A DNA stretch of 64,000 nt, taken from Arachis hypogaea (Eukaryota > Streptophyta > Magnoliopsida > Fabales > Fabaceae). The notes below the pieces were generated by a model that saw nothing but the letters and a program-made list of their open reading frames with translations, made no database searches and had not been told where the DNA came from. The DNA is taken from NCBI RefSeq assembly GCF_003086295.3, contig NC_092055.1:120581192-120645191 (forward strand). Direction: 5' to 3'. Below, in pieces: positions 1 to 64,000 of the stretch. Each line of letters opens with the position of its first letter. Position 1 is the first letter of the stretch. The position numbers and the translations under genes are program-made.

Positions 1-195
1 AAATAATAATTTATACCCACTAATGTTATCGTTTCATCTATTACTTGAATTTGGACCAGTTCTATGATTATTTTGAGTATCTAAATGTTTAAAAAAGAAA
101 TACATTATTGACATGAGATGAATGTATTTTTAAATTCTACAAAAAAAAAGTAATTTCTTATTATATAAATCATAGCTACTAAGAATAAAAAAATT

Positions 196-221
196 ATAAT
201 AATAATAATAATAATAATAAA
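196..221. repeat. (AAT)n microsatellite
   Basis: An uninterrupted run of about nine AAT/ATA trinucleotides in AT-rich DNA. It is a likely length-polymorphic marker with no sign of function. Confidence 0.9.
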
Positions 222-339
222 ATATTGGATGATACTATAAGTATAATCATTTTGTAACTAAGTTCAACTAAATTTGTGCAAGTCCAGCGAAAAAAATATG
301 TGCATACATCAGCACTTATCTTTTTTCGCACTTTATGCT

Positions 340-540
340 GCACACAAATTTTTGAAAAATTTGTATAGAAGCTTATTGATGTAACACACAAATTTATAAA
401 GTATAACACAAAATTTTACACGTAACACAAACTTATTGATATAGTATAGAAATTTTTACATATAGTATACAAATATTTGTATATAGCACACAAATGTTTA
501 TACATAACACATAAATTGTTGCTGCTAATGTATTTTGTTA
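340..540. repeat. AT-rich dispersed repeat, copy 1
   Basis: Blocks of the type 'atagcacacaaatatttgtat' and 'aacacaaacttattgatata' recur, ending in 'gctgctaatgtattttgtta'. The same order of blocks appears twice more at 14170-14560. The SINE described next is inserted at its right end. I do not recognise the family and see no coding potential. Confidence 0.55.
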
Positions 541-647
541 GTTGTTAATGAGTTATAGCTCAAATGGCATAGTCTCCCCATACTCAATTAAGAGGTTGCG
601 GATTCGAGTCTCCTATCTTTGATAAAAAAAATGTATTTTGTTAGTTG
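528..647 (+). mobile_element. short tRNA-derived SINE with 17-bp TSD
   Basis: The body (545-630, 86 bp) contains an A-box-like motif TAGCTCAAATGG at about 554-565 and a B-box-like motif GGATTCGAGTC at about 600-610, spaced as in an RNA polymerase III promoter. It ends in an A-rich tail. It is flanked by identical 17-bp repeats, ATGTATTTTGTTAGTTG, at 528-544 and 631-647, as expected for target-primed retroposition. The B box departs from the tRNA consensus, so it is not a functional tRNA gene. The body is short for a plant SINE; it could be a truncated member or a retroposed tRNA-like RNA. The exact TSD suggests a fairly young insertion. Confidence 0.75.
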
Positions 648-843
648 GATGAATTAATATTTTAAACAGCAATAAATTTAAAAATTTTGATACTCGGAGA
701 TAAAATATACATAAAATAATAATAATTTTTACAATTATATCATATATATTATTATAAAATATGATTACACTCGGCATTATTTAACCAACAAATTAAAATA
801 ATAATTCAAAATAATAATAAATAACAAAAAATAATGTCCTTCC

Positions 844-1190
844 TAATTCAATTATAAGTTAATAAACACAAATATAAGTCATTCAAATTAGCAACAAATT
901 AAAGAACAATATCTTTTTTAATTCAATTATAATTCAATACACACAAATATAAGTTATTCAAATTCATTTCCAACAACAATAAAAAACAATATCCTTCTTA
1001 ATTGAATTATAAATCAATACACACAAACATAAAGTTATTTAAATTAATTTTTAGTAACAACAAAGAACAATATCATAATTCAATTATAAGTCAATATACA
1101 CAATTTAATAAACAGATTAGTAAAACTATATTAGCAATTATATCATGAGAAGAATATCCTAATTCAATCACAATTCACATTTCCCAATTA
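844..1190. repeat. degenerate minisatellite, about 75-84 bp period
   Basis: The phrase 'taattcaattataa' followed by 'acacaaatataagt' and 'aacaatatc' recurs with starts near 844, 919, 999, 1076 and 1160. That makes about five diverged tandem copies. DNA between the SINE and this array (648-843) is AT-rich with nothing recognisable. Confidence 0.65.
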
Positions 1191-1316
1191 ATAAACCAAC
1201 TATATAAGGGATTTGGATCCTCTAAAGTTTGAATTTCACTTTAGAGAGTAAAGTGTGATCTTCTACCTTTGAATAGTTTCTCTTTCATATTTATTATTGG
1301 TCTCACTTATGAAATC

Positions 1317-4300
1317 TGTAACACCCTAACTACCAAAGCTCGCACTTCCGGCTGTGCGACTCTGATAGCTCGGACATTACGACGACACTTATATTATTTA
1401 ATACTAAAATATGAGCCTGTTTAAAATTTTAAACCGCAATACCGCTCCCAAAGATACTTTCGTTCGATAACGTACATCCATAAATACCATTCAACTTACA
1501 ACAACTCATAAAGAGTACATCCATATATATATACATAAATATATATAAATAATATTACAAACATAATACAATACAATTCCTATCCCTCTTACAGATTATA
1601 TCGAGATAAAGGCGAGGGTACAATAAACCATAACTAAAACAATATAGAGCATCACAACAACAACTAAATAAGCTCTTCGTAACTTCTGCGCCCATATCCT
1701 GAAAGGGGAAAAATGTAGGGGGGTGAGAACATCATCCTCGAGAGGGTTCTCAGTAGAGGGTTTTTGGGAATTACTGTAATAGGATACATGAAGATAAACA
1801 GTACAAATGATTAATAACCATCTTATGCCTCTTTTCAAAAACAACCGTTTACAATAAAAGAGAAATCTGAAATCCTTTTTCTGAAAGAAGAAACTGTTCA
1901 TTTAAAACAATATTCAAAAGCATTTCAGAAGGTTTATCTATGCTGAACCAAATTAGCCTTTCACGCATTTCCAAACCATAACCACAATACCGAAACCAAC
2001 CATCGGTCCATCTCAATTCAACCACGGCCCTAGGCCCAAACAATCCAACCAACAACCAATCACCACAATCCAACAGAGTCCCAGATGCAAACACAGGAAG
2101 GAAGTTCAAGCACAAACAAACAGTTATTACAAGTAGAACAGTTAGCAATTAATCACATAGGCAAACCAGGTATAATATGCACACCCAACCAATGTCACAC
2201 AAATGCATATGATGCATGCCTGTCCCTAGTGGCTGATGATATCATCTGTCGGTTATAGAGCCAACCCGACAAGTCCTGGTAGCTAACCATTGGACTGTCC
2301 CTCTGTCGTGCATCCCCAACTCGAGTTATACTCATCATAAACTTGATCATAATCATGATCCATATCCATCACCCTCACTGGTGAATATTTATCCATCACC
2401 ATCACTGGTGAATATTTATGGGGCCGAGCTCATCCGGGCCTTTCACAGTGCCCGGCCACACTTACGACATAGGGTCAACAGAGTATCAAGTCTCGACCTG
2501 GAGCACGTGGTGGCTAGCCACTGCTACTACCCAGGGAAACTCGTATCTCAGATAGTGGAAGTGCAACATTCACATCTATCAATGATTCAGCATAAACATG
2601 CATTCAATCTCATCCATGGATCAACATCCATCTCAGCCATCCGGCTCACGGTTCAGTCCAGAACCAGCCAATATTCATATCATACACAGCCATTCCGGCT
2701 CACAACAAAACAGCACTTCCACCATTCAACATCATTAAATTCATAAAGTCGGCATTTAAGCCATAAATCATTTTCTCAATTCATTTCACTTTGAAATCGA
2801 GTTTCAACTCTTTTCAGCCTTGGCTTTAAAGATCTCATTTCTCAAATCATCTCAGGCTCATAAGCCACTTTTACTCAAGGTAAATTCCCCTTTGAAAACA
2901 ATGCCACTCTCGGCATCCTCTTTCCAAACTTCCATAACCATGGCAAGTTAAAGATTTATTTTGAAACATTCAAAATCATCCATTCAACAATGGGATTTTA
3001 TAACAAAGTTTCTCGGCAGAGTCCCAAGTCTTTAGGGGAGAATAACATATCTCATTTCGCCAAATTCATTTAAAATCATTAAAACATTGGCTTTCTGATT
3101 TGAGTAAGAAAATAGGATCTAAGCCAAACCGAGTCACGTAATCTTTACTTCTTTCAAAACCATTTCCTTTACTTAAACAAAACCGGCTTCAATTCCATAA
3201 TTAAATCTGAAGCGTTTCAAACTGATAAGAGAATCCTTTTTGTTGTGTTAAACTAGAGTTCAAAAGATACTTTGAATCTTATTTAAAACGTCAAAATAAT
3301 GAGGCTCATCACTCGAAATCCAATTCCTTTTAAAATCACGAAAACTCTCCCAAGGGACAATCTTTGTGTTTAATAGAGAAAAACATAAACTCGTTTTACC
3401 TTTTAAAACAGCCTCAAAGCAAAATTCTCTTTCGAATGACTTGTACCCAAAGACATACTGTTCTTCTTGGAAAATAAGGAGAAATCATGATTCTCTTTTC
3501 AATAATTCTTTCAACGCATAACTTCATTGCTTTCTTAATTGTTCTAAGTAAAGGTAATAAAAGAAGCCATAATTTCACAATCCTCAAAATAGATAGGAAA
3601 GGCATTAAACTCAAAATTTCCCAATTAACATTTCAAATAAGGACTCGGATTCTATAGAAATTTCGGCAGCACCTCCCCTAAAACTTGGACTTTCGCCACC
3701 CGGTTCGGGTCCCAACTAAACCGTTTCTCATTCCTTTTCAACAGCTCAAAACCAGAAATCAATTCAAAAGCAAGCTAAATCCAACAGTCGCCTCAGTGGC
3801 ATATCTCAAGGAAGCCATTTCAAAAATCAACTCAATATCAACCGATTTAACTCATTTCTAAAGCTTTAAAGAATCGGTTCAACAATAAATCATTTATCAA
3901 AACCAAATCAATTAAAGCAACCCAGGCTGAATTTCAAGAGTATTCTATCTTCCACATCATCAAAATAATTGACTCAATTCAAACCAATCCTCAATGGATT
4001 AAACTCATTTCAAATCTTTAAAGAATCAACTTCAAACGTTACATTTCACAAGCCACACAACAATTCGGCCAAACCAATATCCATAGTCATTCGAGTCAAT
4101 CAAATAATACATAAGGCAGATACAATCACCAAATACACAATATCTCACATCAGTACCCATATGTAATAATTCCAATAATAAACTATAGTTTTTGGAAAGT
4201 GCCCCTACCTCGAAACGCAAATCCATAACCCAAAAGTCTCATAGAGTCCTTTCCGCCTTAACCCGAGATCAACAATCGAAATCCCGGCAGCCAAAACCTC

Positions 4301-5890
4301 TGTTCCAAGCCACTTTCGCAACAGTCTCAACAACTCTAATCGCAACATACAACAACCGAAACTCAATCTTATAGCAATTAATGCCATAAACCTCAGCGTG
4401 AGATTACAGAACAGTAACGAAAGGGCTTTCAAATCGAAACGCTTACCGAACCAAAGAAGGAACGGCTAAACCGGAACAGCGGCGGTCTCCGAACCGGTTC
4501 GGCAGCAGCCCGGCAGCCACCTCAAGTAGTAGCGGTGACCAGACTCCGGCAATGGCGCCTGGAACCCACATACAGAGACGTTAAAGCTTCCAGAATCTTA
4601 AACGAATGAAGACCGAATTCAAAAACCCTTACCGGAAGAGTTTTCCGGCGACGGCAGCGGGGTTTTCCGGCGGCCAGGCATGGCGGCGCGACTCAACACA
4701 ACCAGGCAAAGCGGCGGCAACCTCCAGCAACTCCGGTGAGCTTCCTCAACGACGGTGACGGCCGGAGCTTCGGCGGTGCTAACCGAGGCTTACCGGCGGC
4801 AGGAACGGCGGCGATAGCTTCGTGCAGCACGGCGGCGCCTGTCTTTTCCCCCACCGCGAGCTCTCTGTCTCTCTCTCGCCTTCTGTTCCGATGACGGCGG
4901 CCATGGCTTTGCCGACGAGACCAAGAGCGGCAGTTTCAGGCCCTCAGACCCTTCTCGCTCGCGTACCCTCTCTCTCCATGTCTCAGCTTCGATGGCGACC
5001 CTCGGTGGACCAACGGCGACGACCGTAGCGCGGGCAGCCGCGGCACCCAGGTGCGACGGTGACGGCGCAAGACAGCGCCCTCTCCTCTTCTTCTCTCGCG
5101 CCAGCTTCGATGGATCAACAGTGGCGGAGACGGCGCGAGTTCTCCCTCTTCTCCATGGCACAGTGGCGGTGGCGACGTGGTGGCGCAACGGTGGTGGTTC
5201 CAGGTCGACAGAAACGCGTGATGGAGGTGGCGGCAAAGGCCCCCTCCCCTCCTTCTCCTCCGATCTCCTCTACTCCCCCTCAGATCTCTTTCTTTCTTTG
5301 TTTGTTTTCTGTTTCTTTCAGGGAACACAAAGGAAACTCAGCGTGTGTTGCTGCTGCTGAGAGAAAGGAAAGGTTGGGGGTGTGGCTAAAGGGAACCGGG
5401 TCATGGGTTAGGGTTTCTTTTTTCAAAAATTAGGGTTAGGGACATTTTAGTAATTTCAAATAAAAATAGGGATATTATAGTAATTAGAAATAAATTCTAA
5501 TCCATTAATAATAATGTATAAAAATACTATTTGCTCATCAATTTCATAAATTATTTTCAATAAAATGTCCCCACCAAATAATTAGAAATAATATACTTAT
5601 TTTCTTCATTTTCCAAAATAGTAATATCAATATTCTAAAATATTACTTATCCAATCCAAATCATTATAAAATACTTATTATTTTATAACTATCAACTTTA
5701 TAATTCAAATATAGAAAATAATCCAATAATTATAAAATTGGATAATAATCATAGCTTATCTCAAATCCAATAAATCAAAACTTGCATTAATTATCTTTAA
5801 TAAAATAATTTCTGAAATTAAGGCTATAAATAACCATATGATTTTGAGACTTGATCATAATAAGACTTTTCAAAAGTTCTGGGTCTTACA
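1317..5890 (-). repeat. LARD 3' LTR (4,574 bp)
   Basis: This is the downstream LTR of the minus-strand LARD, bounded by TG and CA. It has three compositional zones on the plus strand: an AT-rich outer part, a mid part with a 27-bp tandem duplication near 2363-2420, and a GC-rich block at about 4450-5400. It ends in an AT-rich segment containing the start of the LTR. Several ORFs of 60-150 codons lie inside, but they overlap on both strands and resemble no protein I know, so I do not call them genes. Confidence 0.92.
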
Positions 5891-5903
5891 TCCTACCCAC
5901 CTT
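5891..5903 (-). promoter_or_regulatory. LARD polypurine tract
   Basis: On the minus strand AAGGTGGGTAGGA lies directly against the start of the 3' LTR (TGTAAGACCC). This is the expected place for the plus-strand DNA primer of an LTR retrotransposon. Confidence 0.8.
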
Positions 5904-8809
5904 ATAAAAATTTTCGCCCTCGAAAATTGATACAAAATGAAAGAAATTCCATAACAGTTCACCCTTGAACACATTTAAGGAAGAAGCAAAAATATCTCAA
6001 AATACAATCATATATACGATTTCCAAATACTTTGATTGTCATAAGCATAAGGATGTAAAGGTAGGAGTGTGATTGCAAAGCAAACGTTACAAGGTAGGCT
6101 CAATGCAAAAGATAACATGGGTCAATCATGTGATAGAAGGGCAAGGCATCAAAGGCTATCAAACAGGATGGAGTTAAAACGACGTGCTCAACCTCCGCAT
6201 ACTAATCTCATATCAACCTCAAAGTTTTAACTTTCCAACTCCATCAAGCACTTTACAAACCCCAAATTTGATCACAAGCCTGACAACCACAAACCCGTTC
6301 GCAAGGAACAAAACGCCCACAACTCATACGTTGTACACCTACCGCTTCAACTTCCGTATGCACATCACGTCTTAAAGAACTAACGTATCGCGTTACTATG
6401 TCTACAAGTCGCACGTGATATCAAAACAATTCTCGAGTCTACTCAGAAGGATACAAGATTTAGGAATGAGAGATAAATGTCAACAATAATACTCATAGAT
6501 TTGAGAGAGTGTATCCAATTTCTAGATAAACAAAGACGCTCAAGCAATGAAGTTTGCTAGAAATAAATCAATTGACAACTTCAAAGATAACCCTTGGATA
6601 AAAGAATTTCAATAGGTCCAATAAGAAGAATCAGCACATTAATTTGAACCAAATTCAAATTGGGTCGAAGAAGTATGAGGTTTACAAAAGAGAATATTTC
6701 AGACCCAAGACAAAGCTCACAGAACTCGAGCACGATTAAAGGTACTTCCGAATACATTGTTCATAAAGGAACCAAAACTTGCGGAAAAACCACTTCGCAG
6801 TCTAAAAGAAAGGTTAAGTAACAACATCCTTCAAGAGAGTAACAAAAGCATAATCGTGGCTTTACCTCAATACAATTTCATGTTGAAGTAAATCATGTAG
6901 AGTTTTAAAAACAAAATGCACACAAGTTTCGCTAAGAGCTAAAATATTTCCTCAAATATTTTAGAAAGATAATTAGGTGCACAACTTAACCAAAAGTAAT
7001 TCATAAAACTCGGAAGAGAAATCAAATGCTTGTTCAAAAATTCCCAAAATTCATATTCAAACAAGCGTGTATAACATTCATAGCAAGGGTGAAAGAGGAA
7101 GTTAAACTCTTTTTAGAAACGAAATTCCAAGGTAAAAACTTGCTTGCAATTTAGTAAAGGAAATAAGTGGTGCATCACAAACAAACCGGTTTCCACTAAA
7201 CAAGGAAGCTTTTCAAAACTTCATTTAAAACAGCATATGCCAAATTTAAATTAACTTTGTCAAAATTGAACAATGGTTTCAATCTAAATCAAACAACAAA
7301 AATAAATTCCGTTTAGTATTCTTCCAAAGGGAATTCAAAACTTCTTTTAAAGTTCAAAACAAGACTCCAAAAGTGTTATTGAAATCACCATCTTAGAAGA
7401 ACATTCAAGAAGTTTAAGATGCATTAAAAAGGAGTTCAGCCTTGCAAGAAAGGATCTTAAATTAAAGTAGTTCAAACAAGATCCACTGGACATGAAACAT
7501 CAAACAAGATTTAAATTGATCCAAAAGAATACAAAAGTCATAGAAAAAGACAATTCGATCATTTGTAATTTCTCAATGATAAATCTTTGACTAAAAACTC
7601 TTGTAGAGATAATGGAAAAATAAACAATGCACTAACTTGAAACGAATTAAACTGACCCTCATAAGGATGAGATTCACAAGAGAGGACAAACCAAGATCAA
7701 TGGTAGTGTTCACAAGATGTAAAAGATTAGTTAAAAATAGAATCACGTATGACATTCATAGAGGTGAAAAGCTTAAGAGGGAACGAGTCCGTTCATAAGA
7801 AGAAAACTATGAGTCCAACATTTTCAAAAGAATAACAATGGCATAAACCATGCAGTATGCTAAATCAAACTCAAATCAAAATGAATTAAGTGAAGTTTAC
7901 CAAACGAAACTCAACCTAAGTAAAAGCGAAAAATTCTTTCTTTCCGGGATCTTGAAGAATAACCAAATACATAATCAAATGAAGATGTTCATTGGGACTA
8001 TAGTAAAATTACTAGAAAGTCAATTTACTTTTAAAGTAAATGCAATTTCATAAACCAGTAAAAGTACAAGCGAGGTATTAGAGATAAATAGTTATTAAAC
8101 TGTATAAGAAATCTTCAAAGATTCATATATAGATAAGTACATATCTAATCAACAGCAACTTTATAAAAATCTCAAAATTGGCTTTAATTCACTGTCAAAT
8201 AAGAGGAAAACTGAATCAACAAGTTCTCTAAGAATGAACACGGAACCCGGAGTTAAAAGTCACAGCACATCAAGACAAGTTCAAGACTATATCAAAGAAT
8301 AATTGAATCAAGAAGAACTCAAACAGAGGAAGACAGATGCATCAAGGATTCCAAACAAGCATATGCAACTGAGGTCAAACAAGAATGCATATGAATAGAG
8401 AAATAGAGTGGAAACATCAAATTACTTTTCAAGAGGAGTACCAAACAAGAACTTCAAGTTAGGATATGAAAGAACAGGTCGACTCGAACAGAATTCAAGA
8501 CACACAACTGAATAGCCTCGAGAAAAAGTTTCTAACGTTCCACCAAAACCCGCGATTCACTTTACTCAAAACTCGTATTTCATCTATGACAACCCATCAG
8601 TGCTTCCATATACATAATTCACTAGTATTAAGCCGGCCAAACTTAATATCAGGAATTATGCAATGCAAGACTAACAGCGTTAATCAATAGACCGTCATGT
8701 GCATAAAGCTCTAATTCTCGTCATTTGACAAGACCTAATACATGACAAACGCTCAGAGTATGCAATTGAAGCATAGTCAGTCCATTCCTCAGGCTCTACA
8801 GGAAGAACT
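5904..8809 (-). other. LARD interior, non-coding
   Basis: About 2.9 kb of A-rich (plus strand) sequence without long ORFs; the longest open stretches are under 80 codons and show no recognisable domain. It holds neither a gag nor a pol remnant. In a LARD this region is thought to serve as packaged RNA carrying cis signals, but no such signal can be named from sequence alone. Confidence 0.8.
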
Positions 8810-8821
8810 GCTCTGATACCA
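8810..8821 (-). promoter_or_regulatory. LARD primer-binding site (initiator Met tRNA)
   Basis: The minus strand reads TGGTATCAGAGC three bases inside the 5' LTR. This is the usual plant primer-binding site complementary to the 3' end of initiator methionine tRNA. It fixes the element's orientation. Confidence 0.88.
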
Positions 8822-8824
8822 TAA

Positions 8825-11800
8825 TGTAACACCCTAACTACCAAAGCTCGCACTTCCGGCTGTGCGACTCTGATAGCTCGGACATTACGACGACACTTAT
8901 ATTATTTAATACTAAAATATGAGCCTGTTTAAAATTTTAAACCGCAATACCGCTCCCAAAGATACTTTCGTTCGATAACGTACATCCATAAATACCATTC
9001 AACTTACAACAACTCATAAAGAGTACATCCATATATATATACATAAATATATATAAATAATATTACAAACATAATACAATACAATTCCTATCCCTCTTAC
9101 AGATTATATCGAGATAAAGGCGAGGGTACAATAAACCATAACTAAAACAATATAGAGCATCACAACAACAACTAAATAAGCTCTTCGTAACTTCTGCGCC
9201 CATATCCTGAAAGGGGAAAAATGTAGGGGGGTGAGAACATCATCCTCGAGAGGGTTCTCAGTAGAGGGTTTTTGGGAATTACTGTAATAGGATACATGAA
9301 GATAAACAGTACAAATGATTAATAACCATCTTATGCCTCTTTTCAAAAACAACCGTTTACAATAAAAGAGAAATCTGAAATCCTTTTTCTGAAAGAAGAA
9401 ACTGTTCATTTAAAACAATATTCAAAAGCATTTCAGAAGGTTTATCTATGCTGAACCAAATTAGCCTTTCACGCATTTCCAAACCATAACCACAATACCG
9501 AAACCAACCATCGGTCCATCTCAATTCAACCACGGCCCTAGGCCCAAACAATCCAACCAACAACCAATCACCACAATCCAACAGAGTCCCAGATGCAAAC
9601 ACAGGAAGGAAGTTCAAGCACAAACAAACAGTTATTACAAGTAGAACAGTTAGCAATTAATCACATAGGCAAACCAGGTATAATATGCACACCCAACCAA
9701 TGTCACACAAATGCATATGATGCATGCCTGTCCCTAGTGGCTGATGATATCATCTGTCGGTTATAGAGCCAACCCGACAAGTCCTGGTAGCTAACCATTG
9801 GACTGTCCCTCTGTCGTGCATCCCCAACTCGAGTTATACTCATCATAAACTTGATCATAATCATGATCCATATCCATCACCCTCACTGGTGAATATTTAT
9901 CCATCACCATCACTGGTGAATATTTATGGGGCCGAGCTCATCCGGGCCTTTCACAGTGCCCGGCCACACTTACGACATAGGGTCAACAGAGTATCAAGTC
10001 TCGACCTGGAGCACGTGGTGGCTAGCCACTGCTACTACCCAGGGAAACTCGTATCTCAGATAGTGGAAGTGCAACATTCACATCTATCAATGATTCAGCA
10101 TAAACATGCATTCAATCTCATCCATGGATCAACATCCATCTCAGCCATCCGGCTCACGGTTCAGTCCAGAACCAGCCAATATTCATATCATACACAGCCA
10201 TTCCGGCTCACAACAAAACAGCACTTCCACCATTCAACATCATTAAATTCATAAAGTCGGCATTTAAGCCATAAATCATTTTCTCAATTCATTTCACTTT
10301 GAAATCGAGTTTCAACTCTTTTCAGCCTTGGCTTTAAAGATCTCATTTCTCAAATCATCTCAGGCTCATAAGCCACTTTTACTCAAGGTAAATTCCCCTT
10401 TGAAAACAATGCCACTCTCGGCATCCTCTTTCCAAACTTCCATAACCATGGCAAGTTAAAGATTTATTTTGAAACATTCAAAATCATCCATTCAACAATG
10501 GGATTTTATAACAAAGTTTCTCGGCAGAGTCCCAAGTCTTTAGGGGAGAATAACATATCTCATTTCGCCAAATTCATTTAAAATCATTAAAACATTGGCT
10601 TTCTGATTTGAGTAAGAAAATAGGATCTAAGCCAAACCGAGTCACGTAATCTTTACTTCTTTCAAAACCATTTCCTTTACTTAAACAAAACCGGCTTCAA
10701 TTCCATAATTAAATCTGAAGCGTTTCAAACTGATAAGAGAATCCTTTTTGTTGTGTTAAACTAGAGTTCAAAAGATACTTTGAATCTTATTTAAAACGTC
10801 AAAATAATGAGGCTCATCACTCGAAATCCAATTCCTTTTAAAATCACGAAAACTCTCCCAAGGGACAATCTTTGTGTTTAATAGAGAAAAACATAAACCT
10901 GTTTTACCTTTTAAAACAGCCTCAAAGCAAAATTCTCTTTCGAATGACTTGTACCCAAAGACATACTGTTCTTCTTGGAAAATAAGGAGAAATCATGATT
11001 CTCTTTTCAATAATTCTTTCAACGCATAACTTCATTGCTTTCTTAATTGTTCTAAGTAAAGGTAATAAAAGAAGCCATAATTTCACAATCCTCAAAATAG
11101 ATAGGAAAGGCATTAAACTCAAAATTCCCCAATTAACATTTCAAATAAGGACTCGGATTCTATAGAAATTTCGGCAGCACCTCCCCTAAAACTTGGACTT
11201 TCGCCACCCGGTTCGGGTCCCAACTAAACCGTTTCTCATTCCTTTTCAATAGCTCAAAACCAGAAATCAATTCAAAAGCAAGCTAAATCCAACAGTCGCC
11301 TCAGTGGCATATCTCAAGGAAGCCATTTCAAAAATCAACTCAATATCAACCAATTTAACTCATTTCTAAAGCTTTAAAGAATCGGTTCAACAATAAATCA
11401 TTTATCAAAACCAAATCAATTAAAGCAACCCAGGCTGAATTTCAAGAGTATTCTATCTTCCACATCATCAAAATAATTGACTCAATTCAAACCAATCCTC
11501 AACGGATTAAACTCATTTCAAATCTTTAAAGAATCAACTTCAAACGTTACATTTCACAAGCCACACAACAATTCGGCCAAACCAATATCCATAGTCATTC
11601 GAGTCAATCAAATAATACATAAGGCAGATACAATCACCAAATACACAATATCTCACATCAGTACCCATATGTAATAATTCCAATAATAAACTATAGTTTT
11701 TGGAAAGTGCCCCTACCTCGAAACGCAAATCCATAACCCAAAAGTCTCATAGAGTCCTTTCCGCCTTAACCCGAGATCAACAATCAAAATCCCGGCAGCC

Positions 11801-13398
11801 AAAACCTCTGTTCCAAGCCACTTTCGCAACAGTCTCAACAACTCTAATCGCAACATACAACAACCGAAACTCAATCTTATAGCAATTAACGCCATAAACC
11901 TCAGCGTGAGATTACAGAACAGTAACGAAAGGGCTTTCAAATCGAAACGCTTACCGAACCGAAGAAGGAACGGCTAAACCGGAACAGCGGCGGTCTCCGA
12001 ACCGGTTTGGCAGCAGCCCGGCAGCCACCTCAAGTAGTAGCGGTGACCAGACTCCGGCAATGGCGCCTGGAACCCACATACAGAGACGTTAAAGCTTCCA
12101 GAATCTTAAACGAATGAAGACCGAATTCAAAAACCCTTACCGGAAGAGTTTTCCGGCGACGGCAGCGGGGTTTTCCGGCGGCCAGGCATGGCGGCGCGAC
12201 TCAACACAACCAGGCAAAGCGGCGGCAACCTCCAGCAACTCCGGTGAGCTTCCTCAACGACGGTGACGGCCGGAGCTTCGGCGGTGCTAACCGAGGCTTA
12301 CCGGCGGTAGGAACGGCGGCGATAGCTTCGTGCAGCACGGCGGCGCCTGTCTTTTCCCCCACCGCGAGCTCTCTGTCTCTCTCTCGCCTTCTGTTCCGAT
12401 GACGGCGGCCATGGCTTTGCCGACGAGACCAAGAGCGGTAGTTTCAGGCCCTCAGACCCTTCTCGCTCGCGTACCCTCTCTCTCCATGTCTCAGCTTCGA
12501 TGGCGACCCTCGGTGGACCAACGGCGACGACCGTAGCGCGGGCAGCCGCGGCACCCAGGTGCGACGGCGACGGCGCAAGACAGCGCCCTCTCCTCTTCTT
12601 CTCTCGCGCCAGCTTCGATGGATCAACAGTGGCGGAGACGGCGCGAGTTCTCCCTCTTCTCCATGTCACAGTGGCGGTGGCGACGTGGTGGCGCAACGGT
12701 GGTGGTTCCAGGTCGACAGAAACGCGTGATGGAGGTGGCGGCAAAGGCCCCCTCCCCTCCTTCTCCTCCGATCTCCTCTACTCCCCCTCAGATCTCTTTC
12801 TTTCTTTGTTTGTTTTCTGTTTCTTTCAGGGAACACAAAGGAAACTCAGCGTGTGTTGCTGCTGCTGAGAGAAAGGAAAGGTTGGGGGTGTGGCTAAAGG
12901 GAACCGGGTCATGGGTTAGGGTTTCTTTTTTCAAAAATTAGGGTTAGGGACATTTTAGTAATTTCAAATAAAAATAGGGATATTATAGTAATTAGAAATA
13001 AATTCTAATCCATTAATAATAATGTATAAAAATACTATTTGCTCATCAATTTCATAAATTATTTTCAATAAAATGTCCCCACCAAATAATTAGAAATAAT
13101 ATACTTATTTTCTTCATTTTCCAAAATAGTAATATCAATATTCTAAAATATTACTTATCCAATCCAAATCATTATAAAATACTTATTATTTTATAACTAT
13201 CAACTTTATAATTCAAATATAGAAAATAATCCAATAATTATAAAATTGGATAATAATCATAGCTTATCTCAAATCCAATAAATCAAAACTTGCATTAATT
13301 ATCTTTAATAAAATAATTTCTGAAATTAAGGCTATAAATAACCATATGATTTTGAGACTTGATCATAATAAGACTTTTCAAAAGTTCTGGGTCTTACA
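8825..13398 (-). repeat. LARD 5' LTR (4,574 bp)
   Basis: The same length as the other LTR with no indel seen. The differences I found by eye are nearly all C/T or G/A changes, plus one G/T change near 12666. Transcription would begin in this copy and run toward lower coordinates. I cannot place the start site. Confidence 0.92.
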
Positions 13399-13465
13399 AA
13401 ATCAGTGGTGAGAGAGCACACTTTACTCTCTAAAGTGAAATTCAAACTTTAGAGGATCCAAATCC

Positions 13466-14169
13466 ATCAAAATCAATCATGAGATAAAATTAGCAACAGA
13501 CAATAAGGACGAACATACTCGAGAGCCTGAAAACTGAAGAGGTGTGGTGTCTGAAGCAACTTGAAACTGCAGAGGTGAGACTTGAGAGACAATGACAAAG
13601 CGGTGAGAGGCAAAGATGAAGAATATACGTCAGCAAAGAGGAAGCAGAACAGTCACAGTGAATAGAACAGCAATGCAAAGAGAAACGCAAAATGACAGCG
13701 ACACAAGCGTGAAGAAGCTTAACTTAGTATTGACGGAGAGAACGGAAAATGCTGCAGTGACATCGACGATAGTAACTCTAGAGTCTGGAACAGAGAAAAA
13801 AAATTGAAAAGGGGAAGAAGGTTAGGTATTTAGAGAATTTGAAAAATTATAATAATTAGATGCTTGTAATTTATTTTTATTTCTCATTTTTTATGTTTTT
13901 ATTATTTTTCAATTTTAAATTTATTATTAAAATAATTTAATAAAATAATCATCTTTATTTTGAAATTAGTTTAACACAATAATTTAATATTTTATCAGAG
14001 TTAAGGTTAACAAAATAATTTTGATAATGATTTATTAGAGTGGGATAAAAATTAATGTTGTAGTGGGGTAGTTAATTATTAGTGTTAAAGAACTACTCAA
14101 AAATTTTTAAAATCTTATTAGGGCATTTGTCTCCACTGGCCAATGAATAAATTTATTTTTGGTTTTGGA
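13466..14169. other. intergenic DNA right of the MITE
   Basis: The first 350 bp are moderately purine-rich (about 13480-13810) with short open frames on both strands and no recognisable domain. The rest is AT-rich. I see no gene here. Confidence 0.6.
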
Positions 14170-14560
14170 TATATAGTTCTAAAAAAATTTATGTGTTGTA
14201 TATTAAATAACTCAAATTTTTGAAGCATAATACAAAATATTTTTTATATAATACAAACTTATCGATATAATGTAAAATTTTTTGCATATAGCACATAAAT
14301 ATTTGTATATAACACATAAATTTTTACACATAGTACACAAATTTTTGCTGCGAATGTATTTTATTAACAAAATGAGTCAATATTTTGGGTATGTAGTCCT
14401 CCAAATATTTTTGTGCTGCATATTAGATAGTACACAATTTTTTTTTTAACATAGTACAAAAATTTTCACATAACATAAACTTATCGATATAATATAGAAA
14501 TTTTTTTACATAGAACATAAATATTTGCATATAACACAGAAAATTTTGCACATAGCACAC
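14170..14560. repeat. 220-bp tandem dimer, second copy cut by CACTA
   Basis: Two head-to-tail units start at about 14170 ('tatatagttct') and 14390 ('tatgtagtcct'). Each contains the same ordered blocks of 'acataacacataaat' type as the copy at 340-540. The second unit stops exactly where a CACTA terminus begins (14561), so the CACTA inserted into this repeat. Confidence 0.6.
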
Positions 14561-15579
14561 CACTACAAGAAAAACGTTGACTATCGTCAAATTTTCTGTA
14601 AAAAAAAACAAACAAAATTTTACCGTCGGAAGAAATCGGACGATATAAACCTCACCGGTAAATATTTACCATCGGATTTTTTCGTCCGATGGTAATTACT
14701 GTCAAATTCTGTGACGGATTACCTGCTCGAAAAACTATTTGGTTACTGGCAAATTTTTTTGACGGTAATGTTAGCGCCACAATATGTTGTTTTCTGTATC
14801 ATTACCGTCGGATTATTCTCTCGGTAAATCCGATGGTAATGTCAATTTAAAAAAAATTGTGAAATAAATGGTCAATTTTAATTTTTTATTTAAATTTATT
14901 TTTCATACAATTAATGGTCAATTTATAAATAACAGACACATGTTATTTAAAATAAATTATCAAATATTTAAATAAATTAAAAGTCAAGTAAATCAAATAA
15001 ATACAATGAAACAATAAAACAAAACACTAATCACTAAAGATTCAGGTAATCCTTCTCGTCGTCATCGTCATTCCCGTGGCCCTGATGAGGTGGCGCAGAA
15101 GGCGGTAATGTCTGTGTGCCACCAGTAGAAATGATGCTAACGCCACACATCTAAGCTTGGTACACCTCCATCTGAGCCTCCATCTCCTGAAGCCACTCCA
15201 ACTGCTCCCTCAACTCCAGCCTGAGATCATCCGTGTCCCTCACGCATGTGAGGATCTCCTAACATCTCTCTCGATAATCATTCAGCTCCTGAGCTTGCTG
15301 GTGAAGGCTACAGGTGAGCTTTTACACAAGTAGCCTCAAATCAACACCTTCCTTGAGCTCGACGGTCTGACTGGTGGCAGAGGCGGACGTTGGCCTCAAC
15401 ATAGAGGTGTTAGGGCTGCTGGCGAAGAACAACCTCAATCTGTATATGCGGTTCTTGTATGGCACAGAGGCAGTCTCGTGTAAAATCGCAATTAGGTCGA
15501 TGACTGACGTAACAGAGCCATCAACATCCTCCCCCAAACATTGCTGAGATTGCTAAGTTGTAGCCTCTTGTCTCTGTAG
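14561..15579 (-). mobile_element. CACTA transposon, truncated (one end only)
   Basis: It begins with the canonical CACTA terminus CACTACAAGAAAAACG. Subterminal repeats of the type TTACCGTCGGA and TCCGATGGTAAT follow in both orientations through about 14860, then a decayed minus-strand transposase-like reading frame. It ends abruptly at the LTR of the neighbouring gypsy element. No second CACTA end matching it occurs in the window. About 150 bp of AT-rich sequence (14870-15033) separates the repeats from the coding part. Confidence 0.8.
15034..15579 (-). pseudogene. C-terminal piece of a plant En/Spm-type transposase
   Basis: On the minus strand the frame ends in the acidic tail DDDDEKDYLNL and a TAG stop (15034-15036). 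Upstream lie a glutamine/glutamate-rich stretch (LREQLEWLQEMEAQMEVYQ) and a GTQTLPPSAPPHQ tract. This arrangement is typical of the C-terminus of the 'plant transposase (Ptta/En/Spm)' proteins of CACTA elements. At least three in-frame stops interrupt it, around 15319-15321, 15258-15260 and 15150-15152. The N-terminal and central parts are absent because the gypsy LTR starts at 15580. The family call is from motif recall and is moderately sure. Confidence 0.6.
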
Positions 15580-17199
15580 TGCACGAAATTGTGATTTAAA
15601 AACTTGGTATGGCGAAATAGTGATTTCAACACTTCTTCACAACTCCGATGCAACTAACCAGCAAGTGCACTGGGTCGTCCAAGTAATACCTTACGTGAGT
15701 AAGGATCGATCCCACGGAGATTGTCGGCTTGAAGCAAGCTATGGTCATCTTGTAAATCTCAGTCAGATGGATTAAAATGGTTATGGGATTTTGATACTTA
15801 AAATATAAATAAAACACAAAATAATATAGAAATACTTATGTAATTCATTGGTGGGAGTTTTAGATAAGCATATGGAGATGCTTTGTTGCTTCTGAACCTC
15901 TGCTTTCCTATTGCCTTCTTCCAACCATGCGTTACCTCCTTCCATGACAAGCTGTATGATCCTCTCGGATGAAAACAAATCCATATGCGCTGTCACCGCA
16001 CAACTAATCATCTGTCGATTCCCGCTAGCGTTGGAATAGGACCATTGTCCTTTTGTGCACTGTCACTTGCGCCCCACATTCGCAGGTTTGAAGCTCGTCA
16101 CAGTCATCCCTTCCCAGATCCTACTCGGAATACCACAGACAAGGTTTAGACTTTCCGAATCCCAGGAATGGCTGCCAATAATTCTAGCCTATACCACGAA
16201 GGTTCTAATCTTAGATTAGAAACACAAGAGATACGCACTCAAGCTATTGCAGATAGAACGAACGTGGTTGCCAGGCACGCGCTCATAGGTGTGAATGATG
16301 ATGAGTGTCACGGATCATCGCATTCATCAGGTTGAAGTGCGAGTGGATATCTTAGAGGAGAAGTAAGCGTGAATTGAAGAGAAAAATAATAGTACTTGTA
16401 TTAATTCATGAAGAACAGCAGAGCTCCACATCTTAATCTATGGGGTGTAGAAACTCCACCGTTGAAAATACATAAGTGAAAGGTCTAGGCATGGCCGTGA
16501 GGCTAGCCTCCAAATGTGAACATACAAGTTCCAAAGATCTAAGATCAAAAGTGATCAAAGATAAAAGATGAAAATACAATAGTAAAAGGTCCTATTTATA
16601 ATTAACTAATGGCCTAGGGTTTACAGAAATAAGTAAATGATGCAGAAATCCATTTCTGGGGCCCACTTGGTGTGTGCTTGGGTTGAGCATTGAAGCTTTC
16701 ACGTGCATAGGCTATTCTTGGAGTTAAACGCCAGCTTTGGTACTAGTTTGGGCGTTTAACTCTAATTCTGGTGCCAGTTTGGGCGTTTTACGCCAGAATT
16801 CCTTGGGCTGACTTTGAACGCTAGTTTGGGCCATCAAATCTCGGACAAAGTATGGACTATTATATATTGTTGGAAAGCCCAGGATGTCTACTTTCCAACT
16901 CAATTGAGAGCGCGCCTATTGGGCTTCTGTAGCTCCAGAAAAACTACTTCGAGTGCAGGGAGGTCAGAATCCAACAGCATCTACAGTTCTTTTTCAGCCT
17001 CTGAATCAGATTTTTGCTCAGGTCCCTCAATTTCAGCCAGAAAATACCTGAAATCATAGAAAAATTCACAAACTCATAGTAAGGTCCAGAAATGTAATTT
17101 TTATTTAAAAATTAATAATTATATACTAAAAACTAACTAAATCATACTAAAAACTACCTAAAAATAATGCTAAAAAGCATATAAATTATCCGCTCATCA
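15580..17199 (-). repeat. gypsy 3' LTR (1,620 bp)
   Basis: Ends in TGATGAGCGG on the minus strand, next to AAGTTTGGTGTTG at 17200-17213, which acts as the polypurine tract. Near 16720-16830 it carries inverted-repeat motifs of the GTTAAACGCC type. Its short open frames are not convincing genes. Confidence 0.9.
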
Positions 17200-18310
17200 C
17201 AACACCAAACTTAAATTGTTGCTTGTCCCCAAGCAAATAAAAAAAATAGGATAAAAAAAAGAGAATATACAATAAATTCTGAAAACATCTACGAAGATCA
17301 GTCTTAATTAGATGAGCGGGGCTATTAGTTTTTTGCTTCTGAACAGTTTTGGCATCTCATTTTATCCTTTGAAGTTCAGAATGATTGGCATCTATAGGAA
17401 CTCAGAATTCAGATAGTGTTATTGATTCTCCTAGTTCAGTATGTTCATTCTTGAACACAGTTACTTTATGAGTCTTGGCCGCGACCCTAAGCATTTTGTT
17501 TTCCAGTATTATCACTGGATACATAAATGCCACAGACACATAATATGGTGAACCTTCTCAGATTGTGACTCAGCTTTGCTAGAGTCCCCAATTAAAGGTG
17601 CCCAGAGCTCTTAAGCACACTCTTTTTGCTTTGGACCACGACTTTAACCGCTCAGTCTCAAGCTTTTCACTTGACACCTTCACGCCACAAGCACATGGTT
17701 AGGGACAGCTTGGTTTAGCCGCTTAGGCCAGGGTTTTATTCCTGTGTGCCCTCCTATCCATTAATGCTCAAAGCCTTGGATCCTTTTTCTATCCTTGACT
17801 TTTAGTTTAAAGGGTTACTGGCTTTTTTCTGCTTGCTTTTTCTTTTTCTTGCTTTTTTTTCTTTATTTTTTTGTCACTTTTTTTCCGCAAGCTTTTTCAC
17901 TGCTTTTTCTTGCTTCAAGAATCAATTTTACGATTTTTCAGATTATCAGTAACATTTCTCCTTTTTCATTATTCTTTCAAGAGCCAACAATTTTAACATT
18001 CATAAACAACAAATTCGAAAATATGTACTGTTCAAGCATTCATTCAGAAAAATAAAAAGTATTGCCACCACATCAAAAGAATTAAACTATTTTAAAATTT
18101 GAAATTCATGTACTTCTCTTTCTTTTTCAGAAAACATTTTTTTCATTTAAGAGAGGTGAAGGATTCATAGGACATTCATAACTTTAAAGCATAGGCACTA
18201 AACACTAATGATCATGTAATGAAAATGCAAACATAGATAGCACATAAAGCATAAAAATAACAATAAAAAACAAAAAGATAAGAACAAGGGGATCAAAGAA
18301 CGGGTCAATC
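17200..18310 (-). other. gypsy 3' trailer
   Basis: Non-coding sequence between the second ORF and the 3' LTR. It contains AAGTTTGGTGTTG and GCTTGGGGACAAGC beside the LTR, and T-rich stretches (about 17820-17940). A diverged copy in the opposite orientation lies at 48773-49893, so it is a fixed part of this family. Confidence 0.7.
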
Positions 18311-19468
18311 TTAGTGATGGCGGCTAGTTCTTCCTCTTGAAGATCCAATGGAACGCTTGAGCTCCTCTATGTCTCTTCCTTGCCTTTGTTGCTCTTCCCT
18401 CATGGCTATTTGATCCTCTCTAATTTCATGGAGAATAATGGAGTGCTCTTGGTGCTCCATTTTTAGTTGCTCCATATTGGAACTTAAATCTCCTAAGGAG
18501 GTATTGATTTGCTCCCAATAGTTGTGTGGAGGAAAATGCATCTCTTGAGGCATCTCAGGGATTTCTTGATGAGGGATTTCCTCATGATCTTGTTGAGGTC
18601 CATAAGTGGGCTCTCTCATTTGCTCCATCCTCTTTTTAGTGATGGGCTTGTCCTCTTCAATGAGGATGTCTTCTTCTATGACAACTCCAGCTAAATTGCA
18701 TATGTGACAGATGAGATGAGGGAAGGCTAACCTTGCAAAAGTGGAGGTTTTGTCAGCCACTTTGTAGAGTTCTAGAGATATGACCTCATGAACTTCTACT
18801 TCCTCTCCAATCATGATGCTATGGATCATGATAGCCCGGTCTATTGTAACTTCAGACCGGTTGCTAGTAGGAATTGTAGAGCGTTAGATAAACTCCAACC
18901 ATCCCCTAGCCACGGGTTTGAGGTCAAGCCTTCTCAATTGAACCGGCTTGCCTTTGGAGTCTCTTTTCCACTGAGCTCCTTCCACACATATGTCCATGAG
19001 AACTTGGTCCAACCTTTGATCAAAGTTGACCCTTCTAGTGTAGGGGTGTACATCTCCTTGCATCATTGGCAAGTTGAATGCCAACCTTACATTTTCCGGA
19101 CTGAAATCTAAGTATTTCCCCCGAACCATTATAAGCCAATTCTTTGGGTTCGGGTTCACACTTTGATCATGGTTTTTGGTGACCCATGCATTAGCATAGA
19201 ACTCTTGAACCATTAAGATTCTGACTTGTTGAATGGGGTTGGTGAGAACTTCCCAACCTCTTTTTCGAATCTCATGTCGGATCTCCGGATACTCATTCCT
19301 TTTGAGCATGAAAGGGACCTCAGGAATCACCTTTTTCTTGGCCACAACTTCATAGAAGTGGTCTTGATGGACCTTTGAGATGAATCTCTCCATCTCCCAT
19401 GACTCAGAGGTGGAAGCTTTTGCCTTCCCTTTCCTCTTTCTAGAGGTTTTTCTGGCCTTAGGTGCCAT
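18311..19468 (-). pseudogene. extra ORF of gypsy family ('putative plant transposon protein' type)
   Basis: The minus-strand frame starts MAPKARKTSRKRKGKAKAS, a lysine/arginine-rich head like a nuclear localisation signal. A globular domain with WEVLTNPI, QEFYANAW, PKNWLIMVRGKYLDF and RGWLEFI follows. A coiled-coil, glutamine/glutamate-rich tail ends near SSRGRTSRHH. These motifs match what I recall of the plant-specific 'putative plant transposon protein' family; function is unknown. One in-frame TAA at 18884-18886, right after RGWLEFI, splits it; the frame stays the same on both sides (385 codons overall). It lies where pol would be expected, downstream of gag-PR and on the same strand. A second, more decayed copy is at 47616-48772. 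Confidence 0.7.
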
Positions 19469-19859
19469 AAATGGTTATGGAAAAACAAAAAGCAATGCTT
19501 TTACTACACCAAACTTAGAAGGTTTGCTCATCCTCGAGCAAAAGAAGAAAGAAGGAAGTAAAAGAAGAAGAAAATGGAAGAGATGGAGAGGTGTATGTGG
19601 TTCGGCCAAGGGGGAGAAGGAGTGTTTATGATGTGTGGAAATAAAAGAAGGATGAGGGGTTTATATAGGAGTGGGAGGGAAAGGATTTTGAATTTGAATT
19701 GTGAGGTGATGGGGAAGGGAAATGGAGGTGATTGGTGAGGGGTATTTGGGAAAGGGTGTCATGGGAATGTGTGAAGAAGAGAGAGAGAGAGAGTTGAGGT
19801 AGGTGGGAATCCTGCGGGGTCCACAGATCCTGAGGTATTAAGGATTTCTCATTCCTGCA

Positions 19860-20095
19860 CTATTTTGGCGTGTAAATGCCCTTGGAGTGCCAATCCTGGC
19901 ATTAAACGCCAGGTTCTGCCCATTTTTGGCGTTTAACACCAGCTTTTCTTCCCTTTCTGGTGTTAAACGCCAACTTTTCTTCCCTTTCTGGCGTTAAACG
20001 CCAGTTTGGTGCCCTTTTTTGGCGTTAAATACCCAGAATGGTGCCAGACTGGGCGTTTAACGCCCATTCTGCTAAAACGCCAGTAAGCTCATCCT
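19860..20095. repeat. array of GGCGTTnAACGCC odd palindromes
   Basis: About eight near-copies of a 13-17 bp interrupted palindrome, such as CTGGCGTTAAACGCCAG at 19988-20004 and GGGCGTTTAACGCCC at 20051-20065. They are spaced by short T/C-rich linkers (TTTTCTTCCCTTT). The array lies in the spacer upstream of the extra ORF. Similar motifs occur in the leader (23325-23465), in both LTRs and in the plus-strand relative (46845-47175). Confidence 0.85.
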
Positions 20096-20281
20096 CCAGG
20101 GTGTGCTATTTTCAATACTGTTTTTTATTTTAGCTTTTATTTTTGTGACTCCACATGATCATCATCCTAAAAAAAACATAAAATAACAATAAAAATTTAA
20201 CATAGATACGTAAAAATTGGGTTGCCTCCCAACAAGTGCTTCTTTAATGTCAATAGCTTGACAGTGGGCTCTCATGGAGCC

Positions 20282-22564
20282 TCACAGATACTCAAAGTAT
20301 GAGGATGGCCTCCCAACACCAAACTTAGAGTTTGAATGTGGGGACTCTGTTTGACTCTGCATTGAGAGAAGCTTGTCATGCTTCTTCTCCATGTGTACAG
20401 AAGGAGATTCTTTAGCTTTAAACACAAGGTAATCCTCATTCACTTGAAGGACCAACTCTCCTCTGTCAACATCAATCACAGCTTTTGCTGTGGCTAGGAA
20501 GGGTCTGTCAAGGATGATGGATTCATCCTTATTCTTCCCAGTGTCTAGGATTATGAAGTCAGCAGGGATGTAAAGGCCTTCAACTTTTACCAAGACATCC
20601 TCTACAAGTCCATAAGCCTGTTTCCTTGAATTATCTACCATCTCTAGTGAGATTCTAGTAACTTGCACCTCAAGGATCCCTAATTTCTCCATTATAGAGA
20701 GGGGCATGAGGTTTATACTTGACCCCATGTCACACAGAGCCTTCTTAAAGGTCATGGTGCCTATGGTACAAGGTATTAAGAACTTTCCAGGATCCTATTT
20801 CTTCTGAGGTAATTTCAGTTGAACCAGAACATTTAGTTCATTGATGAGTAATGAAGGTTCATCCTCCCAAGTCTCATTACCAAATAACTTGGCATTCAGC
20901 TTCATGATTGCTCCTAGATATTGAGCAACTTTCTCTTCAATAATATCTTCATCCTCTTCAGAGGAAGAATACTCATCAGAGCTTATGAATGGCAACAGTA
21001 AGTTTAGTGGAATCTCTATGGTCTCTATATGAGCCTCAGATTCCTTTGGTTCCTTATTAGGGAACTCCTTGGAGGCTAGTGAACGTCCATTGAGGTCTTC
21101 CTCACTGGAAATCACTGCCTTTTCTTCCTTTCAAGGTTCGGCCATGTTGGTTATAGTTATGGCCTTGCACTCTCTTTTTGGATTCTCTTCTGTATTGCTT
21201 GGGAGAGTACTAGGAGGGAGTTCAGTAACTCTTTTATTCAGCTAACCCACTTGTGCCTCCAAATTTCTAATGAAGGACCTTGCTTCAGTCATGAAACTGA
21301 GAGTGGTCTTAGATAAATCAGAGACTGCAGTTGCTAAGTCAGAGTGGCTCTGCTTAGAATTCTCTGTCTGTTGCTGAAGAGATGATGGAAAAGGTTTGTT
21401 ATTGCCAAACCTGTTTCTTCCACCATTATTATTATTGAAGCCTTGATTAGGCTTTTGTTGATCCTTCCATGAGAGATTAGGATGATTCCTCCATGAAGAA
21501 TTGTAGGTGTTTCCATAGGATTTTCCCATGTAATTCACCTCTGCCATTGCAGGATTCTCAGGGTCATAGGCTTCTTCTTCAGAGGAAGCCTCCTTAGTAC
21601 TGCCTGATGCAGCTTGCATTCCAGACAGACTCTGAGAAATCATATTGACTTGCTGAGTCAATATTTTATTCTGAGCCAGTATGGCATTCAGAGTATCAAT
21701 CTCCAAAACTTCTTTCTTCTGAGTTATCCCATTATTCACAGGATTTCTTTCAGAAGTATACATGAATTGGTTATTTGCAACCATTTCAATGAGTTCCTGG
21801 GCTTCTTCAGGCGTCTTCTTCAGATGAAGAGATCCTCTAGCAGAGTTGTCCAATGACATCTTGGACAGTTCAGACAGACCATCATAGAATATGCATATGA
21901 TGCTCCATTCTAAAAGCATGCCAGAAGGACACCTTCTGATCAACTGCTTGTATCATTCCCAAGCTTCATAGAGGGATTCGCCTTCCTTCTGTCTGAAGGT
22001 CTGGACTTCCACTCTAAGCTTACTCAATTTTTGAGGTGGAAAGAACTTTGCCAAGAAGGCATTGACCAGCTTTTCCCAAGAGTTCAGGCTTTCTTTAGGT
22101 TGTGAGTCCAACTATGTCCTAGCTCTATCTCTTACAGCAAAAGGGAAGAGCATAAGTCTGTAGACCTCAGGGTCAACCCCATGGGTCTTAACAGTATCAC
22201 AGATTTGCAAGAATTTAGCTAAAAACTGATGAGGATCTTCCAATGGAAGTCCATGATACTTGCAATTCTGCTGCATTAGAGAAACTAATTGAGGCTTAAG
22301 CTCAAAGTTGTTTGCTCCAATTGCAGGAATTGAGATGCTCCTTCCACAGAAGTCAGGAGAGGGTGCAATAAAGTCACCAAGCATCTTCCTTGCATTGTTG
22401 GCATTGTTGTTATTTTTAGCTGCCATGTCTTCTTCTTCTTCGAAAATTTCTGTTAGGTCCTCTCCAGAGAGTTGTGCTTTAGATTCTCTTAGCTTCCTCT
22501 TCAAGGTCCTTTCAGGTTCAGGATCAGCTTCAACAAGAATGCCTTTGTCCTTGTTCCTGCTCAT
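20282..22564 (-). pseudogene. gag-protease polyprotein of gypsy element
   Basis: A single minus-strand frame of 761 codons. The first 150 residues hold a gag core (FCGRSISIP; HQFLAKFLQICDTVKTHGV; LMLFPFAVRDRA), typical of Athila/Tat gag. The middle has asparagine-rich sequence and SSWRNHPNLSW. The last 157 codons are an aspartic protease: LCDMGSSINLMPLSIMEKLG with D-x-G at the active site, then ILDRPFLATAKAVIDV. Five in-frame stops break it: 22112-22114, 21953-21955, 21242-21244, about 21133 and about 20795. No frameshift is seen. Every stop is of a kind reachable by one C-to-T or G-to-A change. No zinc knuckle was found. Nothing resembling reverse transcriptase follows. Confidence 0.85.
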
Positions 22565-24330
22565 AAGAAAGAAAAGAGAATAAGAAAGTATGGAATCCTC
22601 TATGTTACAGTATAGAGATTCCTTGAGGTATCAGAGGAAAACAGGAATAGAGGGATGAGGTAGGTAGATAAGAATTCGAACATATGAAGAAGAAGAGAGA
22701 GTCCGAATTGCTAATTGAGGAGGAGTGTTAGTCCTTAAATAGAAAGAGGTGAGAAGGGGGAAAATTTTTCGAAAACAAATTTTTAAATAAAACTAAAAAT
22801 TTTAAAATAATTAAAAAAAATTTTGAAAAAGTGGTTGATGGTTTTTCGAAAATTAAAAGTGAGAAAGTGGTTAGGTGATTTTGAAGAAGATTTTGAAATC
22901 AGTAATAAAAAAGATATGATTGAAAATTATTTTGAAAAAGATGTGGTTGAGAAGATATGATTAAGAAGATATGATTGAAAAACAATTTAAAAAGATTTGA
23001 ATTTTTTTTTGAAAATTAAAGTTGATTACTTGACTAATAAGAAACTAAAAGATATGATTTTAGAATTTAAAGATTGAACCTTCTTAATAGGCAAGTAACA
23101 ATTTGAAATTTTTGAATCAAAATATTAATTGTTAGCATTAATTTTGAAAATTATGAAATAAAAATAAGAAAAAGATTTTGAAAATCAAATTTTAGAATTT
23201 TTGAAAATATTAAGAAGGAAATTGAAAAAGATATGATTTGAAAAAGATGTGATTTTGAAAAAGTATGAAGATTTGAAAAAGATTTGAATTAAAAACTAAC
23301 TTACCTCCCTTGTGTTGTCCTGGCATTAAATGCCCAGAATGGTATCCATTATGGTGTTTAACGCCCAATTGGCTACCTCCTTGAGCGTTGAACGCCCAGC
23401 CATGTACCCTGGCTGGCGTTTAAACACCAGGATTCCTTCTTCACTGGGCGTTTTGAACGCCCAGCTTTTTCTCTGTGATTTCTCTGTTGTATGTTCTGAA
23501 TCGTCAATTCTCTATATTATCGACTTGAAAAGACATAATTTTAAATTTTTTTGAATTTTTAATGATGAGAGAGAACAACAACAAAATGAAACCAATCATA
23601 AAAAAAAACTAAGATCAAATAAACAATGCATGCAAGAACACGTTGAATGTCCAGATGAACATTAACACATATTTTTAAGAAAAGAAAGACATGCAAGACA
23701 CTAAACATAGAAATTTTCATATTAGAGACACTAATAAATTGAGAATGCACATGAGAAACAACAAAAGACACAAAAACAAGAGAATTTAAAGATCAATCCC
23801 AAGAAAATCATCAAGAACAACTTGAAGATCAATGAAGAACATAATGCATGAAATTTTTTCGAAAACTTTTGAGATAATTTAAAAATATGCAATTGACACC
23901 AAACTTAAAATTTGACACTAGACTCAAACAAGAAACACAAAATTTTTGGTTTTTATGGTTTTATGAATTTTTTTTTGTATTTTTCAAAAATTATTTGGAA
24001 AAAGAAGGAATAAATAAATTCAAAATTTTTAATAAGAATTCCAGGAATCATGCAATGTTAGTCTAAAGCTTCAGTCTAAAAAGATTAAACATGGCTAGCC
24101 AAGCTTCACCAGGACATTACATACAATAGCCAAATTGATGGGAATCAATTAGCTCCTGTGATGATAAAAGCATCATCTGAAACTCTAGAATTCATTCTTA
24201 AAAATTCTGAAGAACATAGAATAATTTATTTTTTTTTGAAATTTTTTTTGAAAATAAAAAGCTTAAAAATAAAATAAAATTACATAATCTGGGCAATAAG
24301 ATGAACCGTCAGTTGTCCAAACTCGAACAA
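22565..24330 (-). other. gypsy 5' leader
   Basis: About 1.8 kb of AT-rich untranslated leader between the primer-binding site and gag. It contains long stretches of GATTTGAAAAAGAT-like low-complexity sequence (22780-23290), a palindrome cluster (23325-23465) and one AAGTTTGGTGT motif (23896-23907, minus strand). I see no ORF worth calling. Confidence 0.75.
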
Positions 24331-24348
24331 TCCCCGGCAACGGCGCCA
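24331..24348 (-). promoter_or_regulatory. primer-binding site, tRNA-Asp
   Basis: The minus strand reads TGGCGCCGTTGCCGGGGA, complementary to the 3' end of plant aspartate tRNA including CCA. It lies nine bases inside the 5' LTR. Confidence 0.9.
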
Positions 24349-24357
24349 AAAACTTGG

Positions 24358-25977
24358 TGCACGAAATTGTGATTTAAAAACTTGGTATGGCGAAATAGTG
24401 ATTTCAACACTTCTTCACAACTCCGATGCAACTAACCAGCAAGTGCATTGGGTCGTCAAAGTAATACCTTACGTGAGTAAGAGTCGATCCCACGGAGATT
24501 GTCGGCTTGAAGCAAGCTATGGTCATCTTGTAAATCTCAGTCAGGTGGATTAAAATGGTTATGTGATTTTGATACCTAAAATATAAATAAAACACAAAAT
24601 AAGATAGAAATACTTATGTAATTCATTGGTGGGAGTTTCAGATAAGCATATGGAGATGCTTTGTTGCTTCTGAACCTCTACTTTCCTATTGCCTTCTTCC
24701 AAACATGCGTTACCTCCTTCCATGGCAAGCTGTATGATCCTCTCGGATGAAAACAAATCCATATGCGCTGTCACCGCACGGCTAATCATTTGTCGGTTCC
24801 CGCTAGCGTCGGAATAGGACCATTGTCCTTTTGCGCACTGTCACTTGTGCCCCACATTTGCAGGTTTGAAGCTCGTCACAGTCATCCCTTCCCAGATCCT
24901 ACTCAGAATACCACAGATAAGGTTTAGACTTTCTGGATCCCAGGAATGGCTGCCAATAATTCTAGCCTATACCACGAAGGTTCTAATCTTAGATTAGAAA
25001 CCCAAGAGATACGCACTCAAGCTATTGCAGATAGAACGGACGTGGTTGTCAGGCACGCGCTCATAGGTGAGAATGATGATGAGTGTCACGGATCATCACA
25101 TTCATCAGGTTGAAGTGCGAGTGGATATCTTAGAGAAGAAGTAGGCATGAATTGAAGAGAAAAACAATAGTACTTGTATTAATTCATGAAGAACAGCAGA
25201 GCTCCACACCTTAATCTTTGGGGTGTAGAAACTCCACCGTTGAAAATATATAAGTGAAAGGTCTAGGCATGGTCGTGAGGCCAGCCTCCAAATGTGAACA
25301 TACAAGTTCCAAAGATTTAAGATCAAAAGTGATCAAAGATGAAAGATGAAAATACAATAGTAAAAGGTCCTATTTATAATGAACTAATGGCCTAGGGTTT
25401 ACAGAAATAAGTAAATGATGCAGAAATCCACTTCCAGGGCCCACTTGGTGTGTGCTTGGGCTGAGGATTGAAGCTTTCACATGCATAGGCTACTCTTGGA
25501 GTTAAACACCAGCTTTGGTACCAGTTTGGGCGTTTAACTCCAATTCTGGTGCCAGTTTGGCCATTTTATGCCAGAATTCCTTGGGCTGACTTTGAACGCC
25601 AGTTTGGGCAATCAAATATCGGGCAAAGTATGGAATATTATATATTCCTGGAAAGTCCAGAATGTCTACTTTCTAACGCAATTGAGAGCGCACTGATTGG
25701 GATTCTGTAGCTCCAGAAAATTCACTTCGAGTGCAGGGAGGTCAGAATCCAATAGCATCTGCAGTCTTATTTTAGCCTCTGAATCAGATTTTTGCTCAGG
25801 TCCTTCAATTTCAGCCAGAAAATACCTGAAATCACAGAAAAACACATAAACTCATAGTAAACTCTAGAAATGTGATTTTTATTTAAAAACTAATAATTAT
25901 ATACTAAAAACTAACTAAATCATACTAAAAACTACCTAAAAATAATGCTAAAAAGCGTATAAATTATCCGCTCATCA
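24358..25977 (-). repeat. gypsy 5' LTR (1,620 bp)
   Basis: Equal in length to its partner at 15580. Its outer edge at 25977/25978 joins directly onto integrase-region sequence of a copia element, without a matching TSD on the other side. Confidence 0.9.
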
Positions 25978-27300
25978 AGGGCTTGCTTCAGATTCACTTC
26001 CTGTATCATCATTTATAATAGCACTGGGTATAGAGTTAGCATCATAAAAAGATATATGTATGGACTCTTCAATAGTTCTATGTTCTTTAAGGTAAACTCT
26101 AAATGCTTTGCTAGTGGTTGAGTACCCTACTAACATTCCTTCATATGATTTTGGATCAAATTTACAAAGAGTTTCTTTGTTGTTAAGAACAAAACATTTT
26201 CATCCAAAAATATGAAAGTACTTGACATTAGGGGGAGTTTCTTTCCAAAGCTCATTTGGGGTTTTCTTCAAGCCTTTTCTAATGATGGTTCTATTTAGGA
26301 TATAACAAGCTGTATTTGCAGCTTCGACCCACAAAAAATTTGGAACATCATTTTCATAAAGCATTGTCCTAGTCATTTCTTAAAGGCATCTATTCCTTTT
26401 TTCAACAACCCCATTTTGTTGAGGTATTCTAGGGCATGAAAAATTATGTGCTATTCCAAAATCATCACAAAAACTTTCAAAATCTTGATTTTCAAATTTT
26501 TTTCCATGGTCACTTCTTATGTGAGCAATTTTTAAATCCTTTTCATTTTGAATCTTTTTACAAAGAGAATAAAAGGCATAAAAAGCATCATTTTTATGAG
26601 CCAAGAAAAAAACCAACCATATCTTAAATAGTCATCAACCACTACCAAACCATAGTGTTTACCTCCCAAACTTTGAGTTCTAGTGGGACCAAAAAGATCA
26701 ATATGCAACATCTCTAATAACCTTTTAGTAGAAATTCCATCTTTGGGTTCAAAAGAAGATTTTACTTGTTTGCCTAATTCACAAGCTTCACAAGTAATAT
26801 CTTTGTCAAATTTGATATTTGGAATTCCTCTAACCAAATTTTTCTTAACAAGCTTAGAAATTTGGTACATGCTAGCATGTCCTAATTTCTTATGCCAAAG
26901 CCATTTTTCAGATTCTATAGATGTAAAACATGTTACTTTTTTATCTTTTAAATCCTCTAGAGTAAGTCCATACACATTGTTGCATCTTTTTGCTTTAAAC
27001 AAAATATCACCGGATTTCTCATAAACAACTAAGCAATCCAATTTTCTAAATACAACCAAATATCCAAGATCACATAATTGGCTAATGCTTAGAAGATTAT
27101 GTTTCAATCTATCAACAAGTAAAACATCATTTATGAAAGAAGAAAAGTTCTTACCCACTTTACCTATGGCCACAATTTTTCCTTTTCCATTGTCACCGAA
27201 AGTAACAAAGCCTCCATCATACTCATCAAGCTTGATGAAGAATGTTGACTTTTCAGTCATATGCCTAGAGCATCCACTATCCATATACCACATGTTGTCT
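25978..27300 (-). pseudogene. copia protease-integrase region, broken
   Basis: Starting near 27293 the minus strand encodes WYMDSGCSRHMT, the copia protease active site (D-S-G). The GAG-pre-integrase motif KLGHAS follows, with a C-x2-C pair (CEACELGK). The integrase core then has HIDLFGP, an IRSDHGKKF segment and RIPQQNGVVEKRNR. A shift near 26600 moves the frame. Stops follow 'RCL' near 26380 and sit within 'HIFG*KCFV' near 26200. The frame runs out at the gypsy LTR (25978) around GYSTTSKAFRVYL. Reverse transcriptase and RNase H are absent. Confidence 0.85.
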
Positions 27301-27378
27301 TTTCTCTTGGATGCTAGGCAAACCTACAAAAATACTCAAGTGACCATAGGTATCCAAATCTTTTTGGATAATTGTATG

Positions 27379-28570
27379 TTAAACCATCTTAATTTTAGCC
27401 TTTAACCGCTTGTTTTCTTCAACAAGATCAATGGCAGTTTTGGCTTCCCTTAATTTATCTTTGAGAAAACCATTTTCTGCCTTTAGAATGGTAACTTGAG
27501 ATTCAAGTTCATAGTTTTCATTTAAGAAGCATCTGATTTTTTCATTGAGATGATCTATCATAAGATGAAGGTCTTCAGTAGTAGGTTCAATGAGACATAC
27601 CTCATTAGTTTGATTGGCCATGAGACAGGTTTGAGATTTGCTGTCTGATTCTTACTCATCTTCAAAGTCGTTCTCCAAGTCTTCCCAAGATGCCAAGAGT
27701 CTCTTCTTCTTTTCCCTTTTCGGCTTGTCTTCTTTTTTCAATTTTGGACAGTCAAACTTGTAATGTCCAGCTTCTCTATAGTTGTGGCAAATGACCTTGC
27801 TTAAATCCCTCTTAGGTTTCCTTAAACTACCTCCTTTGTTTCATTCTTTTTGCTTCATCATTCTCCTGAATTTCTTAGCAAACAAAAAAAATCATCGTTA
27901 GATAGGTGTTTTCAAAAGCAAGTAAGTTTGCTCCCAGATCATTGTAGGTCATTTCATCAATGCCATTACTCTTAGCTATGACTATAGCCTTGGTTTTCTA
28001 CTCTTTAGTGAGACATCTCAATATTTTCCTCATAACCACAGATTCTGAATGTTTGGTTCCCATAGCATCCAAGCCTGTGATGATAACATTGAATCTTTCA
28101 AACATTTTATCAATTGTTTCTCCTTCCCTCATTCAGAACATTTTGTATTCTCTGTTTAGCATGTCTATTCTGGTTCTTTTGACTTGGGTTCTGCCTTCAT
28201 GAGTAACTTGAAGCTTGTCCCAGATTTTCTTTACTGTTGTGTATCTTGATACCCGTCGGTATTCCTCGAAGCTAACAGCATAATTAAGCAGGTTGACAGC
28301 TTTGGCATTGAGCTCTATTTTCTCCCTATCATCGTCATTCCAATCAGCCTTAGCCTTGGGATTAACCACACCATCAGCTCCAGTTGTGATTGGAACTTGT
28401 GGGCCTTCCAGAATTATCTTTCAGAGTCTGTAATCTACAGACTGAACAAAAATCTTCATTCTCTCCTTCCAGTAGCTGTAGTTCTTTCTATTGAAGAACG
28501 GAGGTCTGTTGCTTAATTACCCTTCTGTCATTGTATAGGCCACCATATTAGTACCACTGTTGTTCTCCAT
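27379..28570 (-). pseudogene. copia gag, broken
   Basis: Probable start ATG at 28570, 46 bases inside the primer-binding site. Visible parts are FFNRKNYSYWKERM (typical copia gag head), KAVNLLNYAVSFEEYRRVS, IWDKLQVTHEG, and a coiled coil (27621-27379; NEKIRCFLNENYELESQ). A CCHC knuckle lies near 27770-27815. The knuckle reads CHNYREAGHYKFDC, so the second cysteine has become tyrosine. Stops occur near 28521, 28425 and 28133. Non-functional. Confidence 0.8.
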
Positions 28571-28615
28571 CAGGATCTTTCTCCAAGCTGTAAAGCTTGA
28601 TCTCTTTAAGACCAA

Positions 28616-28627
28616 GCTCTGATACCA
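28616..28627 (-). promoter_or_regulatory. copia primer-binding site (initiator Met tRNA)
   Basis: TGGTATCAGAGC on the minus strand, two bases inside the LTR end (28630). Confidence 0.87.
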
Positions 28628-28629
28628 AT

Positions 28630-30321
28630 TGATGGTAATTAGTGGCTAAGAGAAGGGGGGTTGAATCTTAGCTTCCCTTTTCGCAAAGTATTACTTTTAC
28701 TTTTTCAACAAACTTTAGGAGATATTTTCACATTTGTCTCATAACAAGTTGAGAGACATTTTTAGTATTGTCTCATAACAAGTTGAGAGATATTTGTCAT
28801 TTTGTCTCCTGAGAACTAGAAACAGAAAAGAAGCAGAGAAGAAGAATTGACACCAGATATATCATGGTTCAGCTACTAGGTGCAATGTAGCCTACATCAA
28901 GTCTTCATCACAACAATAATAGAATTTTACTATCTTTTTCAAGATTAAAAATACCAATTCTTCCCTAGGATCTACCCAATCCTATTTGGGACAAATCCAT
29001 ATTCTAACCCCAATCTGAATTTGACTTGGACTCAAACCAAGCTTTCAACAGTAAAGTGCTAACCCAACTTGCAAGAGAATTCCCACAAGATCATGACACA
29101 AAATAGAAAGATGTACAAAGAAACTCTGAGACATCTATGGCTTTTTCTCTAATTTTGCTCACTACCTTTTTTCTCTCATTGGCTTTTTCTTACAAACCTC
29201 ACCATATTTGCCTTTTCCACCATGAGACTCAGACAGACAAAACTAAGAAAAAGAAAACAAAATAAACATTATTGAAGGAGAAGAACTCAGGTAGCTTCTG
29301 GGTAGCTATGAGAATTCTGTGCTTTTTCACTTACTCTCCTTGCTTTAACCCTTGGTCGTTCACCCTTAATATAGAAAAGTGAAGCTTCCAAGATTGAAGC
29401 CAGCAGCAGCGACTTCATCAGAGAAGATTGAGAGGACCGAGGCTGATGCATGTAAGCTCTCCTCTTCTCTCTTATCCTTTTTCATCCATCTTCTTCAATC
29501 TTGGCCATTGATCTTGACTTTGGCACCAAGAATTGATTCTGAGCATTGATAAGCATCTGATCCAATATGACTTCACGTTTTTTATTTTTGCTTTTTCCAG
29601 CTTGAGACTCTGAGGCTTTCCTCTTCTTTGTAGCACAAAAGAGGAAATAAACTTTTGCTGTGCCTTCACCAAGATAGATTTGCTTCATGAACCAAAGCTT
29701 TTCTTTCCTTTCTTGGCAAAGAAATCTTTTGGCCTTTCTTTACAAAACTTCCTTCTGTGGCAAAAATCTTCTTAGCCTTTCTTCATAGGCTTTTCTTATA
29801 TGGCTTCCATTTTTCTTCTTTCTTCTTCTTTGAATGAAAGATGTGACCGAAGCAAGAGAGAGGATAGAAAAGAGAGAAACTTTTGGTGGAAGCTTTCAAT
29901 GAAATTAAATCAATTTGAATTTCAAGTTTCAGTTACCAAAAATTAAATCAAATTGAATTGAAACTTAGGAAACATGTTACTTGCACCAAAGGAGTAGGTA
30001 ACCAAAGCTTGCTTTGTGAACCTTGGGTTCCATTCTTTGACTTATCAACTTTGGTTCATGCGCTTTTGATTTGGGCCTAGGATTTCTTTTCTTTAATTCT
30101 AAGGTTTCGGCCATAATTAATTTTGCACAAGGCTAAATTAATTCAATGTTCATCTTGGGCTTGTTTGACTTTTGGCCCATTATGAAAACTGAATTGTTTT
30201 CCTGCACACTCACCAAATTCATCAAACAACCAATTGGACATAGTTAAATAAACATTCAATAATATTTTTAACAATGTTTGTTCATCATATTAATTTTAAC
30301 TTAAGTTTTTCAAACTCAACA
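28630..30321 (-). repeat. copia 5' LTR (1,692 bp)
   Basis: On the minus strand it begins TGTTGAGTTTGAAAAACTTA and ends CTAATTACCATCA. The boundaries rest on the TG/CA ends and the adjacent primer-binding site, because no partner LTR is available. The short frames inside (for example around 29480-29690) look fortuitous. Confidence 0.78.
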
Positions 30322-30436
30322 GTAATGAATATTATTGTTGTATGAAATATAATATTTTATTAATGATATTTATCTACTAGGTTTAGAATATTCAATAATT
30401 GTCAAACCTATATAATGGGTTAGACAAGATTAATTT

Positions 30437-31590
30437 TTGAGAGTAAATGTTGCGACTATTGCAGAGGTCTCGGTTGCTGTTGCCACGTCGTGTTACTTTG
30501 GATGTCTCCTGCCGGACATCCTTTTGCCATATATTAAGGATGCTGGATTTGGACATACAGTAAAGTTGAGGAATTTTATGTTTGACAATTTTTTTATATC
30601 TGGATTTGTCGAGCAGTGGAAGCCTAAGACCCACAGTTTTCACCTTCCATGGGGTGAGGTCAGCATTATGCTCCAAGATGTTGCTTACCATCTAGGGGTT
30701 GTACCAGAGACTTTTAGCAGTACCATGAACACCGTACGTGGGAGTGGGTTGAAGATTTTCTTGGCGACAAGCCGCCACTACAGCCAGAGGACACGAAGCA
30801 GGTTTTTGGTCTGAGGATGACCTGGCTAGGAACTTGGTTTTACACATTCCACCTGGGGCAGATCTGGATACACTCTGTAAGTATGCTAAATACTATTTGA
30901 TGATGCTCATTGGGGGGGTTTCTTTTCACGAACAAGTCAGCTACACTTGTCCTTTTGATTTCGATTGTTACAGGAAGTTGTCTTGGGAGTCTGCATTCCT
31001 GGCACACACGTATCACTCATCTGCACCGCTGCTAGGGATAATGTGAACAAACATTGCGGGGTGCATGCCGCTTCTTGTGTCCTGGATCTACCGTAGGTTC
31101 CCGTCATTTTGTTCGATAGGATATGATGTCATTAGATTTTCACTTACATCTAAGTATGTAATTATTGTTAAAATTTTAATTTAACATATAAATAGTGACT
31201 AAATTAAATTACCGTTATTAATTATTGTAAATATTTAATACTGTTAATTATTTTTATTGTGCGTAGATTGGCAGTACTAGAACAACAAAGCAGGGATCGC
31301 CACGACGGCATGATCCAGAGTTTGCGGCGTCATATCGATGCCCTCACTTTTGATGAGGTACGAGATGTTTTGTTTTCTATTTTATTTCAGATATTGGTCT
31401 TTCGTACCTAATTATTTTACTATATGCAATTTTTCTAATTTTGATGGACACTATACGTGGATTCCCAGTTACAGTAGATTGCTCCTAAGTGGATTAGGAG
31501 TATTGCAGAGATTTATACATGGAGAGCTGTAGAGTTTCATCATGTGGACAGAGTTAACAAACAGTTTGGGGGGGCAACAGCACTGATGGA
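30437..31590 (+). pseudogene. plant mobile domain (PMD) gene fragment
   Basis: The plus-strand frame at 30437-30814 encodes GFGHTVKLRNFMFDN and THSFHLPWGEVSIMLQDVAYHLGV. This matches the conserved core of the plant mobile domain found in MAIN/MAIL-like proteins and in many transposons. Further pieces follow after frame changes: 30834-31046 (KYAKYYLMMLIGGVSF; KLSWESAFLAHTY) and about 31450-31590 (WIPYS; then EFHH...FGG in another frame). AT-rich segments between pieces (31140-31270) may be old introns. Several shifts and stops exclude a working protein. It abuts the truncated gypsy relative at about 31590. Whether it was a host gene or transposon cargo cannot be told. Confidence 0.7.
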
Positions 31591-31999
31591 AGCACCATTC
31601 ATAAACATGAAGGAAGTACCATTCATAAACATGAAGTGCTTCAACCACTCCTCTCAGTACAGAGCCTAACAGAGCTCCCAGACACCAATTCTAAGTTTGG
31701 TGTGGGGCAACCATCATCAAGCTCTAAGAAGAATGGTAGTAGAAAGTGCCCAAGGGCTGAAGGGATAAGAAAATTCCCACTGAAGGCCTCTCACCTGGCA
31801 TGAGAGTTATCTTCACTAACAATCCTGTCACTCTACACACTGTGAACAGGATCCTGTCTCTAAAATATGTGGAACTTATCCATGAGAGCACAAGCAAGAA
31901 ATTCACTTTAAGGGGCAAAATTCTAAGCCCATATCCATCTCCGTAAAGAGCTAACTATCAAGCTAATGACATTAAAGAAGCGCTTGTTGGGTGGCAACC

Positions 32000-33617
32000 T
32001 GATGAGTTCATATTTGACGATATATTTTAGCTTGAATTGGATGGATTTCATCACATAAACTCACACTTATTCACCAAAATAGCATACTTTTGTGTTTGAC
32101 CCCTAAATTGAACCTAAATGTGAAAATATGCGTTTTGTGCTTAAATTGAGCAATTTAATCTCACTTTTATTTCATTCAATGCCGTGATATGTTTGTTGAG
32201 TAATTTCAGGTCCTAGAGGCAAGAATGGGTTGGTAGAAGTGGAAGAAAGCATGGAAAAAAGGGAGAAAACATGAAGAAAACAAAGGAGAAAAGCATCTCA
32301 GCCTGTGTCCACGCACAGCTTCTGTGCCCACGTACAAGGCAGGGTAAAAATAGGACCTGTGCCCACGCACAGGCTGTGCCCACGCACAAGAGAAAAATCA
32401 GCAAGTGTGCCCATGCACAAACCTGTGCATCCGCACAGGTACCAGCGCATGCCTCCATTAAAAAGTCACGTGGACTCGCGTTTTGGGGGCTTTTTGGCCC
32501 ATTTTTGAAGGCTTTGGAGCATATTTGAAGGGAAAAACAACTATAATCATACCATACACTACCATACTTGGGAGCAGAGTTTTTAGGAGTAGTTTTAGGG
32601 TAGTCTAGTTTAGGTTTTTCTCTCAAGTTTCCTTAGGTTTAATTAGGGTTTGTAGCATTTTATACTTTAATTATGTCCTTGAATTTTGCTATCTCATTGT
32701 AAGTATTTCTTTAATTTCTCTTTTAATTACTACACTTGTTCTACACTTTCATCTATTTTCATTTCTCTTATCAATATATGCATAGTTTTGCAATTTTGGA
32801 TTTCTAGTTGTTGAATTTGATGTTTGATGCTTACTTTATGTTTGGTGAGTTGCCTTTATTAATTTTGATCATTTATGGTTCATAGCTTTCATCAATTTCT
32901 CAATTTTGCCATATTTTATGTTCATGCCTTCTATGTGTTTGATGAAATACCAATCTTAGTTATGGGATGATTTTCACCCCTTGGCTTGGGAGAAAATGAG
33001 TCTATGGATTACTAGAGTCATAATGTCCAACATTTAGTGATAATTCTTAGGTTGTTAGTTGTTATTGTTTCCACTAACACTAGCTTTTTACTAAGGTAAT
33101 TAGTAAGTTAGCTAGGACTTGTGGATTAATAACAATTATGCTCACTTAACTTATCCTTCGATGTTAAGGGTTGACCTAGTGAGATTAATCCATCATGATT
33201 ATCATAGTTGTGGTTATGGCAAGGAAGGGATTCCATAACTCATCCCAAGTCAAGGTTTCTTTTTTGTTTTGAATCACATTTCTATCACTTTATAGTTTTA
33301 CTTGTTTATATTACATACTTAGTTCGTTTATTCCTTTATTGCTTTGTTGATTCTAATTTTGTCTTGTTCTTTATTTCGTTTTTACTTCCTCATCATTGAA
33401 AACCCCTTTGATTCTCACAACCAAAATTGTGCACTTACGGGCATTAGTTCCTAGGGAGAACGACCCGGGATTTAAAACTCCTGGTTATTTTGTGTTGATT
33501 GTGACATCTTTAAGATTATAATTTGATTGATGATCAATGGTTGGGTTGGACTATACTTGCAACATCAATCCTATTTTTAGTGCGAAAATCCAAACCCATG
33601 CTTTTGGTCACTCGTCA
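32000..33617 (+). repeat. 5' LTR (1,618 bp)
   Basis: Contains a short GTGC-nnnn-GCAC repeat cluster at 32300-32445, shorter than that of the 3' LTR. The rest is AT-rich, with the phrase 'cttacgggcattagttcc' near the 3' end that is shared with the other LTR. Confidence 0.9.
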
Positions 33618-33621
33618 ATTT

Positions 33622-33640
33622 TCGGCGCCGTTGCCGAGGA
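33622..33640 (+). promoter_or_regulatory. primer-binding site, tRNA-Asp type with mismatches
   Basis: TCGGCGCCGTTGCCGAGGA lies four bases after the LTR. It differs from the perfect tRNA-Asp complement (TGGCGCCGTTGCCGGGGA, present at 24331) at two or so positions. This is probably decay after insertion. Confidence 0.78.
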
Positions 33641-33855
33641 ACTAGCATCATGAGTGCTATATTTTGGTTGTTGTAAATATGTCCATAGTGTGAATAAATA
33701 CTTTTTGGTTGCTTGTTTGCTTTTGTTGGTAATTAGGATTTTGTTTATTTTGTTAATTGATGTCTTTGGTTTTTATTTTCAATTTCACAATCTTGGTTTG
33801 GAGTTTGGTTGTGCTTATTTTGTAGGGCTTGATAACTTTGGTTTTGGATTGCATC

Positions 33856-35022
33856 ATGGGATTGGAGTATCAATTTTGGGAGGAGCCACCTCCTCTATAT
33901 TACAATGAGCCATACTCTTCCCAATGCATATACCCAACCCAAGGATATGGTGGATTTCACTTTGACTATACACCTCCTCCACCATATACCTACGACCCAT
34001 ACCCCCAACATGACCCTCAATCACCATCTTTTCAAACACCACACCACCACCACCATATACCCTCTTACATACCACCTCTAAACACTTGCCAACATGAGTC
34101 ACCTCCCACATATATAACTTTTCTCCCAAATTATGAACCTCAACTCTCACCCTAATGTGAAGCTTTTCCACCCTTGGCTCAAGACCAACAAGACCTTCAA
34201 GCCTTTCTCCAAGAGCAAGAAGGATTCTGAAAGACTCAAGGGCAATTCATAGCTACCATAGCCGAAGCGGTGAACCGCTTGGTTCTTCTACGCTCATCCA
34301 ATCAAGACACTCCTCTTAGAGGATATGAGAAAACAATTGAAGGGCGGAGTGAAGAGAAGAATGTGAAGCCTCAAGGGAAGGAAGAGGAGTTGGGTCATGA
34401 CATGCAACAAGAGGGAGAAAGGGAAGTATGTGAACCGGAGGAAAGAAAGGGAGAATTGAGGGAGATTGATCAAAATGAGGATTCCATCATAAATGATTTT
34501 TTGTCCTCCTTGATCAATCCCCTTAATGACCCTATTGAGCCTCTCCCTCTTGAGTTTGAGAGAAACATGGAGGTAGACTTCTCACAACCTCCTTGTTATG
34601 ATGTGAGTGATGGGGAAGAGGAGGAAGAGGTTGGTGAAGAAGGAGTTGACAACCAAGAACATATTGAGTGGGTGGCAATTTCTCCATTGAGCCTCATTGG
34701 CCCCCACCAATATGCTATCTTGGAAATGGATTATCAACTCAAAATCCTTCTTAGGTTGGTACATAGTGGAGAAAGAAGTGTTGGTTGCCAATTGAATCCA
34801 AGACCCTTCAAGAAGAACAATTCAAGAATTGGAGTTCAAGTGGTGTGTAGAGCACAATTGGGTGATTTTTGGAGAGTGTTGGGTTGCTACAGGGGTCATT
34901 TGAGAGCTCGTCCATCCAGCTTGAAGCATAGCGATCAACAAGAAGGTGACCGGATGCCTAGAATATGGGATCCCGAAGGAGCCATAAAGTGCAAGCTTGG
35001 ATGGAGATTCAAGGAGGAGTGA
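33856..35022 (+). pseudogene. gag-like ORF of the non-autonomous element
   Basis: One plus-strand frame of 389 codons begins MGLEYQFWEEPPPLYYNEP, is proline/tyrosine/histidine-rich (YTPPPPYTYDPYPQHDP) and continues through a charged middle (GEEEEEVGEEG). It ends with a basic segment before TGA at 35020. Two in-frame stops interrupt it (34153-34155 and near 34228), with no frameshift. I do not recognise a catalytic motif. Position just after the primer-binding site argues for a structural or packaging role. Confidence 0.6.
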
Positions 35023-35329
35023 AAACACAAGCCACCCTAACAAGAGTCTCCTCAACAAGTCCAACTTAAGGACTATAAACTAAAGTGTTAGGTGGGAGAC
35101 ACCCCACCATGGTAACATCTTTCTTACCCTTTCTCTTTATTTATAGTCCTAGTTTCTTGCATGTTTGCTTGTCTTAGTTAGCTTAGGATTAGTTTAAATT
35201 TGAGTTTAGATAGGTTGAATTGCAAATGGATGATGATTTTGTGATGTTTTGAATGTTTTGGGGTTGAAATGTTGATTGAGCTAAGGCATAACACCTTAGA
35301 AATGAAAGAAAAATTTTTGCAAAACAGGG

Positions 35330-35705
35330 TATCTATGCGTACGCACGCTTTTGTGCGTGCGCACACAACTATGAGTTTCGCGACCTGTGCGAGCGCACAA
35401 GCCTGTGCGCCCGCACACTCTTTGTATTGCCCCCGGCTCGCAGCACCAGCATAGCTTGTGCACGTGAACCCCTATCCTTTTTCGCTCTTGTGCGTGCGCA
35501 CGGACCTGTGTGCGCACGCACACATGATCCTGCTTACAAAAAAAAAAGAGAGAGTCTTCTGTGCGCCCGCACACCTTTGTGCGCGCGTACACATCTACAT
35601 TCTTGTTCTGTCCGGAGCACTCGTACACCTTGTGCGAGTGCACACCCCCTGTTTCGCCTTTTGTGCGTGCGCACACTTGCTTGTGCGTCCGCACAGGTGC
35701 TGTTT
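35330..35705. repeat. cluster of GTGCG-nn-CGCAC inverted repeats
   Basis: About ten 12-bp motifs, such as GTGCGTGCGCAC (35353, 35490 and 35661 regions), GTGCGCCCGCAC and GTGCGTCCGCAC, lie within 375 bp. Linkers of 10-35 bp separate them. They are CpG-rich in otherwise AT-rich DNA and can each form a short stem. Related clusters occur in both LTRs and at 52690-52990. The ORFs reported on both strands here are by-products of the repeats. Confidence 0.85.
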
Positions 35706-36760
35706 TGGGCAAAATTTTTGTTGCACATTGAATTAAGCCCTAACGCACTTCCCACCCTTCCACCCCCTTTCACCTCTCTCTTCTTTTACTTTTCCCATGT
35801 TTCTTTACTTGTTTTACTTAGTTTTTAGTGCATCTCATTTTCATTTTAGTATCTATATTATTTTTGGTTTACTTGCTTGTTAATTCAATAAGTTGCAAGT
35901 GTTTGCTTGTTGATTGATTGGGTTGCTTGTTGCTTGAATTTCATCAATGCACTTATACCTTGCCTTCCATTCCTATCACCTAATTGGATTTGCACATGTA
36001 TATTTTGTTACATATTAGGTGAAACTTTTATGAGTGCACATGGAATTTAGTGAATTAAATTGAATTGCTTGTTCACCATGGACTTTAAGTCAATATAATC
36101 ATATCACAAGGTCATTGTTTCTTGTTAATACTTTGTATTTGTTTGAGTTGGCTTAACTTGATTCTATCAAGTTTGTCACCTTTTTGTAACAAACACCTTA
36201 ACCGTGTGATTATTTGATTTTTCCTACGGATGAATAAGTAATTTTCTTTTCATCATTGCATTGGTTATTGTTTGTTGTGCTATTTTATATATCAATTTTG
36301 CTCTTTCACTTGCACACCTTCAATATCCAATATTTTCTAAATTCAATAGACTCTTGTTGCAATTACCGAAGCTTGTTTGTGTTTAATTGATGATCATCTC
36401 TTAGTTGTATCTTAGGCCATTTAGTTGAGGAACTCATGCTTACTTTTTGAATATGTGGATGCCATTTTAACCGGCCGTTGTGTGTATTCTAACTGCGTGC
36501 ACACTTGGAATACACGCTGGCTCATCTTTTTATCATACCACACAACTATGCAAACTTTCTCAATTAGATGCTTATTTGCTTACTCCTTTACCCTTTTTGT
36601 GCTACTTGTCCTATGATTCTTAATTATACTTCATTCATTCCTTTTGAGGATGAGACGTGAGGCAAAGAGCTGGGAGAGGAGGAGAAAACCGAGGATGGAG
36701 ATGTTGAGCATAGATTGGACTTGGTGACTTCCACACAACCCAAACCCCCACATCCACTAA
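35706..36760 (+). other. non-coding interior of the Tat-like element
   Basis: T-rich plus-strand sequence with no convincing frame. The last 130 bp (GAGGATGAGACG onward) are more GC-balanced and continue after the CACTA at 43173, joined across the TAA duplication. Confidence 0.7.
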
Positions 36761-36774
36761 CACTACAAAAAATC

Positions 36775-37310
36775 TGGTTAAAATGGCGGTTTTTTTGGGT
36801 ATTTACGGCGGTTTGAACCGCCATTATTACCAAGAACGGCAGTTTTAAAAAACGACGTAATTCTGGGCGCCATTCTGGTTATTACGGTGGTTTTCAGAAA
36901 ATCGTCACAATTTCCAAGGTTAAAACGGCGGTTTTTAGATAGGTTAAAATGGCGGTTCAAACCGCCGTTATTTCTAAATAAAACGGCGGTTTTTAACTGG
37001 TTAAAACGGCGGTTCAAACCGCCATTATTTCCAAATAAAAGGGCGGTTTTTGGTTGGTTAAAACGGCGGTTCAAACCGCCGTAATTTTCAGGGTAAAAAC
37101 GGCGTTTTTGATTGATTAAAATGGCGTTTTTAAACCGCCATTTTGACCCTAACAAAGTGGCGTTTTGTTGGTTAAAACGGCATTTTTGAACCGCCATTTT
37201 TACCTTGATAGTGATATTTTTATTGATTAAAACGACATTTAAAACCGCCGTTTTTACCAAGTTAAAATGGCGTTTCATGTTGTTTAAAATGACAATTACA
37301 AACCCCCCTT
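36775..37310. repeat. CACTA left subterminal repeats
   Basis: More than fifteen copies, in both orientations, of a core GGCGGTTTTT / AAACCGCC joined by TTAAAA. Dense subterminal repeats of this kind are the known binding region for CACTA transposase TnpA-type proteins. Confidence 0.85.
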
Positions 37311-37948
37311 TTTACCAGATAAAAGTGACATTTTTTATCTTTTAAAAATACAATTTTTACTGTTGTTTCTATCATGCTAAACAAATAATTTTTTTATTAA
37401 AATTCCACAATAACAAAATCATAATTCATAGACAAAATATTATTTAACTCAGTATTAAACATAATATATAATTTTTTAGTATTGCAAATCAAAAATAATA
37501 ATTCCTATACAAAATATCAAACTAAGAAATATTATTAGTTCTATTACATTGGGAGTTTTCCTAGAGATGCTCAAAAAGTTTGCAACAGACCCTTCCAACA
37601 TTTTCATTGTTCATGTCCGTGTGAATAAATATTATCTGCAAAAGAAAATTAAACGTTAGAAATAAATAGTTGCTCAAATAAATAGCAAACTACTAGCATT
37701 TTGAAGAAGAGAAAACTAAACCAGCAGTCTTACAAGAAATATGCTATTTGATAAGAACTCATTATTAATTAGGAGTAGCTATCTTTTTAACCTCTTTGGC
37801 TCCATCTTATTTGTGTGTACCTATCCTTCTCTTAGATTTCTCAAATAAGGCAATGTAGTTCACAAATGTCTATAACCAGCATTAAAAGACACTCATGGGA
37901 GAAAATGGCAAGTAATGGAAGCAAAATTGGACAGATTCGAAAACTCAC

Positions 37949-38371
37949 GGGGTGGTTTCTTGTCCGCCTCCTTGAGAACAGGTGTTGTAAAAAATTCCAG
38001 CAGGCTTTCCTGCTAGTGCCTGTGTACACCATAGGCCTCCAGTTGCATCCAAGAATGCCTTAAACTGAGCAGCCATGAGTCCAAATCTCGTTGGAAATCC
38101 AAGCAATAAACCAGCAACCTCAGGTAGCTCATTGGGTGTAATAATCGGCACATCACTCTTTGGAGGTGCTCCCATCTTCCTAAGTACCTCTTCAGGCAGT
38201 GTTTCAGGTACCTGCATGTGTTAAAAATATTATAACTGCAGCATGCAAATTCCCAAAAAATTCTCAGAACAATGAGTTATAAAGAAAAGATTTATAACAA
38301 GATAGATTTTTCAATACAAACCTGCTAGAATTTTGCTTCTACTCCTTCCACGGAAGCAGCCCCCTTTTTAA
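37949..38371 (-). pseudogene. captured FQR1/WrbA quinone reductase exons
   Basis: The exon at 38211-37949 encodes [20 protein letters not shown], then [19 protein letters not shown] and [10 protein letters not shown]. These are hallmark segments of the flavodoxin-like NAD(P)H:quinone oxidoreductase FQR1 (WrbA family); GFPTRFG lies by the FMN site. The preceding exon half (38371-38322) encodes IKKGAASVEGVEAKF, then TAG (38327-38325) where the family has a tryptophan codon, then Q at the splice site. Splice donors (38321, 37948) and the acceptor (38212) are canonical. The flavodoxin N-terminus and the C-terminal half are missing. The upstream end of this exon is fused to telobox-Myb sequence. 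Confidence 0.85.
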
Positions 38372-39120
38372 TCTCTCGTACACGTAGCAAAATCGGTTCC
38401 AGGATTGGCGTTGTACCATGCTTCCGCACGTTCATCTATGTCAAGAAAACAAATTTAACAAGGAAAATAAAGTTGGAACCCAAATTCCTAATTCAAGAGT
38501 TATAATAGGTCGGATTTCTGCAGAGAACAACAACTCAGGAATTCAGTAAGCAGAAGAATTAGGTCAAATTTTTTCCAACTGTAATCATCCTATTAAAGAG
38601 GAGAGGAAAGAGGAAAGTGGCAATAAGTATAGGATAAGGAGAGTTGATGGTAGTTTTGTAAAATCAATCTAGTTTATTAAAAAATCAAGATGTTTCCAAT
38701 TTCCTTAATTTCTATGCTTAAATGCCTAACTAATTTTGGACAGGTAGTAAAATATTAAGCAACTTAAGTCACATGCATGCATGTTGAAACAGTTCCTGGA
38801 ATGTTTGTAGGAACTAATTTCCAAATAGTTTTTAACCACAAATCATGTTTATATAAACTCACTAATAAGCAAGATTAATTTTGCAAAATCACGACTCTTA
38901 CCCCTTCATCTGCAGGTGCCTGGGCAAAGCTAGCCTTGAGAAAATTCCTCCACTTGTCCTGCAAACCAAAATCTGTTTTCAGTGCAATTTAGTGACAACA
39001 AAATCGAGCCATGTACTTTGCTGACTAGCCTTAACACGACCAGACCTCAAAACTGCTTACCTTAAGATCGACAGAGGTACGATACGAGTGTGACGAAAAG
39101 GAGAGCCGTTTGATCTCAGA
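38372..39120 (-). pseudogene. captured telobox-Myb (TRF-like) exons
   Basis: Three minus-strand exon pieces. 39120-39061 encodes SEIKRLSFSSHSYRTSVDLK. 38958-38902 encodes DKWRNFLKASFAQAPADEG. The front of 38435-38322 encodes MNVRKHG...LLRVRE. VDLKDKWRN is the plant telobox signature of Myb-type telomere-repeat binding proteins (TRFL/TBP class), in helix 3 of the SANT domain. Each piece has AG before and, except for the fusion, GT after. All junctions are phase 0. The first Myb helix and everything N-terminal are absent. The third exon runs without a break into FQR1 sequence at about 38371. Confidence 0.8.
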
Positions 39121-39571
39121 CTACCTCCCTGAGCTACACCGTGATACACCGTCATGATTCAATGTTCATTGCTTCTTAAAAAGCTAACTCTGCAATTTTA
39201 ATCAGACATTGGCAGCGTATATGAGGGGTAACTACCAATCTTAGTATTGTTCTTTTTAGAATTCTTCAAGTCCTTTCTGTTCAGGATGTTAATTTGCTTA
39301 ATATTTTGAATTACACACTCAAGTGAACATGTTGCTTCCACTATCATGATGTTGCTAACTAATTAGCTATAAGTTTAGAAAGTATAAGGTTATTTAATGC
39401 ATACATGAACAAAATATAGGGAATTAGTATACAAAAGCAAGATGAAGTTTTAATATAAGGTATGGTCTCGTGCAATTATACAGAAGACAGGCTCAAGTAA
39501 CTTGCAAAAATCATAGTTACTAAGTACTACATTAATGGTTTAATAACTTATGCAACAGAGAACACTATAAC

Positions 39572-39736
39572 CTGGTCAAGAACAGGGCCACAGAGAGATC
39601 CATAATCATCAATTCTGGTATGGTAAAAGGAGCTGTAGAATATGAGTCTTGTTCTTGGTGCAACTGCTTTGAACTTGAAGCTCACTGTTCTGAAGTTTCC
39701 CTTCCCTTCAGATTTGAAGGGAACTTTGACCCTTTC
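39572..39736 (-). pseudogene. captured DUF642 protein exon
   Basis: This 55-codon exon encodes ERVKVPFKSEGKG, FKAVAPRTRLIFYSSFYH and DDYGSLCGPVLD, ending exactly at a GT donor (39571) with an AG acceptor before it. These match the second galactose-binding-like half of plant DUF642 cell-wall proteins, including the CGPV(L/V)D motif. It stays open with phase 0 at both sides. It is one exon only; the signal peptide and first domain are missing. Confidence 0.78.
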
Positions 39737-41048
39737 CTATTAACAATTTTGTAGATCAGAAGAGTCTTGGACATTATCCTTATGATTTTTTAACATGATA
39801 TAGATAGCCAAATTAGTTACCTGCAAAATGAAGCATTGTATAACACAAGCAATGGTTTAGCTTGGCTGTTACTTGTTTGGAAAACTAAATTGTCTCATCG
39901 TATAATTTAAAATGGATAATATAACCATTTTGATGGTTGAAAAATTTATTAACAAAAATGATCCAAATACTAATTTATTAACAAAATTGTATACGTGATA
40001 CATTATTGGTTGTGCAGAAGTTTGAAATCTTCCTAAAGTTGCAATTTAAATTTGTTGCGTCAATCGGAATTAATAAGACAAAAAATGACCAATTCTAAAC
40101 AAACAAAGCATAAGACAAAGAAAAGTAACCTTCAAGACTACCACATGAAGTCAATGGCTAAACTTGCTGACACAGTTAAGCTGAAACGAGCATGCATATA
40201 TCAAAGAAAAGAAGCAGAAACGAGCATGTATGAGTATGGAGAGCAGAGCAGCACACATCACATATAACAAACAAACTAAATCAGAGAGGGAGAGCCAGCT
40301 GTATATGAAGGATAATTCCCTCACCTCTAACCTCTCACCCAATCCCTCCATTCCACGTGTCTCTCCAATGTATATCCTGAATTTCAAAGATTATCAACTG
40401 CCAAATTAAATTTATCTCCAATTTCCCCAGAAGTTATGTCCAAATACCAAAGCATATAACACCATTATTATAATAAAGGCTATGCATTACTTATGAGTAC
40501 GTGGACTTGGAATTAGATTTGGATATGGATATAACTCTCATTGCTTTTCCTCAAGACCAAATATAAATTAATAAATTAAAAAAAAAGAGACCACTTTTGC
40601 TTGTATCCTTTTTCTTATGTCACAAAGCGCAAAGCATAAACATGAATGAACTTATGAAATAAAAGCTATAAAGAGTTGACAAGTAATAGAATGTTAGAAA
40701 TTTACTGGGGAAGGTACATTTTCTTCTATTTATAAAGTATATGAAATATTTTATCAAAAACCTCAATAGAAACAATAATATATATAAATAGAAAACAAAT
40801 ACTTTTATTGAAAAAAGTAAAAAACAAAGACTTTTGAACTTTTGACTACATAAATGAAAACTTTTAAAAATATTTCTTTTTTTTAAATATTTCAAGAGTA
40901 AGTAATAAGTTAAATATTTCACAAAAATTTACAAAATCATATTCGAATAAACATAAGGTGGTAGACAAGAAACTGAGTTTTCAGTGGCAAAAAGGAAAAA
41001 AGAAAAGCACTAGTCTTTGTGCATATACACAAGAGGGTGAGTAAGTTG
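39737..41048 (-). other. CACTA interior without recognised exons
   Basis: AT-rich DNA with no convincing coding frame. A pyrimidine-rich minus-strand stretch (about 40370-40200, with CTCTCCCTCTCTGA and TGCTCTGCTCTCC) looks like a plant 5' untranslated region, and could be a captured promoter/leader for the DUF642-side chimera. This is inference only. Confidence 0.5.
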
Positions 41049-41150
41049 TTAGTGACCATAATCTTGGTATTTTGTCACTGAAGCATCAAGAAGCTGAACA
41101 CCGTAGTAGTTCCCAATATCTCCTTGCCTTGATTGTATTATCTTCAAAGA
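41049..41150 (-). pseudogene. unrecognised captured terminal exon
   Basis: An AG acceptor at 41152-41151 opens a 34-codon exon that reads SLKIIQSRQGDIGNYYGVQL and ends KYQDYGH before TAA (41051-41049). Phase 0 matches the donor of the kinase exon upstream (41546), so a spliced kinase-derived transcript would terminate here in frame. I do not recognise the parent gene. Confidence 0.45.
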
Positions 41151-41545
41151 CTAAATATCAACTTAGTAGATATTGATATTACAAGTGCATTTAGTGAAAA
41201 AGTCTATTTTCCTGCTATGCATTATTTATAAGCAATGGAAGTGATTTTCAAAAATCAAAATCAACTTCCTTACAAGCCACTCTACAACCTATTTCAAACC
41301 TCAACCAATTCATTCTTTAATTGCATCTATCGGAGGATTAATGTAGAAGAAGCTGTCAAAGAGCTATGTAGCAATTACTCAACCACTTTCTAATATTTCA
41401 CCCTAAAGAAAAATACAAAAATCATAACTGAATTTTCCACGAAGCATTGGCATAGATAGTGTCTAGAAATATGTCAAACAAATAATGACCGCAAAAATAA
41501 GATATAACAGCTGATCTTAGACAACCAATAGAGTATAAAACTTAC

Positions 41546-42284
41546 CTTTAGAAGTTCATAGATATAATATCGAATATCATAATCTGACAGGGTGGGGTAG
41601 AGCACTTTAAAATCAGTGTTATTGACATATTCAAATATAAGGCTTGGGGTCTTTGATTGCTGGTCCCTAACAATGTCAAGCAGCTTTATAACATTGGGAC
41701 TTCCACAAAGATTATGTAATATTTTGATCTCCCTCTTTAACTGCAACCAGAATAACAACTTATAAGATGTACAAACTTATATATACAACCAGAATATTAG
41801 AAAGGGTAAAATCTTACAGGTTTAAAATTAGAAATTTAATAACAAACTAAATGAACTACTGGACCAAAGTTGGTCATTGAAGCCCTAGCACAGCATTCAT
41901 TGCCATATGAGGATGGAATGAAGTGAAAAAGTATACTGAAACTGAAAACAGCAGTGTTGTTTTAAATTAAAAATAGCAGTCATATTAGTTAATACAAACT
42001 GCAATAGGTGTAGGGATTGGAATTTGATTCACCTTTTTCTTCTTGACGAGTTTGAGGATCTTGATTATGCATTTTTCATTATCGGTGGAGTGAACGCCCT
42101 TAAAGACCTCACTGTATTTCCCTCTTCCCACCTTCCTCACAACCTCGTAGTCATCTTGCTCCCTGCAACTCATGAACACAATTTTTTAAACAGATAATAG
42201 ATAAACAAAATAGGAAATAGGAAATGAAATAAAAGTATTAATAATAATAAATATGATTATTGTTACCCCCACTGGACGGTGAGA
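41546..42284 (-). pseudogene. captured casein kinase II alpha exons
   Basis: Three exons. 42284-42267 encodes only LTVQWG. 42162-42033 encodes [20 protein letters not shown] (the glycine loop GRGKYS) and CIIKILK, with the ATP-anchoring lysine. 41740-41546 encodes [28 protein letters not shown] and [12 protein letters not shown]. These are near-perfect CK2 alpha N-lobe segments. The catalytic loop (HRDVKPHN) and DWG motif are absent, so no active kinase could result. Borders are GT/AG throughout and phases agree between the two large exons. The parent would be a host CSNK2A-type gene elsewhere in the genome. Confidence 0.88.
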
Positions 42285-42415
42285 CTATAAGCACATAGTG
42301 GAACAAATTCAGAACTGATAAAGCATGAAAGAATCAACTCAAGGAACTAAAACAAACTGTTAACTAAAAGCATTAAGTTTCAGGCACAAATAATCCAATA
42401 AAACAACAAAATTAC

Positions 42416-42532
42416 CGCAACTCCATTCTCCGCAGCATCGGGCGCTTCATCATCATCATCATTATGAATTGTTTCAACGATCCCTTCCTCAGAAACCCTA
42501 GCTCCTATAGTTTTAGTAGTTGTAGTTGTCAT
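42416..42532 (-). pseudogene. possible captured first exon
   Basis: ATG at 42532 opens 39 codons (MTTTTTKTIGARVSEEG, then an acidic NDDDDEAPDAAENGVA) ending at a GT donor (42415). It is preceded by a pyrimidine-poor leader. Its phase-0 end does not match the tiny kinase exon at 42284, which needs two preceding bases, but other splicing is possible. Parent gene unknown. Confidence 0.45.
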
Positions 42533-42689
42533 TTCGCAAAATCTATCATGTATTCTGAAATTTTGGATCAATAATTCAAGAAATCGAAAGAATTAGAGTA
42601 AAATATTTTCAAGAGAACAGAGGAAAAGAGGGAGAAGAACCTAACTCGCGAGCTTGTGGGAGGAGAATCTCTCATAGCACATTAGCTCG

Positions 42690-43150
42690 ATGGATGAGAT
42701 TGCCGGCGTAGGAGAATGCCACCGGAAGAGATCATTGCAGTAAGAGATGCCGCTGGAGAAGACCGTCGCAGGAGGAGATTGTCGTTGGAGGAGAGGTCAC
42801 CAGTGAAGATCACCGCTGAGGAAAAAGTCGCCGAATGAGGTCGTCGTTGGAGGAGACCATCGCCGAAAGAGATCGGTAAGAGAAGGTCGTCGCTGGAGGA
42901 GATCGGTAAGAGAAGGTCGTCACAGAGAAGATCCCTCTGGCAGCGATTCAAACTTTGCGTTTCAACGAAAAATGAGAATTGGATTAGGGTTAGGCTATTT
43001 TATATGGAAGTGATAATGGCGTTTTAAAACCGCCAAAATCAACAGAAACCGCCACCAAATACAATTCAATTATGGCAACAATGAAAAACGTCATAATACC
43101 CAGGTATTACGGCAGTTTTACAAAACCGCCGTAATATTTATGCCATTTTA
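42690..43150. repeat. CACTA right subterminal region
   Basis: A GC-rich block (42690-42945) of GTCGTCGCTGGAGGAGATC-like repeats is followed by a few AAACCGCC / GGCGTTTT copies (43010-43150). There are fewer subterminal motifs than at the left end, as is common for CACTA elements. Confidence 0.65.
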
Positions 43151-43172
43151 TGTCTCTTTTTTTGTAGTGTAA

Positions 43173-44956
43173 CCTAAGGTGGAGGAACTTCGAGATACCC
43201 CCCGGATTATGTTCGTGCACGGAGGACCATGCAACGCTTAAGTGTGGTGGAGGATTCATCCGTCTGGGGCATAAACTTTCTTTTCCGAACACTTTGTACT
43301 TTATTTTTGTTTCTTTTTATTAGGTTTCTTGTAGATATTTAGATTGATTTTGATTGTTGCATTGCATTTTCTTCTAGTATATATATCTTAGCTTATGTAT
43401 AGTTTAATTTCTAGTTATTACATGTTGCATTTTTGTATCTTTTTCTTAGTATATATTTTATAGATAGAAGTTATGATTGGATGATGAGAATAGTATAGCA
43501 CCTAGTTTAATTTTGTCCTAATTGTTCATGTTAATTTTTTCCTGTTGAAAATTAGAAATAGAACTAGGAAATTTTTAGAAATTGCATCCATCACATCATA
43601 CATATAGGAAATAATTTTGGTGAAAAAACAACAAGAATTTTGTCTAGGGAGTTCTATTGAATTGATTTGGAAAATTATTTTTAAACTCGCTTGAATAAAT
43701 TTTTATGGAACATAGAAGAGGAAAGAACAAAATACCTTGTGAGTTTTTGAGCCTATAATGAGTGGTTACACCTTTTAACCACTAATTTTGTTCATTGTGT
43801 GCTATATCTCTTCTATGATTGTGATCTTGGTTTTGCTTGATTCTTTATTTCCAATATTTGATGTTGTGATTGCATTTAGCATGATTGAGACTATATTTAA
43901 ACTAAACTCACTCACCCATATAGCCTTACCCTTGCATCTACCTTTGTTAACCCCTTTGAGCTTTTTAATCCCTTTGTTCAAATTATAACCACATCAAAAG
44001 CTTGAGCAAAAAATCATGAATTACCTTGAATTACATCTTTGATTAGCTTAGGTTGAGGTGTGTGTGTCGTTTAACTGTGGGTAGAAATTTTGGGAAACAT
44101 TGGTAATGAATGAAAAAGTTTGTATTGGGTATGCGTTGAGAAAGAAAATTTTGGAAAAAAATGGGTGCACATTCATGTATCAATTTGCTTTAACCATATG
44201 CATTTGTCATAGAAAAAGAAAAAAAATAGAAAAAAATGAAATGAAAGAAAAAAATATAGTAATAAGATGGGACAAAAGTTATCCCAAAGAGAATAATTTT
44301 GGAATAAGAAATGCATATGTGTTTTGAATAGAAACTAAGGCATGAATGTATGTGAAAAGAAGTAATGGGTGGCTAGAATGCATTTTTTGTGGGTTGATTG
44401 ATATAGGTTGAGTTGGGTACTTGAACTAATCAAAGATTCAATCCTTTAGTCCACTTAGCCATATACTAATCTTACCTTTACCCCAACCCCATTACAACCT
44501 TCTAAAGACCTCATGATACTTGTATGCATGCATCAAATACTTGTTGATTGTTAGATGAAAAGCAATTTCTTGAAAGCATGAGTAGAGGAGACTTAAGTGA
44601 TTAAACCCTAAACACCGAGCGTTGAGAGTGTATACACACCTAGTGAGGGTTCGATCACTCAACTCTATGTTTTCATACCTCTTATCATGCATTCTTGCAA
44701 GTTGCTTCTTTTTGATGAGTTAAATCAATTCTTTAGATTTTGATTGCATTGAGCTACTTCTTTGCTTAGCCCTATATGTCTATATAATTGCTTGGGAATT
44801 GAATGTTTGTTTTCACCAAGTCAATAGAATACTATAGTATATATAGGTATATATAATATATACATATTTGTATGCATATAGATAGTTGCATTCAATAAGT
44901 TGTTTCCCTTTGGTCATTCTCCTTGTTTGGTTTAGCATGAGGACATGCTATTGTTT
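43173..44956 (+). other. 3' interior of the Tat-like element
   Basis: AT-rich sequence after the CACTA with no convincing ORF. The first 100 bp (CTAAGGTGGAGGAACTTCG) continue the sequence interrupted at 36760. A run of dinucleotide-like TATATAGG lies near 44840-44870. Confidence 0.7.
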
Positions 44957-44970
44957 AAGTATGGGAGAAT
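44957..44970 (+). promoter_or_regulatory. polypurine tract
   Basis: AAGTATGGGAGAAT lies directly before the 3' LTR start TGATGAG. Confidence 0.75.
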
Positions 44971-46674
44971 TGATGAGTCCATATTTGACGATATATTTTA
45001 GCTTGAATTGGATGGATTTCATCACATAAACTCACACTTATTCACCAAAATAGCATACTTTTATGTTTGACCCCTAAATTAAACTTAAATGTGAAAACAT
45101 GCATTTTTGTGCTTAAATTGAGCAATATAATCTCACTTTTATTCCATTCGATACCATGATATATTTGTTGAGTGATTTCAGGTCCTAGAGGCAAGAATGG
45201 GTTGGTAGAAGTGGAAGAAAGCATGCAAAAAGGGAGAAAATATGAAGAAAACAAAAGAGAAAAGCATCTCAGCCTGTGCCCACGCACAGGGGTCAAAATC
45301 AGGACCTGTGCGTCCGCACAGGTCTGTGCCCACGCACAAGGCAGGGTAAAAAGTGGACCTGTGCCCACGCATAGGCTGTGCCCATGCTTAGGGCAGAATG
45401 GAAATCAGGACCTGTGCGTCCGTACAGGTCTGTGCCCACGCACAAGAGGAAAATCAGCAAATGTGCCCATGCACAGACCTGTGCGTCCGCACAAGTACCA
45501 GCGCATGCCTCCATTAAAAAGTCACGTGGACTCGCATTTTGGGGGCTTTTTGGCCCATTTTTGAAGGCTTTGGAGCATATTTGAAGGGGGAAACAACTAT
45601 ATATCATACCATACACTACCATACTTGGGAGAGGAGTTTTTAGGAGTAGTTTTAGGTTAGTTTAGTTTAGGTTTTTCTCTCAAGTTTCCTTAGGTTTAAT
45701 TGGGGTTTGTATCATTTTATACTTCAATTTTGTCTTTGGATTTTTTTATCTCATTGTAATTATTTCTTTAATTTCTCTTTTAATTACTACACTTGTTCCA
45801 CACTTTCATCTATTTTCATTTCTCTTATCAATATATGCATAGTTTTGCAATTTTGGATTTCTAGTTATTGAATTTGATGTTTGATGCTTACTTTATGTTT
45901 GGTGAGTTACCTTTATTGATTTTGGTCATTTATGGTTCATAGCTTTCATTAATTTCTCAATTTTGCCATATTTTATGTTCATGCTCTCTATGTGTTTGAT
46001 GAAATGCCAATCTTAGTTATGGGATGATTTCCACCCCTTGGCTTGGGAGAAAATGAGTATATGGATTATTAGAGCCATAATGTCCAACATTTAGTGATAA
46101 TTCTTGGGTTGTTAGTTGTTATTGTTTCCACTAACACTAGCTTTTTACTAAGGTAATTAGTAAGTTAGCTAGGACATGTGGATTAATAACAATTATGCTC
46201 ACTTAACTTATCCTTCGATGTTAAGGGTTGACCTAGTGAGATTAATCCATCATGATTATCATAGTTGTGGTTATGGCAAGGAAGGGATTCCATAACTCAT
46301 CCCAAGTCAAGGTTTCTTTTCTGTTTTGAATCACCTTTCTATCACTTTATAGTTTTACTTGTTTATATTACGTACTTAGTTCGTTTATTCCTTTATTGCT
46401 TTGTTGATTGCAATTTTGTCTTGTTCTTTATTTCTTTATTGCTTCCTCATCATTGAAAACTCCTTTGATTCTCACAACCAAAATTGTGCACTTACGGGCA
46501 TTAGTTCCTAGGGAGAACGACCCGAGATTTAAAACTCCCAATTATTTTGTGTTGATTATGACATCTTTAAGATTATAATTTGATTGATGATCAATGGTTG
46601 GATTGGACTATACTTGCAACGTCAATCCTATTTTTAGTGCGAAAATCCAAACCCATGCTTTTGTACACTCGTCA
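44971..46674 (+). repeat. 3' LTR (1,704 bp)
   Basis: Matches the 5' LTR at 32000 but is 86 bp longer, because the GTGC-nnnn-GCAC cluster (45275-45500) has extra units such as GTGCGTCCGCAC. Followed directly by the CAACC duplication. Confidence 0.9.
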
Positions 46675-46844
46675 CAACCCATCAATAATTAATGTTTTCT
46701 TGTTTTTCTTTAAGTTTATTTAAGTTATATTAGTTTAACTTTCATGTTTTCTTTGAGTTTATGATCATGTGCAGTAGTTAAAACAAAAACAGAAACAGTC
46801 AGCGCTGAAAACAAAACACCCTGGAGCAGAGACCTTGCTGGCAT

Positions 46845-47175
46845 TGAACGCTAGCCAGGGAGGCCAGAGTGGGTGTTCAACTCCCATGAAGTACATTGCT
46901 GGCGTTGAACGCCAGCTAGGGAGGCCAGAGTGGGCGTTCAACGCCCATGAAGAGCATATTGCTGGCATTGAACGCCAGCCAGGGAGCACAGTGCTGGCGT
47001 TGAACGCCAGCCAGGGAACACATCGCTGGCATTGAATGCCAGTGATGGGGCAGAAACCTGGCGTTGAACACCAGGCAGGAACACCCCAATGGGCGTTCAA
47101 ACGCCTACTTAGTGGCACATTATTGGCATTGAACACCAGCCAGGAGCAAGTGTTGGGCATTCAACGCCCACAAGG
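46845..47175. repeat. array of CTGGCGTTGAACGCCAG motifs
   Basis: About ten palindromic units, for example 46899-46915, joined by linkers such as GGGAGGCCAGAGTGGGCG. The array occupies the same place, just upstream of the extra ORF, as the array at 19860-20095 in the minus-strand relative, but the centre base differs (G instead of A/T). Confidence 0.85.
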
Positions 47176-47615
47176 GCGCAGGAAACTCAAATTTCCTAGC
47201 CCCTCAGGATCAGTGGGTCCCTTAGAATCTCCACCTACCCCCACCTTCTTCTCTCTCTTCCTTTCACTCTTTCCCACACACTCTTCCCTATAAATCTTAA
47301 CCCAATCACATCCATATCACTTCCCAAAACCATTATAACTCCCACCAACCCCCACCCATTTCAAATTTTAAATTTTCCACCCAATCCCCACCCATTCATT
47401 CGAACCCAACCTCTCCCACTTCTATAAATACCCCTTCTTCCTACCCTTCATACACTAAAGACCTTCTTGGCCGAATCTACTATCCCTCTCCTTCTCCTCT
47501 ATTCTCTTCTTCTTATACTCTTTTCTTCTCTTTTCTTCATATTTTGCTCAAGGACGAGCAAAGCTTTTAAGTTTGGTGTTAGAAAAGACTTGCTTTTTGC
47601 TTTCTATTCACACTT

Positions 47616-48772
47616 ATGGCACCTAAAGTTGGAGAATCCTCTAGAAAGAGGAAAGGAAAAGCAGTTGCTTCTACTTTCAAATCATGGAAGATGGAAAGAT
47701 TCATCACCAAAGCCCATCAAGATCACTTTTATGAAGTAGTGGCAAAGAAAAAGATGAATTCCTGAAGTCCCCTTTAGGCTAAAAAAGAATGAGTACCCGG
47801 AGATTCGAAGAGAAATTTGGAGGAGAGGTTGGGAAGTCCTAACCAATCCTATCCCAGAAGTTGGGATCTTGATGGTGCAAGAGTTCTATGGTAATGCATG
47901 GGTTACTAAAAACCATGACACTAGTGTGAACCCTCATCCCAAAAATTGGAGCACCATGGTCTGAGGGTGTCTCTTGGATTTCAGACCGGAAAGTGTAAGG
48001 TTGGCGCTCCATTTGTCATTGATGCAAGGAGACCCACATCCTTACACTAGGAGAGTCAATTTTGACCAGAGGCTGGACCAAGTCCTTTCAGACATTGTGT
48101 GGAAGGAGCTCAGTGGTAGAGGGATGCTCAAGGCAAGCCTATCCAACTAAGAAGGCTTGACCTCAAGCCCGTAGCTAGAGGATGGTTGGAATTTATCCAA
48201 CACTCTATCATTCCTGCTAGAAATCGGTCAGAAGTAACCATAGACAAAGCTATCATGATTCGTTACATCATGATTGGAAGTGATGTGGAGGTACATGAGG
48301 TAAAACCTCAAGAGTGGTATAAGAAAGCTAAAAAGCCTTCCCCCTTAGAAAGGTTGGCATTCCTCCACCTTATCTATCATCTATGCAATTCAACGGAATT
48401 ATCATAGAAGGAGATATTCCTATTAAGGAAGACAAGCCCATCACCAAAAAGAGGATAGAACAAACTAGAGAGCCAGCACATGGACCATAGCAAAAGCATG
48501 TGGAGCTGTCCCAACAAGAAATTTCTGAGATGCCTCAAGGGATGCAATTTCCTCCCCAAGGCTATTAGGACCAATTGCACACTTCTCTAGGAGAATTAAG
48601 CTCTAGCATAGATCAACTAAGGATGGGACATCAAGAGCACTCTACAATCCTCCATGACATAAGAGAAGATCAAAGAGCCATGAGGGAAGAACAACAGAGG
48701 TAGGGGCGTGACATAGAGGAGATCAAGCACTCCATTGGATCATCCAGAAGGAGTAGCAGCCGCCATCACTAA
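47616..48772 (+). pseudogene. second copy of the extra gypsy ORF, decayed
   Basis: Starts at an ATG encoding MAPKVGESSRKRKGKAVAS and can be followed by homology to the ORF at 19468-18311: KMERFITKAHQDHFYEVVAK, LMVQEFYGNAWVTKNHD, RRLDLKPVARGWLEFIQ, and a final SSRRSSSRHH before TAA. Frameshifts occur near 47750 and 48105-48130, with stops near 47961 and elsewhere. Sharing of this ORF by two elements in opposite orientation shows it belongs to the family and is not a chance capture. Confidence 0.75.
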
Positions 48773-49893
48773 GGTGGACTCGTTCCCTTTACTCCCCTGT
48801 TGCCTATGTTAATTTTTTCTATTTTCCATGTATTGTGTTTTATTGTCTATTTCTAGTGCATGATCAACTTTATGTCTTAAAGCTATGAAATATTTCATGC
48901 ATCTATCACCTTGCTTAAAAGAAAAATTATTTTAATTGAAAAAGAAAAGTAAGATGCATGAGTTTCAAGTTTTATATTAGGAATAGTTCAATTATGTGAT
49001 GTGGTGGCATTGTTTTTATTTTCTGAATGTATGAATAAACAATGCATATTTGATGTTGGAGTTAAGAATGTTGGATCTTGAAAGAATGATGATAAAAGAG
49101 AAGTATTATTGGTGATCTGAAAAATCCTAAAATTGATTCTTGAAGCAAGAAAAAGTAGCAAAAAACAATTAAAGAAAAAAATGTATGCGATAAAAAAAAT
49201 ATAGCAAGCTGAAAAAGAAATAAAAAACAGAAAAAACCAATAGCTCTTTAAATCAAAAGGCAAGAGCAAAAAGCCAGTAGCTCTTCAAACCAAAAGGCAA
49301 GAGCAAAGATCCAAGACTTTGAGCATCAATGGTTAGGAGGGCCTAAAAGAAATATCTTAGCCTAGGCAGTTCAAATGAGCTGCTTCCCTAACTATATGCT
49401 TGTGCTGTGAAGGTGTCAAGTGAAAAACTTAAGACTGAGCAGTTAAAGTCGTGGTCCAAAGCAAAGAGTGTGCTTAAGAACTCTAGACACTACTGGCTGG
49501 GGACTCTAGCAAAGCTGAGTCACAATCCTAAGGGGTTCACCCAGTTAAAGTGTTTGTAGCATTTATATATCCGGTGGTAATACTGGAAAACAAAGTGCTT
49601 AGAGTCACGGCCAAGACTCTAAAGAAGCTATATTCAAGAATCAAAAAGAACTTAACTAAGAAAATTAATAGTATCATCTGGATTCTAAATTCCTAAAGAT
49701 GCCAACTATTCTGAGCTTCAATGGAAAGTGAGACGCCAAAACTATTCAGAAGCAAAAAGCTACTAGTCCCGCTCATCTAATTGAAACTAAGCTTCATTAA
49801 GAACTTTGAGATTTATTGTATCCTTATATTTCTTTTTATCCTACTTTGTTTTTGGGTTGCTTGGGGACAAGCAACAGTTTAATTTTGGTGTTC
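48773..49893 (+). other. trailer of the plus-strand gypsy relative
   Basis: The non-coding counterpart of 17200-18310. It ends in GCTTGGGGACAAGCAACAG and ATTTTGGTGTTC before the LTR. The latter is a mutated form of the AAGTTTGGTGTTG polypurine-like motif. Confidence 0.7.
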
Positions 49894-51444
49894 TGATGAG
49901 CGAATATTTTATACGCTTTTTGGCATCATTTTCATATTGTTTTCATTATGTTTTGTTTAAGTTTTATTAAGTTTTCATAGGTTTTAGTGCAAAATTCACA
50001 TTTTTGGATTCAACTTTGAGTTTGTGTGTTTTATGGTAATTTCAGGTATTTTCTGGCTGAAATTGAGGAGTTTGAGCAGAAGTTTGATTCAGAAACAGAG
50101 AAAGGACTGCAGATGCTATTAGGATCTGACCTCCGTGAACTCGAAGGAGCTTTTTTGGAGCTCTAGAAGTTCAAATGATGCTCTCACAACGGCTATGGAA
50201 AGCTAACATTTAGGGCTTTCCAGAAATATATAATAGTCTATACTTTGCTTCGGAAATAAAGGCCGAAAATTGGCATTCAACGCAGCCCCCAGCCCTATTC
50301 CTAGCGTCCAGCACCCAAAAAGGGGTCCCTAACCAGCGTTCAACGCCCCTAAGGGACATTAGCACGTGAGAGACACTCAAGCTCAGCCCAAACACTCACC
50401 AAGTGGACCCCAGAAGTGGATTTTCGCACTCCTAAGTCTAGTCTATTATATTTCTGTATTCCTCACTCCTAAGTCTAGTCTATTATATTTCTGTATTCCT
50501 TAGTCATTAGATTAGTATATATATACAAGAGTTCACCCTTGTTAGAGGACTCTTGCCCATTCGAATCTTTCATTGTATTTTTTTATCAGCATGAGTCGCT
50601 AACCTCCTAAGGTTAAAGTTAGGAGCTCTGCTGAGTTTTATGGATCAATAGTATTACTGTTTTCATTCAATATGTCTGATTCTATTCTCTTATGTAACCT
50701 CGTTCTTCATCTTATGATTGAGGGTGATCCGTGACAATCACCCTTGTTCTACATGGATTCTGTGCGATTCCTGACCCGGATAGCGTTGAACTAAAGCTAG
50801 AGATTGCATTGTGGATTCCTATAGAGCATCTGAGCTACTTTGGATATGTGACATATAATCCCGTTGTCTATGGGTGCGTGAAGTTTCTGTGGTGTTAAGG
50901 CTAGAGTCAGAGAAGCAGCACTTTCTGATCCAAAAGATCTGCCTTGTCTGTGGCACCTTGAGTAGGATCGTGAAGGGGAGTGGACTGCTTATAGCTTCAT
51001 CTTCTGCTACAGTGAGAAACCTAGAGGTGACTTGATGAGAGGACATGAGTCATCTCAACGTGGTGGATTGCTGTAGTAGAGGAGGTTAACTTGATGAGAG
51101 GACATGAGTTAATCACTTACGGCTGTCATTGAAGGAATCAGAAGGTTATTGAAGAAGACAGTAAGAAAAGTTAATCCAGAAAGACAAAGCATCTTCGAAG
51201 CCTCAACCATTCTATCACCATTGAATTCTCGTTTAATCAGTAACATTTTATTTAATTATTCGTTTTATGCTTTTCATGACAAACTATAATTTCTATCCAC
51301 CTAACTAAGATCTGCAAGGTATCTACTGCTTGCTCAAACCACAATCCTCGTGGGATCGACCCTGACTCACCTCAGGTATTACTTGGACGACCCGGTATAC
51401 CTGCCGATCTATCTGTGCGAATTCTGCAGAGCCAGTTTTATGCA
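49894..51444 (+). repeat. 3' LTR of the plus-strand gypsy relative (1,551 bp)
   Basis: Starts TGATGAGCGAATA and ends near TTTTATGCA. It is clearly diverged from the LTRs at 15580 and 24358 but shares their ends and overall plan. The right boundary joins a LARD-like LTR remnant. Without the 5' LTR the TSD cannot be checked. Confidence 0.75.
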
Positions 51445-51989
51445 CCAGTGGATTTGCGACTTGTGTCTGAAAAACAACAACAACATATGGTATGAGAACA
51501 GGAGGTTCTCAATATGGTAATAGTTCCCAATATATAAGATGTAAGGTTCCAGGACACCAAAGGCAATCCTAGAACTTCACACCAATATAGATATTCAAGC
51601 TTAAAACAAAAGTAAATAACTAAAACATAAACCATAAACAGGGTTATCTAAACTTAAGGGATTTCTAACCAATACCAATCACACAGTTGTATCCCACAAC
51701 CTTCGCAAACCTAACCTCCATGCAATCCCATCGTCACCTCCTACCGAGCCTCCTCAATCCCAAAAGAAAACACAAGTAATGCAGACAAGTAAAGTACAAG
51801 TAAAGTACATATACAACAATTAGATTAATTAGAAAGTAAACATGTGTTTCATTTAGGCATAACAAAAATTAAGCAAAGCAAACAAACATGTAGAAGATGC
51901 ATATGATGAATGTTTGTCCTATTGGCTCGTGATATCACTTGTCGATCTATAAATACCAACCTGACACATCCTTTCGAATGTAGTCTTCC

Positions 51990-52340
51990 TGCCACGCCGA
52001 GAAATATAGACTCTCCATACTCATGCAGCAGAGAAATCTGTCAGGCCGGAGATATAGGCCCCGCACACTGATGCAACAGGGAGTCTGCTACGCCAAAGAT
52101 ATAGGCTCTCACACTCATGTAGCAAATAAGGAATCAACAACAACTGCCTCATCATAAATCATTCCAAAGATATAGTGTTGGGCACACTCTTGCAGCAGAA
52201 AAACTGCCACGCCGGGGATATAGGTCCCACACACTTTTGCAGCAGAAAAACTGCCACGCCTAGGATATAGGCCCTGCACACTCTTGCAGCAAAAAAACTA
52301 CCACGCCAGGGATATAGGCCCTGCATACTCCCATATAATT
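51990..52340. repeat. tandem repeat, about 47-bp unit
   Basis: Repeats of 'gccacgcc...gatataggccc...cacactcttgcagcag'. The last three are exactly 47 bp apart (52206, 52253, about 52300); earlier ones are more diverged. About seven units in all. Confidence 0.8.
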
Positions 52341-52689
52341 CAATAGTTTCATCATTTATTTCCGAATTCTCAACTCATCATAACCATCACCGGTTTCCAA
52401 ATTCTCAAATTCATCATAAGCATTCCCACTTCCCAAAAATCTCTTCAACCTATACTTCACAACTCAGCATTCACCAATTCAAGTTAGGATTTACACAAAC
52501 CTTCCAAAAACCTATGTCACCGGCTCTAAACTCATAACTAAAAATACCCTTTTTATTCCTTTATTGTTTTCTACCTTGATTCAAGACCCTAAACTGGTAA
52601 AAAGGTTTTAAATAGGTGTTACGGAAATTTACAAGCTTGCCGGAAAGGTAAAACAGTTAAAAACAAGGTTTTCTTTGAAAAATAGGGTA

Positions 52690-52990
52690 GTGTGCGTATG
52701 CATAGGGTTGTGCGTACGCATGCCCAGAAGAGTTTTCCAGATTTTATGTACGCATGATGTTATGCATACACACAACTTGAAAATTTAACAGAATATGTGT
52801 GTGCACCAGGGTGTGCGAACACTCTGAACAGTAGGCATATCCCTGTGTGTGCGTGCACACCAAAGTGTGCGTACGCACGTTTTCTGAAAATCACAGGGTG
52901 TGCGTGTACACAAGTGTGTGCATGCGCACAAGTAAGAATGTGGTCCCTGTTCAGATCACGCGCATAGCAGTGTGCGTGCGCACACAAACC
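52690..52990. repeat. GTGCGTACGCAC-type inverted-repeat cluster
   Basis: About eight motifs (GTGCGTACGCAT, GTGCGTACGCAC, GTGCGTGCGCACAC and variants) in 300 bp. The pattern matches the cluster at 35330-35705, although the surrounding sequence is a different element. Confidence 0.8.
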
Positions 52991-54805
52991 AGAACTCACA
53001 ATTTCTGCAACATCACAGAAATAAGATTTTTGACACCAACTTCCAACGATAATATCTTTTTCTACAAAATTTTGATTTCTACGAAATCTATACTGTTTTA
53101 AAACTCTTTGAATTATCTTTAATTTGATGCAAAATTTAATCAATTTAAAAAACTGCAGCTCAATATATGATCCACCAAAGTTGGTCCAAAATCCGTTTTT
53201 ACCATAAACCTTAAAAACTCAATTTTACCAACACTCTCAATTCAAAACCAATTATTCACAATCCAACAATACCAAACATCCAAAATTCTATTCTTATTTC
53301 TCACACTCAACATAACTCATACCATTATTCTTAAATTTTCCTAAACCATCAATTGTTTTACATTTCCTACTTATAGATCACCAATCTCAATAATCCTCAA
53401 CTCAAGCATCAATCCATCACAATTACACCATTCCTAGCCATTCCAATCATTGTTCATCTACTAATCATTATAAATTCTCATAATTCATTCCACACTCTCA
53501 ACTCCAATAACCTTATCCCATATACAAGCCATATACACAATTATCATCATTCATCATCAAATTTTGTAATCATCATCATTATTATCCCAATTCAACAAGT
53601 TTCTATTTATTCCACACAACACCACCACAACATTTATCATCAATAACCATCAACGTATAACATCACTCCTCAACCATATCCATTTCATACAACATTATAT
53701 CAACCTCCAAATCATAAATCACATTCAATTAACATATGCATTCAATTCAATCCTATCTTTAGGTCAACTAGCCTAAGGTTCACGAAATATTACATATTAC
53801 ATAAAGAAAACCGAAACCATACTTTGGCCGATTTCCAAAATGTACCAAACACCAAAACGAAGCCACCAAACTCGATCCGAAGCCTTAAACCAACTCCAAC
53901 AAACACTAAAACTCAATCTAACATCACATAACATACTAAACATCAAACCTAAGGTTCACAAAATAACTAAATACAAGGGTTTAGTAAAATCTTGCCTTAC
54001 TCAACGAGATTAAGGGCAAAATCCAATAATATTCCAATGCTAGATCACCTCTAAACAAACAAAACTATGAAAATCTCAATCTAACAAAGCCACAACTCAA
54101 ATTTGCCAAAGAACAGAAAACTGGAGCTTGAAATTCGAGTTTCTTACCACTTTGTTTAGATAGAAATGAAGAGCTCGACAAGAGTTTCGTGTGACCGCAA
54201 ACGGCTCGTCAATCGAGCACCGTAGCTCAAGTTATGGCTAGAACAATGAGAAGGTGAATAGTGTCATCCCTCTTCTCCTCTCTTCACCATCAGCGCCCCC
54301 CACTCTCTCTTTAGGTCAAAATGAGTTGATTTGGCTCATTAATGGGTTTATATATGTTGGGCCTTGGGCTCGGTTTGGATCCAGTCTAACCCGTTAGCGT
54401 TTTAGGTCCGTTTGGCCCTCTTTGGGTAAAAACATTTAAGATTAACACCCGTTTTTCAATAATAAATTATTTTTGTCCTTTCAAAATAATAAATTAAATT
54501 TCCAAAATCTTATTTTCAAAAAATATGCAGTACCGGACAGACTAGAGCCGGTACTGCCGGCTTAAGTATCGGTACGCATTTTTACAAAAATCTTTCGCAA
54601 AAGATACATTTTCTAACTCAAAAAAATTCACTGAATTTAAATTTTACCTTTATATTTTAAAAAAATATTTTTATATTTTTGAATCTATTTTAAATAATTA
54701 AATTATTATTTTATTAAAATAGTTTTACGTAAAACTCCAATTCTTACACATATTACAAAAATTCAATTATAATTAAACATGTCTAAGATAATAAAACTCA
54801 TATTA

Positions 54806-56118
54806 CTCCCACTCTAAAAAACTTTCATGTACTCTGTCTCTTGTAAAAAAAAAAAAATAGGAGTTAATTACAAAAAGAGAAGAAAAGCTAAACACCAAAT
54901 TTAGTATAACATGTACAATTTTTAAGATTAATAACTCCAATATATAAAAAAAAGTTTAACAATAAGGTCATCACTAATGTAAGAAACAGATTCAATTTAT
55001 AGTGGTATATATTCTTCCTCTTCTCATGTTAGCTATGTTCTCATCTTAATCAAGTGATATTATAAATTAAATTTATGAAACACAACGACATTCAAAGAGA
55101 ACCATTGAACTACAACAATCTAAAATTTATACAAAATTTAATACTCCTAGCTAGAATTTGAAGAATCAAGCACCAGTTAACTCTTTCTCCCCTCAACGAG
55201 CTGTTAATTTTCTTTGGATTTTCTTTATTAATCTCCAATTATTTTCTCTAAGGATGTAATGGTGATATTTACATATGGAGTAACTTGAGAGGTTTCTATT
55301 TTTTTTTTTTTTTTGTGTCCATATTTTCTAGTTCTTTTGATGGTATTTTTTTGGGTGTAATATTTTTTCGCATTTTTTAAATACTTGACTACTAACAAAT
55401 TCAACAATCAAAATCTAATTAAATTCACATAGCAAAATCAAATTTTAGTAACTAAGATTTAATTAGATCCCAAACTGACCAAGTCCAATATCTAGTATTC
55501 AATCAAATACTCAAGCTGCAAATAAATTCAGCAACCAAAATCAAACTTTAACAACTAAAATTCTATGAAATAGGAAGATATCCATTAAATTATAACCAAA
55601 TATGAACTAATTATCAGACTTAAACACAAAACAAGTTGCTATTGCTTACTATTTCCAACCAATTAATCTTTAGATTCTGCTTCAAGGTAAAAAAAAATAA
55701 TAACAGTAGTTTTTTATGATCTTGCAGAACTCATGCTATAATTCAATAATATATAATCAAAATATTATAATACATGCACTCACATTTAGAATTAAATAAG
55801 GATTTAAACAAGTCTGATTGAACAAACAAAATAATCCAATAATATATAACAAAAAGGTCAAGTTCAATGCTACAATAATTAAATGTGAATGTAACAATAT
55901 ATGAGAAAAAGGTTAAGTAGAATATAATTAACATAACTCTATTAAATCTAATGCAATTCCCTACTAATAGATCTAAGACCATCATCAAAATGCATTCATA
56001 ACAATAAGAAATCAAGAAAGAATTGAATTTGGTGGAAGAATTTTTGAAATTCTTAATAAGTGCATTGCAGAAACGTTTAAAAGCATGAATAGGAGTATGT
56101 GCACAAGAATTTCTTTTA
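54806..56118. other. AT-rich intergenic DNA
   Basis: No gene, repeat end or regulatory element that I can support. A T-run of about fifteen lies near 55300. Confidence 0.6.
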
Positions 56119-57078
56119 GAAGTAAATGCTAAATCGGCACTCGAAAAATAATGACGCTGAAAAAATTATATTTGACTTTTGTTATTAACAAAATAATTCC
56201 TGAAAGATTTTAAAATTTGATAAAAATACCCAAATATAAAAGCATGACATCATATTGAACAAAAAACGTTGATCTGATAATCGGAAGAGCTTCAGTGATG
56301 ATGGCAGCTGAGAGCTTTGATGGCGTTCCGACAAGGAGGGGAGCTTGCAGCAACAATGATGTTTTCGCATCTCATTCTCTTTCAATCTCGCATCCCACCT
56401 CTTGTTCGTCATTTTTTCTTTCTCTCTAGCTTGAAGAAGAAGAGAAAATCAAGAGAGAAACAGAGGAGAAAAGAAGAAAAGGAAGAGAAGTGAAAGAAGA
56501 GGGCGCCGATGGAGGACTGCTACTCGCCGTCACCGTTGTTAGTTGTTGCGGTTGCAGGGAGAGGAAGCCCGAAGAGTAGAGAGAGACAACTTGAGAGAGA
56601 CGCTGAGATGGCATAGGCACGACGGAGAAGAGGAAGGAAGGAGCTGTCCCGTCTTTGCCATCGTGCACTATCACCGCCCATGGAGCCGGTTGGAGCTATT
56701 GCCTTCGACGCAACGAACTAAACATGAGGAGAGAGAGTGAGATCGATCTTCTCTTCTTCTTTTTCAAGTTAGAGAGTAAGAGAGAAAGACAACGAGAGGT
56801 GGGATGTGAGACTGAGAGAGAATAAGATGCAAAAACACCATTGTGATAGTTTCGTGCTTTCCTCCTTGTCGGAAATGCCATTGGAGCTCTCTGTTGTTAT
56901 TAGTGAAACTCTTTTGATTGTTAGATCAGTGTTTTCATTCAATGTGACATCATGCTATCACGTTTGGATGCTTTTGTCAAATCTCAAAATCTTTCGGGAG
57001 TTATTTTGTCAATAACAAAGATCAAATATCATTTTGTTAGTGTCAAAATCTTTCGAGTACTGATTTGGTATTTATCTC
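56119..57078. mobile_element. foldback MULE, non-autonomous (960 bp, 9-bp TSD)
   Basis: Long inverted arms, about 350 bp each, lie at 56119-56470 and about 56740-57078, at roughly 75-80% identity by eye. The outer ends read GAAGTAAATGCTAAATC (left) and GAGATAAATACCAAATC (right arm, complement), both continuing into ACTCGAAA. Flanking 9-bp repeats TTTCTTTTA lie at 56110-56118 and 57079-57087, the size expected for Mutator-like elements. The middle (56470-56740) is GC-richer and could be captured host sequence; I cannot identify it. No transposase. Confidence 0.85.
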
Positions 57079-57087
57079 TTTCTTTTA

Positions 57088-58493
57088 AAACTTGAAGCAT
57101 GAAATCAAGCAAGTAATTGCAGTGATCATCAGATCGAGCTTCAATTCAAAGTGAAATGGGACAAACAAATTAAAGTATTCGAATAGATCATTAGATTAAA
57201 TCATAATCAATAATCTTTAGTTAAAAGGGAGAAAAATTTCATATTTTTCGCCCTTGGAACGTGGAATATCTTTGAGGAGAAATTTTTTTCTGAAGTTCAT
57301 CAAGCTATTGGAAACTAACAATGAAGTATATTTGATAATAAATTAGATCTAAAATCAAACAAAAGATAGCAAAATCAAATATAGAAAGTAGTGAAATCAA
57401 GTATAAATTGAATAAGAAAAAAGAGTAGAAATTCACATTGATATAGAGATGAAAATGCAAAATTAAACAAAGAGAAGGAGAAAAGAAGTAATGAAAATTA
57501 GTTGAAAAACTGTGAGAAAGAACGCAACCGAAAATTGAGATAATGTTAGGTAGACAAAAAAAAATAAACAGAACTTACTTTATTTAGCATTAATTAATTA
57601 TCGCAATAATTAATGAATGCTAAATAAGGCAAGTTATGACTGTTTTTGGTTGATTTTCTTTGGAAAATCGCAACTAAGAATCATGCATAAGAGAGAGGGA
57701 AAAGAAAAAGGAGAGAATTACACCCGATAAAAAAAAAAAAAAAAAAAAAAAGAAAGAATCGTGTGAGAGAAAGAGGGAAAAATGAGGTGATTTTAATGCG
57801 TGTAACTGAAATTAATGAGAGTAAGATGGATCGCTTGTTATAGGTGAAAGTAGGATTTGTTTATCAAATTTTTTATTTTTGTATTTATGTCTATATTTAT
57901 ATATATTTATATACGGTGACTGAAATTAATGACTAAAATGAATGTACATATAGTCTAACTATATATATATATTCTAAAGTAGATAATTATTTGATGGGAA
58001 AAAGGAGTATCACTTGTAGCTTTGTATGGCAGAGGCGTAGGTGTAGCTCCCAACCTAATTCGGTGCCCCCATGTCGCCACTAGGCAGCCATGAGCCCATG
58101 AGCCAACACACACGCCATGCCTTCAAATTTTGATGCATCATAATATTAAATGCAGCAACCACCGTTCCCTTCTCCACATTTGCCATTATTATCGCATTTC
58201 AAGCCAAACTTCAACATCAGTACCATGCATAGGATATGCTGCACACTTGGCACTTAGACACACACCATGCCCACATTTCTATATATCCCAACATTTGCCA
58301 CGCAAGTGATGTCATTGTACAAGATATAAATGCACGCACCAACTACCCCTCTCATCAATTTATCATATTGTTGGGAAATAAAGGATGAAAATTAACTAAA
58401 GACACAAGTATTTTTATTTATAACATATTAGAATTAGAGAGTAAGCACAAGAGAAAGAAAGAAGAGATTGAAAAATTCACATAAACTACATTA
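57088..58493. other. intergenic DNA downstream of the P450 gene
   Basis: AT-rich, with a run of 23 adenines at 57729-57751 and short TA repeats near 57960. The stretch 58030-58370 is less AT-rich and holds a TATA-like 'gatataaatgcacgcacc' (58322-58340, plus strand) with no gene after it. It may be a remnant promoter. Confidence 0.5.
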
Positions 58494-60518
58494 CTAAATT
58501 GAAATGCATTGAACAATAACGGGAGCCCCATACTGTGGCGTAAGAGTAAGACGGGCACATGGAGCATGAGAATAAGAAGGCGAAAGATGGAGTGAGAAAT
58601 GTTGAAGAATCATAGCCAGAGCCATCTTTGATTCCAAGTGGGCAAAATTTTGGCCAGGGCAGATTCTTGGGCCCCAACCGAATGGATAGAAAGCATTTTG
58701 ATCCTTAGAAGCTTTTGAAATCCCTTGGCTAAACCTCTCTGGGTTGAACTCTTGTGGATTCTCCCAATATCTCCCATCATGATGGAGAAGCAACAATGGT
58801 AAATATAGCTCCACCCCTGCTGGAATTGCCATGCTTCCTACCGTCGTTTCACACGTTGTGTACCGAGAAATTACTGGTACAGGTGGATATAGTCGCAAAA
58901 CTTCCAACAATATCATCGACACCTGCAAAATAATTCAGCAGTTGATTTTTTGTGTACACATCGTATTTAATTATATTTTACTATTTAGACCTATACTTTT
59001 CCTTAGTAATATGATTAGTTACTCAGTAAACGAGACTTACTATCTTGAGGCGGTTTATGGCTTCAAAATCGGGAGGTATTTGTTCTTTGCCGAAAAGATC
59101 TAATACCTCTTGTCTTGCTTTTTCTTGCCAATCAGGGTGTATAGATAAAACTACCATGGTCCACGCAAGCAGGTTCTTTGTGGTGACTTGGCCAGCAAAG
59201 TAGAACAACTTGCATTCCTCAATCACGTCCTTGGTTGTTAGAGACTTTCCTACTTCTCTTGATTCCAGTAGAATGCTTATTAAATCATTACTACTCCGCC
59301 CTTCTGATTCATCTTCTTTCATTGCGTGCTCTTTCTTCTTAATCATATCCATCAATATATCTTTGATTTGAACATCTAACTTGTATCGTTTCTTGTTCTT
59401 CTTTGTTGGTATAAATCTATTTACACATGAACATTAGTAGACCACAAATACAAATATATATACATCATTTTAAATTTAAATTAAATTCAAAATGTTATCA
59501 GTCACCAATATATGTATTCTTTAACTCATTTTTAATGTTATTTTATATTTTAGTATGGATAGTTAATTTTTCTGTAGGCGTATAGATTATGTGAGAGACA
59601 CAGACCTGAAACCAGGGATGTAGATGTTGGTGAGGGCATCATGCACCAAGATTGCAATCTCCTTTTGTATGTCGAAGATTCTCTTTCCTTCTTTGTAGCT
59701 GCTACCGAAGGCTGCTCGAGCAATAACATCACCCGTGAGAATGTCCAATTCAGAAGTGACATCCAACTCAGAGGATCCATTGTTTTGTTCCACGAATTTT
59801 TGCCACCGTTCAATCATGGTACAACAACTGTACGAAAATGCCGGAAGCATTGCCTATAAAATTAAAAATAAAATCTGAAGGATTAGTAATTACTACTGAT
59901 GTAACAAGTATGTTGGTTAATACTTATTAGTTTGTTACCTTCAACTTGTCGAGGAGAAATGCAGATGTAACGGCTTTTCTGCGTTGAGACCATTTTTCTC
60001 CCTCGAGGGAAGTCAAACCCATGGTTAGGAGCTTAATTAAGGGGTCACGCGGCGGCTTAATAAGCTGACCGTTCTTGTTTGATAAGATCAAACGGGTAAG
60101 TTCTGCGTCCACTATTATCACTCTTGCTTTTCTTCCAAACCAGCATACTGAAACTTCTCCTACATAAAAACAAATTCGATTCCAGAGAGTTGAAATTAAA
60201 TGATAGAAATTTGGATGGGGGTGTGTACGTACCGTATTTTCGAACCATTTTGTGAACGAAAGGGAAGACTCGTGGGACGATTTGGTGGTTGAGATTGATA
60301 GGCTTTGATGCTGCTTCGCGAGCACACTTATTCATTTCTGGGATGTCACCCTTAAAAGGTTTGTAACAAGTCCCTTTAATCCCTTGCTTCTTCAATAACT
60401 TCTCTGTACTTGTTGGTTTCCACCATATGCTATGCACAAGTTTTACCAAGATATACAAAACTAGAAAACCAAAACACCCCGCCATGCTTTCTAATAACAT
60501 GTATTCATCTTCTTCCAT
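58494..60518 (-). CDS. cytochrome P450, CYP72 clan (five exons, 519 codons)
   Basis: Haem-thiolate monooxygenase, anchored in the ER membrane by an N-terminal hydrophobic helix (CFGFLVLYILVKLVHSIWW). Exons: 60518-60233, 60159-59939, 59853-59606, 59416-59041, 58922-58494. All introns are GT-AG, the frame is continuous and the length is normal for CYP72. Motifs: C-helix EKWSQRR, helix K EVLR (ExxR), NPERF, and haem loop FGWGPRICPG with the cysteine ligand. SYAHAP-like and PQYGAP ends are typical of the clan. The I-helix reads AGQVTT, where nearly all relatives have AGQETT, so the acidic residue of the oxygen-activation pair is valine. I chose the ATG at 60518; 60548 and 60485 are alternatives in the same frame. 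The subfamily (CYP72A, CYP721 or CYP749) and substrate cannot be told. Relatives act on triterpenoids, gibberellins and other terpenoids. Confidence 0.9.
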
Positions 60519-63287
60519 CTTCTCTTGGATCTTTATTTCTAATAGCATATTCTCTTATGTACTATTACATACTCTTCATTTTCGTGTGCCACACTCTGTA
60601 GTCTGTACTACTGGTCTACTATGACTCTTCTTGCTTCTCACGCCTTCCTTCTCACGCCTTTAATTTGTTTAGAATTAACGTCCTTCTATTTTACACACTA
60701 ATTTAAAATTAATATATTTATTTAATTATTTATTCATTTCAGACAATATAATATTACTCTCTAGCTACGACATATCATATCATATTATATTATTTTATAC
60801 AAAAATTAATATTTTATTTTTTTTTATAGTTTTATTAAATTTATAATTAAATTTTTATATTTTTTAATTAAATTTTATACTATTTTAATTTTATAATTAG
60901 GTCATTTCGTGTTTAAAATATTAAAATTAACAGAATATTTTTTTAAAAAAATATGTAATCAAATATCTAATTAGGTTTTTAATTATGTGTATTTTTAATT
61001 TACAAAAAAAATATTTTGTTACCTCTAACATTTTTTATATTTGTAAAGATTTAATTATAAAATTAAAAATAATATAAGAATTTAATTAAAAAATATAAGA
61101 ACTTAATTGTAAATCTTGTAAAATTATAGAGACTAATAAAATAATTAAATATTTATATAATGACATAACCTTTTGAAATTATTAACATTTAGAGATACAG
61201 TTAAATATCCAATTAAGTGTGAGATATATTTTTAGAAAATATAAAAAAAATTGTTTAAAAAAGTATATTTTTTAAAATTATGACTTATTAAGAGTTATAA
61301 TTTATAGAATAGCTGAGATCCATTGAAGAATTATATATATATATTTTTTAAGGGATGTTTTTTATTTCTTTATAAGTATATATGTTGATACATGAATTCA
61401 ATGTCTATAATATAGAATATCATTATTTCTATAATAAACACATCAATCCATACAAGTATACAACAATCGATCCTCTTATTTCATTATTTTTAATTTTCTA
61501 TCTTCTTCATTTCAACATTTTTTTATGCGTCAGAAAAAAAAAAGAAAATATTATTTTGTAAAATATCATGTTAGGCTTGGTTGTGTGAGTACAAAAATAA
61601 ATTAAATATTCTTCATTATATTCTGCAAAAAATTTGCTAATAACCATTATGCATACCATAATTAAACTGCTAAAATGAATTAAACCTAAAAAAAATATGT
61701 GTAAAATACGTCTTGAAAAATTACGCCATTACATTCTCTTATATTTTTCTTTCAGATTCTGTTTTTACATTTCTCATCTTGAAAGATTTTAACAAATCCT
61801 AAAATTCCAATATAAGATCTCACATTAATTAATCTGATTTTTATTCGGTTGATAAGTCATCAAAGAAAAAATATAAATAAAAAGAAAAATCAACTCATCA
61901 TAAAGCTAAGATAAAATTACCCCATCATGAATATTTTCTGTTTACAAACCAAACTTAAATGGATTTTGTTAATAAGTGCACGATTTTATAGGAATTATGA
62001 ATTTTGCGTGTTTAATATTACTGGTTATGGTTTTTTGTCTTCCGGCTCTTAATATTTTTAGAGTTCTAGTTACATTTAAAATGTAAGATACATAACTACA
62101 TAAGAAATAAGTCTGAAATTACTAACAAATTAATAAGTATAAAATTTATAAATGGTAATATCAAGTGACTATAATTTATAATTATTTTATTTAATTTAAT
62201 ATTTATAATTTTATATTTATTATATTAATATTACTTAATTATTTCAAGATAGTTAAAGAATACAAAAATAAAGTAAAAAATAATTAAAAATACAAAATAA
62301 AATAAAAAATGTTATATAACTAACAAAATTATTATTTTTAGTCAATATTTAGTCCTTTCTAAACACTAAATACTAAATTCAAAATTTTGACATTTTATAA
62401 AGTGTTAATTAATATTGATTTTCCTAATATTTTTCAAATAAAATAAATTCAGACTATCTGTTATTTTGAACTGATTTTTTATTTTGTTTCAAAATTTTTC
62501 TTTTAAAAACATACTTTTTTTTTTTCTAAAGACAATAATGTACAGAAGTATATATATGGCTTATGGGATTCGGCAAGTCAGAAAGGTTATTCACATAGTA
62601 CTCTACAGGTGAAAGAGTCACATGGAAGTGGTCAGCACAAAATTATATTATTTGGAAAATCGTCGTTTTTCCCGTCATATGGCATATACATCTGAATGTA
62701 ATTAGAGATAAGAAAACCCAAATTGTTTATATTTTAATTGCCGTAATTCGTAGGCAAACTTTGTTATTAGTTTATTGAAATTTTGCACCTATTATTTGTC
62801 TTGAGTTGTTATTAGTTTATTGAATTTTGTACTTATTATTTGTCTTCGAGTTGGTAAAATATACTGTTCGATCAGTACTACTCAATAAAAAAATCTTCTG
62901 GGTGCATAATATTTTTTTATTCTCTCTAGTAACTAATTTTGTTTGATAGTTACCCACCCTCGGAAAATTTCTTTAACAAAGGAAGTTTTCAAGAAATTGA
63001 ATAACTCTCTTGCAGGATTTTTTTTCTGAAATAAAATAAAAAAATATTTATTTTTTTAAACAAAATTTTTGAATTTTAATTTTTTAAATACGATTTTTTT
63101 TTTACATTTAGAATAAGTTCGTCGCTTCCCCAACGAATTGTATAATTTATATAGAGTTCGCTGCACTTTGGCAAACTTTAGCTGGAATTTCTAAAATAAA
63201 AGTATATATGTTGGAAAACGGAACTCAAAACCACAATTTCATTATCCACTGTCATTCTCATTCTCATTCTTGGCATTTTTTTCTATA
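60519..63287. other. AT-rich intergenic DNA with P450 promoter side
   Basis: Upstream of the P450. A TATA-like TGTATAAAATAATATAATA (minus strand, about 60785-60803) lies about 270 bp before the chosen ATG, but AT-richness makes such matches weak. The rest of the 2.7 kb has no ORF or element end that I can support. 63110-63240 is probably the leader of the transposase gene that follows. Confidence 0.5.
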
Positions 63288-64000
63288 ATGTCAATAAATT
63301 CATTGTTATCCATTCATTATGATGGTGAAATAGTGTATGATGAAGAATGTTCTATTGTTTTTAGGTTTGAGCAATCGATAATTACGTATTTGACACCGGA
63401 AGTCAACAATCTAACAGCGTTGAAGAATCTGATATTGCACTCCATCGGACAGCAACAGACGAAAAGCATAAAAAAATTTACTATAGATATCCAACCGAAG
63501 TAGATGACAATTTGTTTTATAAAAGGAATGTCACAGTTGGCTTAGCTCTGTTGTTAGTATGTTTATTGGACCACGGTTTTGAGAAATATTTCTGTTGTTT
63601 TGAATTAGGTATCGGTTACGTGATAACGAGGACGTACGTCTTATAAGGTTGTGGCACAACCGATGAACAAATGTTCATCTGTTGGAATTATTCGTGTTCC
63701 TCGTTGAGTTGGGTGGACAAGGATCATCTGCGAATACTGTCGATGATAGTCCGTTAAGTGGAGCTGTTAGACAGAATATCAGAAGGACGATGGTCGATCT
63801 AAATATACCACCTGAAGGTAGTCAAGAGAGGTCTAACGTTGAAGTTGGTAATGCTGACATAATGGAAGATAATGTTAAAAGTTATGAGGATTCTGCTATT
63901 AAGGATTCGATGATAGATCAGTATGAAGTTAACCCTGATGACGGAGACGATGCTGATGATGAACCAACAGAAATTCCTGATGATGGTGACGAGAAAGAAG
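63288..64000 (+). pseudogene. MULE (MURA-like) transposase, N-terminal part, broken
   Basis: ATG at 63288 opens SINSLLSIHYDGEIVYDEE and TYLTPEVNNLTALKNLILH, the N-terminal PB1-like/plant MuDR head of MURA-type transposases. A frameshift near 63468 (an A run) puts YYRYPTEVDDNLFYK in another frame. A likely intron follows (about 63519-63605). Its donor reads AG|GAATGT where AG|GTATGT would be expected, and its acceptor is TTAG. Beyond it comes YRLRDNEDVRLIRLWHNR, then TGA near 63663-63665 in place of a tryptophan codon. Next are LLELFVFLVELGGQGS and a long acidic spacer (DGDDADDEPTEIPDDGD) running out of the window. The zinc finger and catalytic core would lie beyond 64000. Confidence 0.75.

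Follow-up and report, generated by a model that had tools for sequence, protein, structure and literature searches.

How did exons of several apparently unrelated host genes come to lie, all reading the same way, within a single transposon of the peanut genome? Positions 36761-43169 of the window (the whole 64,000-nucleotide stretch of Arachis hypogaea DNA that was analysed) are a single complete, non-autonomous CACTA element of ~6.4 kb (Table 1). A sequence-only reading had described CACTA ends, a TAA duplication, subterminal repeats, no transposase and cargo from several host genes, and all of these hold. The 12-nt terminal inverted repeats (TIRs) match perfectly, form a pair that occurs nowhere else in the window, and have TAA copies on both sides as target site duplication (TSD). 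When the subterminal cores GGCGGTTT/AAACCGCC were counted with at most one mismatch against a background of 200 shuffles, the left 600 nt held 21 (shuffles: mean 1.8, maximum 7) and the right 164 nt five (mean 0.2, maximum 3). TIRs starting with CACTA, a 3-bp TSD, and direct and inverted short subterminal repeats are all features of the CACTA (En/Spm) superfamily. The TIRs do not belong to two separate elements, because both ends have the same TIR, subterminal motif and TSD and sit between the LTRs of one retroelement. A six-frame Pfam scan of the element at E 0.5 found no transposase domain; being a read-through scan, it is insensitive to short exons and likewise failed to pick up the DUF642 and Myb pieces described below. 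The absence of a transposase region and the captured host gene sequence are features of a Pack-CACTA, and cargo from more than one gene, as here, occurs in part of that class. A scan of viral contigs for the subterminal motif gave 0 matches.

Table 1. Features of the element and its surroundings (window positions; TIR, terminal inverted repeat; TSD, target site duplication).
Feature	Positions	Strand	Remarks
Host LTR retroelement	32000..46674	+	LTRs 32000-33617 and 44971-46674
Left TSD copy	36758..36760	.	TAA
Left TIR	36761..36772	+	CACTACAAAAAA; 12/12 nt match to right TIR
Long subterminal repeat block	36773..37360	.	~0.6 kb; 57-58 nt tandem units and 21 GGCGGTTT/AAACCGCC cores
FQR1/WrbA-type quinone reductase exon	37949..38211	-	AG before, GT after
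Fused exon	38322..38435	-	Presumed Myb-gene part ~38435-38373, FQR1 part ~38372-38322
Telobox-Myb exon (DKWRN...)	38902..38958	-	AG before, GT after
Telobox-Myb exon end (...SYRTSVDLK)	39061..39147	-	Donor GT
Probable DUF642 last coding exon	39548..39736	-	Reads through supposed GT donor to TAA 39550-39548
Putative exon	41052..41141	-	Open, then TAA 41051-41049
CK2-alpha exon	41546..41740	-	AG before, GTAAGT after
CK2-alpha exon	42033..42162	-	AG before, GT after
Truncated exon end, presumed CK2-alpha (LTVQWG)	42267..42284	-	Donor GT
Possible first coding exon	42416..42532	-	ATG at 42532, GT after 42416
GC-rich leader	42680..42970	-	GC 0.53, imperfect repeats; candidate untranslated first exon (start 42970 assumed, function inferred)
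Candidate TATA box	42996..43004	-	TATAAAATA, facing the cargo
Short subterminal repeat block	43006..43157	.	5 cores
Right TIR	43158..43169	-	Exact reverse complement of CACTACAAAAAA
Right TSD copy	43170..43172	.	TAA

Three unrelated families have significant PDB matches in the cargo, each on the minus strand: CK2-alpha (E 7.3e-59), WrbA-type NAD(P)H dehydrogenases (quinone) (E 2.4e-25 and, in another comparison of exon 37949..38211, 4.6e-22) and telobox Myb (E 4.3e-5 to TBP1, PDB 2ckx). The name FQR1 for the WrbA-type piece is our assumption, as is the assignment of the short LTVQWG exon end to CK2-alpha. The Myb peptides have no Myb match in Pfam, and a SAM_HAT_N match to one Myb exon (E 0.081) was taken as chance. 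The matches to plant telomere-binding proteins are interspersed with two Scone proteins (E 8e-5 and 0.0011), neither of which has a stretch that passes alone.

A fourth gene is probably represented by a DUF642 C-terminal exon. Its Pfam match covers profile positions 115-156 of 157 and lies below the curated cut-off; E is 0.18 for the piece ending at the supposed donor and 0.01 for the version extended to the TAA. Since the match improves when read past, this GT is probably no exon border, and we rejected it as a splice site. Ubiquitin-conjugating enzymes (E 0.055 at best) were taken as chance matches for the same piece. The two further pieces have no Pfam match and PDB matches at chance level only, the best being OmpC for putative exon 41141-41052 (E 0.71) and a DUF2098 protein for possible first exon 42532-42416 (E 0.69). 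No cargo piece attains its curated Pfam cut-off. The CK2-alpha, Myb and FQR1 exons named in the sequence-only reading, and the minus strand it gave for all recognised pieces, are thus confirmed, with DUF642 as a probable member minus its donor; the 'unrecognised' exon at 41141-41052 is an open stretch and a putative exon at most. Where that reading counted four or more host genes, the homologies point to at least three, probably four and perhaps six.

The borders assigned to the CK2-alpha, Myb and FQR1 pieces are GT or AG in 12/12 cases, so the claim of nearly universal GT/AG borders stands for these three genes and probably fails for the DUF642 donor. These pieces retain five introns (104, 292, 102, 466 and 110 nt), three of them confirmed by ungapped protein alignment across the join and the other two presumed. 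As introns remain between parent exons, capture took place at the DNA level; retroposed cDNA is rejected as the source of the cargo, and the intact borders are the expected leftover of genomic capture, inherited rather than selected. A direct gene-gene join, partly shown, lies within one open stretch (38435-38322), in which a part that we take to be Myb runs directly into a FQR1 exon part. The cargo is therefore not simply one contiguous host region, and its origin as adjacent genes of one simple host fragment is unlikely.

We consider it very likely that this is a Pack-CACTA whose transposase region was replaced by captured genomic pieces, presumably movable in trans and, if transcribed, read from its right end. 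The pieces would have been acquired as DNA, introns included, and probably not all at once. Movement would depend on a related autonomous CACTA element for transposase that recognises the TIRs and subterminal repeats. Transcription, if any, would most likely run leftward from the right, short-subterminal end through the cargo in sense, and the resulting RNA would be chimeric and variably spliced, with little coding potential. Alternatively, one or two large captures of same-strand neighbouring genes, or of an already chimeric locus, may have been followed by internal deletion. Only the Myb|FQR1 join is directly seen and the other breakpoints fall within unassigned sequence, as such an origin would allow, but a join in the middle of an exon and a first CK2-alpha exon cut short require several breaks, and several unrelated genes would have had to lie in a row; we judge this origin improbable. 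A domesticated chimeric gene under selection is far less credible still. The parental splice sites are intact, and of 511 exon-skipping combinations that begin at the 42532 ATG the most favourable encodes 271 aa, though it uses the rejected DUF642 donor. Against this, the Myb piece has an in-frame TAG (39123-39121) opposite a W of TBP1, the FQR1 part of the fused exon has another (38327-38325), on both of which the sequence-only reading was silent, and the DUF642 piece brings its own stop. The full modelled splice chain has a longest ORF of 167 aa, and the median over the 511 combinations is 48 aa.

Elements of this type are already in print, and the closest precedent is Tgm-Express1 of soybean, likewise a legume CACTA (5.7 kb versus 6.4 kb here), which carries exons and introns of five unrelated host gene fragments with GT/AG borders and yields common spliced, chimeric transcripts (PMC1947982). 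It differs in its captured genes (PMC1947982) and in its subterminal motif, its family consensus containing TTGGCAG (PMC2613891). Tgm-Express1 also sits in a gene intron, with its RNA initiated at that gene's promoter rather than within the element (PMC1947982), whereas the element here lies in a retrotransposon. The Pack-CACTA/Pack-TYPE elements of Arabidopsis, maize and rice are similarly bounded by TIRs, without transposase and with coding DNA from multiple loci (PMC8903248). The Tpn1 family of morning glory, another species, comprises non-autonomous CACTA elements in which captured host sequence has taken the place of the interior and is in part transcribed into chimeras (PMC5105172). The present element adds a good example to a class known from several plants, soybean and morning glory among them; it is a Pack-CACTA with pieces of several genes, well preserved and clearly bounded, with an apparent direct exon fusion between genes. 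Its particular gene combination was not met in the Pack-CACTA literature searched; no peanut or Arachis Pack-CACTA was met at the level of titles and abstract openings.

Sense transcription of the cargo from the right end is plausible, because a TATA motif and a GC-rich leader there face the cargo. The candidate TATA box could be a chance occurrence: the element holds ten TATAWAW motifs on its minus strand, this one included, and eight on its plus strand, and 7.5% of 60-nt stretches of the minus strand contain one. A bacterial promoter scan, a method unsuited to plants, returned no sites. The subterminal regions are asymmetric, ~0.16 kb on the right versus ~0.6 kb on the left. In soybean Tgmt*, a 20.5-kb, transposase-encoding element with another motif, the blocks are similarly asymmetric, with borders 159 bp from the 5'-TIR and 732 bp from the 3'-TIR and the gene running from base 6,123 to 19,332 of 20,544 in its own orientation (PMC2613891). 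By analogy, the left block would be the 3' end of the element. This assignment draws on one soybean element with a different subterminal motif, and the sections of its description consulted here make no explicit statement that the left and right borders of Tgmt* follow gene orientation (PMC2613891).

Does the common strand then carry meaning? The CK2-alpha, FQR1/WrbA, Myb and probable DUF642 pieces all read on the minus strand. On the plus strand the Pfam scan gave nothing convincing (SOCS at E 0.18 only), and a short plus-strand exon may have escaped it, as the DUF642 and Myb pieces did. We lean towards chance, that is, unordered captures of which a handful happen to share a strand. The two-sided probability (2 x 0.5^n) is 0.125, 0.0625 and 0.031 for n=4, 5 and 6 pieces, and two in-frame stops, together with the lack of a long ORF when the whole modelled chain is spliced, leave no coding constraint visible. 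That probability is borderline, however, and the same pattern apparently occurs in Tgm-Express1, whose five fragments join the same transcripts via GT/AG borders (PMC1947982); from this joint splicing we infer that they are one-stranded, as the sections of the paper considered here are silent on orientation. In PMC8903248 'orientation' occurs four times, for whole elements or TIRs and not for captured pieces.

A filter on orientation, removing captures that lie antisense to a promoter within the element so that the survivors are sense and spliceable, is doubtful by comparison. All identified pieces are sense to the proposed promoter, and chance towards a pre-set strand falls to 0.0625, 0.031 and 0.016 for n=4, 5 and 6. 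Yet n is small, only recognisable pieces are counted, and the strand was already known before the promoter end was proposed. Intact GT/AG borders, being inherited, are no sign of selection, and the Tgm-Express1 transcripts isolated all have their start outside the element, at the F3H promoter (PMC1947982). The earlier proposal that transcription shaped the cargo gains some support from the plausible right-end promoter facing the cargo, but the chance values of 0.125-0.031, the inherited borders and the broken frames leave it no more than a hypothesis. It is more speculative again, and in our view unlikely, that CACTA elements in general are directional exon traps in which cargo persists mainly if its exons are sense to a short-subterminal-end promoter; if so, antisense cargo would be silenced or would disrupt the element transcript, and cargo would be ordered by transcription. 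Together with the soybean precedent, the locus yields a simple testable prediction, that cargo is sense to the short-subterminal end.

The CACTA element is nested between the two LTRs of the retroelement, which have TG...CA ends, CAACC on both outer flanks and a K2P of 0.048 as a pair. The plus strand of the retroelement is assumed from a primer-site-like sequence after the first LTR. Insertion into this retrotransposon would be the latest move of the Pack-CACTA, and the host retroelement sets an age limit for it. At the inner edge of the long subterminal block, window positions 37334-37403 have a short match (75%) to positions 54649-54720 elsewhere in the window.

The element is a new and well-delimited multi-gene Pack-CACTA, and its anatomy as described in the sequence-only reading is borne out in the main. 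The 12-nt end has no further occurrence in the window on either strand, and TAA flanks the element on the left and right. Allowing one mismatch at most, the core of the subterminal repeats, GGCGGTTT or AAACCGCC, is present 27 times in the element versus 22 times in the remaining 57.6 kb of the window. The left 600 nt hold 21 of these cores, the right block five, and the stretch between them one, while 200 dinucleotide shuffles of each end gave a mean of 1.8 (maximum 7) on the left and 0.2 (maximum 3) on the right. Tandem units of 57-58 nt lie within the left block. Matching ends, flanking TAA and cores above the shuffles agree with the CACTA ends, TAA duplication and subterminal repeats that had been claimed.

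Coordinates of features in the element and its surroundings
Feature	Position	Strand	Remarks
LTR copies of surrounding retrotransposon	32000-33617 and 44971-46674		
Left end of element, CACTACAAAAAA	36761		exact reverse complement ends at 43169
TATA-like TATAAAATA	43004	minus, facing cargo	just inside right end
In-frame TAG, Myb piece	39123-39121	minus	
In-frame TAG, FQR1 piece	38327-38325	minus	
Putative exons	41141-41052 and 42532-42416	minus	
Possible further captured piece	40150-40400	minus	G-box CACGTG at 40354
Sequence resembling a CACTA-type end, CACTACAAGAAAAA	14561-14574		
Direct copies	1317-5890 and 8825-13398		4.57 kb, 2.9 kb apart
LTR-like pair	15579-17199 and 24357-25977		94.5% identical
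ORF resembling P450 N-terminus	60057-60554	minus	
Rfam snoR71 match	21918-22021		40.6 bits (gathering 40)

Both LTR copies of the surrounding retrotransposon start with TG and end with CA, with CAACC at the outer side of each. Across 1617 aligned positions, 56 transitions and 19 transversions separate them, with six gaps besides (K2P 0.048). At 8.12e-9 and 1.3e-8 substitutions per site and year, the CACTA insertion has an upper age limit of about 3.0 and about 1.9 million years, respectively. Because the element sits inside this single retrotransposon, enclosed by one LTR pair, its two TIRs belong to one element rather than to two separate ones.

Among the cargo, the two joined CK2-alpha exons (108 aa) align ungapped over the join with CK2-alpha chains of solved structure, at E 7.3e-59; we take the best of these chains to be from maize. 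The second exon of the FQR1/WrbA piece reaches E 4.6e-22 by itself and E 2.4e-25 when the first exon part is added with X at the stop (residues 2 to 104 aligned); its matches are WrbA-type quinone reductases, for which FQR1 is presumably the plant name. Single-exon Pfam scores for kinase and FMN reductase (26.8, 26.4 and 22.8 bits) are all below their cut-offs (31.7, 31.7 and 24), as expected because the exons are fragments. The telobox Myb piece, presumably of the TRF-like subfamily and with a third exon that we assign to the same gene, gives E 0.011 in the frame after its stop and E 4.3e-5 with the codons before it added. The stop aligns opposite a W of TBP1, the match list also holds two unrelated Scone proteins (E 8e-5 and 0.0011), and Pfam does not recognise the peptides as Myb. 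Pfam finds nothing in the two putative exons, and their matches among PDB sequences are at chance level. The possible further captured piece shows, by eye, a TATA-like stretch and CT-rich DNA, resembling a gene promoter and leader.

The GT/AG splice borders claimed earlier hold at 12 of 12 assigned exon borders in the three well-supported genes and probably fail at the DUF642 donor. DUF642 as a spliced internal exon was rejected, as its Pfam match improves from E 0.18 at the supposed donor to E 0.01 (16.1 bits, cut-off 27) seven codons further, at TAA; the piece is probably a last exon. Introns of the three genes measure 104, 292, 102, 466 and 110 nt; protein alignment runs continuously over those of 292, 102 and 110 nt, and the exons flanking the other two presumably join likewise. 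The seven donors of these genes score between 5 and 9 of 9, where all 341 GT on the same strand average 4.1, and their five acceptors lie within the best 10-20% of all 314 AG. Coding function is counted against by the in-frame TAG of the Myb and FQR1 pieces and by the modelled full chain of 1672 nt (start assumed at 42970), in which no ORF exceeds 167 aa. Translated from the ATG at 42532, 511 exon subsets give a median of 48 aa and a best case of 271 aa.

Intact splice borders would be expected of captured genomic DNA without any selection. In a Pfam scan of all six read-through frames, kinase (E 1.6e-4) and FMN reductase (0.0038) lie on the minus strand, and SOCS (0.18) is the sole match on the plus strand. 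The probability that four, five or six pieces fall on one strand, counting recognisable pieces only, is 0.125, 0.0625 or 0.031, so that a shared strand by itself is not strong evidence. With these chances, and with GT/AG needing no selection, the proposal that transcription selected the cargo is left unconfirmed. As for cargo gain, the join between the Myb and FQR1 pieces fits repeated illegitimate joining, but template switching in the course of gap repair could account for it as well.

In the available text on Tgmt*, a soybean CACTA element encoding transposase, subterminal repeats extend over 159 bp at the 5'-TIR and over 732 bp at the 3'-TIR, and in gene orientation the gene occupies bases 6,123 to 19,332 of 20,544 (PMC2613891). 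We assume that both use one orientation, which that text does not state outright. The blocks of our element, ~160 nt on the right and ~600 nt on the left, resemble the short 5' and long 3' spans of Tgmt*, an analogy by which the 5' end of our element is probably the one on the right. The cargo would then be sense to the element's own promoter. The candidate leader just inside the right end is GC-rich (0.53), bears repeats and faces the cargo. The TATA motif alone carries little weight because TATAWAW recurs in the element (10 on the cargo strand, 8 on the other; present in 7.5% of 60-nt stretches of the cargo strand). Tgm-Express1, a soybean element with five host gene fragments, is described in the available text as yielding 12 different transcripts, 11 with cargo exons, although they start at the interrupted gene's promoter (PMC1947982). 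Since its fragments are spliced together, we infer that they share a strand, although the word orientation does not appear in that text (PMC1947982). Should the cargo here be sense to a promoter, similar transcripts with cargo exons are a possible outcome.

Among other features of the window, the sequence at 14561-14574 looks like a further CACTA-type end, but its would-be partner CTTGTAGTG is absent from the window. The P450-like ORF, by eye of CYP72 type, has no Pfam match at E 1. The snoR71 match, which overlaps one end of a retroelement-like ORF lying on the opposite strand, is probably due to chance. The LTR-like pair encloses minus-strand ORFs, located at 18.3-22.6 kb, which resemble retroelement genes by eye. 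The direct copies are 99.7% identical, start with TG, end with CA and have AAATC at both outer sides; together with the DNA between them they resemble a retroelement of very recent origin whose LTRs are very long, which we take to be LARD-like.
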